A DNA stretch of 64,000 nt, taken from positions 19,051 through 83,050 of the forward strand of contig LOEV01000075.1 of assembly GCA_001516065.1 (NCBI GenBank), given 5' to 3'. This stretch comes from Alphaproteobacteria bacterium BRH_c36 (GTDB taxonomy: Bacteria > Pseudomonadota > Alphaproteobacteria > Rhizobiales > Hyphomicrobiaceae). The notes below the pieces were generated by a model. It saw only the letters and a program-made list of their open reading frames with translations, was not told the DNA's origin and made no database searches. Positions 1 to 64,000 of this stretch are shown here, piece by piece. The position numbers were made by a program, and so were the translations under genes. The stretch's first letter is position 1. Each line of letters opens with the position of its first letter.

Positions 1-282
1 GATGTCCGCGCAACGATGAAGAAGAAGCTCAACGAAGAGTTTCGCGACTACCACATCCTTGGCGCGTGTAATCCGCCGCTGGCACATCAAGCCCTACTTG
101 GCGAAGACAAGATTGGCACCATGCTGCCCTGCAACGTGATCGTACAGGCGACTGAGAGTGGCGGTTTCGAAGTTGCGGCAGTCGATCCAGTCGCCTCGAT
201 GCAGGCGGTTGGCAATCCGAAGCTCGAAGGCCTCGCCAGTGCCGTCCGAGATAAGCTCAAAGCAGTGATTGATGCTTTGTGA
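1..282 (+). CDS. DUF302 family protein, 5' truncated by window edge
   Basis: The reading frame is open from base 1 (D-V-R-A-T before the track's first Met), so the real start lies outside the window and the Met at base 16 is internal. The visible part carries the DUF302 signature 'ILGACNPPLAHQAL', followed by 'GTMLPCNVIV', and ends in a helical tail. DUF302 proteins are small and uncharacterised; they are often found beside metal-efflux and redox genes, which fits the copper block that follows. The family call is strong; the function is unknown. Confidence 0.85.
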   Translation, partial: DVRATMKKKLNEEFRDYHILGACNPPLAHQALLGEDKIGTMLPCNVIVQATESGGFEVAAVDPVASMQAVGNPKLEGLASAVRDKLKAVIDAL

Positions 283-557
283 ATTCAAGAACCACAACGA
301 TCTGATTCTATGAGCAGTTCGCAATTCGACTTGATGGACGGTAGACGGGTCAAGAGCCAGCCGTCAAACGGCGTGTCTTCAACACAAGGACGAACCTTGC
401 CAGAACCCACTCGAAGAAGTTGCAAAAAATATTCTTGACCTTCCACTTGGTGGAGGCTGCAGACATCTAGGAGATTCAAAGCCCGACAAGAAGGGTTCGA
501 ACGGTCAAGTGCCAACAGCAATGCAGCAAGCGAATACACAATACCGGAAGAAGACCG
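283..557. other. Intergenic stretch without a convincing gene
   Basis: The ORFs drawn here on the minus strand show no family features and overlap genes on both sides. I see no clear promoter, hairpin or repeat. Confidence 0.4.
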
Positions 558-827
558 ATGAGACCATTTCTGGGACAATTGCTTTGCACTTGGGTTGCGG
601 TAGCCGGAGTCACGTCGCCGGTGCTAGCGAACGAAATTCCCTGGAGTGTTGGTGAATCACGCCAAGTCGGGTACGGGCACTGTGCGAAGGGTCCTTGCAT
701 GAAGCGCACGTGCTGGGCGGCGACCAAACCGCATCGGCATGTCGGTAACAAGATTGTTATTGACCGCATCGGACCGCCCGAATGTTGGGACAACAGCGGT
801 GTTTTCCACCAATCAGCACGGCATTAA
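558..827 (+). CDS. Small secreted 'CAKGPC' protein, copy 1
   Basis: This 89-residue protein starts with a hydrophobic signal sequence and a likely cleavage after 'PVLA' (residue 24). The mature part has the motif 'GHCAKGPCMKRTCW' (Cys42, Cys47, Cys52), a 'KPHRH' His cluster and a last Cys at 76 in 'PPECW'. Two relatives occur in this window (40833-41141 and 57488-57751); in copy 2 all four cysteines fall at the same residue numbers. A weak ribosome site (ggaag) precedes the ATG. The Cys/His pattern and repeated placement beside metal efflux genes suggest periplasmic metal binding, which is inference. I do not recognise a named family. Confidence 0.75.
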   Translation: MRPFLGQLLCTWVAVAGVTSPVLANEIPWSVGESRQVGYGHCAKGPCMKRTCWAATKPHRHVGNKIVIDRIGPPECWDNSGVFHQSARH

Positions 828-909
828 TCCAGTAACGTAAGGTGCTAAGGGTTACAGTTGGATCCTAATTGACGACTCACAATTGAGTAAATCAGTCATG
901 AGATTTAGC

Positions 910-940
910 TTGACGTTCCAGTGGGTGTAACCTGCAAACT
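910..940 (+). promoter_or_regulatory. Candidate MerR-type promoter upstream of the exported hypothetical
   Basis: A TTGACG box at 910-915 is followed by a 19-nt spacer holding an imperfect inverted repeat (gttcca...tgtaac) and a weak -10 (CAAACT). A long spacer with a dyad is the layout used by MerR/CueR regulators, and a CueR-like gene lies 600 bp downstream. The -10 is poor, so this is tentative. Confidence 0.3.
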
Positions 941-977
941 GAATCGAAGTGGACGGATCAGCCGTTCTGGAATTCTG

Positions 978-1427
978 ATGAAAAAGCGACTGCGCAAATA
1001 TCTGTCACTGGTGCTTTCCGCCGTCCTGATGTGGACGAGCGGACTCCATTCGGCGCGTGCGTGGATTGCAAGTTTGCCGTCAGAGCCAGTCTTGGCGCAA
1101 TCCCAAAACGCCATGGCACGGCCGGGCTCCACTGCCGATCAAGGGCGCCAACGCCACGCAATGACTGCTCCGCAGGACCGCAAATGCCTGCTTGTCTGCC
1201 TGGACGCATCCCCGCATCTTTATCTAGCTGCGCAGTTGACCCGTAGCGCAGCTTCGGAACCTTCAGCGCTTTATCCATTCCCGCCGAGCCCGACTGCGCA
1301 TTGGCATGAGAGGCGCGATCTGGTTTCGATCTATCAGGCGCCGCGAGGTCCCCCGCGAAGTCTGGTGATTTTGAGCAGCGAAAGCGCCCGCACCCTCCTC
1401 CTTCTGACTGCACGCTTCCGGATTTGA
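978..1427 (+). CDS. Hypothetical exported protein
   Basis: The track start at 921 adds an unlikely leader. The ATG at 978 begins a good signal peptide (basic MKKRLRK, hydrophobic core, cleavage near 'HSARA'), giving 149 residues. The mature part is Pro/Ser/Ala rich, has one cysteine pair ('KCLLVCLDA') and no family that I recognise. It ends just before the CueR-like gene on the same strand and may be co-regulated with it. It resembles the exported hypothetical at 31618 only in position (first gene ahead of an efflux operon) and in having an N-terminal signal. Confidence 0.5.
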   Translation: MKKRLRKYLSLVLSAVLMWTSGLHSARAWIASLPSEPVLAQSQNAMARPGSTADQGRQRHAMTAPQDRKCLLVCLDASPHLYLAAQLTRSAASEPSALYPFPPSPTAHWHERRDLVSIYQAPRGPPRSLVILSSESARTLLLLTARFRI

Positions 1428-1543
1428 TCCCTCCTCCAGCTGACGCCTGAAATCGCTAGCGTCAGCCCCACGTGCCGTGCGCGCAACTCTGCGAGCCGGT
1501 CGCACCACGCTGCATTTCTCACGCAGGCTGGAGGATGAGACCC

Positions 1544-1948
1544 ATGAATATAGGCGAAGCATCGGAAAAGACCGGGCTGCCCACAAAGACAATCCGCTAC
1601 TATGAGGACATCGGGCTTGTCATAGCCGATCGGCAGCCGAACGGCTATCGCGACTACTCTGCTGAACACATCATACGACTGTCGTTCCTGAAGCGCGCAC
1701 GCGAGTTCGGGTTCCCGGTAGAGGATTGCCGGAAGCTTTTGGGCCTCTACAGCGACGAGCAACGGCATACAAGTGAGGTGAAAGCCCTAGCGGCCCATCA
1801 TCTCGAGGAATTGCAGCTCAAGGCACAAGAGATCCAGGGCCTCGCAGAAACACTCAAGGGGCTCGTCGACGCCTGTTCGGGGCAAGACGATGACGATTGT
1901 CCAATCATCGCAGAACTAGCAGCCAAGCCAGCGGACACGAACGCCTAA
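1544..1948 (+). CDS. cueR: CueR-like MerR family copper-responsive regulator
   Basis: Starting at the ATG at 1544, preceded by a GGATGAGA ribosome site, the protein is 134 residues with the start 'MNIGEASEKTGLPTKTIRYY', the winged helix of MerR proteins. The C-terminal metal loop 'CSGQDDDDCPII' places Cys111 and Cys119 eight residues apart, as in E. coli CueR (Cys112/Cys120), which senses Cu(I), Ag(I) or Au(I). A 24-residue extension in the track ORF is not needed. The gene lies directly ahead of the cusB-cusA-cusF set on the same strand, so it most likely controls that operon. The family call is strong; the metal is inferred from the loop. Confidence 0.9.
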   Translation: MNIGEASEKTGLPTKTIRYYEDIGLVIADRQPNGYRDYSAEHIIRLSFLKRAREFGFPVEDCRKLLGLYSDEQRHTSEVKALAAHHLEELQLKAQEIQGLAETLKGLVDACSGQDDDDCPIIAELAAKPADTNA

Positions 1949-2032
1949 CACGCGAAGTCGTGACTGCTTAAAAGCGACTTTGCCAAATCGAAACTAAACT
2001 GCGCGGCTTTCCTCGCCGACGCTCTGGCGATC

Positions 2033-3895
2033 ATGAGGTTAACAACGATGTGCAAGAATACCTGTAAGCACACGGATTCGAAAAAGAGCGGTCCGAACGG
2101 CCGACTGCTGCAAGTCTTGATGCTCTCATCAGCGCTCGTGGCGGGGCCCGTTGCACCAATTAAATTCGTCACAAGCCTGGAGTTTGACGGAGCATTGTCG
2201 CTGAAAAGTGGACTTGGCGACTTACTTGTTCCCTCCGCGATTGCTGCAGCAACAAAGGAGGACGGTGCGGTCAAATGGACCTGCCCGATGCATCCTCACT
2301 ACATCGCCGACAAGGCTGGTATCTGCCCTATCTGCGGGATGGATCTCGTCAAACTCAAAACCGGTAGCAGCGAGAGTAACGCGACGACAGGTCAACAGAG
2401 GGCGGCCATTACCGTCGCACCCGAAACGCTACAAACCATGGGCGTGCGTATTGGCAAAGCCGAACAATCGAGTTTCGGCCGCATCATCCGTAGTTACGGT
2501 CTGATCGCGGAGAACGAGCGCATGCAAAACGAAATGACGGCGCGCACCGAGGCCTGGATCGAGGATCTGCGGATTCGCGCCGTGGGCGATGAGGTCAAGA
2601 AAGGCGATCTTCTCTTCACGATGTATGCGCCTGAATTCATCGTGTCTCAGCGCGATTATCTGGACACCTTCAAGACCCGCAACCGAACGCGAATCGAATC
2701 CATCAAGACGCGTCTACGCGCCTTCGGGATGCAGGATAGCGTCATCGAAAAGCTTGAACGGTCGGGCGAGATAATGGAATTCGTGCCGTTCTACGCTGAG
2801 ATCGACGGCACCGTCGCGATGATCGAACTGCGGCCGGGGAGTTATGTAAAGCGCGGCACGATGCTGACGCGCATCCAGAACTATTCGCAGGTTTGGTTGA
2901 TGGCCTCCGTCGCCGAAAAGGACCTGACGTTCATCAAGCCGGGGACGCCTGCGCGTGTGACCTTTCCAAACATTCCGGGCCGTGAGGTCTTCGCCAAGGT
3001 AGAGTATGTTTATCCGACCGTAGACGCCAAAACCCGAACCGGGCAGGTTCGGCTGGTCATCGACAATGCGGAGGGCCAACTGAGGCCCGGCGCATACGCG
3101 GACGTGGCCTTCGAGGTAGAGGCCGAGCAGCGGCTTGCCGTGCCCTCCGAAGCCATCCTCAGAAGCGGAGGGGCCCGCTATGTTGTCACTTCGCTGGGCG
3201 GCGGGCGGTTCGAGCCGAGAGTCGTCAAGACCGGACTGACGGCCGGTCCCTGGACGGAGATCAGCGGCGAGATCGAAGCCGGCGACGACATTGTGGTATC
3301 CGGCCAGTTTATGATCGATTCGGAAAGTGCACTGCGCGAAAGTTTCAGGAAGCTTGAACAGCTGCAACTGCCACTTGCGCTTCTGAAACTCGATTCCGGC
3401 CAGCTCGCAATGATCGACCACATGGTCGATTCCGCGCTCTACCTGCATGAGGCACTGATCGACGGCTATGACGTCGAAGCAAAGAACCTCGATCCAGCAA
3501 TCGAGATCAAGACACTGCTGTGGCCGCAGTTCCAGCACTCGAAACTGGCGTTCGTCATGGAAGACGCCGTCAAGGCTCTCGAGAAAGGCAAGGCCGCTCA
3601 GACCGAAAGTGAAGTGCGAACGGCGTTGGCCGAACTCGTCGCGGCTCTTGAACCCTGGATGCGGGATGGAGCGCCGCAACACTACGCGGAGAAGAAGGTC
3701 GAAATGTACGTCGACGAGTCAAGCGGTCGGAAATGGCTGCAGATGGCCGGCCGTCCGCTCAATCCGTTTGGACGGGAAAATGCGGAACTGATGCCGTGGC
3801 CCGATCACAAGCCTCTCGCTGAAGCACTACCGAAGTCGGCTCCGACAGATGCCGAAACTGCCGCCCGCGCCGCGATGCCGGGACACAATCACTGA
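2033..3895 (+). CDS. cusB: CusB-like RND periplasmic adaptor with N-terminal heavy-metal-binding domain
   Basis: This 620-residue membrane-fusion protein joins an inner-membrane RND pump to the outer-membrane channel. After an N-terminal hydrophobic segment it has the heavy-metal-binding motif 'WTCPMHPHYIADKAGICPIC' (about residues 80-105), then the beta-barrel/lipoyl/hairpin core typical of CusB ('ITVAPETLQTMGVR', 'LRPGAYADVAFEVE'). A long C-terminal extension after 'VSGQFMIDSESALRESF' resembles the helical tail of alphaproteobacterial CusB proteins and ends in 'MPGHNH'. Start: the ATG at 2033 gives 'MRLTTMCKNTC'; the Met six codons later is an alternative. It is followed closely by cusA. 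Confidence 0.92.
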   Translation: MRLTTMCKNTCKHTDSKKSGPNGRLLQVLMLSSALVAGPVAPIKFVTSLEFDGALSLKSGLGDLLVPSAIAAATKEDGAVKWTCPMHPHYIADKAGICPICGMDLVKLKTGSSESNATTGQQRAAITVAPETLQTMGVRIGKAEQSSFGRIIRSYGLIAENERMQNEMTARTEAWIEDLRIRAVGDEVKKGDLLFTMYAPEFIVSQRDYLDTFKTRNRTRIESIKTRLRAFGMQDSVIEKLERSGEIMEFVPFYAEIDGTVAMIELRPGSYVKRGTMLTRIQNYSQVWLMASVAEKDLTFIKPGTPARVTFPNIPGREVFAKVEYVYPTVDAKTRTGQVRLVIDNAEGQLRPGAYADVAFEVEAEQRLAVPSEAILRSGGARYVVTSLGGGRFEPRVVKTGLTAGPWTEISGEIEAGDDIVVSGQFMIDSESALRESFRKLEQLQLPLALLKLDSGQLAMIDHMVDSALYLHEALIDGYDVEAKNLDPAIEIKTLLWPQFQHSKLAFVMEDAVKALEKGKAAQTESEVRTALAELVAALEPWMRDGAPQHYAEKKVEMYVDESSGRKWLQMAGRPLNPFGRENAELMPWPDHKPLAEALPKSAPTDAETAARAAMPGHNH

Positions 3896-3933
3896 CGTTG
3901 TCGCACAGGACATCGCAAATCGGGATACATCAT

Positions 3934-6900
3934 ATGTCAGGACACGACCTCGGCGCGGATCCAACAAAATCCAGCGTGGCAAAGATCATCGATTGGTCGG
4001 TGAAGAACCAAATGCTCGTCCTCGTGGGTGCGGTTGCGCTCATTGTCATGGGGTGGCTCGCGATCCAAAAGACACCCCTTGATGCGATTCCCGACCTGAC
4101 CGACACGCAAGTCATCATCAGGACAGAGTTTGCCGGGCAGTCGCCACAGATCGTCGAGGATCTCGTCACTTATCCACTTTCGACGAGACTTCTGGGGCTA
4201 CCCAAAACCAAGGCCGTGCGCGGTTTCTCCCTGTTTGGAACGAGTTTCGTCTACGTGATTTTCAAGGACGGCGTTGACCAGTATTGGGCCCGCTCGCGCG
4301 TCATCGAAGCGTTGTCATCGGCAACGGGCGCATTACCAGCAAATGCCACACCTGAGATCGGACCGGATGCGACAGGGGTGGGCTGGATCTATCAATATGC
4401 GCTCGTCGACAAGACCGGAACCCGGGATCTAGCCCAACTCAGAACGTTGCAGGACTGGTTTTTGAAGTTCGAGTTGGCCACGGTGCCTGGTGTCTCGGAG
4501 GTTGCCTCGGTCGGAGGCTTCGTCAAGGAATACCAGGTCCTCGTCGATCCGAACCGGCTACGCGCCTACAACATCCCGCTGTCACGGATCAATCAGGCCG
4601 TGCGCGCCGCGTCCAGTGAAGTTGGTGGCCGCGTTATTGAGCAGGCCGAGACCGAACTCATCATCCGCTCGACCGGATATATTGAAAACCTTCAGCAGCT
4701 CAAGGATGTCGTCGTCAGTTCCAGTAGTGGCACACCGGTACTGCTGTCGGACATCGCCAATGTGATCGAAGGCCCTGAGCTGCGCCGCGGCGTGACAGAG
4801 CTTAACGGTCAGGGCGAAGTCGTCAGCGGCATCGTCGTCATGCGTTCAGGAGAAAATGCGCTGACCGTGATTGACGCGGTCAAAAGGAAGATCGAAACAC
4901 TCCAGGCAGGCCTGCCGAAAGGGGTGGAGATTGTCACGGTCTATGATCGCGCGCCGCTGATCGAAGGAGCGGTCGAGTATCTCGCCACGAAGCTGATTGA
5001 AGAAGGCATCGTCGTCGCCCTGGTCTGCTTCATCTTTCTCCTCCATGTGCGCTCGGCGTTTGTGGCGATCATCACGTTGCCACTTGGCGTCTTGGCTGCC
5101 TTTATCGTAATGGGCGAACAGGGCATCACCGCCAACATCATGTCGCTTGGCGGCATCGCAATTGCCATCGGCGCGATGGTTGATGCCTCGATCGTCATGG
5201 TCGAGAACGCGCATCGCAAGCTCTCAATGATGCCATCCGAGGCAACGCCTGCCGAACGCCGGGAAGCCGTTTTGCTGGCCGCCAAAGAAGTCGGGCCCGG
5301 ATTGTTTTTCTCGCTGCTGATCATCACCGTGTCGTTCCTGCCTGTCTTTGCACTGACCGGGCAAAGCTACCGGCTTTTCGCACCGCTCGCGTTCACAAAG
5401 ACTTACGCCATGGGATTCGCCGCCATCCTGTCGGTCACACTCGTGCCCGTTCTCATGGTCTGGCTTGTGCGCGGGCGCGTGCTCAAGGAAATGCAAAACC
5501 CGATCAACTGGGCATTCGTTGCGGCCTACCGCCCACTCTTGCGACTGGCACTGAATGCCAGATGGTTGGTTGTTGTGCTGACGCTCGGCGCCGTCGGCTC
5601 GGTCGCCTACCCTTTGATGAAAACAGGTAGCGAATTTATGCCGGCGCTCTACGAGGGAGAGCTTCTCTACATGCCGACGACGTTGCCCGGCGTGTCCATC
5701 ACGAAGGCCAAGGAAATTCTCGCCACGACGAACCGGGTCGTGAAGACCTTGCCAGAGGTCGAGCGCGTGTTCGGCAAACTCGGACGCGCCGATAGCGCCA
5801 CCGACCCCGCTCCGATTTCGATGATCGAAACCTGGATCAAGCTCAAGCCGAAGTCGGAATGGCGCGCCGGTATGACGGCCAAGGAGCTTACTGCCGAACT
5901 TGACGCGATGACCAAGATGCCGGGGCTCGTGAACTCATGGGGTTACCCCATCAAGATCCGCATGGACATGATCTCGACAGGGATCCGCACGCCCATCGGG
6001 ATCAAGATCTCTGGCAACGATCTCAAGACCATCGAACGCGTTGCGCTCGCTGTTGAAGGTGCTGTCAAGGATGTGCCCGGCACACGCTCGGCATTTGCGG
6101 ACCGAGTGCAGGGCGGCAAGTATATCGAGATCCGCCCCGATCGAAGAGAGCTTGCCCGTCGCAATATCGACCTCGCCGTGTTCCAGACAGTCATACAGAC
6201 CGCGCTTGGCGGCATGAAGCTTGCCGAAAGCGTGCAGGGCCGTGAGCGCTACGACATCATCCTGCGCTACGACCGGCCGTTCCGTGAATCAATTGATCAA
6301 CTCGGCGACATCCTCGTGCCGACACCTCAGGGACAGCACATCCCGCTCGCTGAATTGGCAGATATCGTCTTCGTCGATGGACCGCCATTGATCCGCTCGG
6401 AAAACGCTCGCCTAACTGGATGGGTTTTCGTTGATATCGCCGATCGCGACATCGGTGGTTACGTTTCCGAAGCCCAGCAAAAGATCGCGCAATCGGTAGA
6501 CCTCCCGCCCGGATATGCGATCACCTGGTCGGGCCAGTTCGAGCAGCTGCAGGAAGCCAACAAACGCCTTTCGGTCGCGATACCTACTGCGGTTCTCATC
6601 ATCTTCGTTCTGCTGATGCTGCATTTTAGCAAACTGGATCGCACCATCATGATCATGATGTCGCTGCCATTCGGTCTCATTGGCGGATTATGGGCGGTCT
6701 ATCTGGCCGGATACAACATGTCGGTTGCCGTGGCCGTCGGGTTCATTGCTCTCGGCGGTATCGCAGTGGAAACGGCTGTCGTCATGCTGCTCTATATCGA
6801 CCAGCAGGTTCGAGAGCATCCGCCCAACACGTTCGAAGAATTGCGTGAGTCGGTGATGGCAGGAGCTGCCCTGCGCGTGCGACCCAAACTGATGACGGTC

Positions 6901-7122
6901 CTCGTTATCGTTGCGGGTCTCGCGCCGATCTTCTTCACCGAGGGCCTTGGTTCAGACGTTATGCGTCGCATCGCCCTCCCGATGCTTGGTGGAATGGCCT
7001 CGACGACCGTCCTGACCCTAATCGTCATCCCGGTCATGTATTTGATTTGGGAGGGGCGACGTTATCGCAGTCGGAAAACGCCAGAGTTGGAGCCGACAGA
7101 CGTTCCCGCGCCGGCGGAGTGA
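3934..7122 (+). CDS. cusA: CusA-like Cu(I)/Ag(I) RND efflux pump
   Basis: The track start at 3898 is a TTG; the ATG at 3934 gives a 1062-residue HME-RND pump that uses the proton gradient to drive metal out of the periplasm/cytoplasm. The three methionines of the CusA metal site are all present in their usual contexts: 'LLYMPTTLPG', 'PISMIETW' and 'RMDMISTGI'. TM4 has 'GGIAIAIGAMVDASIVMVEN', the CusA-type (HME4) signature. Twelve hydrophobic segments and two large periplasmic loops are evident. It lies 38 nt after cusB and upstream of a CusF-like chaperone, so the three should act as one system. No outer-membrane channel is encoded next to it. Confidence 0.94.
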   Translation: MSGHDLGADPTKSSVAKIIDWSVKNQMLVLVGAVALIVMGWLAIQKTPLDAIPDLTDTQVIIRTEFAGQSPQIVEDLVTYPLSTRLLGLPKTKAVRGFSLFGTSFVYVIFKDGVDQYWARSRVIEALSSATGALPANATPEIGPDATGVGWIYQYALVDKTGTRDLAQLRTLQDWFLKFELATVPGVSEVASVGGFVKEYQVLVDPNRLRAYNIPLSRINQAVRAASSEVGGRVIEQAETELIIRSTGYIENLQQLKDVVVSSSSGTPVLLSDIANVIEGPELRRGVTELNGQGEVVSGIVVMRSGENALTVIDAVKRKIETLQAGLPKGVEIVTVYDRAPLIEGAVEYLATKLIEEGIVVALVCFIFLLHVRSAFVAIITLPLGVLAAFIVMGEQGITANIMSLGGIAIAIGAMVDASIVMVENAHRKLSMMPSEATPAERREAVLLAAKEVGPGLFFSLLIITVSFLPVFALTGQSYRLFAPLAFTKTYAMGFAAILSVTLVPVLMVWLVRGRVLKEMQNPINWAFVAAYRPLLRLALNARWLVVVLTLGAVGSVAYPLMKTGSEFMPALYEGELLYMPTTLPGVSITKAKEILATTNRVVKTLPEVERVFGKLGRADSATDPAPISMIETWIKLKPKSEWRAGMTAKELTAELDAMTKMPGLVNSWGYPIKIRMDMISTGIRTPIGIKISGNDLKTIERVALAVEGAVKDVPGTRSAFADRVQGGKYIEIRPDRRELARRNIDLAVFQTVIQTALGGMKLAESVQGRERYDIILRYDRPFRESIDQLGDILVPTPQGQHIPLAELADIVFVDGPPLIRSENARLTGWVFVDIADRDIGGYVSEAQQKIAQSVDLPPGYAITWSGQFEQLQEANKRLSVAIPTAVLIIFVLLMLHFSKLDRTIMIMMSLPFGLIGGLWAVYLAGYNMSVAVAVGFIALGGIAVETAVVMLLYIDQQVREHPPNTFEELRESVMAGAALRVRPKLMTVLVIVAGLAPIFFTEGLGSDVMRRIALPMLGGMASTTVLTLIVIPVMYLIWEGRRYRSRKTPELEPTDVPAPAE

Positions 7123-7255
7123 TGAGAGACAAAAATGGAAATCAGTTTGGACCGACGGGTTGCCTCGCATAAAGGCCCAGACCGTCCGGGACCAAAAGCC
7201 CCAGCCACTTGGCGGGACAAATCAACAGAAATCCTCCAAAGGACAGGAAATCGAT

Positions 7256-7633
7256 ATGAGAACTCTAATGATGTCGGCAATCGCCGCCGTCGTACTTGCG
7301 ATGCCCGCAATGGCCGAGGAAAAAGCCATGGACCACGGCAAATTGGCAGGTCAAAAGATGATGGATCATTCCAAAATGGACCACGGGCCGATGGCCAAGC
7401 CTGTCGAAGCCAGCGGCGTCGGCGTGATCAATTCTGTCGATAGGGAAAAAGGCACGATCAACATCACGCACGAGCCTATGCCGGAGCTTGGCTGGCCAAC
7501 AATGACCATGGACATGCCCGTTACAAAACGCGTTGATCTTGGTGCCGTCAAGCCCGGCGATCAGGTCGACTTCAAGGTCAAGCTCGGCCGCGACAAGCAA
7601 TACCGCGTGATGGAGATGGAAGCGGTGAAGTGA
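7256..7633 (+). CDS. cusF: CusF-like periplasmic copper/silver chaperone
   Basis: From the ATG at 7256 (ribosome site aaggacagga) the protein is 125 residues with a signal peptide ending 'AMPAMA'. A Met/His-rich linker ('MDHGKL', 'MMDHSKMDHG') precedes the CusF OB-fold. The metal residues are conserved in spacing: His72, Trp80, Met83, Met85 in 'THEPMPELGWPTMTMDM', equal to H36-W44-M47-M49 of E. coli CusF. It should hand Cu(I)/Ag(I) to the CusBA complex. It is the third gene of the cus cluster; the track's longer form is an in-frame extension with no signal peptide. Confidence 0.93.
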   Translation: MRTLMMSAIAAVVLAMPAMAEEKAMDHGKLAGQKMMDHSKMDHGPMAKPVEASGVGVINSVDREKGTINITHEPMPELGWPTMTMDMPVTKRVDLGAVKPGDQVDFKVKLGRDKQYRVMEMEAVK

Positions 7634-7819
7634 AGGCCAATTACGGCAGCGCGTGCTGGCATCAGTCCGCGTCTGCTGGGCGATGACTTCTGCACTTGTG
7701 CTCGTCGCGTCAGCAGGCAACCTGACGATGGCTGCTTTTCCCTGAGAATGGACGCCGCTGAACAAGGTTGTCCCACAATCGTTATAATGGAGATAATGTA
7801 TTATTCCCTCACCAGCAAG

Positions 7820-7845
7820 AAAGCCAGCGCTCTCTCGCCGGCTTT
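7820..7845. terminator. Hairpin downstream of cusF, possible terminator
   Basis: The arms aaagccagcg and cgccggcttt pair at 9 of 10 positions around a 6-nt loop, but there is no good T run after it. The same stem, perfect and with an A/T tract, occurs at 14445-14470. Confidence 0.35.
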
Positions 7846-7883
7846 GGCCGTCTCCCTTACCTTCACGGTAATGCTGTTTGAAA

Positions 7884-8074
7884 GATCCCTCCTATGTTCC
7901 GCTGCCCATGACGCGTGACGATATTGGCGACTATCTGGGGCTCAATACGAACACCGTTAGTAGGGCGCTCTCCAAATTACGCTGTGCTGGAATAATAGAC
8001 ATCGACGGTATCAGCGGCGTCTGAATCAAGGACATAGCGCTACTGACTGAACGCACGCCACTCTCAGACAAGTT
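7884..8074 (+). pseudogene. Remnant of a Crp/Fnr-family regulator (DNA-binding end)
   Basis: One frame reads 'VPLPMTRDDIGDYLGLNTN' then 'TVSRALSKLRCAGIIDID', matching the helix-turn-helix end of FixK/Fnr proteins ('LPMSRQDIADYLGLTIETVSR'). It then hits a TGA at 8022 ('SGV*IKDIALLTE') where family members read on. The sensor domain and start are absent. It is a decayed fragment between cusF and the IS1182 element; the ORF is too short for the track. Confidence 0.65.
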
Positions 8075-8369
8075 GATCGCATTTTATTGCGGGAAGTTCA
8101 GTGGAACTTGGTGCAAGAAACTTATTGAGTGGCCGGGTGCCACAGACCAGAGATGTTGTCCATTCACGAGCAAAGGCGCGGATAAATAGCTTCTCATTGT
8201 GGCCGGCTGAAAATACAGAATTTGTCAGTCCTTGGCCGTTGTCTCCTTCGCCCCCAAGGAGGCTCCGACGATAAGCGGAGTCTGACAGCGGGTAACGTCG
8301 GTGCACGCCCTGATCACCTTCGGGTCAGGTGCAGGAATCGGGACCGCTGGCCGCACTCCCGCTCTAACC
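8025..8369. other. Non-coding stretch left of the IS1182 element
   Basis: No convincing gene. A short stem (ctcctt/aaggag, near 8241-8262) is the only structure seen. On the minus strand the frame that would continue the gene fragment to the right of the IS stays open for about 40 codons (see findings). Confidence 0.35.
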
Positions 8370-9935
8370 CGTGGTTGTGTGAAAACACCAAATCAGATTC
8401 CATTTCCTGCAACATTGCGGGAGGCGACAAATGGGCAGGTTCATCGAAGGCAAAGTCCGCGGGCAGCTGTCACTATTGCCGACGAGCCTTGACGACTATG
8501 TCGAGGAAGACAACCCCGTTCGCGTCATCGACGTCTTCATCGAAGAACTCGATCTCGGCGCACTGGGGTTCGACGGTGTTGTGCCGGCTTCGACGGGGCG
8601 GCCAGGATATCATCCCTCAACACTTTTGAAGCTCTATCTCTACGGTTACCTCAATCGCGTCCAATCCAGTCGGCGGTTGGAGCGCGAGGCCAATCGCAAT
8701 GTCGAAGTTATGTGGCTGACGGGACGCCTCGCGCCCGACTTCAAGACGATCGCTGACTTCCGCAGAGACAACGGCACGGCAATCCAAGCTGTCTGCACAA
8801 AGTTCGTCCATATCTGCGCCGACCTTGGCCTGTTCCGCCACGCCGTTGCGGCCATCGATGGAGCCAAATTCAAGGCCGTCAACTCGCGAGATCGCAATTT
8901 CACGCGTGGCAAACTCAAACGTCGGATGGAGCAGATTACTGCGAGCATCGGGCGCTATCTGGAAGCAATCGATGCGGCCGACTTACAGGAAGGTGAACGC
9001 GCTGAAGAAAAGGTCACGCGCCTCGTGGATAGGGTTGCTGCGATGCGTACCAGATTGGCCGAACTTCGAGACCTCGAGCAACAAGTCCGCGAAGCCCCCA
9101 ATAAGCAGATTTCCCTAACCGATCCTGACTCGCGGGCAATGGCCACGAACATGCGGGGTGCGAGCATCGTCGGATACAACGTGCAAGCCGCTGTCGATAC
9201 AGAACATCACCTCATCGTGGCACATGAGGTGACCAATGTTGTCGTCGACCGGACTCTCCTGGCTCCCATGGCAGCCAAGGCCAAAAGTGCAATGCGAACA
9301 GAGACAATCGAAGCGTTCGCGGATCGTGGCTACTTCAGTGGCGAGCAACTGCTCGCGTGCGAAAAGATCGGTGTAACGCCGTTCGTGCCTAAGCCGCGGA
9401 CTTCGAACGCGAGGGTCGCAGGAAGGTTCGACAAGGAAGATTTCGATTATCTAGTTGAGAAGGACATGTATCGCTGTCCCGCCGGCGAGTTGCTGCCGTT
9501 CCGAATGACAAGCATGGAAGGCAATCAGACTTTCCGCATTTACTGGTCGAGCAATTGCGCCGATTGCAAACTGAAGACACGTTGTACACCAAGCAAAGAA
9601 CGTCGTGTCCGTCGATGGGAGCACGAACACGTCGTCGATGCGACACGCCGTAGACTAGATGCGCATCCCGACGCAATGATTGTTCGACGGCGAACAGTTG
9701 AGCACCCATTCGGCACTCTGAAAGCATGGATGGGCCACACGCACTTTCTTACGAAGGGCATCGAGAATGTGAGCACCGAAATGAGTCTCAACGTGCTGGC
9801 CTATAATATGAAGCGGATGATCTCGATGCTCGGTGTTAAGCCGCTCATCGCAACAATCAGGGCCTGAGACGAAAAGGTGGCGCCACCGATCTCGGTAATA
9901 TTGTCGTAGCGTGCCGGTTTTCACACGGCCACACC
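8370..9935 (+). mobile_element. IS1182-family insertion sequence
   Basis: The element contains one transposase gene. Likely terminal inverted repeats are gtggttgtgtgaaaac (from 8371) and its partner gtggccgtgtgaaaac read on the minus strand from 9932. The flanks on both sides of these repeats read 'accc', a possible 4-bp target duplication. The ends are therefore estimates to within a few bases. Confidence 0.6.
8431..9867 (+). CDS. IS1182-family transposase
   Basis: This 478-residue DDE transposase shows the family order: N-terminal 'DDYVEEDNPVRVIDVFIEEL', 'RPGYHPSTLLKLYLYGYLN', the DDE core ('AAIDGAKFKAVNSRDRNFT', 'FADRGYFSG'), a Cys cluster ('CADCKLKTRC') and the C-terminal 'VEHPFGTLKAWMG'. 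The length is full for the family and no frameshift is seen, so it is probably active or recently active. A GGAGG-type ribosome site precedes the ATG. Confidence 0.93.
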   Translation: MGRFIEGKVRGQLSLLPTSLDDYVEEDNPVRVIDVFIEELDLGALGFDGVVPASTGRPGYHPSTLLKLYLYGYLNRVQSSRRLEREANRNVEVMWLTGRLAPDFKTIADFRRDNGTAIQAVCTKFVHICADLGLFRHAVAAIDGAKFKAVNSRDRNFTRGKLKRRMEQITASIGRYLEAIDAADLQEGERAEEKVTRLVDRVAAMRTRLAELRDLEQQVREAPNKQISLTDPDSRAMATNMRGASIVGYNVQAAVDTEHHLIVAHEVTNVVVDRTLLAPMAAKAKSAMRTETIEAFADRGYFSGEQLLACEKIGVTPFVPKPRTSNARVAGRFDKEDFDYLVEKDMYRCPAGELLPFRMTSMEGNQTFRIYWSSNCADCKLKTRCTPSKERRVRRWEHEHVVDATRRRLDAHPDAMIVRRRTVEHPFGTLKAWMGHTHFLTKGIENVSTEMSLNVLAYNMKRMISMLGVKPLIATIRA

Positions 9936-10128
9936 CAATACCGACCGTCATCGACACGAAGCGTGAACGGGGACGCGATACCCCCAAGACCGTCCGTTAT
10001 GCCGCGTTGCAACGAAACGTCGGTCAGGGCGACTTGCAGACACTTGTCGTTTTCCAGCAGACCCCCCACTTCGAATTGTGAAGCATTCTCCAGCGGCATT
10101 TCCAAGTGAGCTATCAAGGAGGTTCGTG
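9936..10128 (-). pseudogene. Possible 5' fragment of a minus-strand gene cut by the IS1182 element
   Basis: The minus-strand frame 9857-10177 reads 'FEVGGLLENDKCLQVALTDV' and 'PFTLRVDDGRYWVW' up to the IS end and looks protein-like, then enters the IS. If the IS and one 'accc' are removed the frame continues open for about 40 codons on the other side. No family recognised; it could also be chance openness in GC-rich DNA. Confidence 0.3.
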
Positions 10129-10461
10129 ATGAACAGATTTCTGGGCATTTTGCTTGTGGGGATAGGCGTGGCGTCATCGCCTTATCGAGCTATGGCGCAA
10201 GCAAGCCCGGAAGGGGGCCCCTGGCACATGATGCATGATTGGGGAGGCGGCTGGGGTATGATCTTGGGACCGCTTTACATGGTCGCGTGGTTGGCAATTC
10301 TAGTGGCGGTGATCTTGTTCATGATCCGCTGGATGGGAATCGTAAGTCCTGGTGCTAGCGCCCCGACCCGCACCGCGCGCGATATCCTCGACGAACGCTT
10401 CGCAAGAGGTGAAATCGACCAAGACGAATATGAAAAGCGGTGCAGAGCCCTAAATACTTAA
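10129..10461 (+). CDS. SHOCT-domain small membrane protein, copy 1
   Basis: With the ATG at 10129, preceded by a strong AAGGAGG, the protein has 110 residues: a signal or first hydrophobic segment, a Trp/Met/Gly-rich stretch ('GPWHMMHDWGGGWGM'), one TM helix ('YMVAWLAILVAVILFMI') and a C-terminal SHOCT motif ('ARDILDERFARGEIDQDEYE'). SHOCT proteins are small and have no settled function, but are common next to copper genes. A homologue with the same architecture lies at 43060-43404. The track's longer ORF has no ribosome site. Confidence 0.85.
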   Translation: MNRFLGILLVGIGVASSPYRAMAQASPEGGPWHMMHDWGGGWGMILGPLYMVAWLAILVAVILFMIRWMGIVSPGASAPTRTARDILDERFARGEIDQDEYEKRCRALNT

Positions 10462-10641
10462 CTTCCGATCTCCTTGCATGATTCTCACTTGCGTCCCGCA
10501 GCCCGGCAATGCATTTCGGTCATGTGTGTTCGACGCCCGCGTCTAACCCTCCCGAGCTGCACTAACCATATTACGGCTGCAGCGCTTTGGAACCAGACGC
10601 TCACAGAATGTCTCATGGACGCTCCGATGATCCAGGCATGC

Positions 10642-11331
10642 TCAGCACCAACTGGCTTCATTCGCGCCCGGCGAGCGGAGCAGCTCTTGTATGTTGGCTT
10701 CAATCAAATGAAACCCGACGTTCCCATAGAGCTTCTGGCGCCCCTCATTGAGGACGAAGCTCGGACTACCCTCAATCCGCATCTTTTCTGCGTCTTGATA
10801 ATCGGCGGCGAGAAAAGCAAATGCTGTGCCGGAGTGAACGTGCCTCTCAATTTCGGCTAGATCCAGGCCGAGAGGTTCTGCGATTTCACATTGAACATCC
10901 CATCTGGCGATATCTCGGCAGTCTCGAAAGAAGGCAACGCGGATCGCATGAAGCACTTGTGCGAACATGACAGCGGATGAGTGGCCAGTGCTTCCCGTAA
11001 CGTCGTTCAACGACTGCCCCACGGCCTTCATGAACAGATGTGCGCTAGATGACGTCGGCGGTCGCGTCTTTAACCAAAGTTCGGGATGCACATCAACAGA
11101 GGGAAATCGCTTTGCAACACCCTTCAGATGGGCATTAAAGCCGCTGTATCCACCGCGGTCTTTCCAACCGGTGGCTATCTTACGCTCAGTATCTCCGAAA
11201 ACGGAGCAGAAGCGGTGGTGGAGACGAACAGTGTCGCCATGCTTCTTCTGCACTGCATCGATGCGGGATTGCGATACATAGGCCCAAATGCACAGAACGT
11301 CGGAGAAGTAGGTGATTTCAACGGGTTTCAT
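10642..11331 (-). CDS. DsbA/FrnE-like thioredoxin-fold oxidoreductase with altered active site
   Basis: This 229-residue protein of the DSBA/2-hydroxychromene-2-carboxylate isomerase superfamily begins 'MKPVEITYFSDVLCIWAYVS' and carries the cis-Pro loop 'EGSPSFVLNEGRQKLYGNVG'. The position where FrnE proteins have 'CPWC' reads 'LCIWAY': the first Cys is kept and the second is Ala. It may therefore act as a monothiol enzyme, an isomerase or a GST-like protein. No signal peptide, so it is cytoplasmic. It is on the opposite strand to its neighbours and transcribed alone. Confidence 0.8.
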   Translation of the reverse strand: MKPVEITYFSDVLCIWAYVSQSRIDAVQKKHGDTVRLHHRFCSVFGDTERKIATGWKDRGGYSGFNAHLKGVAKRFPSVDVHPELWLKTRPPTSSSAHLFMKAVGQSLNDVTGSTGHSSAVMFAQVLHAIRVAFFRDCRDIARWDVQCEIAEPLGLDLAEIERHVHSGTAFAFLAADYQDAEKMRIEGSPSFVLNEGRQKLYGNVGFHLIEANIQELLRSPGANEASWC

Positions 11332-11468
11332 TTCTTACTGCCATTGGGCGTTTCGGACTAACGATGTGGCTCGATTGATCCAACTGCCATCATCGCATGC
11401 GCACGTCAGTGCCCACAACGATTTTAGAGAAATCGCCAATCAGTGGGCCAGACAATGGGGGCGAAACA

Positions 11469-11856
11469 ATGCAAGGGGGAATGATGGGCAACCATTGCCG
11501 GATGATGGGCATGGCAATGAGCGCAGGGGATGGCCCCACTCATGCGGCGAGCCGCATTGCATTCCTCAAAGCAGAGCTTGGGATCACTGACAAACAGCAG
11601 CCAGGCTTTCGATTGCTATGCAGCAGCCTTGAAGAAGAACCTCGAAGGTATGCAGCAAATGCGATCCAGCATGATGTCGAGCATGCAGTCGGGCACGGTC
11701 AGGGAGCGCCTCGACGCCTTCGCAAAAGCGATGGAGAGCCGGCTTGCGGTTCTCAAGGAGGTCCAACCTGCTCTGGACAAGCTCTATTTAGAACCCAGCA
11801 ATGAGCAGAAGAAGAAGGCTGACAAAGTTCTTAGAGGCATGGGCTGCATGATGTAG
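11469..11856 (+). pseudogene. LTxxQ/Spy-like periplasmic protein, frameshifted
   Basis: Two frames together make one protein. The first half (frame of 11397-11804) reads 'MQGGMMGNHCRMMGMAM' and 'SRIAFLKAELGITDKQQ'; the second (frame of 11530-11856) continues 'AFDCYAAALKKNLEGMQQM' and 'ERLDAFAKAMESRLAVLK' to 'DKVLRGMGCMM'. This is the LTxxQ family (Spy/CpxP relatives, stress and metal linked). The frame changes at about 11602-11606; removing one g of 'ccaggctttc' restores it. No signal peptide is visible ahead of the Met, so the start may also be lost. A base-calling error is possible. Confidence 0.7.
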
Positions 11857-12054
11857 TAGTGGCCGACCGGGAGAACGGGTCACCCGACCCTGCTCCTCGT
11901 CGCCAGCATAACTCTCGATGAATGGTGAATTGAACTTCCATTCACTGGGGGCCTTAGCATTTAACACAACGTCAGGCGTGAGGAATAAGAACGAGGAGTT
12001 AGCTCCACAAATGGTCCGGATGGCGAGCCCAACAGCTATGAAAGAGACGAAATC

Positions 12055-12396
12055 ATGACATCAAATTCGATTTCGGCACCTCACCGCGCCGTACCCCCGA
12101 ATTCAACACGCAAACCATCAGTGCTCCTCAGCATCGGTACTGTCGGCTGGAGTGTCAGCCTATTCTTCCTGATCACCTACTTGCTGTGCATTGCATCGGG
12201 CGTCTTACTGCCCGGCTGAAAATTCCATGAGCCGTGGCTGCAATTCTTCCCAGGCTTTGAATGGCTGACGGTGCCTGGTTTCCTCATCGGGTTTGTCGAG
12301 GCTTTCGCCTATGGCTGGTACGTCGCACTGATCTTCGTGCCGCTGTAGAATTTATTTGTCGGTCGGCAGGCGCAAGATCGCGTGAAAAGCCGCTAA
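12055..12396 (+). pseudogene. Two-TM small membrane protein with two in-frame stop codons
   Basis: The frame from the ATG at 12055 reads 'TVGWSVSLFFLITYLLCIAS', then a TGA at 12217, then 'KFHEPWLQFFPGFEWLTVPG' and 'FVEAFAYGWYVALIFVPL', a TAG at 12346, then 'NLFVGRQAQDRVKSR' and a final TAA at 12394. Apart from the two stops the frame is intact and typical of a small family of bacterial two-TM proteins found in copper/silver loci ('WLQFFPGF.WLT', 'SFAYGWYVALIFVPLYN'). The TGA sits where a Trp, and the TAG where a Tyr, would be expected. Not in the ORF track because each piece is short. Confidence 0.7.
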
Positions 12397-12455
12397 AGTG
12401 CAACTCAACGCAAGATGCATCGTGACAGCGCCAACAACATAAGGAGTTTTCGACC

Positions 12456-12944
12456 ATGGCGACGCCCTCGATCGAATTATCGCGCCGATCGGCAATCTTC
12501 CTCGCCGGTTTGGCGGGGCTGACCGGACTTGGCCCGATGGCGATTGCAAGGACGGCGCAAAGTACAAGGGTTGATGTGTTTCGTGACCCCAGTTGCGGTT
12601 GTTGCGGTCGCTGGATCGAACACCTGCGCCAGAACGGCTTCGAAGTGAATGTCATCGAGACGTCCGACTTGCAGAGCATCAAGAAATCTGCGGGTGTGCC
12701 TTCGAACTTGGCTTCTTGCCACACGGCGAAAGTTGGCGGCTATGTCATTGAGGGGCATGTCCCAGCAAACGCCATCCGAAGGCTGCTGGAGCAAGCGCCT
12801 GATGCCTTGGGGCTTGCCGTTCCAGGAATGCCAATCGGGTCGCCCGGCATGGAGGGCGGCGATCCGGTAGTCTACGACGTCATCTTGTTCGGCCAAGAGC
12901 CGCAAAAGACCTTTGGCACGTTCAAAGGTCAGGAACAGCAATAG
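12456..12944 (+). CDS. DUF411 periplasmic metal-binding protein, copy 1
   Basis: This 162-residue protein has a twin-arginine type leader ('SRRSAIFLAGLAGLTGLG') and the DUF411 pattern: 'DPSCGCCGRWIEHL' (Cys47, 49, 50), 'SCHTAKVGGYVIEGHVPA' and 'GLAVPGMPIGSPGME'. DUF411 includes CopG-type copper proteins of the periplasm, thioredoxin-like with Cys and Met ligands. The Tat leader would export it folded, perhaps metal-loaded. The second copy (42471-42938) has a Sec leader instead. The ATG follows an AAGGAG site. Confidence 0.9.
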   Translation: MATPSIELSRRSAIFLAGLAGLTGLGPMAIARTAQSTRVDVFRDPSCGCCGRWIEHLRQNGFEVNVIETSDLQSIKKSAGVPSNLASCHTAKVGGYVIEGHVPANAIRRLLEQAPDALGLAVPGMPIGSPGMEGGDPVVYDVILFGQEPQKTFGTFKGQEQQ

Positions 12945-13153
12945 GCGCTCGCTTACGCCGCTGCAGATTGTGGTAATGGCGACCTCTTCGCTGCGCTGAA
13001 TTTGCAGTAGCGCAAAGGTGCTGTCGCCTTTGAAAACGCAACCCCACGTATCGTGTGGGGGTTCAGCCTGCAGTCCGATCCGGGACTGGTATTCCAATTG
13101 GACGACCCGATCGGGATGCAATCAACGTCACTCTCAAAATGCGGAGATACCCG

Positions 13154-13462
13154 ATGAAGTATTCCCTGGCCGTTTCAGGCTTCTTCATAGCCCTGATGTT
13201 CACGACGAAGGGTTTTGCCGCGGAAGCGCCGATCTGGCCGCTCGATGAAGTCTGTGCACACGAAAGCGACCGGACCGCGTGTTATGAATTTGAGTCAATC
13301 GCAAAGCGTCAGGTTTTAGGACCTTGGCATACCCTTCCCGACAGTCCCAGAGAAAGTTGCGTAGCTGAAGTCAAATCCTTCGGACAGCCGAGCTATAGAC
13401 TGTTGGAACTGTGCCTCAATAGAAAGCTCTTTGAGCAGTGGCAGTCTGCCCGCCAGAAGTAG
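13154..13462 (+). CDS. Hypothetical exported cysteine-containing protein
   Basis: The ATG at 13154, following a GGAG site, begins a signal peptide ('MKYSLAVSGFFIALMFTTKG', cleavage near 'FAA'). The 102-residue protein has four cysteines after the leader ('EVCAHESDRTACYEFE', 'ESCVAEV', 'LELCLNRK'), a spacing that suggests two disulfides. It is not a family I can name. It lies between the DUF411 and cytochrome c genes on the same strand. Confidence 0.6.
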   Translation: MKYSLAVSGFFIALMFTTKGFAAEAPIWPLDEVCAHESDRTACYEFESIAKRQVLGPWHTLPDSPRESCVAEVKSFGQPSYRLLELCLNRKLFEQWQSARQK

Positions 13463-13610
13463 AGCGCAGCTACATGTACTGGCACGCCGATTTAGCGCCG
13501 GAGAAACTGTCTTTCTGCAGACTCATCAATTCGGAATCATGGAACTCGGTCAAGAAGTTCGCGTAGGTGCGATGCGGGCACACAAGGCAGTTTGGGGAGG
13601 TGAAGAAGAT

Positions 13611-14036
13611 ATGCAAGTTCGCCAGTTGGCTCATTCGAGATTGATAACAGTTGCGGCTTTCACAGTCTTGTGGCTGGGAGCAGCAGCTCCAATCGCACTT
13701 TGCACCGAGGAAACGAAACCGCCTTCAGCGGAGAAGGGCTATGAACTCGCGACAAAGTTTTGCAAGACTTGCCACATTATCGATGACAAACCCGGCCGTG
13801 TTGCCCCCGACGGACCGCCGCCGTTCTCCGCAATCGCAAACAAGGCAGGACAGACTGCCGAGCGCATCAAGGGGACTTTGATCCAGCCGCACCCGCCCAT
13901 GCCCGACATGCATCTCTCTAGCGAGGAGATCTTAAACATCATCGCCTATCTGGAAACGCTCAGAACGGACGAAACGATTCCACCTTTCCTGCCACCGCCC
14001 GGCGAAGCAAAGCCAAAATACCCCTCGCCCACTTGA
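13611..14036 (+). CDS. Class I c-type cytochrome, copy 1
   Basis: From the ATG at 13611, with ggggaggtgaaga before it, the protein has 142 residues: signal peptide to about residue 33, haem-attachment 'FCKTCH' (Cys51, Cys54, His55), a distal Met in 'PPMPDMHLSSEEILNIIAYL' and a Pro-rich tail. It is a monohaem periplasmic electron carrier. In this setting it may serve a copper or thiol oxidation step; a similar pairing (DUF411, SHOCT, cytochrome c) occurs again at 42.5-44.1 kb. Confidence 0.88.
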   Translation: MQVRQLAHSRLITVAAFTVLWLGAAAPIALCTEETKPPSAEKGYELATKFCKTCHIIDDKPGRVAPDGPPPFSAIANKAGQTAERIKGTLIQPHPPMPDMHLSSEEILNIIAYLETLRTDETIPPFLPPPGEAKPKYPSPT

Positions 14037-14188
14037 GGCAGACGTGTTGGCGCTGAACTGACATTCGCAACGACTGTTTCCAGCATTTTCGTTACGTCAC
14101 CCGCAACCGATTTCAGTAAGCACGCCGATCCCCTGGTCGGCCAAGGCTTCGCGAGTACGTGCCGACGGCATTGCTCTGAGGGACCGCC

Positions 14189-14506
14189 GTGATCATTGAT
14201 CTTGAACGCCCGGATACGTGGCCGGAGCCGCTTGCCAGTTACCTTGCCACACACCTCGACGCGCTGCTTGGCTGGGAGCGAGGCGACCGACCGGATGGTC
14301 CGTATATATCGGCGGCGCGATACGACCAGATCGTCTACGGCCTCCGCGCGGTTCTGCAGGCTTACTCGATTGTCGGCCTGCACTGCACGAAGCTATACAA
14401 GCCACACTGGCTCGATCAAGCGTGCCCTACGGTAGTACAGAAAAAAAGCCGGCGGGTGATCGCCGGCTTTGCTTGTCGCCCTTACCGTCCCTGCAAGAAT
14501 TTTTGA
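14189..14506 (+). CDS. Hypothetical protein, possibly 3' truncated
   Basis: The first 80 residues look coding ('LERPDTWPEPLASYLATHLD', 'SIVGLHCTKL'). The end runs through the strong 14445-14470 hairpin and becomes Arg/Lys/Cys rich, which suggests that the natural end was lost and the frame continues by chance into the terminator of the opposing genes. No function is recognised. It marks the left edge of the second element. Confidence 0.4.
   Translation: MIIDLERPDTWPEPLASYLATHLDALLGWERGDRPDGPYISAARYDQIVYGLRAVLQAYSIVGLHCTKLYKPHWLDQACPTVVQKKSRRVIAGFACRPYRPCKNF
14441..14470 (-). terminator. Rho-independent terminator for the minus-strand gene group
   Basis: A perfect 10-bp stem (aaagccggcg / cgccggcttt) with a 6-nt loop is preceded on the plus strand by a run of seven A. 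On the minus strand it is a GC hairpin followed by T7, just after the stop codon at 14482. Confidence 0.88.
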
Positions 14507-14736
14507 AACATGGCTTCGACCGCACTGCGTTCACGCACGCGGGCGATTTCTTCGCCGTCGACGTACAAGATCCAGTCGGTCTCGTGGGGCTCGTAGCCTT
14601 CGAGTTTGTACTGGCCCGTCCATTGTGACGCTGGCGGCATTACGTTTATGGTGAAGTGTTGCTCACCATGCCAGGCCTGGCCGTAGATGAAACCATAGCC
14701 ATCCGGCAACGGCTTCAGACCAATGTTTGTTTCCAT
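14482..14736 (-). CDS. Hypothetical protein
   Basis: This small soluble protein of 84 residues ('METNIGLKPLPDGYGFIYGQ', 'WILYVDGEEIARVRER') is followed directly by a strong terminator and preceded 8 nt away by the DUF3768 gene, so the two are one transcript. No known domain is recognised. Genes of this type are common in plasmid and ICE cargo. Confidence 0.65.
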   Translation of the reverse strand: METNIGLKPLPDGYGFIYGQAWHGEQHFTINVMPPASQWTGQYKLEGYEPHETDWILYVDGEEIARVRERSAVEAMFQKFLQGR

Positions 14737-14744
14737 CTCGGCGA

Positions 14745-15074
14745 TCAGTACTCCTCAGCTAACATGACCGTGAGAACGCGCGTTGTCTGTACTGGATCGC
14801 TGGGATCTTCAGATCCAAACTCGAGGTTGTTGTCGTAGTAATCGAGCTTGAAAAAGAACTTTTGGCCGTCGTGTTCGAAACTGCCGAAGTCGTGCTCACC
14901 CCAAGGGTCGTTGTCGTCGGTGAAGTCACTAAACTCTTTCACCTTCTCGAGCGCCCGCACCATCATATCGGTTGGCAACGAATTGACGCCGATCGTGGTC
15001 ACCACTCTACCGCCGGTGAACGTCCGCCGGAACTGATCGTTGAGCTCGCGAATGCGGCTGGTTTTCTCTGACAT
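14745..15074 (-). CDS. DUF3768 domain protein
   Basis: The 109-residue protein matches DUF3768 well along its length: 'RIRELNDQFRRTFTGGRVV', 'FTDDNDPWGEHDFGSFE', 'FFFKLDYYDNNLEFGS' and 'TTRVLTVMLAEEY'. The family is restricted mostly to alphaproteobacterial plasmids, ICEs and genomic islands; its function is unknown. It sits in the middle of a three-gene minus-strand set. Confidence 0.9.
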   Translation of the reverse strand: MSEKTSRIRELNDQFRRTFTGGRVVTTIGVNSLPTDMMVRALEKVKEFSDFTDDNDPWGEHDFGSFEHDGQKFFFKLDYYDNNLEFGSEDPSDPVQTTRVLTVMLAEEY

Positions 15075-15194
15075 GGAAACCTCCAGCTCGCTGGTCGACC
15101 CAAGCAGGATTGCCGGGATCGATGACGGATTGGAGGTTCATTGGCTGCGTGGAATAATGGCCGGCATCTTCATGCCGGCCAGTCATCAAGGTGC

Positions 15195-15476
15195 TTACAC
15201 GCCTTCTTTGATCAAGAAGCCTTGAGCGTTTTGCAAAAGCGCTATGGCATCACCCAGGTCGCCTTCGCGGAGCTGATGGGTCTTCTGCCACTTATCGTTC
15301 TTGTCCTTGAAATTCCGCTCGATTGAAATCGTGTGGAAGACGCGGGTGTCACCCTCTTTTGTCTGGTGCTCATTGGCCCAGATCGCCAGTTGCAACGGGC
15401 CTAAGCTGGCCTTGTGGACCGGGGGAACCTTTTCGGGTTCCATTTCCGGTGTGGCTTTGCGAGGCATCGTCCTCAT
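15195..15476 (-). CDS. Hypothetical protein
   Basis: The 93-residue protein reads 'VHKASLGPLQLAIWANEHQT' and 'RVFHTISIERNFKDKNDKWQ', with alternating strand-like segments and no membrane helix. The N terminus is Pro/Lys rich. It resembles small hypothetical proteins of mobile elements; I cannot assign a function. It is the first of the three minus-strand genes. Confidence 0.65.
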   Translation of the reverse strand: MRTMPRKATPEMEPEKVPPVHKASLGPLQLAIWANEHQTKEGDTRVFHTISIERNFKDKNDKWQKTHQLREGDLGDAIALLQNAQGFLIKEGV

Positions 15477-15780
15477 CCTTTTCTGCTTGCTTTGGGGAAG
15501 GAACTACAACACCTCGAAGTATACATTTATTGCGTCGTTTCAGTAGTTTACATGCCGCGTTTGTGTTGTGTGGTTTGGGCGGCTCCGACCGGCGAGGCCG
15601 GATCGGGCACGCTTCTATCGCGTGGCGAAGCCCGCCACGCGACCGAGCCCCGCTTACCCGGAAGCCGCGGGTCTCGGCCCATTCGGGTGACGATCGTTGC
15701 CGCAGAAGCGCAATGGTCCGCTATCGGTGTCCTGCAGACAGTGCAAGTTTCATTGTCGTCGTGATGGGTGAGGAAGAGAT
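15477..15780. other. Non-coding stretch
   Basis: No convincing gene; the two ORFs proposed on opposite strands are Arg/Ser/Pro-rich shadows. It may hold the promoters of the minus-strand group and of the 57-residue ORF that follows. Confidence 0.35.
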
Positions 15781-15954
15781 ATGCCTCGCCGATCGTGGGA
15801 GAAGAAGCTGAAGTGGGCCAAAACCATGAATTCGGAGCCAAATGGGCTCGAGAACGCTAAGGGGGAACGGCTCGTCACCTCGGCCAACCGCCCGGACGGC
15901 GCGATCGACTCTGCACAAATCCGGCAGCAAGTTCGCGATGTGTTCGAAATTTAG
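15781..15954 (+). CDS. Small ORF, 57 residues
   Basis: Too short for the track. An ATG with 'gaggaagagat' directly before it opens a hydrophilic, charged protein ('MPRRSWEKKLKWAKTMNSEP', ending 'IRQQVRDVFEI'). The ribosome site and amino-acid make-up support it; there is no known relative. Confidence 0.4.
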   Translation: MPRRSWEKKLKWAKTMNSEPNGLENAKGERLVTSANRPDGAIDSAQIRQQVRDVFEI

Positions 15955-16073
15955 AGTCGACCGGTCCAAGGCTCGCAGTCGATTCGCGCGAAATATTAGT
16001 GAACGCCCGCTTTTGCGTTTGGACCGTGCTCGAAGCGCCTCTCGAACGGGGCCGGCCAGGTGCGCAGTTCTGT

Positions 16074-16757
16074 CTATACAGTAAATGGTGCTTTTAGCAG
16101 TGTTGGATTTAGCTTCAAATATTCCTCGGCGTGCTTGCGCATCAGCTCCAACTGGTGCGAGTCCTTTCTGATCCAGATGTTTGGAGATCCCATAATCTTG
16201 TTGTCATCGGCAAAGAAATTGCAAAAACCCTCTGCCCAGTCTCCATTTCGCAAAAGCATCAGTTGAAATACGCCGAAGCCTCTAGGGAGAGCATGCCCTT
16301 CGATATAGTATTCTCCGAAAATGACGTTTTGTACGACATGCCCTTTCATTATGAACGATCCGGGCCCTTGGTACCCTTCCGGATGGGTCGTAACATGAGG
16401 CTCATACACTCCCGTGAGGTTAGGTCCATTCTGCTCGACGTATAGGCGCTCTGCAACTGTGTAAATACCTGTGCCGACATCGTCTTCTAAGTAGTAGGCA
16501 ATCCATTCACCGTTCAAATCGTAAGCACTTCTCCAGGTAGAATCTTGTGAGCTTGTTATAATATATCTATGCGCTGGAAACCCCAGAACAGCCGCTATAT
16601 CACTTGCTGTTTTATTTGAAGCATTTCCATCTTCCGCTCTTCTCAAAGTAGAGAGAGAAATTGTATGCCCTAGTTTTGCTTCGAATTCCGCAAGTAGCGC
16701 TTCTCTTGATAAGCGCCTCTGCTCTCGGTCGTCTCTGAGACGTTTGCCGTTGATCAT
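16074..16757 (-). CDS. XRE-type HTH protein with C-terminal beta-rich domain
   Basis: The best start is the Met at 16757 (MINGKRLRDD), which opens the HTH; the track start adds 16 residues. Residues 1-70 have an XRE/Cro-like helix-turn-helix ('LRRAEDGNASNKTASDIAAV'). The remainder ('WRSAYDLNGEWIAYYLEDD', 'ENGPNLTGVYEPH'-like strands, 'FGVFQLMLLRNGDWAEGFCN') appears to be a beta-rich ligand or sensor domain that I cannot name. GC content and codon use look lower than in the neighbours. It is divergent from the ubiquitin-like operon and could regulate it. Confidence 0.65.
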   Translation of the reverse strand: MINGKRLRDDREQRRLSREALLAEFEAKLGHTISLSTLRRAEDGNASNKTASDIAAVLGFPAHRYIITSSQDSTWRSAYDLNGEWIAYYLEDDVGTGIYTVAERLYVEQNGPNLTGVYEPHVTTHPEGYQGPGSFIMKGHVVQNVIFGEYYIEGHALPRGFGVFQLMLLRNGDWAEGFCNFFADDNKIMGSPNIWIRKDSHQLELMRKHAEEYLKLNPTLLKAPFTV

Positions 16758-17134
16758 TTTGGGAAGCCTCACCAGGCCAGCAAACAACTGAACACTTTTG
16801 AGCACTTATGCTATCTCGTCGAACAAGACAAGCTTGCTCTCGATAATGCAGACATTGCTGCAGGGCGCTCGCAAGATCGCAAACTAATGGCGCACATCCT
16901 TGGGTATGCCCGTCCGGACGCGCATTCAGCCCATGCACCGAGTGGCGCATCGGCTGTTAGTTGATCCTCGGCGGCACTCTGAGTGCCGGCAAAGACCGGC
17001 GAAATATGACGACTTCCTCAGCGAATACGAACGGCAGCCGATCCCACCGACGGCGACGCCGGTGTCACCACCGTTGTCCTCTTCGACTCCCACGTCGACC
17101 CGCCAACCTCAGCGTAAACAAAAGGAGTAAGACT
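16758..17134. other. Divergent intergenic region ahead of the ubiquitin-like operon
   Basis: There is no gene of its own; the ORFs drawn through it are Arg/Pro/Thr-rich extensions. It must carry the promoter(s) for both directions. I see no clear -35/-10 pair. Confidence 0.4.
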
Positions 17135-17398
17135 ATGTCTGACCAAGCCTTCAAATCGATCAGCATCAAATTCATCGGCAGCCCGCGCTCCGCCGAGACA
17201 GTCAGCATCATGCCGGGTTCCACCGTGCGGGAAATCCTGCAGGCCGTCGGCCTCGATGCCACCGGCTTCCAGCTCGTCGACCCGCATAAGCCCGAAGCAA
17301 TCTTTAATCCCACAGATGTGCTCTACGCGCGTGTCAATGACGGCGATCTCCTCGCCGCCACAGCCCTCGTCGACGCCGGACTCGAGGCCGCCGCATGA
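17135..17398 (+). CDS. Ubiquitin-like beta-grasp protein
   Basis: From the ATG at 17135, after 'aaaggagtaag', the protein has 87 residues in beta-grasp order: strand 'KSISIKFIGSPR', strand 'ETVSIMPGSTV', helix 'REILQAVGL', strands 'GFQLVDP', 'DVLYARVNDGDLLAATALV'. This matches the small Ubl proteins encoded with bacterial E1/JAB pairs. The C terminus is 'VDAGLEAAA', so there is no terminal diglycine; trimming by the JAB protease after the Gly would be needed, or attachment is different. The stop overlaps the next start (ATGA), so the two genes are translationally coupled. Confidence 0.75.
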   Translation: MSDQAFKSISIKFIGSPRSAETVSIMPGSTVREILQAVGLDATGFQLVDPHKPEAIFNPTDVLYARVNDGDLLAATALVDAGLEAAA

Positions 17399-17802
17399 GC
17401 ACGACTTCTTTCCGCGATTGGTGGCGCGCAGCCACAACCCCCAAGCAAGCGAGTGTGGTCCGCCACACTCCCTCCTTGACCGGTCGCCGCATCGTACGTC
17501 CCGACACCACGCCGCTCTTGCAGCAGCGCGGTTGGAGCAAACGCGGCAACACCTGGCACGGACATTACGCGACCCCTTACGGCACTTACCCCGGCCGCAT
17601 CGAAAAGCGCGGGCAAACGCTCCGCCCGTACATCAAGAACCCGCCATTCGAAATCCAAAACCACCCGAAATGGGCTTGCTTCCATCGCGAGCGCGGCGGG
17701 TGGTGGTGGGTGCACCTGCACACCAATCCGCGCGACGGCGACTACAACGCCGTCCTTGCCTACATCGAACGCGTCCTGATCGAAGCGCTCACCCATCAGT
17801 AG
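17395..17802 (+). CDS. E2-like conjugating-enzyme candidate
   Basis: This 135-residue protein follows the Ubl gene with a 4-nt overlap. Its core reads 'WHGHYATPYGTYPGRIEKRG' (E2-like meander), 'PPFEIQNHPKWACFHRERGG' and 'WWWVHLHTNPRDGDYNAVLA'. The order Pro-Pro, His90-Pro91, Cys95, Trp, then an acidic-Pro loop and C-terminal helix is that of bacterial E2-fold proteins, with Cys95 as the only good catalytic cysteine. The fold assignment rests on pattern and gene context; it needs a structure prediction. If right, it would take the Ubl from the E1-like enzyme. Confidence 0.55.
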   Translation: MSTTSFRDWWRAATTPKQASVVRHTPSLTGRRIVRPDTTPLLQQRGWSKRGNTWHGHYATPYGTYPGRIEKRGQTLRPYIKNPPFEIQNHPKWACFHRERGGWWWVHLHTNPRDGDYNAVLAYIERVLIEALTHQ

Positions 17803-17812
17803 GAGTACTACC

Positions 17813-18088
17813 ATGCCGATTGACGCTCACCCCACTAACGACATTCCAACGACACACGACGACGAACTCGACGCGATCCGCGAAAGAGTACTCGACATCA
17901 TCGACCAGGCCGGCTGCTTTTTGTGCGATGCAGGTTTGGATCATATCCACGACTTCATCCAAGCCGCTCAGCTTGCCATCGAACAGCGCCAGGACGAGCT
18001 TCGTATGCTCATCATCGCTCTCGAGGACCTGGCCCAATCCGCTTGTCTCATCGATGGAGAGTATGATGAAACTGAACCCCTTTCGTAG
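17813..18088 (+). CDS. Small helical protein of the ubiquitin-like operon
   Basis: This 91-residue acidic, almost entirely helical protein ('ELDAIRERVLDIIDQAG', 'DFIQAAQLAIEQRQDELRML') sits between the E2-like and JAB genes and overlaps the JAB start. It has three cysteines and no membrane helix. No family is recognised. Helical partners are known in some bacterial Ubl operons; it could be a scaffold or a target. Confidence 0.6.
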   Translation: MPIDAHPTNDIPTTHDDELDAIRERVLDIIDQAGCFLCDAGLDHIHDFIQAAQLAIEQRQDELRMLIIALEDLAQSACLIDGEYDETEPLS

Positions 18089-18860
18089 GCCGCTTTCTGG
18101 GGATCGCGCCGCCGTGCGCGATGTCCAGATCGCCTTGCAGCAACTGCAGACCAAATCAAAGACCCGCGTTGCCGCCCTCAACAACGCGATCAGCACTCCA
18201 AGAGCGCAATTGACGCGCGAGATTGCCGACGCCTTCGCGTACATGCACACGGCCGGCCAGGCGATCGAGCGCCTGCAGCAGACCCTCGCCGACGCGCCCG
18301 TCACCGATACCGGGATCGCCAAGAACAACGCGTACCTGCTCAGCAGCGTCTTCGTCCTCGAGCTCTTCCAATATCTGACCACTGACCCGCACGGGCACGA
18401 GCGCATGGTCTATATCACCGGCCCCGTCGCACCCGACGGCACCGCTGTCCTCTCGACCATGCATAAAATCGAGACCGCCAAACAATCGGCCGGTTATGTC
18501 CAGGCCGATCCGAGCGCCTCGGCCGCGTTCCTCGAGGATCTCACAACCAATAAGCAGCATCAGTTGTGGGCGATGTTCCACAACCATCCCATGACCGGTC
18601 GTCAGGGCACGCGCCCGTCAGCGACCGACCTCGCGCATCAAGACCGGCTCGTGAAGATCGGCATGGCGCACACTCTGGGCGGCATTTTCAGTCTCGACGG
18701 CTGGGTTCGCATCTTCAGCACGGCCCGCGATTTCGACCTCAGCCTCTACGGAGCCAGCGTCGAGCTCATCGAAGACCGCCCGCGCGAAAAGACCATTCGC
18801 ATCGATCAGAAGGAAATCAGCCATGTCGCTCCTCAATCCGCTGTCCTGGCGGCTGAGTAA
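18066..18860 (+). CDS. JAB/JAMM metalloprotease (deubiquitinase-like)
   Basis: The track ORF begins at 17256, far too early. The ATG at 18066 has GGAGA six to seven nt before it and gives 264 residues; the ATGs at 18054 and 18063 are alternatives. After a helical N-terminal region (residues 15-80) comes a JAB domain with Glu112, 'MFHNHPMTGRQGTRPSATD' (His172, His174, Ser185, Asp188). The loop between the second His and the Ser is three residues longer than the usual HxHx7Sx2D. It should cleave the Ubl precursor or Ubl-protein conjugates with zinc. It overlaps the E1 gene by 38 nt. Confidence 0.85.
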   Translation: MKLNPFRRPLSGDRAAVRDVQIALQQLQTKSKTRVAALNNAISTPRAQLTREIADAFAYMHTAGQAIERLQQTLADAPVTDTGIAKNNAYLLSSVFVLELFQYLTTDPHGHERMVYITGPVAPDGTAVLSTMHKIETAKQSAGYVQADPSASAAFLEDLTTNKQHQLWAMFHNHPMTGRQGTRPSATDLAHQDRLVKIGMAHTLGGIFSLDGWVRIFSTARDFDLSLYGASVELIEDRPREKTIRIDQKEISHVAPQSAVLAAE

Positions 18861-19656
18861 GACGTATCGGGCGTGGCCGCCGGCCAAGAAACTGCGCCAG
18901 CAGATTAACGATCGCCAGGCGAAGGTGGAAGGTTATGCTCTTGATGCCTTCCGGCGTGCTTCGATCTGCGCCATCGGCGCCGGCGGCGTCGGCATCCCGA
19001 TTCTGCAGGGCCTTTCGATGAAGGGCGTTCGCCACGTCGACATCTACGACGATGATCGGGTGGAACTGAGCAACCTTTCCCGTCTGCCACAGTTCAGCAT
19101 CGCCGACGTCGGAAAATACAAAGCCCACGTGGCTGCTCGGCGTCTCACCGCGGGAGCACTCTTTCCCCTGACAGTCACGGCGCATCCGTTCCGGTTTGAG
19201 GAGCGCCTCTCGATCGATCGGCCGCCCAAGCGTCGCTCCGATCTCATCATCTGCGGCGTCGACAACAACCCGACCCGACGGGATGTCAGCGCGTTTGCCA
19301 TTGCGCATCGGATCCCCGTCATCTTCGCCGCCGTGGGACGTGACGCCAACGCCGCCAGCGTGTTCGTGCAAGAACCCGATCATGCCTGCTGGGGGTGTGC
19401 CTACCCCCAGATGCTCAACGATCAAAGCTACCCCTGTGGCCTGCCCGGCAGCATCGATGTCCTCAACGTCGCAGCCGGTCTCGCCATCCATGCGGCCGAC
19501 AGCCTGATCGCCAGCCGCCCGCGTGAGTGGAACCGCCGCGACATCTACCTCGACGGCGGTCTTTCCGATCGCACCTTACGCATCGAGCGTCGTCCTTATT
19601 GCCCGCTGTGCGCGGAAGCGGCAGCGGTCGTCACTTCCCTTCCCCAAGCCGCCTAG
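18823..19656 (+). CDS. ThiF/E1-like adenylating enzyme
   Basis: This 277-residue protein has the nucleotide motif 'ICAIGAGGVGIPILQGLSMK' (Gly52-Gly57), the acidic strand 'VDIYDDDRVELSNLSRLPQF' with the Asn and Arg of E1 enzymes, a zinc knuckle pair (Cys189-x2-Cys192 and Cys260-x2-Cys263) and a candidate catalytic cysteine, Cys205, in 'SYPCGLPGSIDV'. It should adenylate the C terminus of the Ubl and form a thioester. It starts inside the JAB gene, which ties the two together. Confidence 0.88.
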   Translation: MSLLNPLSWRLSKTYRAWPPAKKLRQQINDRQAKVEGYALDAFRRASICAIGAGGVGIPILQGLSMKGVRHVDIYDDDRVELSNLSRLPQFSIADVGKYKAHVAARRLTAGALFPLTVTAHPFRFEERLSIDRPPKRRSDLIICGVDNNPTRRDVSAFAIAHRIPVIFAAVGRDANAASVFVQEPDHACWGCAYPQMLNDQSYPCGLPGSIDVLNVAAGLAIHAADSLIASRPREWNRRDIYLDGGLSDRTLRIERRPYCPLCAEAAAVVTSLPQAA

Positions 19657-19674
19657 CCAGCAAGGAGCCTTCCA

Positions 19675-19926
19675 ATGAAAATCAAATACATCATCGACGA
19701 CAAAGGTCGGCTGCTGCCCGCCGAGAAGTTCCTCAAGCGCGAAGCCAAGGGCTGGAAGGGCACCTTTCTCCAAGCTCTCAAGGAGTGTGGCGACACCGGC
19801 AAGCAATTCCTAAAAGAGTGCGAGCAGGGCGTCGGCCAATTCGCGCGCGAACTTACCAACTCAAAGCCCCCTTTAAAAAAAGACCCTCGGGATCGTCAGC
19901 GCCCGCAGCGCAGACGTCGCCGTTGA
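19675..19926 (+). CDS. Small basic hypothetical protein
   Basis: This 83-residue protein follows the E1 gene by 18 nt with 'aaggagcc' before its ATG. It has an amphipathic first half ('KFLKREAKGWKGTFLQALKE', two Cys) and a C-terminal run of Lys/Arg ('RDRQRPQRRRRR'). The tail could bind nucleic acid. No family recognised. Confidence 0.55.
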   Translation: MKIKYIIDDKGRLLPAEKFLKREAKGWKGTFLQALKECGDTGKQFLKECEQGVGQFARELTNSKPPLKKDPRDRQRPQRRRRR

Positions 19927-19964
19927 GACTGTCGTCCACGAAGCCCAGGTAAAAGGCACCTGAC

Positions 19965-20069
19965 ATGATCCGCTTCCTCTACCGCTGCCTCCGCGTCATC
20001 ACCGCACTTTTCGTCTTCGCCAACGGCCTCATTGACAAGATGATGGCGCCGTTCTTTCCGGATAAGTGA
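19965..20069 (+). CDS. 34-residue hydrophobic ORF
   Basis: Below the track's length limit. An ATG in 'cacctgac' context opens 'MIRFLYRCLRVITALFVFAN' then 'GLIDKMMAPFFPDK'. It is a single possible membrane helix. Its TGA overlaps the ATG of the next gene (tgATGatgg), the arrangement of coupled genes in the operon. Confidence 0.45.
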   Translation: MIRFLYRCLRVITALFVFANGLIDKMMAPFFPDK

Positions 20070-20608
20070 TGATGGAACTGCTCACCCAAAATCATCGTCG
20101 CCGGACGCTGTTCGGTTCATCGGAATACATCACTGACATCTCGCTGTTGTGCACCGCCACCGAACGGCAGGTCATTGCCGATCATCGGCTCGACCGCATC
20201 CAGCTCTTTGCTGTCCCGGAGATCGAGATCAACCAACAGCGTTCCATGCAGGCGTTCGAGCGCAGCGATGCCCGTTCCGTGTTTTTCTCCAACGATGCCG
20301 GAAAACTGCTGATTGATATTCTCGCGGGCCTCATCCACGCCGCTCGCTCACGGATGGCTTTCTCCGTCACCGTCGCCGACGCCATCGCTGGAACCACCAT
20401 CCGTTGTTCGGACCTCTTCCAGCAACTCGAGGCCGAACAGCAGATCAACGCCGCCTTCGACGACCTGCACCGCACCGTCGAAAACGCTCTCGCCTTCTCG
20501 ATCGGCCGCGAACAAGTCCTGGTTCCCGAAGAGGCTGATGAGACCAATGCCATAACGCCGGCTAGGTGGGCCAACCCACAAGATTGGTGGGGCAACCCCA
20601 ATGGCTAA
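20069..20608 (+). CDS. Hypothetical protein of the mobile-element operon
   Basis: The coding start is the ATG at 20069 or 20072; the track's GTG at 20066 is not needed. The protein is about 179 residues, soluble, alpha/beta, with 'RRRTLFGSSEYITDISLLCT' near its start and 'SMQAFERSDARSVFFSNDAG' in the middle. No family is recognised. Its end overlaps the start of the ATPase by 8 nt, so it may be a partner of that motor. Confidence 0.65.
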   Translation: MMELLTQNHRRRTLFGSSEYITDISLLCTATERQVIADHRLDRIQLFAVPEIEINQQRSMQAFERSDARSVFFSNDAGKLLIDILAGLIHAARSRMAFSVTVADAIAGTTIRCSDLFQQLEAEQQINAAFDDLHRTVENALAFSIGREQVLVPEEADETNAITPARWANPQDWWGNPNG

Positions 20609-22652
20609 AGTCATTACTACCAGCTCCCGCGTTCGCGGCCCCGGCTTGTTCTCGCCCGCCCGATCCCTCAAGAAACAGAACCGGGCTCAGACTGATCAGC
20701 TCCTGCATCAACTGAACGGCGCTATCCAGCGGTCGCCGCTCAGTGACCCAACGAGCCAAGAGCGCTTGGCTCGCGAGTTGGTCTTTGAAGTTCTCGGCGC
20801 CGACCCATATGACGCCGCGTTTCGAGACGCCTTTGCCAATACAACTCTCGAAATCATCCGCCAGGAACTCACTCCCCTCTATTCCCTCCCGACAACGGGT
20901 ACTGACGCGGCTTCGGATTATGAAGCACGCAATCAAATCCGCCTTCAACTTGAGTATTTCGAAAACGAAGCAGCTCACCTGGCTGCTTGGCGTGAACAAC
21001 TCACCCGCCTTTTGCACCTGATTGCCCGCGCCGCCCCCGAGCGCCGTCCGACCAACGGTGCGCTATCGTTTGGCGTTCCCCTATTTACGGTTTTTGCCAA
21101 TCCAACCCAGACCATCGACGACATGGTCAGGCTCCTTGTTAAATCGGCGCCAGATCCAAACGAACCTACGCGCCGCCCTGGCGACCGCCTGGCATCAGCG
21201 ATAATCACCAATCTCCTCGCGACGTCGCGCCTGACACCGGAAGATGCCCAAAAGCGCCCCTACCGCCTGACGTGGCCGGGCGACGTCAGTCTCGGCGTCA
21301 GTCAATTGCCCGAGACCTACCTGGCTCGCACGCCGTTGCTGCCGCTTCTGCAAACTAGAATCGAGATCATGATACCCTCGGATCTTCGCACCGAGCACGC
21401 CATCGTCACCGCCACCATTGGTCACGGCAAAACGCAGTTGATGCAGTCGCTCATTATGCGGGATCTGGCTGATCCAGCCCGACCCAGCATCGTTGTTATC
21501 GATAGCCAGGGCGACGCCGTTTCAACCCTTGCACGTCTGAAACGCTTCGATCCCGCTGGTGATGATCGGTTGATCCTAATCGACCCAACCGACGAGCAAC
21601 CGCCCGCCCTCAACCTTTTTCATTGGGATCGAGCGTTTGCCGCCACGCTCTCAGACAACCAGCGAGAAGAGTACCTTGCCGGTGTCGTTGAGATGTTTGG
21701 TTTCATCGCTGGCGGACTGTTGGGCGCCGAGTTGACCGCCCGCATGAGCGTCGTCTTTCGCTTTATCAGCCAGCTCCTCATCGAAATCCCCAATGCCAGC
21801 ATCCACACGCTCATCCAACTGCTGCAGGATCCGGCCCCGTTCATGCAGCACATCGCTGCGCTGCCGCCCACGGCCCAAACCTTCATCGATGAGCTCTTTT
21901 CAGACCGATCCCAATACAAGCAAACGCGTCAGCATCTGTTGCAGCGCCTGTATCACATCATTTCTAATCCGGCCTTTGAGCGGATGTTTGCGCACCCTCA
22001 GAACAAGTTCGACATGCGCGCCGCCCTTAATGACGGCAAAGTCGTCTTGATCAACACCGCCAAAGCCCAGCTCAAAGCCGAGTGGAGTTCAATTTTCGGG
22101 CGCTTCTTCGTCGCTCAAATCATGCAGGCCGCTTTTGCCCGCGCCTTCATTCCTCGCGAGCAACGACGCCTGGCTCTGATCCACATCGATGAGTGCCACG
22201 AATACCTCGACGACAACATCAGCATGCTAATGCTGCAGGGCCGCAAGTACGCCACTGCTTTGCATCTCTATCACCAGCACTTTTCGCAGATGACGGAAGC
22301 CGGTCTCAAGCAGACTGCCCTTTCCATCCCGGCCCTGCGCTACACCGGCTCACTCAATGATACCGATGCGACTTTGCTTGCCAAGGAAATGAAGACAAGT
22401 CCTGAGTTTTTGAAGGCTGTCAGCAAGACCAATCGCGGGGCCGAATGGAGCCTCTATGTGCGTAACCTCACGCCGACCGCGACCAAAATCTTCGTTCCGT
22501 TTCTGTCTGCCGAACACGAACCAAAAATGTCGAAAGCAGCCTACCAGCAGCTTCTCGCGCGCAACCGCGCTTTGGTCGGTGCGCCGCGCCGCCCACACAC
22601 GCCCCCACCAACTCCTACAACGCCGATCAGTAATAACGGTGACAGCTATTGA
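20601..22652 (+). CDS. HerA/VirD4-type conjugation or DNA-translocation ATPase
   Basis: The 683-residue protein has a long helical N-terminal domain and a RecA/FtsK-fold C-terminal half: Walker A 'TATIGHGKTQLMQSLIMRDL' near residue 275, 'SIVVIDSQGDAVSTLARLKR', Walker B 'RRLALIHIDECHEYLDDNIS' and 'QHFSQMTEAGLK'. This is the pattern of type IV coupling and HerA-like ATPases that pump or recruit DNA. No clear N-terminal TM pair, unlike classical VirD4. It is followed at once by the replication-relaxation gene, as is usual in such elements. Confidence 0.8.
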   Translation: MAKVITTSSRVRGPGLFSPARSLKKQNRAQTDQLLHQLNGAIQRSPLSDPTSQERLARELVFEVLGADPYDAAFRDAFANTTLEIIRQELTPLYSLPTTGTDAASDYEARNQIRLQLEYFENEAAHLAAWREQLTRLLHLIARAAPERRPTNGALSFGVPLFTVFANPTQTIDDMVRLLVKSAPDPNEPTRRPGDRLASAIITNLLATSRLTPEDAQKRPYRLTWPGDVSLGVSQLPETYLARTPLLPLLQTRIEIMIPSDLRTEHAIVTATIGHGKTQLMQSLIMRDLADPARPSIVVIDSQGDAVSTLARLKRFDPAGDDRLILIDPTDEQPPALNLFHWDRAFAATLSDNQREEYLAGVVEMFGFIAGGLLGAELTARMSVVFRFISQLLIEIPNASIHTLIQLLQDPAPFMQHIAALPPTAQTFIDELFSDRSQYKQTRQHLLQRLYHIISNPAFERMFAHPQNKFDMRAALNDGKVVLINTAKAQLKAEWSSIFGRFFVAQIMQAAFARAFIPREQRRLALIHIDECHEYLDDNISMLMLQGRKYATALHLYHQHFSQMTEAGLKQTALSIPALRYTGSLNDTDATLLAKEMKTSPEFLKAVSKTNRGAEWSLYVRNLTPTATKIFVPFLSAEHEPKMSKAAYQQLLARNRALVGAPRRPHTPPPTPTTPISNNGDSY

Positions 22653-23668
22653 TGCCGATGTCTGAAAATAAGAGACGGCGCAAGCCGCAGTTCCAACGGT
22701 CCAAAGACCAACCAATCCGCATCACCAAGGATGATCTCTCAGTCTTGCGTCTCGTTGGTGAAAGCCGCTTTCTGCGCACCCAAGACATTCACCGCGAACT
22801 TCCCCACCGCAGCCGAAAACACCTCACGGCGCGAACACGTCGCCTCTACGATCATGGCTATCTTGATCGACCCCGCGCCCAGGTGCACGAGTTCACGGGC
22901 TTTGGCCGCCCCGACACCATCCACGCCCTTGGCAATAAGGGCGCCGCTCTGCTGGCGGAACTTGATGGTGAGGTTCCCGCCAAATCAAACTGGACTGATA
23001 AGAACCGAAGCGTAAAGCGGCCCCATATTCAACACACGCTTCGCATCTCTGATATCAAGCTCGCGATCAATCGCCTTCCCAGACACGTGCCTGCCATCAA
23101 AATCTTGAGCGCCGACGATATTCTCAAAGCGGCGCCCCCTACGACTGCCGCCGACCGCAACCCGTGGCAGTGGCAAGCTCGCGTTCGCACCAAGGATGGC
23201 AGCGTTAAGCCGACCAAAGCCATCCCGGATGATGTGTTTGGGATCGATCGTACGGATGTTCGCAAGCGCTACTACTACTTCGTCGAATGCGACCGAGGCA
23301 CCATGCCCATCGCGCGCACCAAACAGCAATCCTCACACATCGTGCGCAAGTTTGAAGCCTACTTCCATGGCTTCCAGGCCCAGTTGCATCGCACCCGATA
23401 CAATTGCGGTAACCTGCGCTTCTTGACCGTCACCACGAGCCAGGAGCGCATCGCCAACATGATCACAGCTCTGCAAGACATCGCCGAACAGGCGGACTGT
23501 TCGATGTTTCTATTCGCCGACTTCAATCAGATCATGGAGGCTCAACACATCATGGAAGTTCCCTGGCTGAATGGGCATCGAGAGCAGGTGAGTTTGTTGG
23601 ATTGCGGAACCGCGGGATGGGGACAACTTCCCTTCTCGCGCAAACATGTTGCTACAATTCAAGTATGA
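22649..23668 (+). CDS. Replication-relaxation family protein
   Basis: The 339-residue protein opens with an HTH region ('ITKDDLSVLRLVGESRFLRT', 'HLTARTRRLYDHGYLDRP') and continues with the typical 'VKRPHIQHTLRISDIKLAI' and 'FFVECDRGTMPI'-like core of the replication-relaxation (Replic_Relax) family, implicated in plasmid and ICE DNA relaxation. It overlaps the ATPase gene by 4 nt (the ATPase stop lies in the ATG). Alternative start at the second or fourth codon Met. Confidence 0.85.
   Translation: MMPMSENKRRRKPQFQRSKDQPIRITKDDLSVLRLVGESRFLRTQDIHRELPHRSRKHLTARTRRLYDHGYLDRPRAQVHEFTGFGRPDTIHALGNKGAALLAELDGEVPAKSNWTDKNRSVKRPHIQHTLRISDIKLAINRLPRHVPAIKILSADDILKAAPPTTAADRNPWQWQARVRTKDGSVKPTKAIPDDVFGIDRTDVRKRYYYFVECDRGTMPIARTKQQSSHIVRKFEAYFHGFQAQLHRTRYNCGNLRFLTVTTSQERIANMITALQDIAEQADCSMFLFADFNQIMEAQHIMEVPWLNGHREQVSLLDCGTAGWGQLPFSRKHVATIQV
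23653..23658 (+). promoter_or_regulatory. -10-like box (TACAAT) 6 nt before the ATG at 23665
   Basis: The hexamer and the short distance to the start codon match the other leaderless-like starts in this element (24632, 25389, 28683). No good -35 is seen. Confidence 0.35.
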
Positions 23669-24636
23669 ATGATCAACTTGACTGGGGCGACCACGATGCT
23701 CAATTCGACCCCACGCCGTCCGACGGCGCCGCAAATCAGCCAGACGGATCGCGTATTCAAGGCGTGAATTTCCATCCTGCATCCGTCAAGAATTCAATGT
23801 CGGATGCAGGCGCCGTCCAACGAGCTCATGACGCCGCCCAGTCGATTGATGGAACACAAGACCTTTCGGAAGATTGGCCGCCGTACGGCGCCGTCGTCCT
23901 GACGACCGACGAGGCGCGGTTGTACCTTTACCGACACCACGACATCTTCCTCCGAGAGCGCTACACCCAACGCCTGGTGACCGATTACGAGAAGCTGGTT
24001 GGACGCCGGGTACCAAAAGACGGTGGGGGAGTGGAGCTTCAAATTACCCAAGCTTCACTTGATGAATATGCTCAGGCCAACCCACAGAAGAAAAACGCTA
24101 AGGACACCCCTCTGAACCCTGAAGACAAACTCTTCAATGACTTCAGAAGGCTTGCCGCGGAGAAAGGCTACAACGTCGCAATCGATGGCGACGTCCGCAC
24201 GCGTCCACAACCGCCCGCGCCCGACAACAACGCATCAGTCAGAGGCCACCAGACCCCCCAAGATCAAAGACCAGCAACAGAGCCAACCGTCTCCCATCCG
24301 CCCACGCCCGACCAGGAAACGGTTCCGGCGTCCTGGTATAAGGATGCGCTGGAGCGCGAAAAGCAGGCCATCGACCGATACCATCAAGTCCAAGACATCA
24401 ACATCAAACTCTACGAAACGCTCGATACAACTCATAACCGGCTCATTGATACACAGAAGCAACTCACCGCAATCGCAACGACGGTCGCCAACAAACTTGA
24501 AGGTTCGACGGAAATCCTCAAGGGCATCTCCGACGTCTTCCGCTCCTCCAAGAGTTCAGATGATCACCGCCCCCCGATCCCGATGGATGCAGCAGGGGAT
24601 AGCCGCTCGGGCGGTCACAACGCCGGTGGTGTATAA
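23665..24636 (+). CDS. Hypothetical protein, coiled-coil C-terminal half
   Basis: The start at 23665 overlaps the previous stop (ATGA). The 323-residue protein has an acidic N-terminal tail, a folded region 'RLYLYRHHDIFLRERYTQRL' and 'KLVGRRVPKDGGGVELQITQ', a Pro/Gln-rich linker, and a helical coiled-coil-like end ('EKQAIDRYHQVQDINIKLYE'). It may be a partition or mobilisation accessory protein; I cannot name it. Confidence 0.65.
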   Translation: MNDQLDWGDHDAQFDPTPSDGAANQPDGSRIQGVNFHPASVKNSMSDAGAVQRAHDAAQSIDGTQDLSEDWPPYGAVVLTTDEARLYLYRHHDIFLRERYTQRLVTDYEKLVGRRVPKDGGGVELQITQASLDEYAQANPQKKNAKDTPLNPEDKLFNDFRRLAAEKGYNVAIDGDVRTRPQPPAPDNNASVRGHQTPQDQRPATEPTVSHPPTPDQETVPASWYKDALEREKQAIDRYHQVQDINIKLYETLDTTHNRLIDTQKQLTAIATTVANKLEGSTEILKGISDVFRSSKSSDDHRPPIPMDAAGDSRSGGHNAGGV

Positions 24637-24637
24637 T
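24632..24637 (+). promoter_or_regulatory. Consensus TATAAT -10 box, 6 nt before the Rep-like start
   Basis: A perfect TATAAT ends 6 nt before the ATG at 24644, so transcription would begin at or next to the start codon and the mRNA would be leaderless. The -35 region is weak. Confidence 0.5.
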
Positions 24638-24643
24638 TTTCCT

Positions 24644-25006
24644 ATGGCTCAAGGTGCGAACAACCGCGACTTCAAAGGAGCGTTCATCCCAAAAGACGTC
24701 TGGTGCAATCCTGCGCTCAATGGCGACGCCAAATTGGTCTGGGGAGAGATTTTTGCCCTTGATAATGAATTTGGCTGCATCGCCTCCAATGAGCACTTCA
24801 TGGAAATGTTCGGCTGGAAGAACGAGCGCAAGGTTCAAAGAGAGATCAAGAAATTGACCGACCTCGGACTGATCTCAGTTGAGCAAGATAAGAGGAAAGA
24901 CCGGCGAACGATGAGGATCGTCGGCAAGTATCGCCATCTCGATAAGCGCCACATGGAAGACCTGGAAGCCATGCGCCTGGAACTCATTAGAAGTATGAAG
25001 CTGTAG
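24644..25006 (+). CDS. Small winged-helix replication-initiator-like protein
   Basis: This 120-residue protein reads 'FIPKDVWCNPALNGDAKLVW', 'EHFMEMFGWKNERKVQREIK' and 'LTDLGLISVEQDKRKDRRTM', the winged-helix layout of phage and plasmid replication initiators (helix-turn-helix_36-like). It has no Shine-Dalgarno site and starts 6 nt after a TATAAT. It lies immediately left of three 22-bp iterons and a DnaA box, which supports a role in starting or controlling replication. The track ORF (24137) is an in-frame extension. Confidence 0.7.
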   Translation: MAQGANNRDFKGAFIPKDVWCNPALNGDAKLVWGEIFALDNEFGCIASNEHFMEMFGWKNERKVQREIKKLTDLGLISVEQDKRKDRRTMRIVGKYRHLDKRHMEDLEAMRLELIRSMKL

Positions 25007-25020
25007 ATAACTTGGGTACT

Positions 25021-25090
25021 GTCGCCAGCTCCCGACAAAAATGTCGCCACCTGCCGACACGAAGGTCGCAGCCTTCCGACAAAAATGTCG
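25021..25090. repeat. Three tandem 22-bp iterons plus a partial fourth
   Basis: Units start at 25021, 25043 and 25065, with a fourth begun at 25087. Each has the form gtcgc(c/a)..ct.ccgaca..aa(t/g), a gtcg...cgac dyad followed by an A-rich spacer. Units 1 and 3 both end in ccgacaaaaat. The regular spacing (two helical turns) is what is expected of Rep-binding iterons. Confidence 0.8.
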
Positions 25091-25402
25091 TTTATACATA
25101 TTAGTTTACACTTTAGATTACAGAAAAGATTTCAAAACCCAATCAAATAAGAAATGTGGATAACCACAATCATTTCCAAAGGGCCTTCGTAATCCGACAA
25201 GAATGAAGCGTTTGAGAAGCAGGAGCGCGTCCAGACAAGCCCCGACAGCGCACAGAATCAATTCTCACGCGATTAAAAGCGACACCCGCCGATTTCCCTT
25301 ATTGAGAACATAACGTCGCTCTCGGGGCATCACAGAGCCTCATGTGCCGATCTCGGCTGAGCGAGTAGGGAAGTGCAGCGCGGTATGCTATAATTTCTAG
25401 AT
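25091..25402. other. Putative replication origin: AT-rich stretch with DnaA box
   Basis: After the iterons comes an AT-rich region (tttatacatattagtttaca and on to 25190), and at 25155-25163 a perfect DnaA box (tgtggataa). A promoter with an extended -10 (tgctataat, 25386-25394) closes the region. Rep-like gene, iterons, AT-rich DNA and DnaA box together look like an iteron-type oriV. Confidence 0.65.
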
Positions 25403-25564
25403 ATGGAACACGTTCAAACAAACAACAACGAACGTACGGATAATGAGCTTTTAGATGTTATTTACGAGCCAATTTACAACAGCCCTATCGTCGACATGAC
25501 CTACAACCATAATCTGCCGGTGATCCAGCTTGTCGAAGATCAGGAGGTATCAGAAATTCAGTGA
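25403..25564 (+). CDS. Small acidic ORF, 53 residues
   Basis: Not in the track. An extended -10 (tgcTATAAT, 25386-25394) ends 8 nt before the ATG, again a leaderless arrangement. The protein is acidic and hydrophilic ('MEHVQTNNNERTDNELLDVI', 'NLPVIQLVEDQEVSEIQ'), of low GC compared with the neighbours. It may be a small regulator or copy-control protein; unknown. Confidence 0.55.
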   Translation: MEHVQTNNNERTDNELLDVIYEPIYNSPIVDMTYNHNLPVIQLVEDQEVSEIQ

Positions 25565-25645
25565 GATTTAGCTTCCAAGCGACGATGGGTCGTAAATCAT
25601 AAATTGCACTAAACCGCTATCGCGGTAGCAGCCCGGCTTCCGATG

Positions 25646-25891
25646 TCACACTTCATCTTTGCCGCAGCAGGTGGCCGAACCGAGGCTCAAGCGTTCTTCT
25701 TGGATCGGCGGGCACGGAACATCGCCGTATGAGCAATAGACACAGCAGTCGCCCTTCTTTGGCTTCAGCTGAACGCCACATTTCTCGCAAACATACAGAT
25801 ACTGGCAGGCGTCCGTCGGCATCGTTCCTGTCCAGCGATGGCCGCACTCCGGGCATGTGATCGTCGAGTTGAACTGGATCATATCATTCAT
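25646..25891 (-). CDS. 'GDCC' zinc-ribbon protein, copy 1
   Basis: From the Met at 25891 (ribosome site ggagcgcgaga) the protein has about 81 residues: zinc ribbon 'ITCPECGHRWTGTMPTDACQ' with 'YVCEKCGVQLKPKKGDCCVY', then 'CSYGDVPCPPIQEE' and a last 'ATCCGKD'. Up to twelve cysteines. A sister protein lies at 46221-46448. Such proteins are widespread in metal-resistance loci, without known function; metal buffering or transfer is a guess. The track start (25936) is an extension. Confidence 0.8.
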   Translation of the reverse strand: MNDMIQFNSTITCPECGHRWTGTMPTDACQYLYVCEKCGVQLKPKKGDCCVYCSYGDVPCPPIQEERLSLGSATCCGKDEV

Positions 25892-26116
25892 TTCTCGCGC
25901 TCCGCCATTTGGTGCTGCTTCCACCCCTCGGCACATTCAGCCGGCGGATACCCTGCAGCAGGGAATGGCTCAACAGAGCCGTTTCGTAAGGGTCGCACAA
26001 GATTTCCTTTGCGACCCATAACGTGCCCGACCTCCACTGTCGTTCTAGGCTAACGGCATGGTTACGACTTTGCATGCTCGATTGCGTCTCCATTCGCTTC
26101 AAAAAGGAGACGATCG

Positions 26117-26980
26117 ATGCCACGGACCATTACGCCCTTACGCCAGCGCATGCTCGAAGACATGGCTCTCCGGAACATGTCGCCCAACACGCAGAAGGTC
26201 TACGTCTACGCCGTGGCGAACTTCGCCCGCTTTTTCGGAGTATCGCCAGACAAGCTCGGTCTTGAGGACATTCGGCTCTACAGATTGCATCTTATCGAGC
26301 GCGGGCTCAAAGCGACTTCGATCAATCCGATCGTCGGCGCGCTGCGCTTCTTCTATGGCGTCACTCTGGACCGTAAGGACATCGCAACCGATATCCCATT
26401 CGCACGCAAGGAGGATACACTCCCGGCCGTGCTCTCCGCTTCTGAGGTCATGCAGCTCCTAGAGGCGGTCAGCAGTCTCAAGATGCGTGTGGCGCTGACG
26501 ACGACATACGCTGCTGGATTGCGCGTATCCGAAGTCGTGACGCTCATGGCTAAGGACGTCAACAGCCGGCGCATGGTCCTTCACGTCCGCCAAGCCAAGG
26601 GACGCAAGGATCGCTACACATTACTCTCCGACCAGTTGCTTCTGATCCTGCGCCGCTACTACAAGATCTCACGACCGCAGCTTTATCTGTTCCCTGGCTC
26701 CGAGCCTTCACAGCCGCTGTCAACGCGTGCTGTGCAGCGTGCCTGCCGCAAGGCAGCCGACGAGGCCGGTCTCGGTAACAACGTTACCGTCCATACCTTG
26801 CGCCACAGCTTTGCAACCCACCTTTTGGAACAGGGCGTCGATATCCGGGTGATCCAACAACTTCTCGGCCACCGACATATCACCTCGACGGCACGCTACG
26901 CCCAGGTCGCAACGGATGCCATTCGACAGATCCAAAGTCCGCTGGAAAGACTCATAATCGACGAGAATCTGGCTTCGTGA
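26117..26980 (+). CDS. Tyrosine recombinase of the IS91-type element
   Basis: The 287-residue integrase has a SAM-like N-terminal domain ('YVYAVANFARFFGVSPDKLG') and a catalytic domain with Arg in 'YAAGLRVSEVV', Lys in 'VRQAKGRKDRYTLL', His-x-x-Arg in 'VHTLRHSFATHLLE', His in 'LLGHRHITST' and Tyr in 'ARYAQVATDA'. All catalytic residues are present. Such genes accompany many IS91 transposases. It ends 7 nt before the transposase. Confidence 0.92.
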   Translation: MPRTITPLRQRMLEDMALRNMSPNTQKVYVYAVANFARFFGVSPDKLGLEDIRLYRLHLIERGLKATSINPIVGALRFFYGVTLDRKDIATDIPFARKEDTLPAVLSASEVMQLLEAVSSLKMRVALTTTYAAGLRVSEVVTLMAKDVNSRRMVLHVRQAKGRKDRYTLLSDQLLLILRRYYKISRPQLYLFPGSEPSQPLSTRAVQRACRKAADEAGLGNNVTVHTLRHSFATHLLEQGVDIRVIQQLLGHRHITSTARYAQVATDAIRQIQSPLERLIIDENLAS

Positions 26981-26987
26981 GCCGACG

Positions 26988-28187
26988 ATGCCCCACTCAA
27001 ATCTGGAGGTGGCGGACATCTTCCGCCGCCACGGTCAGGCTTGGCGTGCCGCCAACGCGCAGCATCTGAGCCGCACGCAGCGGCGCGTCATGACGGCGAT
27101 CGAGATCTGTCGAACAGCCGAACTCGGCGGTCATGTCGAGCGCTGCGAAGACTGCGCACACACTCGCATTGCCTATAACTCCTGTCGCAACCGCCACTGC
27201 CCAAAGTGCCAGTGGCGGGCAGCCGAAGCATGGCTGGAGGCGCGCAGGGCCGAGCTGCTGCCGGTACCCTATTTCCACGTTGTGTTCACGCTGCCAGCAG
27301 CACTGCGCCCGATCGCCTACCAGAACAAGGACAAGGTCTACGGCCTCCTGTTCAAGGCCGCAGCCGAGACACTAACCACGATCGCCGCCGACAAGAAACA
27401 CTTGGGCGCCAATATCGGCGTCACCGCTGTGCTGCATACGTGGGGACAGAACCTTGACCATCATCCGCACGTGCATTGCATCGTGCCAGGCGGCGGCATT
27501 TCAACAGAAGGTAATCGTTGGGTATCGTGCAGACCCAATTTCTTCCTGCCGGTGCGTGTGCTGTCACGTCTGTTCCGGCGCCTGTTTCTCGAAGGCTTGA
27601 AGAGGCTGCACGTTGCCGGAGACCTCCGATTCTTTAGTGATCTGTCCGAACTTGGAGATACCGCCGCTTTCGAAGAGTTTCTGGCGCTGCAGCGGCGAAC
27701 AGAATGGGTGGTTTACGCAAAAGAACCGTTTGCTGGCCCAAAGCAGGTGCTGGCCTATCTCGCCCGTTACACCCATCGGGTCGCGATCTCCAACCGCCGC
27801 CTTGTCTCCCTTGGCGACGATCACGTCCATTTCCGATGGCAAGACTACCGCGCGAACGGACGGACCAAACACAAGATCATGGAGCTTACCCCTGGGGAGT
27901 TCATGCGCCGATTTCTGCTCCACGTTCTGCCCGACCGTTTCCACCGAATCCGGCATTATGGTCTGTTTGCAAACTCTCATCGGGCGCAAATGCTTGCGCG
28001 CTGCCGCGAACTTCTCAAGCAGACGATCGATACCCAACCAACCGTTGAGAACGAGGAACAACAGGCAAACGCAGAACCTCCCCCCTGCCCTTGTTGCGGC
28101 GGTCGCATGAAGATCATCGAGACATTCGAACGCGGACGCACGCCGCGCTCCGTCCGCCCATCGCCCGAAATCCTCGATACATCATGA
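26988..28187 (+). CDS. IS91-family HUH transposase
   Basis: The 399-residue protein has an N-terminal zinc-binding region ('HVERCEDCAHTRIAYNSCRN', 'HCPKCQ'), the HUH motif in 'QNLDHHPHVHCIVPGGG', and the Tyr region 'VLAYLARYTHRVAISNRRL'. A C-terminal Cys cluster ('PPCPCCGGRMKI') follows. It nicks and transfers single strands in rolling-circle transposition. Full length, no frameshift. Confidence 0.93.
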   Translation: MPHSNLEVADIFRRHGQAWRAANAQHLSRTQRRVMTAIEICRTAELGGHVERCEDCAHTRIAYNSCRNRHCPKCQWRAAEAWLEARRAELLPVPYFHVVFTLPAALRPIAYQNKDKVYGLLFKAAAETLTTIAADKKHLGANIGVTAVLHTWGQNLDHHPHVHCIVPGGGISTEGNRWVSCRPNFFLPVRVLSRLFRRLFLEGLKRLHVAGDLRFFSDLSELGDTAAFEEFLALQRRTEWVVYAKEPFAGPKQVLAYLARYTHRVAISNRRLVSLGDDHVHFRWQDYRANGRTKHKIMELTPGEFMRRFLLHVLPDRFHRIRHYGLFANSHRAQMLARCRELLKQTIDTQPTVENEEQQANAEPPPCPCCGGRMKIIETFERGRTPRSVRPSPEILDTS

Positions 28188-28436
28188 GCCGCTGCCGGAC
28201 AGACAAAGCACGTAACGATGTCCCGCCTGGTTGGCTTTTGACCGGGACCCCTATCGCTCGTCCCCGCGACCACAAACGCGCTTGCCGCTCGAACAGTGCC
28301 ACCGACAAACCGGTCAGCCGAAAGCTCTGGAACCACGATGCGGGCACCGACCACCCACTTCTACCGCTGTTATGGGGATCGATAATTCTGCTCGTGCCAC
28401 CCTACAAAACGACGATCATTGAACAATCCCCATAGG
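28188..28436. other. Right end of the IS91-type element
   Basis: No gene. The end carries the inverted repeat tatggggat / atccccata, the likely terminus hairpin. Confidence 0.4.
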
Positions 28437-28660
28437 CTATCACGCGCCGCCCGCGGTTTCGTGCAATAGAGTTTCTGCAACGCCTTCAGCACTGCAGAGC
28501 ACGTGCTCTTCGTTACCGCGTCCGACATCGCAGAAACCTCCTAATTGTGCGACGCTGGACATATCGCTCAACAGAGCCCTTTCCTGCTACTTCATTCGCT
28601 TCATAAATATTGTCCGAATTATATAATTCCAGTTCCGCCTTTTCCCAGGCCACCATTGCA

Positions 28661-28688
28661 TTGCAAAAACCAGCTACTGTTGTATCAT
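28661..28688 (+). promoter_or_regulatory. Promoter TTGCAA-16-TATCAT
   Basis: A -35 TTGCAA at 28661-28666 and a -10 TATCAT at 28683-28688 are 16 nt apart, ending 8 nt before the ATG at 28697. A leaderless start is again predicted. Confidence 0.55.
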
Positions 28689-28696
28689 TCTCATAT

Positions 28697-28900
28697 ATGG
28701 CTGAAATCACTATCAAACTATATAAGGCTCTGCTCGCTGCCGGCGTTGATGAGCCAACTGCCTCAACCGTATCTGAAGAAGTTGAAGGCCGCGACAAAGC
28801 CATCGCGCTGCTCACCGCGAGGGTCAACATGGTCCTTGCGCTCAATGTCGCTATGTTCGCTGGCGTGCTGGTCTTACTGCTCGATAAACTCATCGGCTAA
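28697..28900 (+). CDS. Small single-TM protein
   Basis: The true start is the ATG at 28697 with a good promoter 8 nt before; the track extension is upstream sequence. The protein has 67 residues: an amphipathic helical first half ('MAEITIKLYKALLAAGVDEP', 'EEVEGRDKAIALLTARV') and one membrane helix ('LALNVAMFAGVLVLLLDKLI'). The design resembles phage and mobile-element small proteins with a membrane anchor. Function unknown. Confidence 0.6.
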   Translation: MAEITIKLYKALLAAGVDEPTASTVSEEVEGRDKAIALLTARVNMVLALNVAMFAGVLVLLLDKLIG

Positions 28901-29473
28901 TTTTCAACGACAGAGCACAAGAGCGGCACCGCTGAGGCAATTAATTGCCAGAACGCGTCCTGGACCTGCTTCCATCGCAAGATCGCGATTTGACCCAGAT
29001 CCTCCCCTAACCCGGCCGTAGTCGTGTCCGCAGCTCATCAGGTTGCGTGAGCCCTGCCGTTACGGGTAATCGTCTCCGTCGGGCCATATTGAGTCATCAC
29101 ACCATGATCTCCCCGCAGACTTGGCCATCGAAACTTGATCCCAGAAGCTGCCATCGATCGATCTCGGCTTGACCGGGCCGAAACGGCGCCCGAAAATGTC
29201 GGTAATCGGTGGTAGTCCGGTCGTCAACATTTCGGGCTGAAGTGCACCGCCGAGTTCGCGTTGCCGGGAGCAATCCGCATGGCGGCCGCTGCACCCTGAA
29301 AGCAGAAAGTCAGCGCACGACGCGAATGACCCACTACGGACTCTGTGCTCGTGCGCAACACTCATGTGGCAGATGGAGTCGCGTGCGGGTAGCCTCGACT
29401 TTGCAGCGCACAATTCTCCCGGGTCAGCCGCCCGCATGGTTCTCGTCAGCTTTACCTCCGAGACGGTTTTCGT
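28901..29473. other. Degenerate stretch before the group II intron
   Basis: No convincing gene. The minus-strand frame 29060-29509 includes 'LPPITDIFGRRFGPVKPRSI' and 'DGSFWDQVSMAKSAG' which look protein-like but have no start, no ribosome site and no known family; this may be a decayed repeat or gene remnant. Confidence 0.35.
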
Positions 29474-29838
29474 GTGCGCCGGGAGACCGGCAAGAAGTAG
29501 GAGGTGCAAGTCCTCTGCAGTGAAGGATTAGCGAACCACACTGGCCCCGAGTCATGCGCAGGCGTCCGTGAGGGCGGCGGCGAAGCGTTGACAGGGGAGT
29601 GCATAGGCCAGCCATGGAGCCGCGAAATGGTCTTTTCCCGGGTGCCGACGCCGTACGAAAGTCGGAAGGCAACACAGATGGGCGCGTCAATCGCGAGTGC
29701 CCGGCTGACCCGGTGCGGTCAGAGACCCTGGCATGTGCAGACGCTTCTTGTGCGGGAACCGGGAGATCTCGCGCGTCGGTCGGCGGCGCCCTCACGGGTG
29801 TCGGCCGGCCCGCATCGGGAAGGCAGGTGCCGAAGCCG

Positions 29839-31326
29839 ATGATGAACGACCGCGAGAAGTCACACTCCGCCATAGTAGCTGCGAAGCCGACGAACAACGC
29901 CGCGGTGTCCAAAACCGCGGCCGCGGAGCCGGTGGAGCCAAGGGCGGGGACCAAGAGGAACACGGGTGAGCAAAGCACGCACCGGACTCTGAGCCGGGCT
30001 CGCGTGACCCAGGCGCTCAGCCGTGTACGGCAAGCCGCAAGGCAACGGAAGAAGGAGAGGTTCACCTCGCTCCTCCATCACATCAGCGTCAACCTGCTCC
30101 GGGAATCGTTCCTCGCGCTCAAGCGCGATGCCGCCCCTGGCGCCGATGGCGTCACGTGGAAGGCCTACGCTGCTGATCTCGAGTGCAACCTCGTCGATCT
30201 GCATGCACGGGTTCATCGGGGAGCCTATCGGGCGCAACCGTCTCGCCGGACGTATATTCCGAAGGCGGATGGCAAGCAGCGCCCGCTGGCGGTGGCGGCA
30301 CTCGAGGACAAGATCGTCCAGAGAGCGGCCGCCGCGGTGCTGAACTCGATCTACGAGGAGGACTTCCTCGGGTTCAGCTACGGGTTCCGGCCGGGGCGCG
30401 GACAGCACGATGCGCTGGACGCTCTTGCGGTTGGGATCACCAGTAAGAAGGTGTGCTTCATTCTCGACGCCGATGTGCGCTCGTTCTTTGATTCGGTCAG
30501 TCAGTCCTGGCTCGTCCGTTTCCTGGAGCACCGCATCGGCGACCCGCGCATCATCCGCCTGATCAGCAAGTGGCTGAAGGCGGGTGTTCTGGAGGACGGG
30601 ATCGTCACGACGAGTGAGACGGGGACGGGGCAGGGCTCGGTGATCTCGCCGTTACTGGCCAACGTCTATCTTCACTACGTGTTCGACCTCTGGGCCAATC
30701 GCTGGCGACAGCGGGAGGCCAAGGGTGACATGGTCATCGTGAGGTATGCCGACGACATCGTCGTCGGTTTCCAGCATGAGCATGAAGCTCGGCGCTTCTG
30801 GGATGCAATGCGCGGTCGTTTTGAGGAGTTCGCGCTATCGCTTCATCCGCACAAGACACGCCTCATGGAGTTTGGACGCTTCGCGGCGTACAGACGCGCA
30901 AGGCGCGGTCTTGGCAAACCGGAGACCTTCAATTTCCTGGGTTTCACCCACATATCCGGGCGCTCGCGTCGCGGCACATTCCAACTGCAGCGCCACACCC
31001 GGCGCGACCGTATGCGAGCACGGCTCAAGGAGATCAAGGAGGAGTTGCGACGGCGCATGCACCAGCCGATCCCTGTGCAAGGGCGTTGGCTGGCGCAGGT
31101 CGTCAGAGGATACTTTGCCTATCACGCCGTTCCTACGAACGCGCGCAAGATGGGCGCTTTCCGACGTCATGTGGTCCGTCTCTGGTTGCGCACGCTGCGG
31201 CGACGCAGCCAGCGCCGCGGTCTAACGTGGGACCGGATCGACCGACTGGCGGACAAGTGGCTCCCGAAACCGAAAATCCTTCACCCCTGGCCGGACCAGC
31301 GCTTCGCCGTCAGACACTCAAGGTAA
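29839..31326 (+). CDS. ltrA: Group II intron reverse transcriptase/maturase
   Basis: The track start (GTG at 29599) lies in intron RNA structure; the ATG at 29839 gives 495 residues. RT blocks are clear: 'LRESFLALKRDAAPGADGVT', 'IPKADGKQRPLAVAALEDKI', 'FLGFSYGFRPGRGQHDAL', 'GTGQGSVISPLLANVYLHYV' and the active site 'VIVRYADDIVVGF'. The maturase (GIIM) region with 'WLAQVVRGYFAYHAVP' follows. No HNH endonuclease domain is present after it, so it is an endonuclease-minus type. It splices and moves the intron. Confidence 0.93.
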   Translation: MMNDREKSHSAIVAAKPTNNAAVSKTAAAEPVEPRAGTKRNTGEQSTHRTLSRARVTQALSRVRQAARQRKKERFTSLLHHISVNLLRESFLALKRDAAPGADGVTWKAYAADLECNLVDLHARVHRGAYRAQPSRRTYIPKADGKQRPLAVAALEDKIVQRAAAAVLNSIYEEDFLGFSYGFRPGRGQHDALDALAVGITSKKVCFILDADVRSFFDSVSQSWLVRFLEHRIGDPRIIRLISKWLKAGVLEDGIVTTSETGTGQGSVISPLLANVYLHYVFDLWANRWRQREAKGDMVIVRYADDIVVGFQHEHEARRFWDAMRGRFEEFALSLHPHKTRLMEFGRFAAYRRARRGLGKPETFNFLGFTHISGRSRRGTFQLQRHTRRDRMRARLKEIKEELRRRMHQPIPVQGRWLAQVVRGYFAYHAVPTNARKMGAFRRHVVRLWLRTLRRRSQRRGLTWDRIDRLADKWLPKPKILHPWPDQRFAVRHSR

Positions 31327-31399
31327 GAACCGGATGCGGGAATCCCGCCCGTCCGGGTCTGTGCGGGGGGCGGCTGGCAACAGCCGTCCCTACCGCGAT
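31327..31399 (+). ncRNA. Group II intron domains V and VI
   Basis: Domain V is seen as 'gaaccggatgcgggaatc' pairing with 'cgcccgtccgggtctg'; domain VI follows with the ggcggc/gccgtc stem and the bulged A region 'ccctaccgcgat', ending in AT as expected for the 3' splice site. Confidence 0.75.
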
Positions 31400-31617
31400 T
31401 CTCCTTGGCGCTCCGGGCCAAAAGGGTGAATGGCGGTCTCGGCGATCTTGACGTGGCTGCTTCTCCGCTAGCTGATGCGATAGCGGACAATCGTCTTGCT
31501 GTTGCAGGTTATGCAAGAAGCACCCAGTCCGCCAACCAAGTGCTGCGGTCGTGGCTTATGGTGAATATTGTCAGTGCTGCTTCTGCTTCATCCCAGCAAC
31601 ACTTCCGAACCGTTTGA
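31400..31617. other. 3' exon side of the intron, no gene
   Basis: No coding feature supported. The intron therefore appears to sit in non-coding DNA. Confidence 0.4.
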
Positions 31618-32163
31618 ATGGCTGCACAAGTCTTGCGGCTTGACAAGCATTGGCGAACGATGTCTCGTCCAGCAATGACATTCGCACCGCCACAAAGACG
31701 GTTGTATGCGACGCTGCGGCGCGTCTTGGCGAGCCTTCTGGTTTGCCTGATGCTGCCTGGCTCGATTGCTGACGCCAGTTCATTCGTGTGGTGCTTTTCA
31801 GATAGCGGGCACTTCGCCATCGAAGCATGCACCGGTCCAGTATGCCACGGGGACCAACTCGATCGCGCCAAGGGTCAATTTGGCGAGCAGGCTGAACGGG
31901 CCCGGCTCATCGAGCAACACCACGCGGATTGCGTTGACGTCAAGTTACTGCCCACTGCGGCTTTGGCCAGCGCTCGATCGGCCAACTTCGTTGGCGAAAT
32001 TCTCGATTTTGACGAGGCTGTACCGCCACATCTGGTGCCGTATAATTCACACATTACAGCGCTTCTTAATTCAGCCTCCAGTTCTAGTGCCCGGTCGACA
32101 ATCGATTGTCGGCGGACGAATCCAATCGTTCTGCTTCGGCGCGTTACCGTTCTTCGAATCTGA
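31618..32163 (+). CDS. Hypothetical exported protein ahead of the czc operon
   Basis: The protein (181 residues from 31618, or 167 from the Met at 31660) has a signal-like hydrophobic stretch ('LASLLVCLMLPGSIADASS') and several cysteines ('EACTGPVCHGD', 'HHADCVDV') in the exported part. No named family. It stands in the same place relative to the efflux operon as the exported hypothetical at 978 does to cus; a metal-linked periplasmic role is inferred. Confidence 0.5.
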   Translation: MAAQVLRLDKHWRTMSRPAMTFAPPQRRLYATLRRVLASLLVCLMLPGSIADASSFVWCFSDSGHFAIEACTGPVCHGDQLDRAKGQFGEQAERARLIEQHHADCVDVKLLPTAALASARSANFVGEILDFDEAVPPHLVPYNSHITALLNSASSSSARSTIDCRRTNPIVLLRRVTVLRI

Positions 32164-32262
32164 CACTCCCCACTCATGACGAAGTGTGTCGCATCGGCGA
32201 GAACCAGCTTAAGCTGGCCCTCCTCCGGGCGGCCTCATTACGCATGACTGGGAGAGATCACC

Positions 32263-33639
32263 TTGCCGCGAATAGATGGTCGATTTTATCTGCTGCTGGC
32301 GATGCTGTGCGGGCTGCTTAGCCTCGGCGGCTGCTCGGGCGCGATGACGGATGTTACTGGTGCAAAGGTTGCGGGGGCCGTCTACCGGGCCCCTCCTCTG
32401 GATCCGACCCGAACGTCTTCTCAGAATGAGGGGTGGCAATACGATGTGATTGCGCCAAAACTCCCCTTCGACGCCGATTTGACCCTCCGCGAAGCGATTA
32501 ACAGAGCTTTAAGATATAGCCCGGCCTTGCAGGCAGCGTCGCTGGAGGTCGAAGCCAAACTCGGAGTAGCGGCACAAGCGGCCGTTCGACCAAATCCCGT
32601 CCTATCGCTTGATGTTGAAAATTTCGGTGGCACCGGAGATCTCGGCGGGCTTAACTCCGCAGAAGGAACGTTGGCCCTCTCGCAATTGGTCGAGCTTGGC
32701 GGAAAACGCTACAGACGGCTGGCCGTTGCCAATCTGGATCGCGCCGTTTCGGTATGGGACTTCGAAGCAGCCCGCCTTCGCGTCATCCGCGAAACGGCTG
32801 AAGCTTTTATTGATGCACTCGCAATCCAGGAAGCGATCGCACGCTCGACGGAAGCGAACAGGATAGCCCGTGAACTGGAGCGGGATGTTCAGGCACGTGT
32901 CGACGCCGGTCAGGCAAACCCTATCGAGATTCAGCGTACGCGACCCATGGTCGCCAATACTCTCGTTAGGCTTGAATCGGAGCGCGCGCGGCTCGAACCG
33001 ACGAAGCGGCGGCTGGCCAGTATGTGGGGGCAGTCTCGACCTGATTTTGCGAGGGTCTCGGGGAACTTCTCACGAACGACGCGTGTGCGCTCGATCGATG
33101 CGGTCTTAGGCGAACTCGAAAGCAACCCAGACGTCGCCAGATGGAGCGATGAGATCGCCCGGCGCGATGCAGTTGTCGAGCTCGAGCTGGCGAAATCTGT
33201 GCCCGACATCACTCTTGGGGCTGGTGTCAGACGACTCAATGACACCAACGATACGGCTCTTGTCGCAAGCGCATCGTTGCCTTTGCCGATCTTCGACCGC
33301 AACTCGGGCAATATAGCAGCTGCCGAAGCGCGCCTGTCGAAGGCTGAATATGAGCGTAGCTCTTCGTTGGCCACACTGCGCGTCATGGTCCTCTCTGCCT
33401 ACGAAGATCTGGCAAGCTCAGCGGCTGAGGTGCGCGCCTTGGCCGATGATGTGGTGCCGCCAGCTCGATCAGCATATCGGGCGGTTCAAACAAGCTTCAA
33501 GGCGGGGGCTTCCCAGCTGCTGGACGTTCTTGATGCACGACGCGTGCTGTTTGAAGCAGAACTCAATCTCATACGTGCCCAGGCCAATTTCGAGAAGGCC
33601 AAGGCTCGGATTGAGGGGCTCACGGGCCGAAAAATCTAA
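32263..33639 (+). CDS. czcC: CzcC-like outer-membrane efflux channel (TolC family)
   Basis: This 458-residue lipoprotein begins with a signal and lipobox ('LLSLGGC'), then the outer-membrane efflux repeats: 'LTLREAINRALRYSPALQAA', 'PNPVLSLDVENFGGTGDLGG', 'SQLVELGGKRYRRLAVANLD' and 'YRAVQTSFKAGASQLLDVLD'. It would form the trimeric exit channel for the CzcBA complex encoded next. It could also serve the cus pump, which lacks its own channel gene here. Confidence 0.9.
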   Translation: MPRIDGRFYLLLAMLCGLLSLGGCSGAMTDVTGAKVAGAVYRAPPLDPTRTSSQNEGWQYDVIAPKLPFDADLTLREAINRALRYSPALQAASLEVEAKLGVAAQAAVRPNPVLSLDVENFGGTGDLGGLNSAEGTLALSQLVELGGKRYRRLAVANLDRAVSVWDFEAARLRVIRETAEAFIDALAIQEAIARSTEANRIARELERDVQARVDAGQANPIEIQRTRPMVANTLVRLESERARLEPTKRRLASMWGQSRPDFARVSGNFSRTTRVRSIDAVLGELESNPDVARWSDEIARRDAVVELELAKSVPDITLGAGVRRLNDTNDTALVASASLPLPIFDRNSGNIAAAEARLSKAEYERSSSLATLRVMVLSAYEDLASSAAEVRALADDVVPPARSAYRAVQTSFKAGASQLLDVLDARRVLFEAELNLIRAQANFEKAKARIEGLTGRKI

Positions 33640-33644
33640 TCTCA

Positions 33645-33671
33645 ACCACTCGTAAAAAACCACTCGTAAAG
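33645..33671 (+). repeat. Short direct repeat between czcC and the His-rich gene
   Basis: 'aaccactcgtaaa' occurs twice in tandem (about 15-bp period) just before the ribosome site ggag of the next gene. Probably a replication slip; no function is implied. Confidence 0.5.
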
Positions 33672-33681
33672 GAGACCACCC

Positions 33682-33960
33682 ATGAAGATCTCGTATGCCG
33701 CCATGATGATCGCTGCAGCATCTCTCCTCATCTGCTCGCCGATCAGCTTCGCCAATGCGGCCGATGAGGCGAAAGACGAACATGGTCATGCAAGCGGCCA
33801 TAACGACAAAGATCATGAGCATAGCGAGGCCAACCACAAGAATGGCGAGGCTGCGCACCACGGCGAGGAAGAACACAAACATAAGAATGGCGATGAGTCG
33901 GCAAAGCACGAAGATCACAAGGATCACGATCACGGACATAAGGACGGTAGCCCCAAATAG
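33682..33960 (+). CDS. His-rich secreted metal-binding protein
   Basis: The 92-residue protein has a signal peptide ('MIAAASLLICSPISFANA') and a mature part made almost wholly of His, Asp, Glu and Lys ('HASGHNDKDHEHSEANH', 'HEDHKDHDHGHKDG'), about 20 histidines. It is likely a periplasmic buffer for Zn, Co, Ni or similar divalent ions. It lies between czcC and czcB on the same strand and its composition is matched by the His-rich stretch of the adaptor that follows. Confidence 0.85.
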   Translation: MKISYAAMMIAAASLLICSPISFANAADEAKDEHGHASGHNDKDHEHSEANHKNGEAAHHGEEEHKHKNGDESAKHEDHKDHDHGHKDGSPK

Positions 33961-34093
33961 GGCCTTTCCATAAGGAAGTCGAAGATGGAGCGAGAAGCGC
34001 TCCATTCGCGAAGTATCGGCTGGCAGCGATTTTCGAGAGCCTGATTGCTGTCCCGGCCGGCAAATTAAGGAAACGAACTATGGAGTTGGAGCG

Positions 34094-35734
34094 ATGGCAC
34101 TGCGCGAAATGATCGTCGGGCAAGTCATACTGGGGATTGCAGTGTTTGCCTCGGTACCGGTTCTGGCGATGCAAACAACGTCGCATTCCGAATTGCAGGC
34201 GATCATGAAACCGGCTCCAACAGGACTGGTTCCTGGACTGGCTGATGCTCGCTATTCGGGAATCTCAGGCGACGGCGCGCTTCCCCCGCGCGCCGTCCGC
34301 CGCCCTCCTATACTTACCATGTCAGAACTGAAGGCTGGTTCGAACGGCAAGTCTGCAGCCAAGAAAGGTGATCATGACGGCCACGACCACCGCGACGAAA
34401 CCGCGGGTGGCGATCACGCTGAAGATGACGGGCACGACCATGGCAAGGAAAAGGCCGGTGACAGTGCTGGGAAGCATGAAGGCCACGACCATCCCAGTGA
34501 CGGCAAAGCGGATGGCAGCAACGCCGACAATGACGGGCACGACCATGGCAAGGAAAAGGCCGGTGACAGTGCTGGGAAGCATGATGGCCATGATCACCCC
34601 CGCGAAAAGGCGGCAGGTGGGCACGCTGAGGAGGGCGACGGTCATGCACATGGCGGCGAAGGCGGCCATAGCGACGGCGTGAAACTGACGTCAGAGCAAA
34701 TGAAAGAATTTGGGGTTGACACTCAACAGGTCGAGGGCGGCGCCCTGGCCGTATCCATCATGCGACCGGCTGAGGTGCAGTACGATCTGGATCGTTTCGC
34801 TCACGTTGTTCCTCGCGTAGCCGGCATAGTGCGTTCGGTTGGTGTCAAACAGGGTGATAAAGTCGAGAAAGACGACATAGTAGCCGTACTTGAGAGCCGG
34901 GAATTAGCCGATGCAAAAGCTGGCTATTTAGCCGCCAAGGAACGATTTGCGCTGGCCAAAGACAACTTTGATCGCGAACAAACGCTTCAAAAAAAGCAGA
35001 TCACGTCTGAAAAGGCGTTCTTTGCAGCGCGTTCCGAGTTCGCGGAAACCCGAATAGCCCTGCGCTTGGCGGAGCAGAAACTGCATGCGCTCGGCGTAGA
35101 CAAAGAGCGACTAAAGCAGGTGGAAACTGAGCCCGAAACAGACCTCACCACCTACATCATGAGAGCACCGCTTGGCGGGGTGGTCGTCAATCGACATCTA
35201 GTTCTCGGCGAATCCGTCGCAACTGACCGGGAAGCCTTCGTGATCGCAGATGTCTCACAAGTCTGGATCGACATCAGTATCTATCCTAACGATCTTACAA
35301 AAGTGTCCGCCGGCCTTCCGGTTCGTATCCAGACGGAAAACGGAAACGGGATGGCGATCATAGGCAAGATTGCTCATATCACCCCGAACGTGTCGGAAGA
35401 AACACGAACTGCAAAGGCCCGCGTGGTTCTCGACAACCAGCAGATGAGATTGCGGCCAGGGATGTTCGTCAACGCTCTCATCGATATATCGACGACCGAC
35501 GTTGCCGTTCGCGTTCCCAAGTCCGCTCTTCAGAACCACGAGGGGAAAGAGGTCGTGTTCGTCTCTGAAAGCGGCAAGTTCGAGCCTCGCCCTGTAAAAC
35601 TGGGGCGCCGAAACGGTCAATTCGTGGAAGTCGTTTCTGGTCTGGCGACAGGAGAAATTATCGCCGCCGAGGGTTCTTTCGTCATCAAGTCACAGCTCTC
35701 CAAAGAGAGCTTCGGTGACGGTCACAACCATTAG
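34094..35734 (+). CDS. czcB: CzcB-like RND adaptor with His-rich insertion
   Basis: This 546-residue adaptor has an N-terminal hydrophobic segment, a His/Asp-rich region (about residues 95-200) and then the membrane-fusion core ('VVPRVAGIVRSVGVKQGDKV', 'AGYLAAKERFALAKDNFDRE', 'LRPGMFVNALIDIS'). The His-rich region carries two nearly identical 35-residue units. Metal would be picked up in the periplasm and passed to the pump. The alternative start is uncertain; the ATG at 34094 has GGAG-like 'tggagcg' before it. Confidence 0.88.
   Translation: MALREMIVGQVILGIAVFASVPVLAMQTTSHSELQAIMKPAPTGLVPGLADARYSGISGDGALPPRAVRRPPILTMSELKAGSNGKSAAKKGDHDGHDHRDETAGGDHAEDDGHDHGKEKAGDSAGKHEGHDHPSDGKADGSNADNDGHDHGKEKAGDSAGKHDGHDHPREKAAGGHAEEGDGHAHGGEGGHSDGVKLTSEQMKEFGVDTQQVEGGALAVSIMRPAEVQYDLDRFAHVVPRVAGIVRSVGVKQGDKVEKDDIVAVLESRELADAKAGYLAAKERFALAKDNFDREQTLQKKQITSEKAFFAARSEFAETRIALRLAEQKLHALGVDKERLKQVETEPETDLTTYIMRAPLGGVVVNRHLVLGESVATDREAFVIADVSQVWIDISIYPNDLTKVSAGLPVRIQTENGNGMAIIGKIAHITPNVSEETRTAKARVVLDNQQMRLRPGMFVNALIDISTTDVAVRVPKSALQNHEGKEVVFVSESGKFEPRPVKLGRRNGQFVEVVSGLATGEIIAAEGSFVIKSQLSKESFGDGHNH
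34426..34590 (+). repeat. 105-bp in-frame tandem repeat in czcB
   Basis: The segment starting 'tgacgggcacgaccatggca' at 34426 recurs at 34531 and about 54 bp are identical, giving two copies of 'DGHDHGKEKAGDSAGKH'. The 105-bp period equals 35 codons, so copy number can change without a frameshift. Confidence 0.85.
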
Positions 35735-35749
35735 GACGGATATCTATCG

Positions 35750-38700
35750 ATGCGGACTTTTCTCGAAGGTCTTTTGAGACAACGGTTGCTGGTTTGCGTG
35801 CTGGCGTTGGGCGTACTAGCAGCTGGACTCCAGAGCTACAGGGACTTGCCCGTCGACGCGTTCCCCGATGTTTCGCCGACACTCGTCCAGATCTTTACCG
35901 AAACTGAGGGGTTGGCGCCGGAGGAGGTCGAGCGCTACGTCACATATCCTGTCGAAGTCGCTATGAACGGATTGCCGGGACTAAAGGAAATTCGTTCAAT
36001 CTCGAATTTTGGGCTGTCCGTTGTCAACGTCTACTTCGATGACTCGACGGACATCTATTTCGCCCGTCAATTGGTCGGTGAACGCCTCCAACTCGCCAGA
36101 GACGACATTCCCCAAGGTTTCGGCGAGCCAGAGATGGGTCCGATCACAACGGGTCTTGGCCAAATTCTATTCTACTTCGTTGATGACACGACTGGAACAA
36201 AAAGCGGCGAAGAGGTTCGAGAGATCCAGGATTGGCTCATTAAGTTCAACCTGCAGACCGTTCCGGGAGTGACCGAGGTCCTATCATTAGGCGGTAAGGT
36301 CAAACAGTTTCATGTCAACGTACGACCTGACGCACTGTTGCGTTACAAGCTCAGCATTTCCGACATTGTGGAAGCCGTTCGCGAGAACAATGGTAACGTC
36401 GGCGCCCAGTACATCGTAAAAAACTCGGAGCAGTTTCTCGTTCGTTCCGTAGGCTTAGCTCGGAGCATACCCGACATCGAGAGCGTCGTCCTCAAGGTCG
36501 TCGATGGCGTACCCATCAAGGTTGGCGATGTCGGGACAGTGACTATCGGTGGAGAGGTCCGCCAAGGCCTTGCAACGATCAACGGCGAAGGTGAGGCCGT
36601 GGCTGGTTTGGTTCTGAAACTAATCGGAACGAATACCTCCAAAGTTATCGCCGATGTTAAAGATCGCTTGGACAAAATCAACGAGACACTGCCACCTGGC
36701 ATTAGGGTCGTTCCGTACTATGACCAGTCAAAACTCGTTCTACGCAGCGTTGCAACGGTCAACGAAGCTCTGATCCAGGGTATTGGGCTTGTCATTATTG
36801 TTCTGCTCGTCTTCATGGGAGGCTTTCGTCCAAGTATTGTTGTCGCCTTTGCCATCCCTTTCTCGATCGCTGTTGCCTTTATTCTAATGCAGGCGGTCGG
36901 CCTTTCGGCGAACCTCATGTCGTTAGGCGGCATTGCTATCGCAATCGGCATGATGGTTGATGGCGCTATTGTCGTTGTCGAAAACGTTGACCGATATATG
37001 CGCGAAAAGCACCCTTCTCTTTCGAAACATCAGCTTGTTGCGCGAGCATGTGCGGAGGTCATCCAGCCGATCGCGTTTGCAATTGCCATTATCATCGTCG
37101 TTTTTCTACCCTTGTTCACACTACAGGGCGTCGAAGGAAAAACCTTCAGACCGCTGGCCTTTACCGTCTCGCTCGCAATGCTCGGCTCACTGATCTTCGC
37201 GGTTCTGATTGCTCCCGTACTAGCGGAAATGGTTATGACGCGACCGAAACCACAAGCGTTAGGAGAAGACGTTCGCCCACAGTTTTCTGATCGTGTCGTC
37301 AACTCGCTTATTTTCGTCTACCGACCGATCATAAGCCTATTTGTCAGGTTCCGTTTTCTTGCCGTCGGCCTAGCTGGTGGTCTGCTTGCGCTTGGTTTGA
37401 TCATCTTTCCTCGTCTGGGCTCAGAATTCGTACCCCGACTGAATGAAGGGGATTTGCTGGTCCGGGTTACGATGGCGCCTTCAATCGCATTGGAGGAATC
37501 GCGAGAAGTGGTTCTGCGCTTCGAAAAGCGATTGTTGTCGCGATTTCCCGAGATTGAACGCGTAGTGAGCCGCGTTGGACGCGGCGAGGTCGGCGCCCAT
37601 GCCGATCCAGTCAACAGTGCCGAGGCCTTTGTCGGATTGAAACCCCAAGATCAATGGCCATCGCAACGAACGCCAGAAGAACTGTTTGCAGCAATGAGCG
37701 AGGCCTTCGAGGATTTTCCTGGCGCTCAGTTTAACTTCACACAACCAATTGCTGCGGCTGTCGACGAACTCCTGACTGGAACCAAAGCAGAGCTAGCGAT
37801 CAAATTGTTTGGTCCAGACCAAGAAGTCCTGCTCGCCAAAGCAGGTGAAATCGAGCGAGCGATCCGCAGCATCCCTGGTTCAGCTGATGTCCAGAAGGAT
37901 CAGGTCACAGGAACCCCACAGCTTCGCATCATTGTCGATCGCGAACAGATATCTCGACATGGCCTGAATATTGATCAAGTTCAAGCGGCCGTGCGAACCG
38001 CAATCGGTGGAGAAAAGGCTGGCCAGATTTTTGAAGGAATACGCCGCTTCGATATCCTTGTGCGTTACACGGAAGAATCGCGAGCCACGCTTGAGGCGAT
38101 CAAAGAACTCGTGATCCGTACTCCCTCCGGGGCGCTCCTACAGCTGGATCACCTCGCGAAGGTTGAGGAGATCATTGGCCCGCGACAAATCACTCGAGAA
38201 AACAATCAGCGGTTTATCACCGTACAAACAAATGTCAGAGGTCGCGATATCGGTTCGTTCGTGGCTGACGGCCAGAAACTCATCGCAGAAACTGTCGAAT
38301 TGCCATCGGGGTACTTTGTTGAATGGGGTGGTCAATTCGAACTTCAGCAGGAAGCGAACAAGCGGCTCGCGTTCGTCATTCCGATCACACTCGGCCTTGT
38401 GTTCCTACTCTTGTTCATGAACTTCGGATCCCTACGCAGCTCACTGCTCATCATGCTCAATATTCCACTTGCACTCGTCGGTGGTGTCGTTGCGCTGTGG
38501 ATGTCAGGTCTTAACCTTTCGGTTCCAGCTTCCGTCGGCTTCATTGCACTTTTTGGCATTGCCCTGGAGAACGGTATGGTCCTCGTCACCTATCTGAACT
38601 GGCTTGTCGATGAAGGTGAGGCCGTCGATGACGCGAGCGTCAAGGGCGCCTGCATGCGCTTACGCCCCGTTCTGATGACTGCCTTGACCACAGCCTTAGG

Positions 38701-38902
38701 GCTTATTCCGCTTCTGTATGCCACCGGCGCCGGTAGCGAAGTCCAAGCACCATTGGCCACCGTTGTTGTTGGCGGACTGGTGAGTTCGACGATCCTGACA
38801 CTTCTTGTCATCCCAGCTCTTTACAAGTGGTTCGTTCCCAAGCGGATCGAAGACTTGATTCCAGAAACAAGCCTGGAGCGGGGCAACGCCCCTGCAGAGT
38901 AG
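35750..38902 (+). CDS. czcA: CzcA-like HME-RND divalent-cation efflux pump
   Basis: The 1050-residue pump has the RND layout (TM1, large periplasmic loop, six TMs, second loop, five TMs). Key features: 'RDLPVDAFPDVSPTLVQIFT', 'TYPVEVAMNGLPGLKEIRSI' and TM4 'GGIAIAIGMMVDGAIVVVEN'. The TM4 motif keeps one Asp and one Glu but lacks the first Asp of the classical CzcA (DFGxxxDGA) motif, so the metal specificity is not certain. It starts 15 nt after czcB and lies ahead of a TPR gene. Confidence 0.92.
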   Translation: MRTFLEGLLRQRLLVCVLALGVLAAGLQSYRDLPVDAFPDVSPTLVQIFTETEGLAPEEVERYVTYPVEVAMNGLPGLKEIRSISNFGLSVVNVYFDDSTDIYFARQLVGERLQLARDDIPQGFGEPEMGPITTGLGQILFYFVDDTTGTKSGEEVREIQDWLIKFNLQTVPGVTEVLSLGGKVKQFHVNVRPDALLRYKLSISDIVEAVRENNGNVGAQYIVKNSEQFLVRSVGLARSIPDIESVVLKVVDGVPIKVGDVGTVTIGGEVRQGLATINGEGEAVAGLVLKLIGTNTSKVIADVKDRLDKINETLPPGIRVVPYYDQSKLVLRSVATVNEALIQGIGLVIIVLLVFMGGFRPSIVVAFAIPFSIAVAFILMQAVGLSANLMSLGGIAIAIGMMVDGAIVVVENVDRYMREKHPSLSKHQLVARACAEVIQPIAFAIAIIIVVFLPLFTLQGVEGKTFRPLAFTVSLAMLGSLIFAVLIAPVLAEMVMTRPKPQALGEDVRPQFSDRVVNSLIFVYRPIISLFVRFRFLAVGLAGGLLALGLIIFPRLGSEFVPRLNEGDLLVRVTMAPSIALEESREVVLRFEKRLLSRFPEIERVVSRVGRGEVGAHADPVNSAEAFVGLKPQDQWPSQRTPEELFAAMSEAFEDFPGAQFNFTQPIAAAVDELLTGTKAELAIKLFGPDQEVLLAKAGEIERAIRSIPGSADVQKDQVTGTPQLRIIVDREQISRHGLNIDQVQAAVRTAIGGEKAGQIFEGIRRFDILVRYTEESRATLEAIKELVIRTPSGALLQLDHLAKVEEIIGPRQITRENNQRFITVQTNVRGRDIGSFVADGQKLIAETVELPSGYFVEWGGQFELQQEANKRLAFVIPITLGLVFLLLFMNFGSLRSSLLIMLNIPLALVGGVVALWMSGLNLSVPASVGFIALFGIALENGMVLVTYLNWLVDEGEAVDDASVKGACMRLRPVLMTALTTALGLIPLLYATGAGSEVQAPLATVVVGGLVSSTILTLLVIPALYKWFVPKRIEDLIPETSLERGNAPAE

Positions 38903-38921
38903 GAAAAACTGGCAAAACGTT

Positions 38922-39728
38922 TTGAACGGAGACTGGGTGCCGATGCCTAGCGTCCCGACACGAATATCCGCTACTTCCGCAACTCACCCGGGGTGGGTAA
39001 AGACATCAGCACATAAACATCGACGGGCCTCTTGGACAGGTGAAAACTGGGGGCGTCTATCGAGGTTGCTAGTTGCCCTGCAAATTGGCTTGCTAATTCT
39101 CTTGCTTCCTGCCAAGCCGACCTTTGCCCGTGAACCCGCTCCGCAGAAACCGCACCTATCTGAACATCGTCACAAGCAGTGGCCGGGGACTGCAAAAGAG
39201 CACGCTGCCTACCACAGTAATATTGGCTTTCAGCTTTACACTAAGGGGGAGTATGCGGCAGCGCGCTTGGAGTTTACACGGGCAATTCGACTACACGCAA
39301 AACTATCAGGAGTTTTTTACAATCGGGGTAACGCGAATTTCCGGTTGCGTTTGTATGGCGATGCGCTTGATGATTACGAACAAGCTGTCCGGCTTAACCC
39401 CAACTTCGTAATGGCATTGGCAAATCGCGGCAACGCGCTTTCCGCGCTGGGCCGTCTGGACGAAGCCCTTGCTTCATACAAGGATGCCGCGAGGATCGAG
39501 CCGCTTAATCCCTATGTCTTATTCAATCGTGGCTTTGTCTTCGGCAAAAAGCATGACTATCAGGCCGCAATTGCTGATTTCACGAAAGTCCTCGACCTGA
39601 ATCCAAACGACGTTGATGCTCTTGTTTTGCGCGCCGCCGCTTACCAGTCGATCGGAATGAAGGACAAAGCACTCAAGGACTTTCAGAAGGCAAAATCTCT
39701 CCTGATTAGGCACCAACCTAAGCCATAA
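38922..39728 (+). CDS. TPR-repeat exported protein
   Basis: The 268-residue protein has a hydrophobic segment ('LLVALQIGLLILLLPAKPTF') after an about 45-residue basic N-terminal stretch, then at least four tetratricopeptide units ('FYNRGNANFRLRLYGDALDD', 'ALANRGNALSALGRLDEALA', 'LFNRGFVFGKKHDYQAAIAD'). It is probably periplasmic or membrane-anchored and mediates protein contacts. It closes the czc operon; the IS1595 element begins directly after its stop, so its end may have been changed. Confidence 0.75.
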   Translation: MNGDWVPMPSVPTRISATSATHPGWVKTSAHKHRRASWTGENWGRLSRLLVALQIGLLILLLPAKPTFAREPAPQKPHLSEHRHKQWPGTAKEHAAYHSNIGFQLYTKGEYAAARLEFTRAIRLHAKLSGVFYNRGNANFRLRLYGDALDDYEQAVRLNPNFVMALANRGNALSALGRLDEALASYKDAARIEPLNPYVLFNRGFVFGKKHDYQAAIADFTKVLDLNPNDVDALVLRAAAYQSIGMKDKALKDFQKAKSLLIRHQPKP

Positions 39729-40739
39729 TCCTGCCAAGCGACTCGGTTCGATCTGGTCGCCAGATCAGGGAGTTGAGCCATGGCAGGCAACCGCATCCAA
39801 TTTCAGAAGGGTCTCTCGGAGGCCCGTTTCGCGACCCTCTACGGGACGGAAGACCTGTGCCGGGAAGCGATCGCGCAGTGGCGCTGGCCCGATGGGTTCG
39901 TCTGTCCGGCGTGCGGCTCGTCGGATCATTGCATCGTTGGCCCGCGCAAGCTCTTTCAGTGCAACGCGTGCCGGCGGCAGACGTCGCTGACGGCGGGCAC
40001 GATCTTCAACGCCACCAAGGTGCCGCTGACGACCTGGTTCCGCGCCATGTATCTCATCACGCAGACCAAGCAGGGCATCTCCTCGATCGAGCTTGGCCGA
40101 CGCCTCGGGGTGACGCAGACGACCGCCTGGAAGATCAAGACCAAGCTCGCCGAGGTGATGCGCATCGCAGGCGAGAAGGACAAGCTCTCGGGGCGCATCG
40201 AGATGGACGATGCCTATCTCGGCGGCGAGCGGGGCGGCGGCAAGACGGGTCGCGGCAGCCCCGGCAAAAAGCCGATCGTCGTGGCGGTTCAAACCGATGA
40301 GAAAGGCCGGCCGCGACGCATCAAACTCTCCCGCATTCCGCGTTTCAAGCGGGCCCGCGTGAAGAGCCTTGCCAAGCGCATCATCGCGCCGGGCGCGACG
40401 GTCCTCACCGACGGGCTCGCCTGCTTCCGAGGGGTGGCCGACGCCGGCTATATCCATGTGGCGATTCCCACGGGCTCGGGCCGCAAGGCCGCTCGCCATC
40501 CTGCCTTCAGGTGGGTCAACACAATGCTCGGCAACATCAAGAGCGCCATTACCGCAACGTACCGCGCGCTGCGCAAGAAGCACATGGTGCGCTACCTGGC
40601 GGAGTTCGAATGGCGCTTCAACCACCGCTTCGATCTCGCCCAAATGATCCCGGCTCTCGGTCGTGCTGCCGTCGCCACCAAACCCGCCCCTTACTCGTGG
40701 CTCAAGATGGCTGACTATGGTGCGTAATCAGGAAATCTC
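39729..40739 (+). mobile_element. IS1595-family insertion sequence
   Basis: The element contains one complete transposase gene; the terminal repeats are not resolved by eye, and the ends given here are the flanking-gene limits. Confidence 0.55.
39780..40727 (+). CDS. IS1595-family (ISXO2-like) transposase
   Basis: The 315-residue transposase has an N-terminal zinc ribbon ('CPACGSSDHCIVGPRKLFQC' with a further CxxC), then the ISXO2-like catalytic domain: 'GRIEMDDAYLGGERGGGKTG', 'ATVLTDGLACFRGVADAGYI', 'WVNTMLGNIKSAITATYRAL' and 'FEWRFNHRFDLAQMIPAL'. Length and motifs are complete. Confidence 0.93.
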   Translation: MAGNRIQFQKGLSEARFATLYGTEDLCREAIAQWRWPDGFVCPACGSSDHCIVGPRKLFQCNACRRQTSLTAGTIFNATKVPLTTWFRAMYLITQTKQGISSIELGRRLGVTQTTAWKIKTKLAEVMRIAGEKDKLSGRIEMDDAYLGGERGGGKTGRGSPGKKPIVVAVQTDEKGRPRRIKLSRIPRFKRARVKSLAKRIIAPGATVLTDGLACFRGVADAGYIHVAIPTGSGRKAARHPAFRWVNTMLGNIKSAITATYRALRKKHMVRYLAEFEWRFNHRFDLAQMIPALGRAAVATKPAPYSWLKMADYGA

Positions 40740-40832
40740 TTGACCCGACGAATCCTCGTCTGCGTTAGCTTGGCCGGTCCAATTAAGCTCTGTTACTTGT
40801 CAATACAGAATACGGAACGTTGGAGAAGGTTC

Positions 40833-41141
40833 ATGAAAAGCGTATTGAAGATTCTCGTCATCCTTGCAATGGCGACACCATTCGCCCCAACTGCTTCACT
40901 AGGGCATAAATTGAAGTGGAGAGCAGGCGAATCACGTCAGGTTGGCTATGGCCACTGTGCTAAAGGCCCTTGCATGAGACGAACGTGCTGGGCACCAGCA
41001 AAGCCGCATTCTCACGCTGTTGGACAGATCGTGATTGATCGAATTGGTGCGCCGGAGTGCTGGCGTGACACTGGTCCCTCAAAGAGAATTGAGGGCTTCT
41101 CATCCATTCGGGATTGGTTTGCGCGGCAGACCAGGGAGTAG
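40833..41141 (+). CDS. Small secreted 'CAKGPC' protein, copy 2
   Basis: From the ATG at 40833 (ggagaaggttc) the protein has 102 residues with a signal peptide ('LKILVILAMATPFAPTASLG') and 'RQVGYGHCAKGPCMRRTCW'. Cys42, Cys47, Cys52 and Cys76 are at the same residue numbers as in copy 1 (558-827); the 'IVIDRIG.PECW' block is nearly identical. The tail is extended by about 20 residues. It lies between the IS1595 element and a CDF gene. Function unknown. Confidence 0.78.
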   Translation: MKSVLKILVILAMATPFAPTASLGHKLKWRAGESRQVGYGHCAKGPCMRRTCWAPAKPHSHAVGQIVIDRIGAPECWRDTGPSKRIEGFSSIRDWFARQTRE

Positions 41142-41257
41142 GCCGCATCCTAGATCAACATATGCTCAACTACCTAGCATTGGGTATCCGATTTATTCAT
41201 GCTCACGCTGGGGCGGAGACGAACTTAGACCGGCGAATTTCCCCGGGGCGGTCATGA

Positions 41258-42157
41258 CTAGCCGACTTCATCTGCATCGCTACAGCCATGTCGGTGGCAT
41301 TCGAGCTCGAGCGTCGAGTGAGTGATTCCGAATTCTTGATTGAGCATCGATTTTACATTGGCTTTTACGCTGTCTGCGCGATCCCAACCGCCTTCGACGA
41401 TCCTTAGATGCGCGTCTAGTGCACTACGGTTTTCGTCCATCTGCCAAAAATGCGCGTGATGGATATCAGCAACTCCGTCGATTGTCTTGATCCGCGCGAT
41501 CACATCCGAAGTTACGATATCCGGTGGGCTGCCAAGCATGAGAATGCGAATGACCGGGCCGATTTCGGTGAAGGATTGCCATAGCACGTAGGCAGCAATC
41601 ATCAGCGTGACGAGGGGGTCGATGAACCGCCAATCATACAGCAGGATCAAAGTGCCTGCCACGATGACGGCTATAGATCCCAATGCGTCTGCCACATTAT
41701 GCAGAAACGCGGCTCTCATGTTCACGCTCGTCTTGGATAGGGCGTATGTCAACATTGCTGTTACAGCGTCCACGACGAGCGCAATCCCTGCGATAATGAC
41801 GACGAGCCAACCATCTACTCCTTGTGGTTCAATGAACCGCATAATCGCTTCATAGACGAGGTAAAGACCGATCACGATGAGCGTCGTATAGTTGATGAGA
41901 GCGGCGACAATCTCGACTCGGCCATAGCCGAACGTCATAGCTCCGTCAGCAGGTCTCCGAGCAATTTTGCGTGCCCCGAATGCAATAATCAGCGCAATCG
42001 CATCCGAAAAATTGTGTAATGCGTCTGCAATCAAGGCGAGGCTTCCCGCAAGCACACCGCCCACCACTTGCGCGACCGTCAAGCCGAGGTTGACGATCAC
42101 AGCAAATAAGACCCGTCTATCGCCTGCGTCTTGGCTAACGTGGTGTTGATGTCCCAT
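41258..42157 (-). CDS. czcD: CDF-family divalent cation exporter (CzcD-like)
   Basis: The 299-residue protein has six TM helices with the CDF metal-site motifs 'ADALHNFSDAIALII' (TM2) and 'FLHNVADALGSIAVI' (TM5), His-x3-Asp in each, so zinc-type. The C-terminal cytoplasmic domain shows 'IHHAHFWQMDENRSALDAHL'. It exchanges Zn/Cd/Co for protons from cytoplasm to periplasm. It reads toward the CAKGPC copy 2 gene on the opposite strand. His/Cys-rich ends ('HQHH', 'CHRHGCSD') may aid metal capture. Confidence 0.92.
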   Translation of the reverse strand: MGHQHHVSQDAGDRRVLFAVIVNLGLTVAQVVGGVLAGSLALIADALHNFSDAIALIIAFGARKIARRPADGAMTFGYGRVEIVAALINYTTLIVIGLYLVYEAIMRFIEPQGVDGWLVVIIAGIALVVDAVTAMLTYALSKTSVNMRAAFLHNVADALGSIAVIVAGTLILLYDWRFIDPLVTLMIAAYVLWQSFTEIGPVIRILMLGSPPDIVTSDVIARIKTIDGVADIHHAHFWQMDENRSALDAHLRIVEGGWDRADSVKANVKSMLNQEFGITHSTLELECHRHGCSDADEVG

Positions 42158-42470
42158 AAATCCGATCTCATGCCTTAGAGCAGATCAATTATTAGTCTTG
42201 GTTGAACGACCCAAGCACTGAACCCGCTTATTTTATCCTCACCCACTATCTTCGATTCGAAGAGTTGGTCGATCTGAACTTAACCCATGATAGCTGACGA
42301 AGCTTCATTTAATTTATGGCCCCCTGTCTAGCGTGGTGATGTTTCTCCTGGTCAAGCGCGTTGACGTCTTCGTGATATTGAGCCTTGGAACTCGACGGAC
42401 AGATTGGCCTTCAATATACTTTCGACAATCGCTTGCCTTGATATTTGCGTTTTATGGAAAGGAAACTTGC
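42158..42470. other. Divergent intergenic region
   Basis: No gene; it holds the promoters of the CDF gene and of the DUF411 gene. No operator dyad stands out. Confidence 0.35.
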
Positions 42471-42938
42471 ATGCGCCTTATCAAATCGGTAGCAGCTGTC
42501 GCGATTGCATTCATTACAATCGCGATTGGTTCTCCCAGTGCTCACGCTGCGCCAGTCGTCGAATTGCTGACAACATCGGGATGCGCATGCTGCGAACTTT
42601 GGGCTAATAGAATGCATAAGGCGGGCTTTGTGGTCGAGATTAAACATTTAGGAATGGGCCAACTCGTTCAAGCCAAGTTGAAAGCCGGTGTGCCAATCCA
42701 GCTGTCCGCCTGCCATACGGCGAAGGTTGGCGGATATGTAATAGAGGGGCATGTGCCGCCGGCTGATGTTCTCCGTCTTCTTTCGGAAAAATCGGAAGCA
42801 AAGGGTCTCATTGTTAAAGGCATGCCCATTGGTTCGCCCGGCATGGAGTCGGGCAGTCGCCGAGAGGCTTATGATGTTCTACTGCTTCAGGCGGACGGAA
42901 CTTGGAAAACGTATGTGTCATATTCAGCATTGCCATAA
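42471..42938 (+). CDS. DUF411 periplasmic metal-binding protein, copy 2
   Basis: From the ATG at 42471 (aaagga) the protein has 155 residues with a Sec-type signal ('AVAIAFITIAIGSPSAHA') and the DUF411 set 'TTSGCACCELWANRM', 'SACHTAKVGGYVIEGHVPPA' and 'GLIVKGMPIGSPGME'. Compared with copy 1 (12456-12944) the leader is not twin-arginine, so the two would be exported by different routes. The track start (42333) is an extension. Confidence 0.9.
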   Translation: MRLIKSVAAVAIAFITIAIGSPSAHAAPVVELLTTSGCACCELWANRMHKAGFVVEIKHLGMGQLVQAKLKAGVPIQLSACHTAKVGGYVIEGHVPPADVLRLLSEKSEAKGLIVKGMPIGSPGMESGSRREAYDVLLLQADGTWKTYVSYSALP

Positions 42939-43059
42939 AGCATGTCGTGTATTCTTTGCCCAACAGTGAGACTGGGTCCCGATCACTAAGGCTTTCCCGA
43001 GCGTCGAAGCAGGCAGTGAAACGGCGAGGTCGTTATACAGCCGCCTATTGACAGGAATG

Positions 43060-43404
43060 CTAGTCGCCAAGAAGGCGCCGGCGTTCCTCGAATTCCTCTT
43101 TGTCGATCTCGCCGCGCGCGAAGCGCTCCTTGAGAATATCAAGCGGCGTCTTCGTGAGTGGGCCGTGCGGCGGCAAACCGTGCCCTTGCCCGCCCAACCA
43201 ACGCAGCAAAGAAACGACCACTACGACCGACACGGCAATGAATACGATCATCATAATTGGCCCGAAGAACCAACCATGCCAGCCGTGCCAGGGATATGGC
43301 CCAGGGTATTGAGGTGTTTGCTGAGCGAGGGCGGCTGTAGAGATCGAGACAACAACCGCCGACGTTGCTGCCGACGTCGCTGAACGAAGAGTAATGCGTG
43401 TCAC
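43060..43404 (-). CDS. SHOCT-domain small membrane protein, copy 2
   Basis: The 114-residue protein has the architecture of copy 1 (10129-10461): signal-like N terminus, 'PYPWHGWHGWFFGPIMMIVF', a TM helix, and a SHOCT end 'LDILKERFARGEIDKEEFEE'. It is followed upstream on the same strand by a cytochrome c, 24 nt away. Confidence 0.85.
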   Translation of the reverse strand: MTRITLRSATSAATSAVVVSISTAALAQQTPQYPGPYPWHGWHGWFFGPIMMIVFIAVSVVVVVSLLRWLGGQGHGLPPHGPLTKTPLDILKERFARGEIDKEEFEERRRLLGD

Positions 43405-43428
43405 TATCCGATCCTCTCACAAATTCAT

Positions 43429-44094
43429 CTATTCCGCCCTTGCGGGAGCTGGAAAACCGGCACGCATGGCTGCGATGATTTTCCAAATCTCGTCTTCAGC
43501 CAATGCCTCCTTGAACTCAGGCATTGCGCTACCGACGGGAGTGCCGCCTTCCGAAATCGTCCAAAAGAGATAAGGATCATTGTACATAGGCATCCCCATC
43601 ATGTGAGCGATGTTTGCCGGAGGCGGATTGAGATCGCGCCCAGCCTCGCCATCACCGTATCCTTGGGTGCCATGGCATGACGCGCAGTTGGCAGCATAGA
43701 GTGCGGCCCCTTCAGCAACGGTTGACCCGGATTGGCTGAAAGCGCTGACCTTGTTGCGATAGGTTGACGGAAGACCGTTTCGCATGACGTATCGATGGCG
43801 AATCATGCTGGGCATTCCACGACGCGTCCCATGGCCCATGCCGCGGTCCATGCCTGGTCCATCCCCCATCCACGATCCGCAACAATCTTGACCCATCATT
43901 GGTCTGTTGTCTCGGGGCATGTTTTCTTGCTGCCGGTCGGACTGCCCTTGTGCCATTTGCGGTGTTAGCAGCAAACCTGCGATGCAGAGCACGATCGCAG
44001 CGAGGCCGGTGATCTCGGCGACCGAGTGCCTTGAAGAACCTTTCATTTTACTACTCCAAAAACTGGTCCAGATTTCCCAGAACACGCTCTTCAA
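43429..44094 (-). CDS. c-type cytochrome, copy 2
   Basis: The 221-residue protein (205 from the Met at 44046) has a signal or anchor helix ('GLAAIVLCIAGLLLTPQMA'), a Met/Gly/Arg-rich stretch ('GPGMDRGMGHGTRRGMPSMI') and a cytochrome c domain with 'NCASCHGTQGYGDGEAG' and a distal Met in 'GSAMPEFKEAL'. The Met-rich part could bind Cu(I). It lies upstream of the SHOCT gene in the same direction. Confidence 0.85.
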   Translation of the reverse strand: MKSVFWEIWTSFWSSKMKGSSRHSVAEITGLAAIVLCIAGLLLTPQMAQGQSDRQQENMPRDNRPMMGQDCCGSWMGDGPGMDRGMGHGTRRGMPSMIRHRYVMRNGLPSTYRNKVSAFSQSGSTVAEGAALYAANCASCHGTQGYGDGEAGRDLNPPPANIAHMMGMPMYNDPYLFWTISEGGTPVGSAMPEFKEALAEDEIWKIIAAMRAGFPAPARAE

Positions 44095-44127
44095 TTCTTT
44101 CTACTCGACAGCAAACACGGATCGCGA

Positions 44128-44634
44128 TTAGCCTTCCTCTGTTTCCGAATTCTTTGGACCGCCCAAACCCGATTGCGGGCGACTTTCAGATCGAAGGGAC
44201 TCAATAATTAGTAGCCCGGCACCGCAAACGATCGCAACATCGGCCAAATTGAATGCAGGCCAACCGCTACCAACCGGGCGAAAGCCCAGAAAATCGATAA
44301 CCGCCCCATGTCGGAACCGATCCAAAACGTTGCCGAGCGCACCACCAATTAATAGTCCGATGCCAATAACTTGAAGCTTACGCTGTGAGCGCCACATCCA
44401 GATCGACAAGCCAATCGCCATTGCAATGCCGATTGAAGCGAGTGCCCCCCAATGGGCCTCACCCGCAAATAAACCGAAACTCACGCCGTAATTGCGAACG
44501 AGTACGAAGTTGAAGAACGGGAAAACTTCAATACCAGCCTGCAAGGACGTGGTTGCAAGTGCGATGCCCTTGCTGATCTGATCTATGCCGAAGGCACAAG
44601 CTGCAACGACAAAACCGAGCGCGCGATAAGTCAT
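44128..44634 (-). CDS. lspA: Lipoprotein signal peptidase (LspA), metal-locus copy
   Basis: From the Met at 44634 the protein has 168 residues with four TM helices, 'GIDQISKGIAL', 'LVRNYGVSFGLF', and the catalytic Asp motifs 'GGALGNVLDRFRHGAVIDFL' and 'FNLADVAIVCGAG'. Its ATG overlaps the upstream CDF gene's stop (ATGA). An lspA copy with an HMA-CDF gene and a divergent PbrR is a known arrangement in lead/cadmium loci. It may process a lipoprotein such as an outer-membrane channel. Confidence 0.92.
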   Translation of the reverse strand: MTYRALGFVVAACAFGIDQISKGIALATTSLQAGIEVFPFFNFVLVRNYGVSFGLFAGEAHWGALASIGIAMAIGLSIWMWRSQRKLQVIGIGLLIGGALGNVLDRFRHGAVIDFLGFRPVGSGWPAFNLADVAIVCGAGLLIIESLRSESRPQSGLGGPKNSETEEG

Positions 44635-45503
44635 GCGGCCTCCTTGAGATCGGCCGTGGCATCTCGAACAATGATCCAAGAGGATTGAAGAAAGAGGCCG
44701 GCGATGACGGCAGCGACAACGAGGTCGGGCCAAGCCGCCCCGGTCCAGGCAACCAGAGCGGCCGCCACCACGATAGCAACATTGCCGATGGCATCGTTAC
44801 GTGAGAACAGCCAGACGGCGCGGACATTTGCATCACCATTCCGGTGGGGAACGAGGGCCATAGCAGCCAGAATGTTCACGACGAGCGCGATGAACCCAAA
44901 GGCGCCCATCAACTCGGCTTCCGGTTGGTTAAAGACCAACACCCGGTAGGCCGTGCCAACGAGAACCGCCAATCCCAGCGCACCGAGAAAAAGACCTTGG
45001 ATCAGCGCTGAGCGGGCTCGCCACACGAGGCTCCAGCCGATGGCGAGAACACCGAGAAACGTAATCAAACCATCTCCGAGGAAGTCCAATGCATCGGCTT
45101 TGAGCGCCTGCGAACCCGCAATGAAACCGCCGTACATCTCGATGATGCCATAACCGACGTTCAGCGCGATCACGATCCAAAGCGCGCGCCTGTACTCTGG
45201 TGTGATGTGGCACTTGGCTGCTGCGCGATTATTGGTCTCGCTTGCGGCTGGGGCGCCAGGAACGTCGAGCCGGTCGATATGGTAGCCGATGGCCGAGACC
45301 ACGCGTTCAACCTCTGCGAGCCCAACAGCCGGTTCGTCTGAGCGCACCGTCATGATTTGACTGGCAATGGAGACTTTAACGTCGTCGACGCCGGCTGAAC
45401 GAACCGCCTTCTCGATTTTGGCAGCGCAAGACGGGCAATCCATGCCGGTCACCCGGTAGCGCACAGGCAGGGTCAAGGTCGCTGTTGTCGAGCCGTCGTT
45501 CAT
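44631..45503 (-). CDS. CDF cation transporter with N-terminal HMA domain
   Basis: From the Met at 45503 (the track's 45530 adds nine residues) the protein has 290 residues: an N-terminal HMA domain with 'RVTGMDCPSCAAKIEKAVRS', then six hydrophobic segments of CDF type with 'LKADALDFLGDGLITFLGVL' and 'FSRNDAIGNVAIVVAAALVA'. The first Asp-x3-Asp is altered from the HxxxD of zinc CDFs, which fits Pb, Cd or Co/Ni. It is divergent from the PbrR/CadR-like gene. Confidence 0.88.
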   Translation of the reverse strand: MNDGSTTATLTLPVRYRVTGMDCPSCAAKIEKAVRSAGVDDVKVSIASQIMTVRSDEPAVGLAEVERVVSAIGYHIDRLDVPGAPAASETNNRAAAKCHITPEYRRALWIVIALNVGYGIIEMYGGFIAGSQALKADALDFLGDGLITFLGVLAIGWSLVWRARSALIQGLFLGALGLAVLVGTAYRVLVFNQPEAELMGAFGFIALVVNILAAMALVPHRNGDANVRAVWLFSRNDAIGNVAIVVAAALVAWTGAAWPDLVVAAVIAGLFLQSSWIIVRDATADLKEAA

Positions 45504-45599
45504 TTGTTTCGCACCGTCGGGGCTGTTCAAAGGGGCTCATTTTTGCTAGCGCACGCACGATTTCCACGAGACCGTTGCATCAAGCTAAGTGCCGGCGTA

Positions 45600-45622
45600 G
45601 CATCTATAGTGACTAGAGATGC
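45600..45622. promoter_or_regulatory. 23-bp palindromic operator between the HMA-CDF and merR genes
   Basis: A dyad gcatct-a-tagtgacta-g-agatgc spans the intergenic region, with 21 of 23 positions symmetric. On the minus strand a TTGCAT -35 overlaps its end, with a long spacer of 19 nt before the -10 region. This is the layout bound by PbrR/CadR-type regulators. Confidence 0.7.
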
Positions 45623-45637
45623 AAGGGCAAATTCATG

Positions 45638-46033
45638 ATGCAAGACATCACGATCGGACAGTTAGCGCGCGAGACCGGCTGCAAGATCCCAACGATTCGA
45701 TACTATGAGCAAATTGGATTGTTGCCCCAGCCCCGCCGAACTGCTGGAAACACTCGACGTTACGAGGCAAACCACGTCGCACGGCTCGGCTTCATCCAAC
45801 ATTGCAGGGAACTGGGCTTCGCGCAGAATGCAATCCGAGAACTTCTCGCGCTGACAGATCAACCTGACGAGCCATGCGAGGCCGTAACAAAAATCGCCGA
45901 AACCCGCTTGGCCGATTTGAAACGGCGTCTTGCAAGATTGGAAGCGTTGAAATCAGAACTGGAGCGCATGATCGGGACCTGCGCTGGAGGCCGCGTAAAG
46001 CAATGCCGCATTATTGAAGCTCTAGCACATTAG
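45638..46033 (+). CDS. PbrR/CadR-like MerR family regulator
   Basis: With the second Met (45638) as start the protein has 131 residues: 'ITIGQLARETGCKIPTIRYY' HTH, a long dimerisation helix, and metal cysteines at positions 81, 116 and 124 of the track protein ('DEPCEAV', 'GTCAGGRVKQCRII'). Three Cys in this pattern mark Pb/Cd/Zn sensors. The operator at 45600-45622 is directly ahead. It controls the divergent HMA-CDF/lspA genes. Confidence 0.88.
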   Translation: MQDITIGQLARETGCKIPTIRYYEQIGLLPQPRRTAGNTRRYEANHVARLGFIQHCRELGFAQNAIRELLALTDQPDEPCEAVTKIAETRLADLKRRLARLEALKSELERMIGTCAGGRVKQCRIIEALAH

Positions 46034-46220
46034 TCGCGCGCCGATTGTGTGAAAGAGACACGCGACGATCCCGAGTTGCCCGGAGTTCGCATCCTGTAGC
46101 CCAGCATAGTGAGCCGACTGCTCTACAATTCGTCGCAACTCCACACACGATGTGGCTTTTCGCTCAGGTTCCCCGTACACACGAATTTTGGACGCGCGTA
46201 AAACTCAGGATTGAAGCGCT

Positions 46221-46448
46221 ATGGCGACAACAGAAAAAGCTGTTCGGCTCAAATCAGATATAACGTGTCCCCATTGCGGGCACACTGAAACGGAGACCAT
46301 GCCGCTTGATGCCTGCGTTGGCTTCTATCCGTGCAAGGCTTGCGGAGAAATGCTTCGACCCAAGCAGGGAGATTGTTGTGTCTTTTGCAGCTACGGTACA
46401 GTGCCCTGTCCGCCAATTCAAACAGATGGCGCTTGCTGTCTTAGTTGA
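46221..46448 (+). CDS. 'GDCC' zinc-ribbon protein, copy 2
   Basis: The 75-residue protein repeats the pattern of copy 1 (25646-25891): 'ITCPHCGHTETETMPLDACV', 'CKACGEMLRPKQGDCCVFCS', 'YGTVPCPPIQTDGACC'. It is cytoplasmic (no signal). The start codon has 'gaagcgct' before it, a weak site. Unknown function; metal binding is inferred from ten or more cysteines. Confidence 0.8.
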   Translation: MATTEKAVRLKSDITCPHCGHTETETMPLDACVGFYPCKACGEMLRPKQGDCCVFCSYGTVPCPPIQTDGACCLS

Positions 46449-46925
46449 AGCAAAGAACTATTGAAACTGACCATTCCCGGCTGTCCACCATCGACGGAAT
46501 ATGTCTTCTCAATCCCACAACCGGAAGAAGCTCAGCGAAGATTTTTTGACAACTTCCTATGGAACTCCGGGTCATCTTCGACCGGCAGCTCGCTCTGCGC
46601 TGGCAGCCGACGTTAGTCGGAAAGCTGCCGTCCGTCACAGAATTTTCCACCGACGAAGTTGCGCCGCAGCAATTTTGCGCGTCCCTAGAGGCGTCTTTGT
46701 GGCTGGAAGAACACGCCACATCTGATCGTCCTTGTTCGACATGAGCCGCAGTTGGCCCAAGACGTCGGGCCCTTGGAGATTGACGGTCGGTCGATCCCAA
46801 TAGCGGCTGTCGAAAAGAGCGTAGCTCCGTGTGCGTCGTCGCCGGTCTCATGGGTCCGGAATCGGGGGACCAGCGGTCGCGCGCCGTTGCTGCATCGGCA
46901 GAGCCCCCGTGCTCTGCCTTAGTGC
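46449..46925. other. Non-coding stretch with scattered short ORFs
   Basis: The ORFs on both strands here are Arg/Ser/Ala-rich and lack ribosome sites. No repeat or promoter was recognised. Confidence 0.35.
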
Positions 46926-47572
46926 TTAGATGTCGATCTTCTCGGCGATCTCGATGGCGTCGTCGACCTCAATGCCGAGGTAGCGCACAGTGCTTTCGAT
47001 CTTCGAATGACCGAGCAGAAGCTGGACCGCCCGCAGATTTCCAGTACGGCGGTAGATCAGCACCGCCTTGGTCCGACGCAGCGAATGCGTGCCGAACTTC
47101 GCCGGATCGAGCCCGATACTCGCCACCCACTCCTGAACGAGGCGCGCATACTGACGCGTCGTAAGGCCGGCGCGATCGCCAGACCTGCGAACAGGAACTG
47201 ACCGGGCTTGCGACCCGTCAGCCGCAAGTAGTCGTCGATGGCCATGCGCGTCTGGTCGGTCAACTCAAACCGCACGGGTCTGCCGGTCTTCTTCTGCCGG
47301 ATCGTCGCGCGATCCATGGCGTATCCGCTTGGCGCCACGTCATCGACGCGTACGGCGACGACGTCACAGCCCCGGAGTTTGCTGTCGATGGCGAGTTTGA
47401 ACAGGGCCAAGTCTCGCTTCTTGCCCTCGATCTGCAGCTTGGTCCTGATCGACCAGACGTGGCTTGGCCGCAGCGGCGGCTTGGCGCCGACGAGCTTACC
47501 CTTGTTCCAGGGTATGCGGGCGGGCTTGGCCGGCGCGTCGGTGACAATGGTAGTAGTCTTATCGTCTTCCAT
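46926..47572 (-). pseudogene. Tyrosine recombinase/integrase, frameshifted
   Basis: Two minus-strand frames make up one integrase. The N-terminal piece (47572 to about 47180) reads 'LFKLAIDSKLRGCDVVAVRV' (catalytic Arg) to 'KPGQFLFAG'; then the frame changes near 'caggtctggcg' and the second continues 'GLTTRQYARLVQEWVAS', 'FGTHSLRRTKAVLIYRRTGN' (His-x-x-Arg) and 'LLGHSKIESTVRYLGI' (His, Tyr). One base restores the frame, so it is either a recent pseudogene or a base-calling error. It lies between the PbrR block and the nickel block, a likely old boundary. Confidence 0.75.
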
Positions 47573-47732
47573 GGTCTGTCTCCTTGGTTGAGAGACAGAT
47601 GAGCATGCACCTTGAACAACCTAACCTGCTGATCTAATGACGGCTTTCTACCTAGATCTTCCGTGCGACGGTTAACGCCCGTCGATTCTGACCCAACTCG
47701 GAAATGCATAGGTTTTGCTTTAATCCGTTCTT

Positions 47733-47763
47733 GATTTCTGCAGTAGATTCGATTTCAGAAATC
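47733..47763. repeat. Inverted repeat upstream of the MFS gene
   Basis: The arms gatttctg and cagaaatc pair perfectly with a 15-nt loop, about 80 bp before the MFS start. It may be a regulator site or only a hairpin. Confidence 0.35.
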
Positions 47764-47843
47764 GAGAAGCACGCGCCGAATTGTCCAAGCCCTCTCAATG
47801 CCAGCGCCTTCAAGCTGGCTGGTTTTCTCACTAGACAGGCGCC

Positions 47844-49181
47844 ATGTTCACCCCATTCCGCAATACTACGTATAGACGCCTGTTCACCGCCCAGGTCATC
47901 GCGCTTGTCGGGACCGGCCTGCTGACCGTCGCACTCGGCCTTCTAGCTTACGAGCTTGCTGGCGCTGATGCAGGTCTTGTTCTCGGCACAGCGCTCGCCA
48001 TTAAGATGATCGCTTATGTTGGCATTGCTCCTGTCGTTGGCGGCTTTGCGGCCCTCTTGCCGCGCCGACCGTTCTTGATCGCCCTCGACCTCGTGCGCGC
48101 CGCCATCGCCCTCCTGCTCCCGTTCATCTCGGAAGTCTGGCAGATATATGTGCTCATCTTCCTGTTGCAGGCTTCGTCCGCAGCGTTCACGCCAACATTC
48201 CAGGCGACGATCCCCGATATCCTGCCGGAGGAGCGCGAATACACAAAGGCGTTGTCGCTGTCGCGGCTGGCCTACGATCTGGAGAGCCTGATCAGCCCCG
48301 CGCTTGCCGCTGCGCTGCTCGCAGTCATCAGCTTTCACTGGCTGTTTACAGGCACGGCGATCGGATTCGTTGGATCGGCACTGCTCGTCGCTTCCGTGAC
48401 GCTGCCGTCGGTTGTGACGCAAACGCAAAAATCGGGGTTCTTCGAGCGAACAACACGTGGCTTGCGCAATTACCTTGCAACGCCACGACTGCGCGGACTG
48501 TTGGCACTAAACCTTGCCGCAGCAGCGGGCGGCGCAATGGTGATTGTCAATACGGTGGTTTACGTGCGTTCAGTGCTCGGGGGCGACGCAACTGACGTTG
48601 CATTTGCGTTGGCGGTATTTGGAGCAGGCTCGATGATAGCAGCCCTGGCGCTTCCTTCGCTGCTTGAGCGACGAACGGATCGCACCGTGATGCTCACTGG
48701 CGGTCTTGGTATTATCACCGGACTGGGCGGCTTTAGCGCCCTTTCAGTGGTTGCACCGGCTGGATGGTGGGCGTTGTACGCCACTTGGCTGCTCTTGGGA
48801 GTGTCGTATTCGGCGATCCTCACGCCAAGCGGGCGCCTATTGCGTCGCTCGTCGAACGAGGATGGTCGGCCGGCCCTGTTTGCTGCACAGTTTGCGCTAT
48901 CGCATGCATGCTGGCTTATCACCTATCCGATGGTCGGCTGGCTTGGAGCAACCACCAGTTGGAGCATGGTATTTCTTGTCGCCGCCGCATTCGCCGGCGT
49001 GGGAATTGCGCTCGCGGTACTGGTCTGGCCCGCAAACGATCCCGAGGTCATCGAGCACAGCCATCCAGACCTGGGCCCGGAACATCCCCATTGGCGCGAG
49101 CATGCGACGACAGGGGAAAGGCGTCATGCGCACCGCTTTATCGTCGACGAACATCACCGCAACTGGCCGGGCAGGGCGTAG
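47844..49181 (+). CDS. NreB-like MFS metal exporter with His-rich C terminus
   Basis: The 445-residue MFS protein has about 12 TM helices ('VIALVGTGLLTVALGLLAYE', 'PVVGGFAALLPRRPFLIALD') and a soluble C terminus rich in His ('HSHPDLGPEHPHWREH', 'RRHAHRFIVDEHHRNWP'). This matches NreB-type nickel exporters. It is followed by a NicO/RcnA-like gene with 3 nt between, so the two form an operon. The specific metal (Ni, maybe Co) is inferred from the tail and neighbour. Confidence 0.82.
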   Translation: MFTPFRNTTYRRLFTAQVIALVGTGLLTVALGLLAYELAGADAGLVLGTALAIKMIAYVGIAPVVGGFAALLPRRPFLIALDLVRAAIALLLPFISEVWQIYVLIFLLQASSAAFTPTFQATIPDILPEEREYTKALSLSRLAYDLESLISPALAAALLAVISFHWLFTGTAIGFVGSALLVASVTLPSVVTQTQKSGFFERTTRGLRNYLATPRLRGLLALNLAAAAGGAMVIVNTVVYVRSVLGGDATDVAFALAVFGAGSMIAALALPSLLERRTDRTVMLTGGLGIITGLGGFSALSVVAPAGWWALYATWLLLGVSYSAILTPSGRLLRRSSNEDGRPALFAAQFALSHACWLITYPMVGWLGATTSWSMVFLVAAAFAGVGIALAVLVWPANDPEVIEHSHPDLGPEHPHWREHATTGERRHAHRFIVDEHHRNWPGRA

Positions 49182-49184
49182 CGG

Positions 49185-49910
49185 ATGGCAGGGGACATCC
49201 TTGGCGCTCTGGTTGCGATTCAGGGCGAAATCAATAAGAGCGTCAGTGCCGACCTCGCAGCCTTCGCGCAAACTCGCAATTGGCTGAATCTGGCTGTCGT
49301 CATGCCGCTTGGCGTTCTCTTTGGCGCCGTGCACGCGCTGACGCCGGGACACAGCAAGTCGATTCTCGCCTCCTATATTGCGGGCTCGACCCTATCGCTC
49401 GCACGAGGTATCGGCGTCGCAGCCGTGCTCTCATTCACACACATTATGTCCGCTGTGCTTATCGCTGTGCTGGCGTTGCCGCTCGTGACGCGCACCCTGG
49501 TTGGCGCGGGCCGCGCACCGCTCATCGAGGACCTGAGTAGGGGCATCATCGCCCTGATCGGATTATGGATGATCGCGCGGGCCTGGGGCTTCATGTCCCG
49601 GCATCACGAGAACGGCGCGATGTTCGGAGTGATTGCGGGCCTGATCCCATGCCCATTGACGTTGTTCACGATGGTGTTGGCAATCTCCCGTGGCGTACCA
49701 GAAGCCGGCCTTGTCTTTGCGTTCGCAATGATGCTCGGTGTGGCACTGACATTGTCTGTTCTTGCTGCGCTGTCTGTCTTGGCCAGGGACCGCCTCGCCG
49801 GGCTACTCGCCCGTCACGGGGCCACATTTGCGGCGACCGGGCGTGCACTTGAGGCGGCTGCGGGAGTGTTGCTGCTGGCTTTCGGTCTTCGCCAGGTGTT
49901 CGCAGGATGA
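49185..49910 (+). CDS. NicO/RcnA-like nickel/cobalt permease
   Basis: The 241-residue protein has six hydrophobic segments and the family motif 'LFGAVHALTPGHSKSILAS' followed by 'VLSFTHIMSAVLIAVLALPL' and 'FGVIAGLIPCPLTLFTMVLA'. RcnA/NicO proteins move Ni2+ or Co2+ across the inner membrane. It is coupled to the NreB-like gene and precedes the third RND operon. Confidence 0.88.
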   Translation: MAGDILGALVAIQGEINKSVSADLAAFAQTRNWLNLAVVMPLGVLFGAVHALTPGHSKSILASYIAGSTLSLARGIGVAAVLSFTHIMSAVLIAVLALPLVTRTLVGAGRAPLIEDLSRGIIALIGLWMIARAWGFMSRHHENGAMFGVIAGLIPCPLTLFTMVLAISRGVPEAGLVFAFAMMLGVALTLSVLAALSVLARDRLAGLLARHGATFAATGRALEAAAGVLLLAFGLRQVFAG

Positions 49911-50019
49911 AACCTTCGCCACGTTCTCTGTTACAGAGTGAAACAATTGCGAAATCTGCCTGCAACGTGCCGATGCGATGGTAACGGTCTGTCGAGGGTC
50001 GACCATAAAAAGAGATGCG

Positions 50020-51789
50020 ATGAACAGGGCGTACTTAAACGGGCTGGCGGTAATTTTCGGCCTTCTGGCGATCCTGGCGGGGTTTTCTGCCAGCGCGCAT
50101 GAGGGCCACGATCACGACAAACCTCCGCCCCTAAACCTGCCGGTTGCCCCGCGCATCATTGCGGTCACGCCCGACTTGGAGCTTGTCGGGGTGCTTTCCG
50201 GCAAGGAACGGCTGACCGTCTTCCTACATGAGTTCGCGACCAACGAGCCGGTGGCCGGTGCGAAGATGACGGTTTCGGCGGATGCGGACAGCATTGAGGC
50301 TAAGCCCGAAGGCCCTGGCGTGTTCACCCTTGCGGCCCCTTGGATTGCCAAGGGCGCGACCGTCGACCTCATCTTTTCCCTCAAGCTGGCGGATGGCGGT
50401 GAGGATCTACTGACCGGACGCCTGGAAGTGCCGCAGAGCCTGGAGCAGTCGCTCGCCAAAACCCCCGCACCAGTCGCGTGGTATGAGGCCTTCATTGAAG
50501 ACCAACGCCTACTATGGGCTGTCGGGAGCAGCTTCGTTGGCGGCATCTTGTTGACACTCCTATTTGCCGGTGGCAGGCGCAAGCCGTCAGTCTCCAGGAG
50601 CGGAGGTAAGACTACAGATAGCGACGCGCCGAAAACGGCTCCGTCTGCCCAGAGCGAGGTCACGCCCTTGCGACGGAACGCAGGCGCGGCGGTGATCTTG
50701 GCAATCGTCGTCGCGATGGGCGCTTATGATCCTGCAGCGGCAGCAGAGTCAAAGCAGGCCGCACTACCGTCGGTTCCCTCGACCATGGCCACCGACCAGC
50801 CGCAGCGCATGCCCGATGCTACGCTGTTCATTCCCAAGGCGACGCAGCACCTCTTATCCATTCGCACGCAGGTCGTAGCGCGCAGCAAGGCTGCGAAAAG
50901 TATCGAAATGAGCGGGAGAGTGACGGTCGGCCCGCAAAATATCGGACGTGTCCAGTCAAACCGGCCGGGCCGGTACCTCGCCGCAGGCGAGCGTGTGGGC
51001 TTCGTCGGCATGCGGGTGGAAGCCGGTCAAATCCTTGGGCAAGTCGAGACCTATATAGAAGAATCGGACCGCGCCAATATCGTGAGCCAGATTGCCGAGA
51101 CCGAGGCTCGCATCGCCAAAAACCGAACGATCCTGTCGCGCTACGAGAAGTCTCCGGGCGCGGTTCCGCAAGTCAAGGTCGATGAGATTCGCGGCGAGCT
51201 GCAGGCGCTGATAAAGGGGCGTGAGGAGCTGTTGCCGAGCACGTCCGCACGTGAGCCATTGGTTGCGCCAATCAGCGGCGTAATTTCGGCTGCCAATGTC
51301 GTTGTCGGGCAGGTGGTCGAATCGCGCGACGTGCTGTTCGAGATCATCGATCCCACCGAATTTTGGGTAGAGGCGGTCTCCGCTCATCCCGAGGAGGCCG
51401 ACAACATGGCATCCGCCGTCGCCGTCGTCCACGATCATCATTTCCTCGACCTCGAGTATCTTGGGCGGGGTCTTGTGCTGCGCAACCATTCGGCGGTTCT
51501 CAACTTTAAAGTGCTGAACTCCGGCGAAGATATTGCGGTCGGTATGACGGCCAAGGTGGTCCTTCAAAGCAACGAGGAAACTGAGGGCTTCGTGCTTCCA
51601 GCCTCCGCCGTTGTACGCGGCCCGACGGGACTGCCCATCGTCTGGCTCAAGAAGCAGCCCGAGCGCTTCGAACCACAGGTCGTCAAGGTGGAGCCCTTTG
51701 ATGGCGACTCCGTCGTTATCACCGCCGGCCTAAAACCTGATCAGCGCGTTGTGACGGATGGCGTCACATTGTTGAACCAGGTGCGGTGA
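50020..51789 (+). CDS. RND adaptor fused to an N-terminal metal-binding and membrane-anchored region
   Basis: From the Met at 50020 the protein has 589 residues. It has a signal peptide to 'ASA', 'HEGHDHD', a beta domain (about 40-140, 'RLTVFLHEFATNEPVAGAKM'), a TM helix (about 164-185), a second hydrophobic segment (about 222-241), and then the usual adaptor core ('SGRVTVGPQNIGRVQSNRPG', 'LVAPISGVISAANVVVGQVV'). Most adaptors have only one N-terminal anchor; this one reads like two proteins joined. It lies 10 nt before the RND pump. Confidence 0.82.
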   Translation: MNRAYLNGLAVIFGLLAILAGFSASAHEGHDHDKPPPLNLPVAPRIIAVTPDLELVGVLSGKERLTVFLHEFATNEPVAGAKMTVSADADSIEAKPEGPGVFTLAAPWIAKGATVDLIFSLKLADGGEDLLTGRLEVPQSLEQSLAKTPAPVAWYEAFIEDQRLLWAVGSSFVGGILLTLLFAGGRRKPSVSRSGGKTTDSDAPKTAPSAQSEVTPLRRNAGAAVILAIVVAMGAYDPAAAAESKQAALPSVPSTMATDQPQRMPDATLFIPKATQHLLSIRTQVVARSKAAKSIEMSGRVTVGPQNIGRVQSNRPGRYLAAGERVGFVGMRVEAGQILGQVETYIEESDRANIVSQIAETEARIAKNRTILSRYEKSPGAVPQVKVDEIRGELQALIKGREELLPSTSAREPLVAPISGVISAANVVVGQVVESRDVLFEIIDPTEFWVEAVSAHPEEADNMASAVAVVHDHHFLDLEYLGRGLVLRNHSAVLNFKVLNSGEDIAVGMTAKVVLQSNEETEGFVLPASAVVRGPTGLPIVWLKKQPERFEPQVVKVEPFDGDSVVITAGLKPDQRVVTDGVTLLNQVR

Positions 51790-51799
51790 GGGGTCGAAG

Positions 51800-54700
51800 A
51801 TGTTCAATCTGCTCGTTACTGGAAGCCTGCGAAACCGTTTGTTCGTTCTGGCCCTCGCTGGTGTACTCGTTCTCTTCGGTGCGCTCACGTTGCGCACCTT
51901 ACCAGTCGACGTCTTCCCCGACTTGAACCGACCAACCGTCACATTGATGACCGAGGCTGAGGGCCTTGCGCCGGAAGAAGTCGAAACCCTCGTCACGTTC
52001 CCGATTGAGACCGCCATGAACGGCATGGCAGGCGTTACGCGCGTGCGCTCGGTATCGAGCGTCGGCTTGTCCATCGTCTACGTAGAGTTCGATTGGGGCA
52101 CCGAAATCTACCTCAACCGGCAACAGATCAACGAACGGCTCAACATTGTCCGCGAGCAGCTGCCGGCCGGTGTTATTCCGCAGATGGCCCCGGTCACCTC
52201 GATCATGGGCGAGATCATGTTGATCGCGGTCTCAAGCACCACGCAGACACCAATGGAGACACGAGAGCTTGCCGACTGGGTTATGCGTCCACGACTATTG
52301 ACCATTCCGGGCGTTGCGCAAGTGATCCCGATCGGTGGCGAGGTTCGCCAATATCGAGTGTCGCTCGATACTGCGCAGATGAGCCTGCTTGGCATCGGTC
52401 GCGAGCAGGTCGAGGCGGCGGTCGCCAAGTTCGGCTCGAATACGGCTGGCGGTTTCGTCGACCAGCATGCGCGCGAGTATCTGATCCGCAACCTCGGCCG
52501 CACCACACGGCTTGAGGATTTGAGAAACCTGCCGGTCGCTTATCGAGACGACGTCGTTGTGAAGCTGTCGCAAGTGGCACAAATCGATTATGCGGCGCGG
52601 GTGAAGCGCGGAGACGCCGGCCACATGGGGAAGTCGGCCGTCATTCTGTCGGTGCAAAAGCAGCCAGCAGCGGACAGCCTGAGGCTCACCGAGGACGTTG
52701 AAAGCTCGCTTGAAGATCTGCGCCGTGTTTTACCAAAAGATGTCCAAATCAACGTGCTGTTCCGACAAGCTGATTTCATTAAAGCTTCCGTCACGAATGT
52801 TCAGACGGTCCTCATTGAGGCGATGCTTGTCGTTGCGGTCGTGCTGTTCGCATTCCTGCTCAATTGGCGCACGACTTTTATTTCGCTGACAGCCATACCG
52901 ATCTCGATCCTGATCACAGTCATTGTATTCCAGCAGCTTGGATTGACGATCAACACAATGACGCTCGGCGGCCTTGCCATTGCCATTGGCGAGCTTGTCG
53001 ATGATGCGGTTGTCGACGTTGAAAACGTGTTCCGGCGCCTGCGCGAGAATGCGGCGAAGGCCGTGCCCCGCCCGGTGCTCGAAGTGATTGCGAGCGCCTC
53101 GCAAGAGGTCCGCTCGGGGATTATCTACGCAACCGGAATCATCGTTCTTGTGTTCGTTCCGCTTTTTGCGTTGTCTGGCATTGAAGGTCGGCTGTTCGCG
53201 CCCCTCGGTGTTGCCTATATCGTCTCGATCCTGGCGAGCCTTATTACGTCGATCACCGTGACGCCAGTCCTGTGCTACTATCTGTTGCCAAAGTCGGGCG
53301 CGATGGCGCATAGCGACGGCTGGCTCGTCCGTGCACTCAAGTCTGGAAACAAAAGGCTGCTGGGCTGGGCTTTCCGTAAGCAGCCCTTCGTCATCGTGGC
53401 AGCCATAGCGGCCGTCGCCGCTGCCGGCATCTCCGCGACCTATCTGCCGCGCGCCTTTCTGCCGGCCTTCAACGAAGGTACGCTCACGATCTCGATGCTT
53501 TTCAGGCCGGGGATCTCGCTTGCCGAGTCCCACCGCGTCGGCCTCATTGCGGAACGTCTGATCTTGCAGGTGGCCGAGGTGGAAACGGTTGGCCGCCGAA
53601 CAGGTCGCGCAGAACTTGATGAGCATGCAGAAGGCGTGCACTCCGCTGAAATCGACGTTGATCTTGCGTCGTCTGAGCGCGGGAGAGAAGAGATCATCGC
53701 CGACATCCGGGCGCGCCTTGCTGTCTTGCCGGCGAGCGTCAACGTTGGCCAGCCCATTTCGCACCGGCTCGACCACATGCTTTCAGGCGTGCGCGCGCAA
53801 ATCGCGTTAAAGGTTTTCGGTGAGGATCTCGATACGCTCCGTGGCGTCGCCGAGCAGCTCAAGAGTCGGCTGGAGGAGATCCCCGGCCTTGTTGACATCT
53901 CTATCGAGCGGCAAGTCCGTATCCCACAAGTACAAGTCGCCGTCGACTATGACAAGGCGTACGCGCACGGCATCACGCCCGCCGCCATTACTGAGGCCTT
54001 GGCAACTCTAATCAACGGTCGGGTCGTCTCGCAAATCGTTGAGGGCAGCCGCCGCTACGACGTCGTACTTCGCGTCCTCGATCGAGACCGAACGACTGAA
54101 GGGCTCAAGAACCTGAAGATCGAGACGCCGGCTGGTCCGATCCCGTTGGAGACGTTTGCTTCGATCGTAGAGTCGGATGGACCCAATCAGATATCGCGGG
54201 AAAACACAAAGCGGCGCATCTTCGTTTTGGCAAACTCGGACGGCTCCGACATGTCGCGCATCGTCGGTGACATCCGAAAAATGCTCTCCGAGCAGCAGCT
54301 GCCAAGTGGTTTCTTCACCTCTCTGGAAGGCACTTTCCAGGCTCAGGAGGAAGCTTCCCGCACCATTGCTCTGCTCTCGCTGCTGTCGCTCGCCGGCATC
54401 TTCACCGTGCTTTACAGTCGGTACAAATCAGCCGTGCTGGCTTTCATCATCATGGGGAACGTTCCGCTTGCACTGATCGGAAGTGTCACAGCGCTCTGGA
54501 TCGCCGATCAGTCGCTCTCGGTTGCAACAATGATCGGCTTTATCACGCTTGCCGGCATCAGTGCCCGCAACGGGATCCTGAAGATCAGCCACTACATCAA
54601 TCTTGTGCTGTTCGAGGGCGAAGTTTTCGGGCGCGACATGATCGTGCGCGGTAGTCTTGAGCGGCTGGTGCCGGTTTTGATGACAGCGCTGTCAGCTGGC

Positions 54701-54919
54701 TTCGCTCTCATTCCGCTCATGATCGTAGCGGATGCCCCCGGCAAGGAGATCCTGCATCCTGTCGCCATCACAATCTTTGGCGGCCTCATCAGTTCCACAC
54801 TTCTCGATACGGTGCTGACGCCGATCCTCTTCCTGCGCTATGGCGAGAAGCCGTTGCGCAGGCTCATCTCGGAGCGAGACGAGCTTTCACTCGCCCCCGC
54901 TGCCCAGCAGGCCTATTGA
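51800..54919 (+). CDS. HME-RND efflux pump, third system
   Basis: The 1039-residue pump has the RND layout; opening 'RTLPVDVFPDLNRPTVTLMT' and 'TFPIETAMNGMAGVTRVRSV' are HME-type. The TM4 motif is 'GGLAIAIGELVDDAVVDVEN', different from the other two pumps here, with a double Asp and an extra Asp before the Glu. The substrate is not predictable; the adaptor and the nickel neighbours suggest Ni/Co or a related divalent cation. No outer-membrane channel follows. Confidence 0.9.
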   Translation: MFNLLVTGSLRNRLFVLALAGVLVLFGALTLRTLPVDVFPDLNRPTVTLMTEAEGLAPEEVETLVTFPIETAMNGMAGVTRVRSVSSVGLSIVYVEFDWGTEIYLNRQQINERLNIVREQLPAGVIPQMAPVTSIMGEIMLIAVSSTTQTPMETRELADWVMRPRLLTIPGVAQVIPIGGEVRQYRVSLDTAQMSLLGIGREQVEAAVAKFGSNTAGGFVDQHAREYLIRNLGRTTRLEDLRNLPVAYRDDVVVKLSQVAQIDYAARVKRGDAGHMGKSAVILSVQKQPAADSLRLTEDVESSLEDLRRVLPKDVQINVLFRQADFIKASVTNVQTVLIEAMLVVAVVLFAFLLNWRTTFISLTAIPISILITVIVFQQLGLTINTMTLGGLAIAIGELVDDAVVDVENVFRRLRENAAKAVPRPVLEVIASASQEVRSGIIYATGIIVLVFVPLFALSGIEGRLFAPLGVAYIVSILASLITSITVTPVLCYYLLPKSGAMAHSDGWLVRALKSGNKRLLGWAFRKQPFVIVAAIAAVAAAGISATYLPRAFLPAFNEGTLTISMLFRPGISLAESHRVGLIAERLILQVAEVETVGRRTGRAELDEHAEGVHSAEIDVDLASSERGREEIIADIRARLAVLPASVNVGQPISHRLDHMLSGVRAQIALKVFGEDLDTLRGVAEQLKSRLEEIPGLVDISIERQVRIPQVQVAVDYDKAYAHGITPAAITEALATLINGRVVSQIVEGSRRYDVVLRVLDRDRTTEGLKNLKIETPAGPIPLETFASIVESDGPNQISRENTKRRIFVLANSDGSDMSRIVGDIRKMLSEQQLPSGFFTSLEGTFQAQEEASRTIALLSLLSLAGIFTVLYSRYKSAVLAFIIMGNVPLALIGSVTALWIADQSLSVATMIGFITLAGISARNGILKISHYINLVLFEGEVFGRDMIVRGSLERLVPVLMTALSAGFALIPLMIVADAPGKEILHPVAITIFGGLISSTLLDTVLTPILFLRYGEKPLRRLISERDELSLAPAAQQAY

Positions 54920-54949
54920 GCCTGGAATTTCTCAACCAAGGAGTCTCAA

Positions 54950-55345
54950 ATGCTGAAGCATTTCCTCATCGTTCTCAGCCTCGTGTTTGCCTTCGCCGGC
55001 CCCGCCTCTGCACATTCTGACCACAAGATCATCATGGGCCCGAACGGCGGCCATATCGTCGATGCCGGTGGAGGTGCCCAGCACTGGGAACTCGCCGCGG
55101 CTGGTGGCGACCTGATCCTCTTTGTCACAGATAGCGAGGAGAAGCCTGTTGACACTGCCGGCGGATCGGCTGAGGGCAAGGTTCTGGTCGGTGGCAAGAC
55201 CCTTGATGTTACGTTTGCTCCGGCCGGCGGCAACACGATGAAGGCGTCCGGAGAATTCGTTGCCGCCAAAGGCATGAAAGTGATCGTTAAAACCAATGGT
55301 GTCGGCGGTAAGAGCTTCCAAGCCCGTCTGACGCCGATGAAATAA
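54950..55345 (+). CDS. Periplasmic hypothetical protein of the third RND operon
   Basis: The 131-residue protein has a signal peptide ('LIVLSLVFAFAGPASA') followed by 'HSDHKIIMGPNGGHIVDAGG' and a beta-rich remainder ('GGKTLDVTFAPAGGNTMKAS'). A short His motif at the new N terminus could bind metal. It lies between the pump and the two-component genes on the same strand. Confidence 0.72.
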   Translation: MLKHFLIVLSLVFAFAGPASAHSDHKIIMGPNGGHIVDAGGGAQHWELAAAGGDLILFVTDSEEKPVDTAGGSAEGKVLVGGKTLDVTFAPAGGNTMKASGEFVAAKGMKVIVKTNGVGGKSFQARLTPMK

Positions 55346-55359
55346 AGTGGCATGAGCCT

Positions 55360-56139
55360 ATGAGACAACCTGCCACCGAGGACGATGAAGATGGCGGGCC
55401 TAATGTTGTTCCGCCGTCCATGCCGCCCGACGCGCATATTCTTTTGTGCGACGACGACCTGGAGCTGCGCCGGCTGCTCAGCACCTTCTTGCGCGAAAAC
55501 GGCTATCGGGTGACGCCGGTTGGCGATGGGCGAGAGGTCGGCCGGAATGTCGCCGAAGCAGGCATAGATCTCGTGATTCTCGATCTCATGCTGCCGGGCA
55601 CCAATGGGCTAGAGATCTGTCGCAATCTGCGGACCTCTTCAACCGTGCCCATCCTCATGCTGACAGCGAAGGGCACGGAGACGGACCGGATTGTCGGCCT
55701 TGAGATGGGCGCCGACGACTACGTCGCAAAGCCGTTCAGCCCCAACGAACTTCTTGCTCGCGTGAAGGCTCTTCTGCGGCGCTCGCGGATGGGACCACGC
55801 GAGGAAACGGCCGTTACGAGTCGGACGATCACATTCGACGGCTGGAGGCTCGACACGCTGCGCCGGGAATTGCGCAATCCTGACGGAGTCATCATAGATC
55901 TGTCGGCCGGCGAGTACGATCTCTTGCTGACCTTCCTCGAAGCCCCGAACCGCGTCCTCGACCGGGACTATCTGATTGAGGTGGCGCGCAAGCGCACGGC
56001 GGCCGGTTTCGACCGAAGCATTGATGTGCAGGTGAGCCGGCTACGGCGCAAGCTCGGCGAAAGTGAATCAAGCGAAAGCCTTATCAAGACCGTTCGCGGC
56101 GCCGGCTACATGCTGACCGCTGAGGTCAAGCGCGGATGA
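55360..56139 (+). CDS. OmpR-family response regulator
   Basis: The 259-residue protein has a receiver domain ('ILLCDDDLELRRLLSTFL', phospho-Asp in 'DLVILDLMLPGTNGLEICR', Lys in 'DDYVAKPFSPNELLARVKAL') and a C-terminal winged helix ('DLSAGEYDLLLTFLEAPNRV', 'VQVSRLRRKLGE'). The N terminus has a 25-residue extension. It is coupled to the kinase by an ATGA overlap and probably controls the RND operon. Confidence 0.93.
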   Translation: MRQPATEDDEDGGPNVVPPSMPPDAHILLCDDDLELRRLLSTFLRENGYRVTPVGDGREVGRNVAEAGIDLVILDLMLPGTNGLEICRNLRTSSTVPILMLTAKGTETDRIVGLEMGADDYVAKPFSPNELLARVKALLRRSRMGPREETAVTSRTITFDGWRLDTLRRELRNPDGVIIDLSAGEYDLLLTFLEAPNRVLDRDYLIEVARKRTAAGFDRSIDVQVSRLRRKLGESESSESLIKTVRGAGYMLTAEVKRG

Positions 56140-57470
56140 GCCGTCTCTTCGACACGATCGCCGGGCGAACGGTACTGGTCCTGGTGCTGGGGCTTGGTTC
56201 CACATTGTTCCTTGCGCAGTACGTGTACATTGTAGGAAGTGAGCGGGAAGTCACACGCTCCAACGCCGACAGGGTGGCGGAGCGCCTTCTAGTGCTTGCG
56301 CAAACGATCACAGCCGTATCCACGGAAAGCAGGGACGAGACCGCCCACGGCTTGTCGGGTGGTCCGCTCGAATTGCATTGGAGCGAGGAGCCGCTGGCTA
56401 ACGCTGGCGGAAGTCTCGACACCACGGCACAGACGCTGCGCGCCTACCTGATCGAGCGATCCCCCGAGCTTAGCAAGCGCGGTGTAATTTTCGGTACCAG
56501 CGGCGGCTCTAGCGCTGATCCCAAGCACACAACGCTGATCTCGCTCGGCCTCGAAGACGGCACTTGGCTCAACGTGACACTGGCCCGCGGACACTCCACC
56601 CGAATCACGTCCCCTAGCTTACTGGTCACGAGCCTCGTTGGCGCTCTCGGCGTCATCCTGGTCGCAGTCCTGTTAAGCCGCTGGCTCACGCAGCCGCTCA
56701 ACAGACTTGCAGACGGCGCCCGGGCATTCTTCGTCGCAGGCGAGGACGGTCGCGAATTGGAGGAGCGCGGAACACTGGAGGTCCGCACGCTGGCAAGGGC
56801 CATCAACGAGATGCGTCGGCGCATCGAGCGCATGGTTGGCGACCGCACGCAGATGCTTGCTGCCATTAGCCATGACCTGCGCACGCCGCTGACCCGACTG
56901 CGTTTGCGAGCAAATACATTGCCTGCCGGTGAACCGAGGTTGTCGATCGAGCGGGACATCGCCGAGATGGAGCAGATGATCGATGCGACGCTTGGCTTCT
57001 TGAGGGAGAACACGGACCAGGAGGCCATCGAGCCTATCGACGTGGCGGCCATCCTTCAAACCATTGCCGATGATGCAGCTGATGCCGACCAACCCGTGAC
57101 TATAAACGCACCGCGGAGCCTGATAGCTCGCGGCCGCCATCTCGCTATCAAACGCGCGCTCACCAACCTTATCAACAATGCAGTGCGCCACGGCGGGTCG
57201 GCGTCGATCACGGCCCATCAGTCACCAACCGAAATTGAAGTTGTTATCCTTGACGATGGACCGGGTATTCCGCCAGACAAGCTCGAAGCCGTATTCGAGC
57301 CCTTCTGCCGTCTCGACGATGCGCGCGGTCGGGAAACAGGCGGTTATGGCTTGGGCCTCACCGTTGCCCGCTCGATCGCGAGGAGTCATGGAGGTGATGT
57401 TGTCCTCACCAACTGCGATGGCGGCGGGCTTCAGGCTCTACTCCGGCTACCGAAACTTCAACACACTTGA
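56136..57470 (+). CDS. Sensor histidine kinase
   Basis: The 444-residue kinase has two TM helices around a periplasmic domain (about 30-165), a HAMP linker ('RWLTQPLNRLADGARAFFVA'), a HisKA motif 'AAISHDLRTPLTRLRLR' and an ATPase domain ('NLINNAVRHGGSASITAHQS', 'DDGPGIPPDKLEAVFEPFCR', 'GGYGLGLTVARSIARSHGG'). Its gene overlaps the response regulator. The signal may be a metal in the periplasm. Confidence 0.93.
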   Translation: MSRLFDTIAGRTVLVLVLGLGSTLFLAQYVYIVGSEREVTRSNADRVAERLLVLAQTITAVSTESRDETAHGLSGGPLELHWSEEPLANAGGSLDTTAQTLRAYLIERSPELSKRGVIFGTSGGSSADPKHTTLISLGLEDGTWLNVTLARGHSTRITSPSLLVTSLVGALGVILVAVLLSRWLTQPLNRLADGARAFFVAGEDGRELEERGTLEVRTLARAINEMRRRIERMVGDRTQMLAAISHDLRTPLTRLRLRANTLPAGEPRLSIERDIAEMEQMIDATLGFLRENTDQEAIEPIDVAAILQTIADDAADADQPVTINAPRSLIARGRHLAIKRALTNLINNAVRHGGSASITAHQSPTEIEVVILDDGPGIPPDKLEAVFEPFCRLDDARGRETGGYGLGLTVARSIARSHGGDVVLTNCDGGGLQALLRLPKLQHT

Positions 57471-57487
57471 TTGAGCTGGAGGGTGAA

Positions 57488-57751
57488 ATGATTGGATCGA
57501 ACATCAAGCCAATAATGGCGGCATTGATATGCCTCGCGGGGGTCAGCGAAGCCATGGCGCATGACATTCCGTGGCCACGCGGCATGTCACGGCAGATCGC
57601 AGTCGGATCGTGCGCAAAAGGTCCTTGTAGATACCGGACGTCATTCAGCCCAACGGTGCCTCACAAGCACGCAGAGCCCGGCAATTGCATTGGTATGGGC
57701 GCAGCAGGCTATACGGCTCGCCGCAGGTTTGCTTGCCCATCTCGCAAGTAA
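57488..57751 (+). CDS. Small secreted 'CAKGPC' protein, copy 3
   Basis: From the ATG at 57488 (ctggagggtgaa) the protein has 87 residues, with a signal peptide ('MAALICLAGVSEAMA') and 'SRQIAVGSCAKGPCRYRTSF' then 'VPHKHAEPGNC'. Cys42 and Cys47 are kept but Cys52 is Ser, and the 'IVIDRIG.PECW' block has changed. It is the most divergent of the three and follows the kinase gene by 17 nt. Confidence 0.7.
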   Translation: MIGSNIKPIMAALICLAGVSEAMAHDIPWPRGMSRQIAVGSCAKGPCRYRTSFSPTVPHKHAEPGNCIGMGAAGYTARRRFACPSRK

Positions 57752-57981
57752 TGCTCGGCCGTCCAAAGGCACCTTGGCACTGCCGCGCGCTGCAGCTGGC
57801 TATCGTCCGATTCGGCTCCACTAGCATCCGTCGAATCGTTATCTCGGGCGGCGGACCTGAGGGACGCTTATGGCCCGTCGCGTCGGACGCCGGACGGAAG
57901 GTATCAGGGCAAACCGACCGTTGACAACGTCCGGCGCCACCGGTGCAATGCTTCGCGAGATGCAGGGCGAGAGGGGCAACC
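57752..57981. other. Intergenic stretch
   Basis: Short ORFs only; no promoter, hairpin or repeat found. Confidence 0.35.
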
Positions 57982-58620
57982 GTGGCGTTTGGGGGAGACT
58001 CAGCACCGAGCAGAGTTTGGCAAGAGCCGAACGCGGTCCAGATCCACGTAACGCTGGAGGACATCGAGCCCCCCATCTGGCGGCGCCTGGTCGTGCCGAT
58101 CCCAGCGACCCTCGCCGACCTGCACCGCATCCTTCAAGCGGCCATGGGCTGGACGGATTCGCATCTCTACCAGTTCGAGATCGGCGGCCTTCGCTTCGGT
58201 GACATCGAAAACCTGAATCAGTATCGCTTTCAAGGCGATGCGCAGGCGTTCGACGCCAGTGAGGTCCGGCTCCGGGACTTCATCTTCCAATGCAACAACC
58301 AGCCGGTCTTCCACTATGTCTACGACTTCGGCGACGACTGGCGCCATCGCGTGGCGCTGGAGAAGTTGCTGTCGCTGTTGCCCGCACCGAAAGTCGCGAC
58401 CTGTGTCGATGGTGCCCGCTGCTGTCCGCCAGAGGATGTCGGCGGCCCGCCCGGCTACTTCGAATTCCTGCGCGTGCTCATCACGCCTGAGCCCGACGAA
58501 ATCGAAGAGCAAAGGCATCTCAAGCGATGGAGTGGCGGCAAGTTCAATCCGGAACGGTTCGACGTAATCAAAACGGACAAGGAGGTGCGTAGGGCTCTGC
58601 GCAAGGGACGGGTGCCGTAG
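57982..58620 (+). CDS. pRiA4b ORF-3 family protein
   Basis: A GTG at 57982 preceded by gcgagagggg is a likely start (212 residues); the track ATG at 57943 adds 13. The family motifs are 'IHVTLEDIEPPIWRRLVVPI', 'LHRILQAAMGWTDSHLYQFE', 'FHYVYDFGDDWRHRVALEKL' and 'GARCCPPEDVGGPPGYFEFL'. Members are common on rhizobial plasmids and islands. A nucleic-acid related role is sometimes proposed; I cannot say more. Confidence 0.9.
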   Translation: MAFGGDSAPSRVWQEPNAVQIHVTLEDIEPPIWRRLVVPIPATLADLHRILQAAMGWTDSHLYQFEIGGLRFGDIENLNQYRFQGDAQAFDASEVRLRDFIFQCNNQPVFHYVYDFGDDWRHRVALEKLLSLLPAPKVATCVDGARCCPPEDVGGPPGYFEFLRVLITPEPDEIEEQRHLKRWSGGKFNPERFDVIKTDKEVRRALRKGRVP

Positions 58621-58773
58621 CCTTCAATGCCGCCTTACCTAAATCCCACAAGGAGACATCGAAACCGAGGCGTGCGGCGGTCCTGCGCCTGCCCTCAGCT
58701 ACGTCCGGTTCTCGAGTGATAGAGGCGTTGCGCGCCATATCAATGATAGGCTTCACCGGGAAGTGAGATGGCA
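58621..58773. other. Intergenic stretch before the CBASS-like operon
   Basis: No gene supported. The two operons converge here (pRiA4b gene from the left, SLATT gene from the right). Confidence 0.35.
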
Positions 58774-59427
58774 TCACGTGGCCGGCGGCGTCTTGATGTC
58801 CTTGTTCCGGCGCAGGCTCATGGGAAGCATGAGGTCAATCTCATCGTCGGAGAACGTAAGGTCCTCCTTGTGCTTCAGTGCGGATTGCGCGGCGCCGTAG
58901 GCATCGCCGGTCGTCACCTTGGCGGGCGCGTAAACCTTGTTGAGGTCGTCGAGGAGCACGTCGCGTAAGGCAATGGCGTCGGCGGGTTGAATTGCGCCGG
59001 ACTGCATGTCGGTGAGGAGGCTGAGGTATCTCTCACGAATGAGCCACAGCTCGTCAGCGGTCCGCTTGTGCTGCTCCGATAGGGTGCCGAGGTCGAAGTC
59101 CTTGGTGTAGGCGATGAGCGCGGTGAGCAGCGATGAGCAGATGGCGCCGACGACAAGGCCAATCTGGTTGTCCTTGCCGAACAGCGTGATGATGAGGCCG
59201 CCGGTTGTGATGGCGCCGAGGACGATCTGACCGGTCTTAATCCGCCAGTTCTGGTTCTGGTAGATGCCAGCCTGGATGATGTGGGTCTTCTGGGAGTACG
59301 CGGTGCGGCCGTAGATTTCGCGTAACTGGTCCTCCAGTGGCTTCGCGTCACGCAGGGAAACTGGGGCCGAAGATTTCTCGCCACTTGGTTTTGGCTGAGG
59401 GGTGCTGTTGCTTGGAGTCATACGCAA
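58774..59427 (-). CDS. SLATT-domain membrane effector
   Basis: The 217-residue protein has 'LEDQLREIYGRTAYSQKTHI' and 'GIYQNQNWRIKTGQIVLGAI' (the SLATT start), two TM helices ('GAITTGGLIITLFG', 'GLVVGAICSSLLTALIAYT') and a cytoplasmic helical end. SLATT proteins are predicted membrane pore effectors of nucleotide-second-messenger defences. It overlaps the CD-NTase gene by 80 nt and is the last gene of the operon. Confidence 0.82.
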   Translation of the reverse strand: MRMTPSNSTPQPKPSGEKSSAPVSLRDAKPLEDQLREIYGRTAYSQKTHIIQAGIYQNQNWRIKTGQIVLGAITTGGLIITLFGKDNQIGLVVGAICSSLLTALIAYTKDFDLGTLSEQHKRTADELWLIRERYLSLLTDMQSGAIQPADAIALRDVLLDDLNKVYAPAKVTTGDAYGAAQSALKHKEDLTFSDDEIDLMLPMSLRRNKDIKTPPAT

Positions 59428-60226
59428 TCGCCTCCTTGGCGACGTTCTCGGCCATGCGCGCCTTGTACTCGAACAGCCCGCTACGCGTGACGGCGCGCCT
59501 GCTGCCCGGCGCCGGCCACGAGTTGGTGTTGCGGTCGCCGTCAGCCATGAACTTGAAGAAATCTCGGCACATCCAGTCGTAGTAGAGGAAAGACTTGTCC
59601 TTGTGCTCCCAGTTCAGGATGAAGCCGTAGGCGAGGGTGTCGATGAGTAGGCCGCCCATTGGCACGTCCCAACGGTCCTTCCAAACGCGCATCATTCGGC
59701 ATAGCCGTTTGAGGTTGCGGTTGGTGGTATCGTTTCGGTTCTTTATCGCGGCAATTTCGGCTCGCGGATTGGAAACCTTCCAGCTGCCTCCGGCATTGGA
59801 GTCGGGATAGATGAAGCTCGACCCGTCGGCGTGGGGAAAGCAAGGAAGGATCTCGAACTTCACGTTGTCGCTGAAGTTGATGACGAGGACTTGGCCGTCG
59901 GCAGAGATGTCGGTTGTGCCGTAGGTGTTGCGCACTGAGGTGCGCACGGCTTGCAGGAGAGCCGACGGGCCGTTGCCTGAATGGGCCCTGTACTGGTCGT
60001 ACAGGGCGACTGGTAGCTGATAGGCCATGTCGAGGTCGCTGATTTTGCCGATGGCCGTGTCTCGGCCGTACGATCCAACGTAGATGCTGTTGGCGGTATC
60101 ACTAGTGGTATTCCTGAAATCCGTGTTCAGGCGCCCCGTGATCCGCTTGTAGCGATAAGAGATATCATCGCCGTTGGTGATGGCGAGGTTGGCGTGGAAA
60201 GTCTGGAACCAGTCTGCGACGCTCAT
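59348..60226 (-). CDS. SMODS/CD-NTase nucleotidyltransferase
   Basis: From the Met at 60226 the protein has 292 residues. The catalytic motif 'GSYGRDTAIGKISDLDMAYQ' holds Gly51-Ser52 and Asp64-x-Asp66; a third acidic position appears as 'KFEILPCF'. 'GGLLIDTLAYGFI' and later blocks match CD-NTase proteins that make cyclic oligonucleotides upon phage infection. It is the central enzyme of the operon. The track start (60316) adds 30 poorly coding residues. Confidence 0.9.
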   Translation of the reverse strand: MSVADWFQTFHANLAITNGDDISYRYKRITGRLNTDFRNTTSDTANSIYVGSYGRDTAIGKISDLDMAYQLPVALYDQYRAHSGNGPSALLQAVRTSVRNTYGTTDISADGQVLVINFSDNVKFEILPCFPHADGSSFIYPDSNAGGSWKVSNPRAEIAAIKNRNDTTNRNLKRLCRMMRVWKDRWDVPMGGLLIDTLAYGFILNWEHKDKSFLYYDWMCRDFFKFMADGDRNTNSWPAPGSRRAVTRSGLFEYKARMAENVAKEAIAYDSKQQHPSAKTKWREIFGPSFPA

Positions 60227-60312
60227 GGCGGTATGGCCGTCTGCTGAGTTGTAAGAAGCCAACGGCGGTGGATGCGGTGAAGCTTGCAGCCTCGCCACGC
60301 GCCTTGACTGGA

Positions 60313-61323
60313 TCACTTCTTTCTCGGCTTGCGACTATCGATCTCGTTCTTGATGTGATCAAGGAATCGGTCGCCCCAGCCGTCCGTGTGCACGAACCGG
60401 TCGAATTTCTCGCTCGTCCCCTTCAGCAGGTCGATCCGCGACCGCTTCGAAACGTCCTGCCAGTCGTCATAGAGCACGTAAAGCGCGTTGCCATACCGCA
60501 CGTTCTCGAACACCACGAGGTCCGGCGCAAACTGCGCGCCGATGTAGGATGAGAAATTGGCGGTGCCTGCGAGATACGCCGTGGGCTTCAACGATGCGAA
60601 CAGTTTCAGCCGGTCGTCGACGATCGCATCGTCCTTAGTTGCCCGCCCCCTGCGACGCTTGCGAAACACCGCAATGATCTCATCGGCCGTGCCTGGCGGG
60701 AACACCTCCCAGGAGAGCGCGATCGTACCGAGGTACTCCTGGCGCGTCGCCGTGCTCTTGTAGACGCCGCAGACGCCGACGTTCTCCTGAAGGATGTTGA
60801 GCGCCCACAGTAGCTCCTTCTCGAAGCGCTCGTGGTCCCGATCGATGGAGCTCACAATCGAGAACTTGACCACCACGCTCGGCCGATCGCCTTCGCCCGG
60901 CTTGAGGATCTCGACAGCAATCTCGTGACCGCGCGGCTCGTCAAATTCCACTTGATAGACTTCGCGAGTGCGGGAAGTGGTGTGCGTGCCGTAGGTTGCA
61001 GCATCACCAAAATTTGGCGTTTCCCACGAGTATGTTTTCGTCGTCTTGGGCAGGTCCAACCGTTTGCGCTCCCAGCCCTCGACGTTGCGCTGAGACCACT
61101 TGCCCGAGCTGGACAGCGGTACGTGCGGATCGTCGACATGCACCTCGCCATCCTTGGCGGTCAAGCCGACGTGCTTGTACTGGCCGCGCTCGATCTCCAC
61201 GATTGGTATCACCTTGGTCTCTGCGACAACGATCAAACGCAAGTCAATGCGCGCAAGACTTGCGATGATGCGGGAGGGAATCTTCGAGAAATTCCTTTGC
61301 CACGGAAACTTTCGGTAGCGCAT
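60313..61323 (-). CDS. Unrecognised protein, first gene of the CBASS-like operon
   Basis: The Met at 61323 (MRYRKFPWQRNF) gives 336 residues. Features: a stretch 'EVYQVEFDEPRGHEIAVEI', a helical segment 'RFEKELLWALNILQENVG', basic 'RKRRRGRATKDD', and 'FAPDLVVFENVRYGNALYVL' with 'YDDWQDVSKRSRIDLLKG' near the end. No TM helix. I cannot name a domain. It is on the same strand as the CD-NTase with an 86-nt gap, so it may be a sensor, a regulator or a further effector. Confidence 0.65.
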   Translation of the reverse strand: MRYRKFPWQRNFSKIPSRIIASLARIDLRLIVVAETKVIPIVEIERGQYKHVGLTAKDGEVHVDDPHVPLSSSGKWSQRNVEGWERKRLDLPKTTKTYSWETPNFGDAATYGTHTTSRTREVYQVEFDEPRGHEIAVEILKPGEGDRPSVVVKFSIVSSIDRDHERFEKELLWALNILQENVGVCGVYKSTATRQEYLGTIALSWEVFPPGTADEIIAVFRKRRRGRATKDDAIVDDRLKLFASLKPTAYLAGTANFSSYIGAQFAPDLVVFENVRYGNALYVLYDDWQDVSKRSRIDLLKGTSEKFDRFVHTDGWGDRFLDHIKNEIDSRKPRKK

Positions 61324-61359
61324 GGGCGTAATCCGGCATGACGGCTCGGGCAACCACAA

Positions 61360-61883
61360 TGCAGCTGCGGCCGTTCGAGCAATTGACAGTTGGTCACCAG
61401 ATCAGAGCGCGCTGCTGCGCCGACAAGAGGCACGGTGCAAATATTTTTCCGTGGACGTTGAGTATTTTTGCTTGCGCATGCGCGAATCATGCCCCGCAAT
61501 TGATTCGTTTTCTCAAGAAAGAAAGTCCGACCAGCACGGCAGACCTTTCTCGTTGCTTCGGCAGAAGCTCGATCACTTGTGGTGCATAGGGGCAAGGTAC
61601 CGCGATCAAGAGCGATGCGGGTTATGCCTGGGTGCCCGCCATTCATTCGTCCGCTCTCGTAGGTCAAGCGGAGATCGCGGAGTAGTCTGGAGCAAGCATC
61701 GCGTCCGACGTCGCAGATGTCCGCAAACTCCGCAAACCGGAACGCAAGACGACAATGAGGATCGATGCAAATCCTGTTCCGAAGATTCAATCACGTCGAT
61801 CTGGTAGCGCGCTGGGAACATCCCGACCAGTAATCGAAAGCACATCACGCAGAGCGCTGGACTTGTTTCGTCGTAGGCCAAAC
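61360..61883. other. Non-coding stretch between the CBASS-like operon and AlpA
   Basis: ORFs on both strands (61322-61807 and 61233-61790) have unordered composition and no ribosome site. The CBASS promoter should lie at its left end; none is clear. Confidence 0.4.
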
Positions 61884-61913
61884 AAAAAAGGGACAGCCCG
61901 CTAAGGCTGTCCC
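61884..61913 (-). terminator. Rho-independent terminator after the AlpA gene
   Basis: A 9-bp stem (gggacagcc / ggctgtccc) at 61890-61913 is preceded on the plus strand by six A, so read on the minus strand it is a hairpin followed by T6, directly after the AlpA stop codon. Confidence 0.85.
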
Positions 61914-61918
61914 CGCCC

Positions 61919-62122
61919 CTACTCGGGGCGCTCACGGATACGCTTGTCAATCCAGTCGTGCACTTCCGCCTCAACGTAGCCCATTCGGCCTCGGGGATGG
62001 CGTGATAAGCGAACCCGCTTTGGGAACTTACCGACCGCCTCCAGTCGACTGATATGAGTTCTGCTGTATGACGTCAGCTGTTGCACGACCTTCATACTGA
62101 TCAAGCGTGGTGTCTGTGACAT
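61919..62122 (-). CDS. alpA: AlpA-family excisionase/regulator
   Basis: The 67-residue winged-helix protein reads 'LISMKVVQQLTSYSRTHISR', 'LEAVGKFPKRVRLSRHPRGR' and 'YVEAEVHDWIDKRI', typical of AlpA proteins that control integrase expression and excision of P4-like islands. It lies 67 nt downstream of the integrase on the same strand. Confidence 0.92.
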   Translation of the reverse strand: MSQTPRLISMKVVQQLTSYSRTHISRLEAVGKFPKRVRLSRHPRGRMGYVEAEVHDWIDKRIRERPE

Positions 62123-62188
62123 CGCGAATGCTCCTTGCAGGAGGCATTGCGCAATGCCAGCGTGGATGTTCGTCCACGTAGACTCTTC

Positions 62189-63304
62189 CTATGTGGGCTC
62201 TTGTGAGATCAGTGACAAGATATGGCTGTTCATCTTGTCCATCGCCGCCGCCATTTCCTCGCGGTACAAGTACCGATTGTATATCTTGGCAATCCTTCCC
62301 TCTGGCGACGCATGGCTCAATATCCGCTCCGTGATATGTGGCGGGATATCCAATGCGGATGCATTGGTTGACCAGGTCCGTCGTAGATCATGCAACGTCC
62401 AAGGATCAAGCTGGACCATGCTGTCCAACCTGCCCTTATTCTTTGACCAGGCACTGAATGGATGCCCCACCAAGCCAATCGGCGAGAAGTAGTATCCTCC
62501 CACCGGCTGCACTTGCAGCAAGACAAACTTCGTCAACCGACCAATCGGGCAATAGTGATCCCGGCCGTTCTTCATCACACGCGCTGGAAAATTGATCCCC
62601 TGTTCGTCGACCCAGGCTTCCTGCAACCGATCGATCTGACCTCGACGCTGCCCGGTCAGCATCAAGATACGAACGATCGCGCCATACTTCCCCAAGTTCT
62701 CACACGCATTCCAAATTGCCACCAACTCTTCTTCGGCGAGCACCCGCTCACGTGACGACGGGATCCTTGGCTTTTTGATCTTCTGTAATGGGTTGGCCTC
62801 GCAATACTCACGTGCCAGGCACCAGTTGAAGAAGATCTTGAGCACCGTATACGCGTGGGACCGGTTTGATTGGCCCGAGATTCTCTCCAGAGCGTCATCA
62901 ATTTCGTAGGCTCGCACCTCGCTCACCAGGCCTGGAAAGTTAAATCCCCGGAGATACCGCGCATATTCCGCCCAAGTTCGTTCAGCGATCTCACCTTCCT
63001 TTGCCCGCAGATAACGTTCCACGGCCTCCGGATAGCTGACATCCAAGCCTGTCTGCTCCCGAGCGTATCCCAGTCGGTCATACAAAATCCGTTTGGCTTC
63101 TTCGCGTGCTTGGCTCAGCGGCACCATTGGATATCGACCCAACGCTTTCCGCCGGCCTTTGACCATTATGATGAAGCTCTTCGTTCCTCCGTACCCAACC
63201 CGCACCCCGAAGGAAGGCAGTGAACTATCCCAATACGTCACGTTTCCACGCTCTGGCCGTCGCAACCGCTGGACCACGAGATCGGTAAGCTTCACTGTCG
63301 GCAT
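62189..63304 (-). CDS. P4-type tyrosine integrase
   Basis: The 371-residue protein begins 'MPTVKLTDLVVQRLRRPERG' with the DUF4102-like arm domain, then a SAM-like domain ('EGEIAERTWAEYARYLRGFN') and the catalytic domain: Arg in 'LMLTGQRRGQIDRLQ', His-x-x-Arg in 'WTLHDLRRTWSTNASAL', His in 'LSHASPEGRIAKIYNRYLYR' with the Tyr. It inserts and excises the island at a tRNA gene. It reads away from the tRNA-Thr fragment at 63432. Confidence 0.93.
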   Translation of the reverse strand: MPTVKLTDLVVQRLRRPERGNVTYWDSSLPSFGVRVGYGGTKSFIIMVKGRRKALGRYPMVPLSQAREEAKRILYDRLGYAREQTGLDVSYPEAVERYLRAKEGEIAERTWAEYARYLRGFNFPGLVSEVRAYEIDDALERISGQSNRSHAYTVLKIFFNWCLAREYCEANPLQKIKKPRIPSSRERVLAEEELVAIWNACENLGKYGAIVRILMLTGQRRGQIDRLQEAWVDEQGINFPARVMKNGRDHYCPIGRLTKFVLLQVQPVGGYYFSPIGLVGHPFSAWSKNKGRLDSMVQLDPWTLHDLRRTWSTNASALDIPPHITERILSHASPEGRIAKIYNRYLYREEMAAAMDKMNSHILSLISQEPT

Positions 63305-63431
63305 TTGGCAGCTCTTTGGCAGCTACTTCCATGGATCGCGAAGGTCACTATGTGCCACTGTCTATAAGAAATATCAATAAAAATAATGAGTTACGGACGC
63401 CATGTGCACCATGGCACACCAAGCCTTCTTA

Positions 63432-63476
63432 TTTGTAATCAGGGGGTCGGGAGTTCAAGTCTCTCCGGGGGCACCA
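63432..63476 (+). other. 3' half of tRNA-Thr(UGU): probable island attachment site
   Basis: The sequence from the anticodon loop (tttgtaa, anticodon TGT) through the variable region, T arm (gggag-ttcaagt-ctctc), acceptor strand (cgggggc), discriminator A and CCA is present. The 5' half is missing: before the loop the stem partner (cctga) is replaced by other sequence. This is the usual footprint of integration at a tRNA 3' end, so it should be attL or attR. Confidence 0.8.
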
Positions 63477-63615
63477 ATACTTTCAATGGCTTAGGGGTTG
63501 CATTCGCCTTCGGCGATCTCTCTAGTAAGCACATAGTAAGCACGGACGGCAGTGCATAGCGACCATCGAGCCCTATGTAGCTTGTCCGAAAAGAGCTGGG
63601 GGCGGGGGCAACCTA

Positions 63616-64000
63616 GGGAAGCTCTGAACAAGCTCCGAACCATGGCACAATCTGAGAATTGATTCGAGGGGTGCCCTGCCATGAGGCAGTTAAGCTTTGC
63701 GACACTTGATCACCGGAACAAGAAGAAGCAGACGAAGCGCGAGCGGTTTCTTGCCGAGATGGATACGGTGGTGCCGTGGTCGGCTCTGCTTGCGCTGATC
63801 GAACCGCATTATCCCAAGGCCGGCAACGGTCGGCGGCCGTACCCATGCGCGGTGATGCTGCGGATCTACTTCCTGCAACAGTGGTACCAACTCTCCGATC
63901 CGGGCGCGGAGGAAGCGCTCTACGACATCCAGTCCATGCGCGCTTTTGCGGGGCTCGAACTTGGCCGCGACGCGATCCCCGACGAGACGACGATCCTCAA
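63616..64000 (+). mobile_element. IS5-family element, left part
   Basis: A likely left inverted repeat (gggaagctctgaac) begins at 63616 with 'cta' before it; the transposase gene follows and is cut by the window end. Confidence 0.6.
63681..64000 (+). CDS. IS5-family transposase, truncated by window end
   Basis: The frame from the ATG at 63681 is open to the last base: 'MRQLSFATLDHRNKKKQTKR', 'EMDTVVPWSALLALIEPHYP', 'AVMLRIYFLQQWYQLSDPGA', 'EEALYDIQSMRAFAGLEL'. This is the IS5 N-terminal domain. Absent from the track because the stop is outside the window. Confidence 0.9.
   Translation, partial: MRQLSFATLDHRNKKKQTKRERFLAEMDTVVPWSALLALIEPHYPKAGNGRRPYPCAVMLRIYFLQQWYQLSDPGAEEALYDIQSMRAFAGLELGRDAIPDETTIL

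Follow-up and report, generated by a model that had tools for sequence, protein, structure and literature searches.

Does an integrated element of an alphaproteobacterium carry an origin of replication of its own? The question is raised by a small helix-turn-helix (HTH) gene that is followed by short tandem repeats, AT-rich DNA and a DnaA box, an arrangement that an earlier note on this DNA had read as an iteron-type origin. The locus lies in a 64-kb stretch that was analysed as a whole (the window; contig C75, positions 19051-83050) and that comes from a MAG that is 86% complete. As argued below, the sequence makes it probable that the module is an iteron-type oriV, together with its initiator gene, on an integrative element of mobilizable type. 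Iteron oriVs as such are known; what would be new here is that one on an integrated element is served by a minimal HTH_36 initiator. The candidate origin is compact (~500 bp, including the gene) and recurs at loci of other Alphaproteobacteria. If the module works, its initiator is unusually small for one that acts on iterons, and SGI1 provides the precedent for what may follow: there, replication of the excised island alters not only its copy number and stability but also what becomes of co-resident plasmids.

Dyads, AT-rich DNA and the DnaA box

A scan of genome collections yielded two relatives of the locus, so that the comparison is of three loci in all: the window's own, L002 (on a 157,828-bp contig of an uncultured alphaproteobacterium) and L003 (in an alphaproteobacterial MAG). 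The parts of the module and its immediate upstream neighbour are the following.

23602-24636, + strand: upstream partner gene; at this place L002 and L003 have HTH/coiled-coil-like genes
24632-24637, + strand: TATAAT, possible -10 box of a leaderless transcript, overlapping the upstream stop codon
24644-25006, + strand: putative initiator, a 120-aa HTH_36 winged-helix protein (PF13730, PHROG replication initiation families, homologs)
25033-25046, no strand assigned: iteron/dyad 1, CGACA-AAAA-TGTCG, arms conserved in the three loci
25055-25068, no strand assigned: iteron/dyad 2, CGACA-CGAA-GGTCG, with one mismatch, arms likewise conserved
25077-25090, no strand assigned: iteron/dyad 3, CGACA-AAAA-TGTCG, arms likewise conserved
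25091-25138, + strand: conserved AT-rich block of low GC, TTTATACATATTAGTTTACA..TTAGAT..CAG, with 33 of 48 columns invariant; a candidate DNA-unwinding element
25155-25163, - strand: DnaA box TTATCCACA, the sole strict match in the window

TRF finds an array of 22-bp period at 25020-25090 (score 84), which begins no more than 30 bp past the end of the HTH_36 gene and consists of three 14-bp dyads, CGACA-N4-TGTCG, starting at 25033, 25055 and 25077 in exact 22-bp steps. The array is not a chance occurrence: it departs from the three-dyad pattern at 1 of 30 positions, against 11 of 30 for the runner-up elsewhere in the 64 kb. Three 22-bp iterons had previously been placed at 25021-25086. The repeats stand; their register and interval do not, for it is conservation across loci that sets the unit as CGACA-N4-TGTCG, the upstream TGTCG of the earlier reading (25020-25024) is not conserved, and the earlier interval ends 4 bp early. 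Across the loci, the loops of dyads 1 and 3 are A/T tracts (CGACA-AAAA/AATT/GATT/TATT-TGTCG); the middle dyad is without one. Tandem direct repeats at 22-bp steps thus adjoin the putative initiator gene, as an iteron-type theta oriV requires (~17-22 bp).

Directly 3' of their HTH_36 genes, L002 and L003 likewise have the three dyads, stepped by 22 bp, together with the same AT block; the presence of the iterons in related elements is one of the points on which the earlier note had made its reading depend. The dyad arms are invariant across the three loci at 29 of 30 positions, whereas loops and spacers agree at 7 of 28 (Fisher p=7e-9). The invariance of the AT block (33/48) compares with 2/74 in the DNA further downstream (ungapped), the fall to background coming beyond 25138 in the three-locus alignment, and third codon positions of the HTH_36 gene are 27% invariant. 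Array and AT block, being more invariant than their surroundings, look selected as a unit of ~106 bp.

The AT-rich stretch that was said to follow the iterons is there, and it lies in the lowest-GC 75-mer of the whole window, which starts at 25081, overlapping the repeats (22.7% GC, against 57.3% for the window). The perfect DnaA box had also been read correctly: 25155-25163 is TGTGGATAA, exactly, and it is the only strict TTWTNCACA in the 64 kb, where composition predicts 2.0; the expectation per 150 bp of local composition near the array is 0.02. This box sits within a small palindrome, TGTGGATAACCACA. L002 likewise has a strict DnaA box beside its array. L003 has a one-mismatch site and no strict box, for which reason the DnaA box is supporting rather than decisive evidence, and the position of the box is only roughly alike across the three loci. 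The missing strict box of L003 and the palindromic setting of the window's own box count against the origin reading.

The module is rare in the surveyed genomes. Nothing beyond the window's own copy was found in 298 sampled genomes of the order, no further module in 385 of the class, and nothing but a phage-type relative in 399 of the phylum. Plasmid and viral collections yielded no close relatives of the HTH_36 protein or of the array (N-terminal domains from Paraclostridium were the only plasmid matches). That the family has three members also counts against an origin.

The candidate initiator and its upstream neighbour

The HTH protein that had been called at 24644-25006 is confirmed as a product of 120 aa matching Pfam PF13730 (HTH_36) with E=5e-7, in excess of the gathering score. 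The corresponding proteins of L002 and L003 are, respectively, 68% and 63% identical to it over the alignment, and all three are 120-127 aa long. In a PHROG profile search the protein matches families 270, 186, 428 and 678, and its matches there are for the most part to replication initiation proteins and DnaD-like loaders; the alignments cover only the N-terminal DNA-binding part (~80 residues of profiles with 283-459 positions). The genes of its phage relatives adjoin those for DnaB or DnaC. The extra C-terminal domain of phage and plasmid initiators is absent from the HTH_36 protein in all three loci, and this counts against the origin reading: a DNA-binding domain alone leaves helicase recruitment unexplained. 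A bare 120-aa winged-helix protein is unusual as an initiator. None of the three proteins matches RepA_N (PF06970) up to a limit of E=5, and a sequence search of the PDB found no relative of the HTH_36 protein.

An AlphaFold model was built from the three-sequence alignment (mean pLDDT 66, with the wHTH core mostly at 75-85). In the PDB, the folds nearest to it belong to the initiator entries 4pql, 4pt7 and 5kbj, with E values (0.004-0.02) that are not significant alone; this group includes a Rep-iteron complex, and 4pt7 and 5kbj are N-terminal domains of staphylococcal RepA (PMC7145576). The modelled protein comes nearest to staphylococcal RepA, in its iteron-binding domain, at E=0.004 at best. 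A mean pLDDT of 66 and a best PDB match at this E value, like the lack of a PF06970 match, weigh against the origin reading. In a viral structure library the model matches HTH and replisome organizer proteins, with E down to 3e-5.

The gap between the upstream partner gene and the HTH_36 gene is 5-9 bp in each of the three loci. The upstream proteins of L002 and L003 have an HTH-like N-terminal region and a coiled-coil-like C-terminal part (both weak matches); single-sequence hhalign gave no homology signal between them and the window's upstream protein. In all three loci a TATAAT-type hexamer (TATAAT in L002, TATACT in L003) stands 6-8 nt ahead of the HTH_36 ATG, 6 nt in the window, and overlaps the stop codon of the gene before it, a placement that suggests a leaderless HTH_36 mRNA; a promoter scan did not confirm the window's copy at 24632-24637. 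A comparable layout is seen ahead of a 53-aa ORF at 25403.

The element and its best-resolved relative

The genes and sites that bear on the nature of the element are these.

20601-22652, + strand: TraG/VirD4-like coupling ATPase (PF10412, E=2e-5)
22649-23668, + strand: Replic_Relax family protein (PF13814, E=9e-16)
62189-63304, - strand: tyrosine integrase (Arm-DNA-bind_3, by domain match), closing the contig's element on the right
63432-63480, + strand: att copy, the 3' half of tRNA-Thr(TGT), with a 31-bp core

The 31-bp core of the att copy is exact at 63435-63465 and recurs exactly at four other sites of the genome, of which one is in an intact tRNA-Thr gene. Five copies of the tRNA-Thr 3' end occur across the MAG, two inside tRNA-like sequence, and several islands seem to use this site. 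The array and the integrase at the contig end likely belong to one element; we infer the connection, a second att copy being absent from the window's contig. VirB4 (PF03135) has no match in the 86%-complete MAG, which makes integrative mobilizable element a better label than ICE. The suggestion of an integrated plasmid or a self-replicating ICE is therefore supported as to integration, to which the integrase, the tRNA-Thr att copy and a relative residing in a 16-kb island all point, and unsupported as to self-transmission. The contig as a circular plasmid is unsupported, its ends having no overlap.

That island, in G678, contains the L002 module and is the best-resolved relative. It has a tRNA-Gly(CCC) gene at its border, a 14-bp att repeat of the tRNA-Gly 3' end at 6366 and 22359, and genes for an Arm-type integrase, a TraG-like ATPase (a distant relative of the window's) and a CHC2-Toprim primase. 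Its array lies where the primase and HTH_36 genes converge, between their ends; the array of L003 is flanked by the HTH_36 gene and by the 3' end of a tRNA-Lys gene. The array was also considered as an att or arm site and rejected as such, since its distance to the att end varies (~0.2 kb in L003, 1.5 kb in G678). The window's Replic_Relax protein, used as a guide to relatives, led to one distant Bradyrhizobium plasmid gene. In G678 the TraG-like gene has a neighbour of 352 aa, for which homology to Replic_Relax was not supported. Between array and primase (L002:6640-6860), nested inverted repeats are seen by eye; they may serve for single-strand initiation or for transfer.

The window's contig also carries metal-resistance and defence genes. 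Directly upstream of the TraG-like gene, 17015-19656 is likely an operon for a ubiquitin-like system, in which the ThiF E1-like gene is confirmed (PF00899, E=2.5e-31) and small Ub-like, E2-like and JAB-like genes are assigned by eye. About 1 kb past the origin module (26117-28187) come a tyrosine recombinase and then an IS91-type (Y2) transposase, followed at 29599-31326 by a reverse transcriptase of group II intron type. A short recombinase-like ORF at 47057-47572 has a counterpart in the G678 island, with which it shares 36% identity, and near the integrase (58774-60316) a SMODS nucleotidyltransferase and a SLATT_4 effector form a CBASS-like defence pair.

Origin, centromere, transfer site or operator

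Short regular repeats are typical of centromeres as well as of origins, and the dyads could be a parS/parC-like partition site that keeps the excised element in daughter cells. Its binding protein would be either HTH_36 or the HTH/coiled-coil product of the upstream gene, as in single-protein partition of the pSK1 type. The HTH-like and coiled-coil-like parts encoded upstream in L002 and L003 would suit such a role. Genes for ParA, ParM or TubZ were not seen beside the array, however, and it is the array, not the upstream protein, whose conservation links the window to the other two loci; moreover, a centromere would need neither a conserved AT-rich block nor an initiator-type domain. We regard partition as an unlikely function. 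A transfer origin, at which the HTH_36 protein would act near nic as a relaxosome accessory to the Replic_Relax protein and the TraG-like ATPase in mobilization, gains something from the placement of those two genes just upstream in the window and from the TraG-like gene of the G678 island. Yet the G678 array is ~5 kb from that gene, with the primase and other genes intervening; what constantly accompanies the array in the three loci is HTH_36, whose domain belongs to replication initiators, and not the transfer genes. This explanation is quite improbable.

A winged-helix protein next to palindromes is what one typically sees with repressors, the weaker structural matches of the HTH_36 model include MarR-type folds, and the strand folds better than its shuffles (z=-3.6). 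The dyads might accordingly be autoregulation operators, or the terminator of the HTH_36 gene, with no part in replication. The position of the array argues against an operator: it is 3' of the gene, and in L002 and L003 it lies between convergent ends (with the primase and tRNA-Lys genes, respectively), where a promoter is not expected; the promoter scan found no promoter-like site near it. Nor would a regulatory site explain the exact 22-bp phasing and the 48-bp AT block, and we consider it very improbable. To other explanations, taken jointly, we leave only a slight chance.

The iteron-type origin, in contrast, is well supported by the recurrence of array and AT block in two other loci, by the initiator-type domain and by an SGI1-like layout. 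Since a plasmid-type origin layout is kept in the two other loci, the element can probably copy itself after leaving the chromosome. Judging from sequence and spacing, dimers of the HTH_36 protein would bind the three dyads, whose spacing of about two helical turns would put them on one face of the DNA. The resulting complex, with host DnaA at the adjacent box, would open the conserved AT-rich block; host helicase and replisome would then be loaded for theta replication of the excised circle, and help with helicase recruitment might come from DnaA, from the upstream partner gene or, in G678, from the primase. A more specific proposal, which we make tentatively and hold to be somewhat doubtful, is that the bare 120-aa winged-helix protein is the sole origin-binding factor encoded by this tRNA-integrated alphaproteobacterial family, the helicase-recruiting role of the C-terminal domain falling to host DnaA or to the coiled-coil-like upstream partner.

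Several known replicons share features with the module. HTH_36 Reps with iteron-like repeats are found in the Paracoccus plasmids pAES7, pMARC3 and pMOS2 (PMC3832669), which have the same Pfam domain and alphaproteobacterial hosts, and two repeats instead of three; in sequence they are too remote to be matched in the plasmid collection at E<1e-3. The HTH Reps of Leptospira resemble Orf5 of LE1, and rep alone sustains plasmid replication there (PMC4338851); the likeness of these LE1/lcp replicons to the present case is that LE1 Orf5 is a weak sequence match to the HTH_36 protein. Phage O-type/replisome-organizer proteins (the PHROG families already referred to) share the N-terminal DNA-binding domain, but they have profiles of 300-455 positions and genes beside DnaB or DnaC, whereas here the domain stands alone. 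An initiator of the RepA_N type serves an integrated element, the PLE satellite of Vibrio cholerae, and RepA_N iterons are direct repeats whose inverted arms converge on a poly-A tract (PMC7145576). The RepA_N group (staphylococcal pSK41/pTZ2162; PLE) provides the top fold matches, and dyads 1 and 3 have its inverted arms around an A/T tract; PF06970 and the C-terminal domain, which characterize it, are both absent from the HTH_36 protein. SGI1, itself an integrated mobilizable island, has the HTH_17 gene S004, then rep and, immediately after rep, a proven oriV of four GC-rich 17-bp iterons with a DnaA box and AT-rich DNA (PMC7433901). The order seen here, in which an HTH gene and the candidate rep precede the GC-rich iterons, the AT-rich block and finally the DnaA box, comes close to it. 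Its four iterons differ in sequence from the three dyad iterons at 22-bp steps found here, and its Rep has a RepA_C domain in place of a 120-aa HTH_36 protein. In SGI1, deletion of either rep or oriV abolishes replication (PMC7433901).
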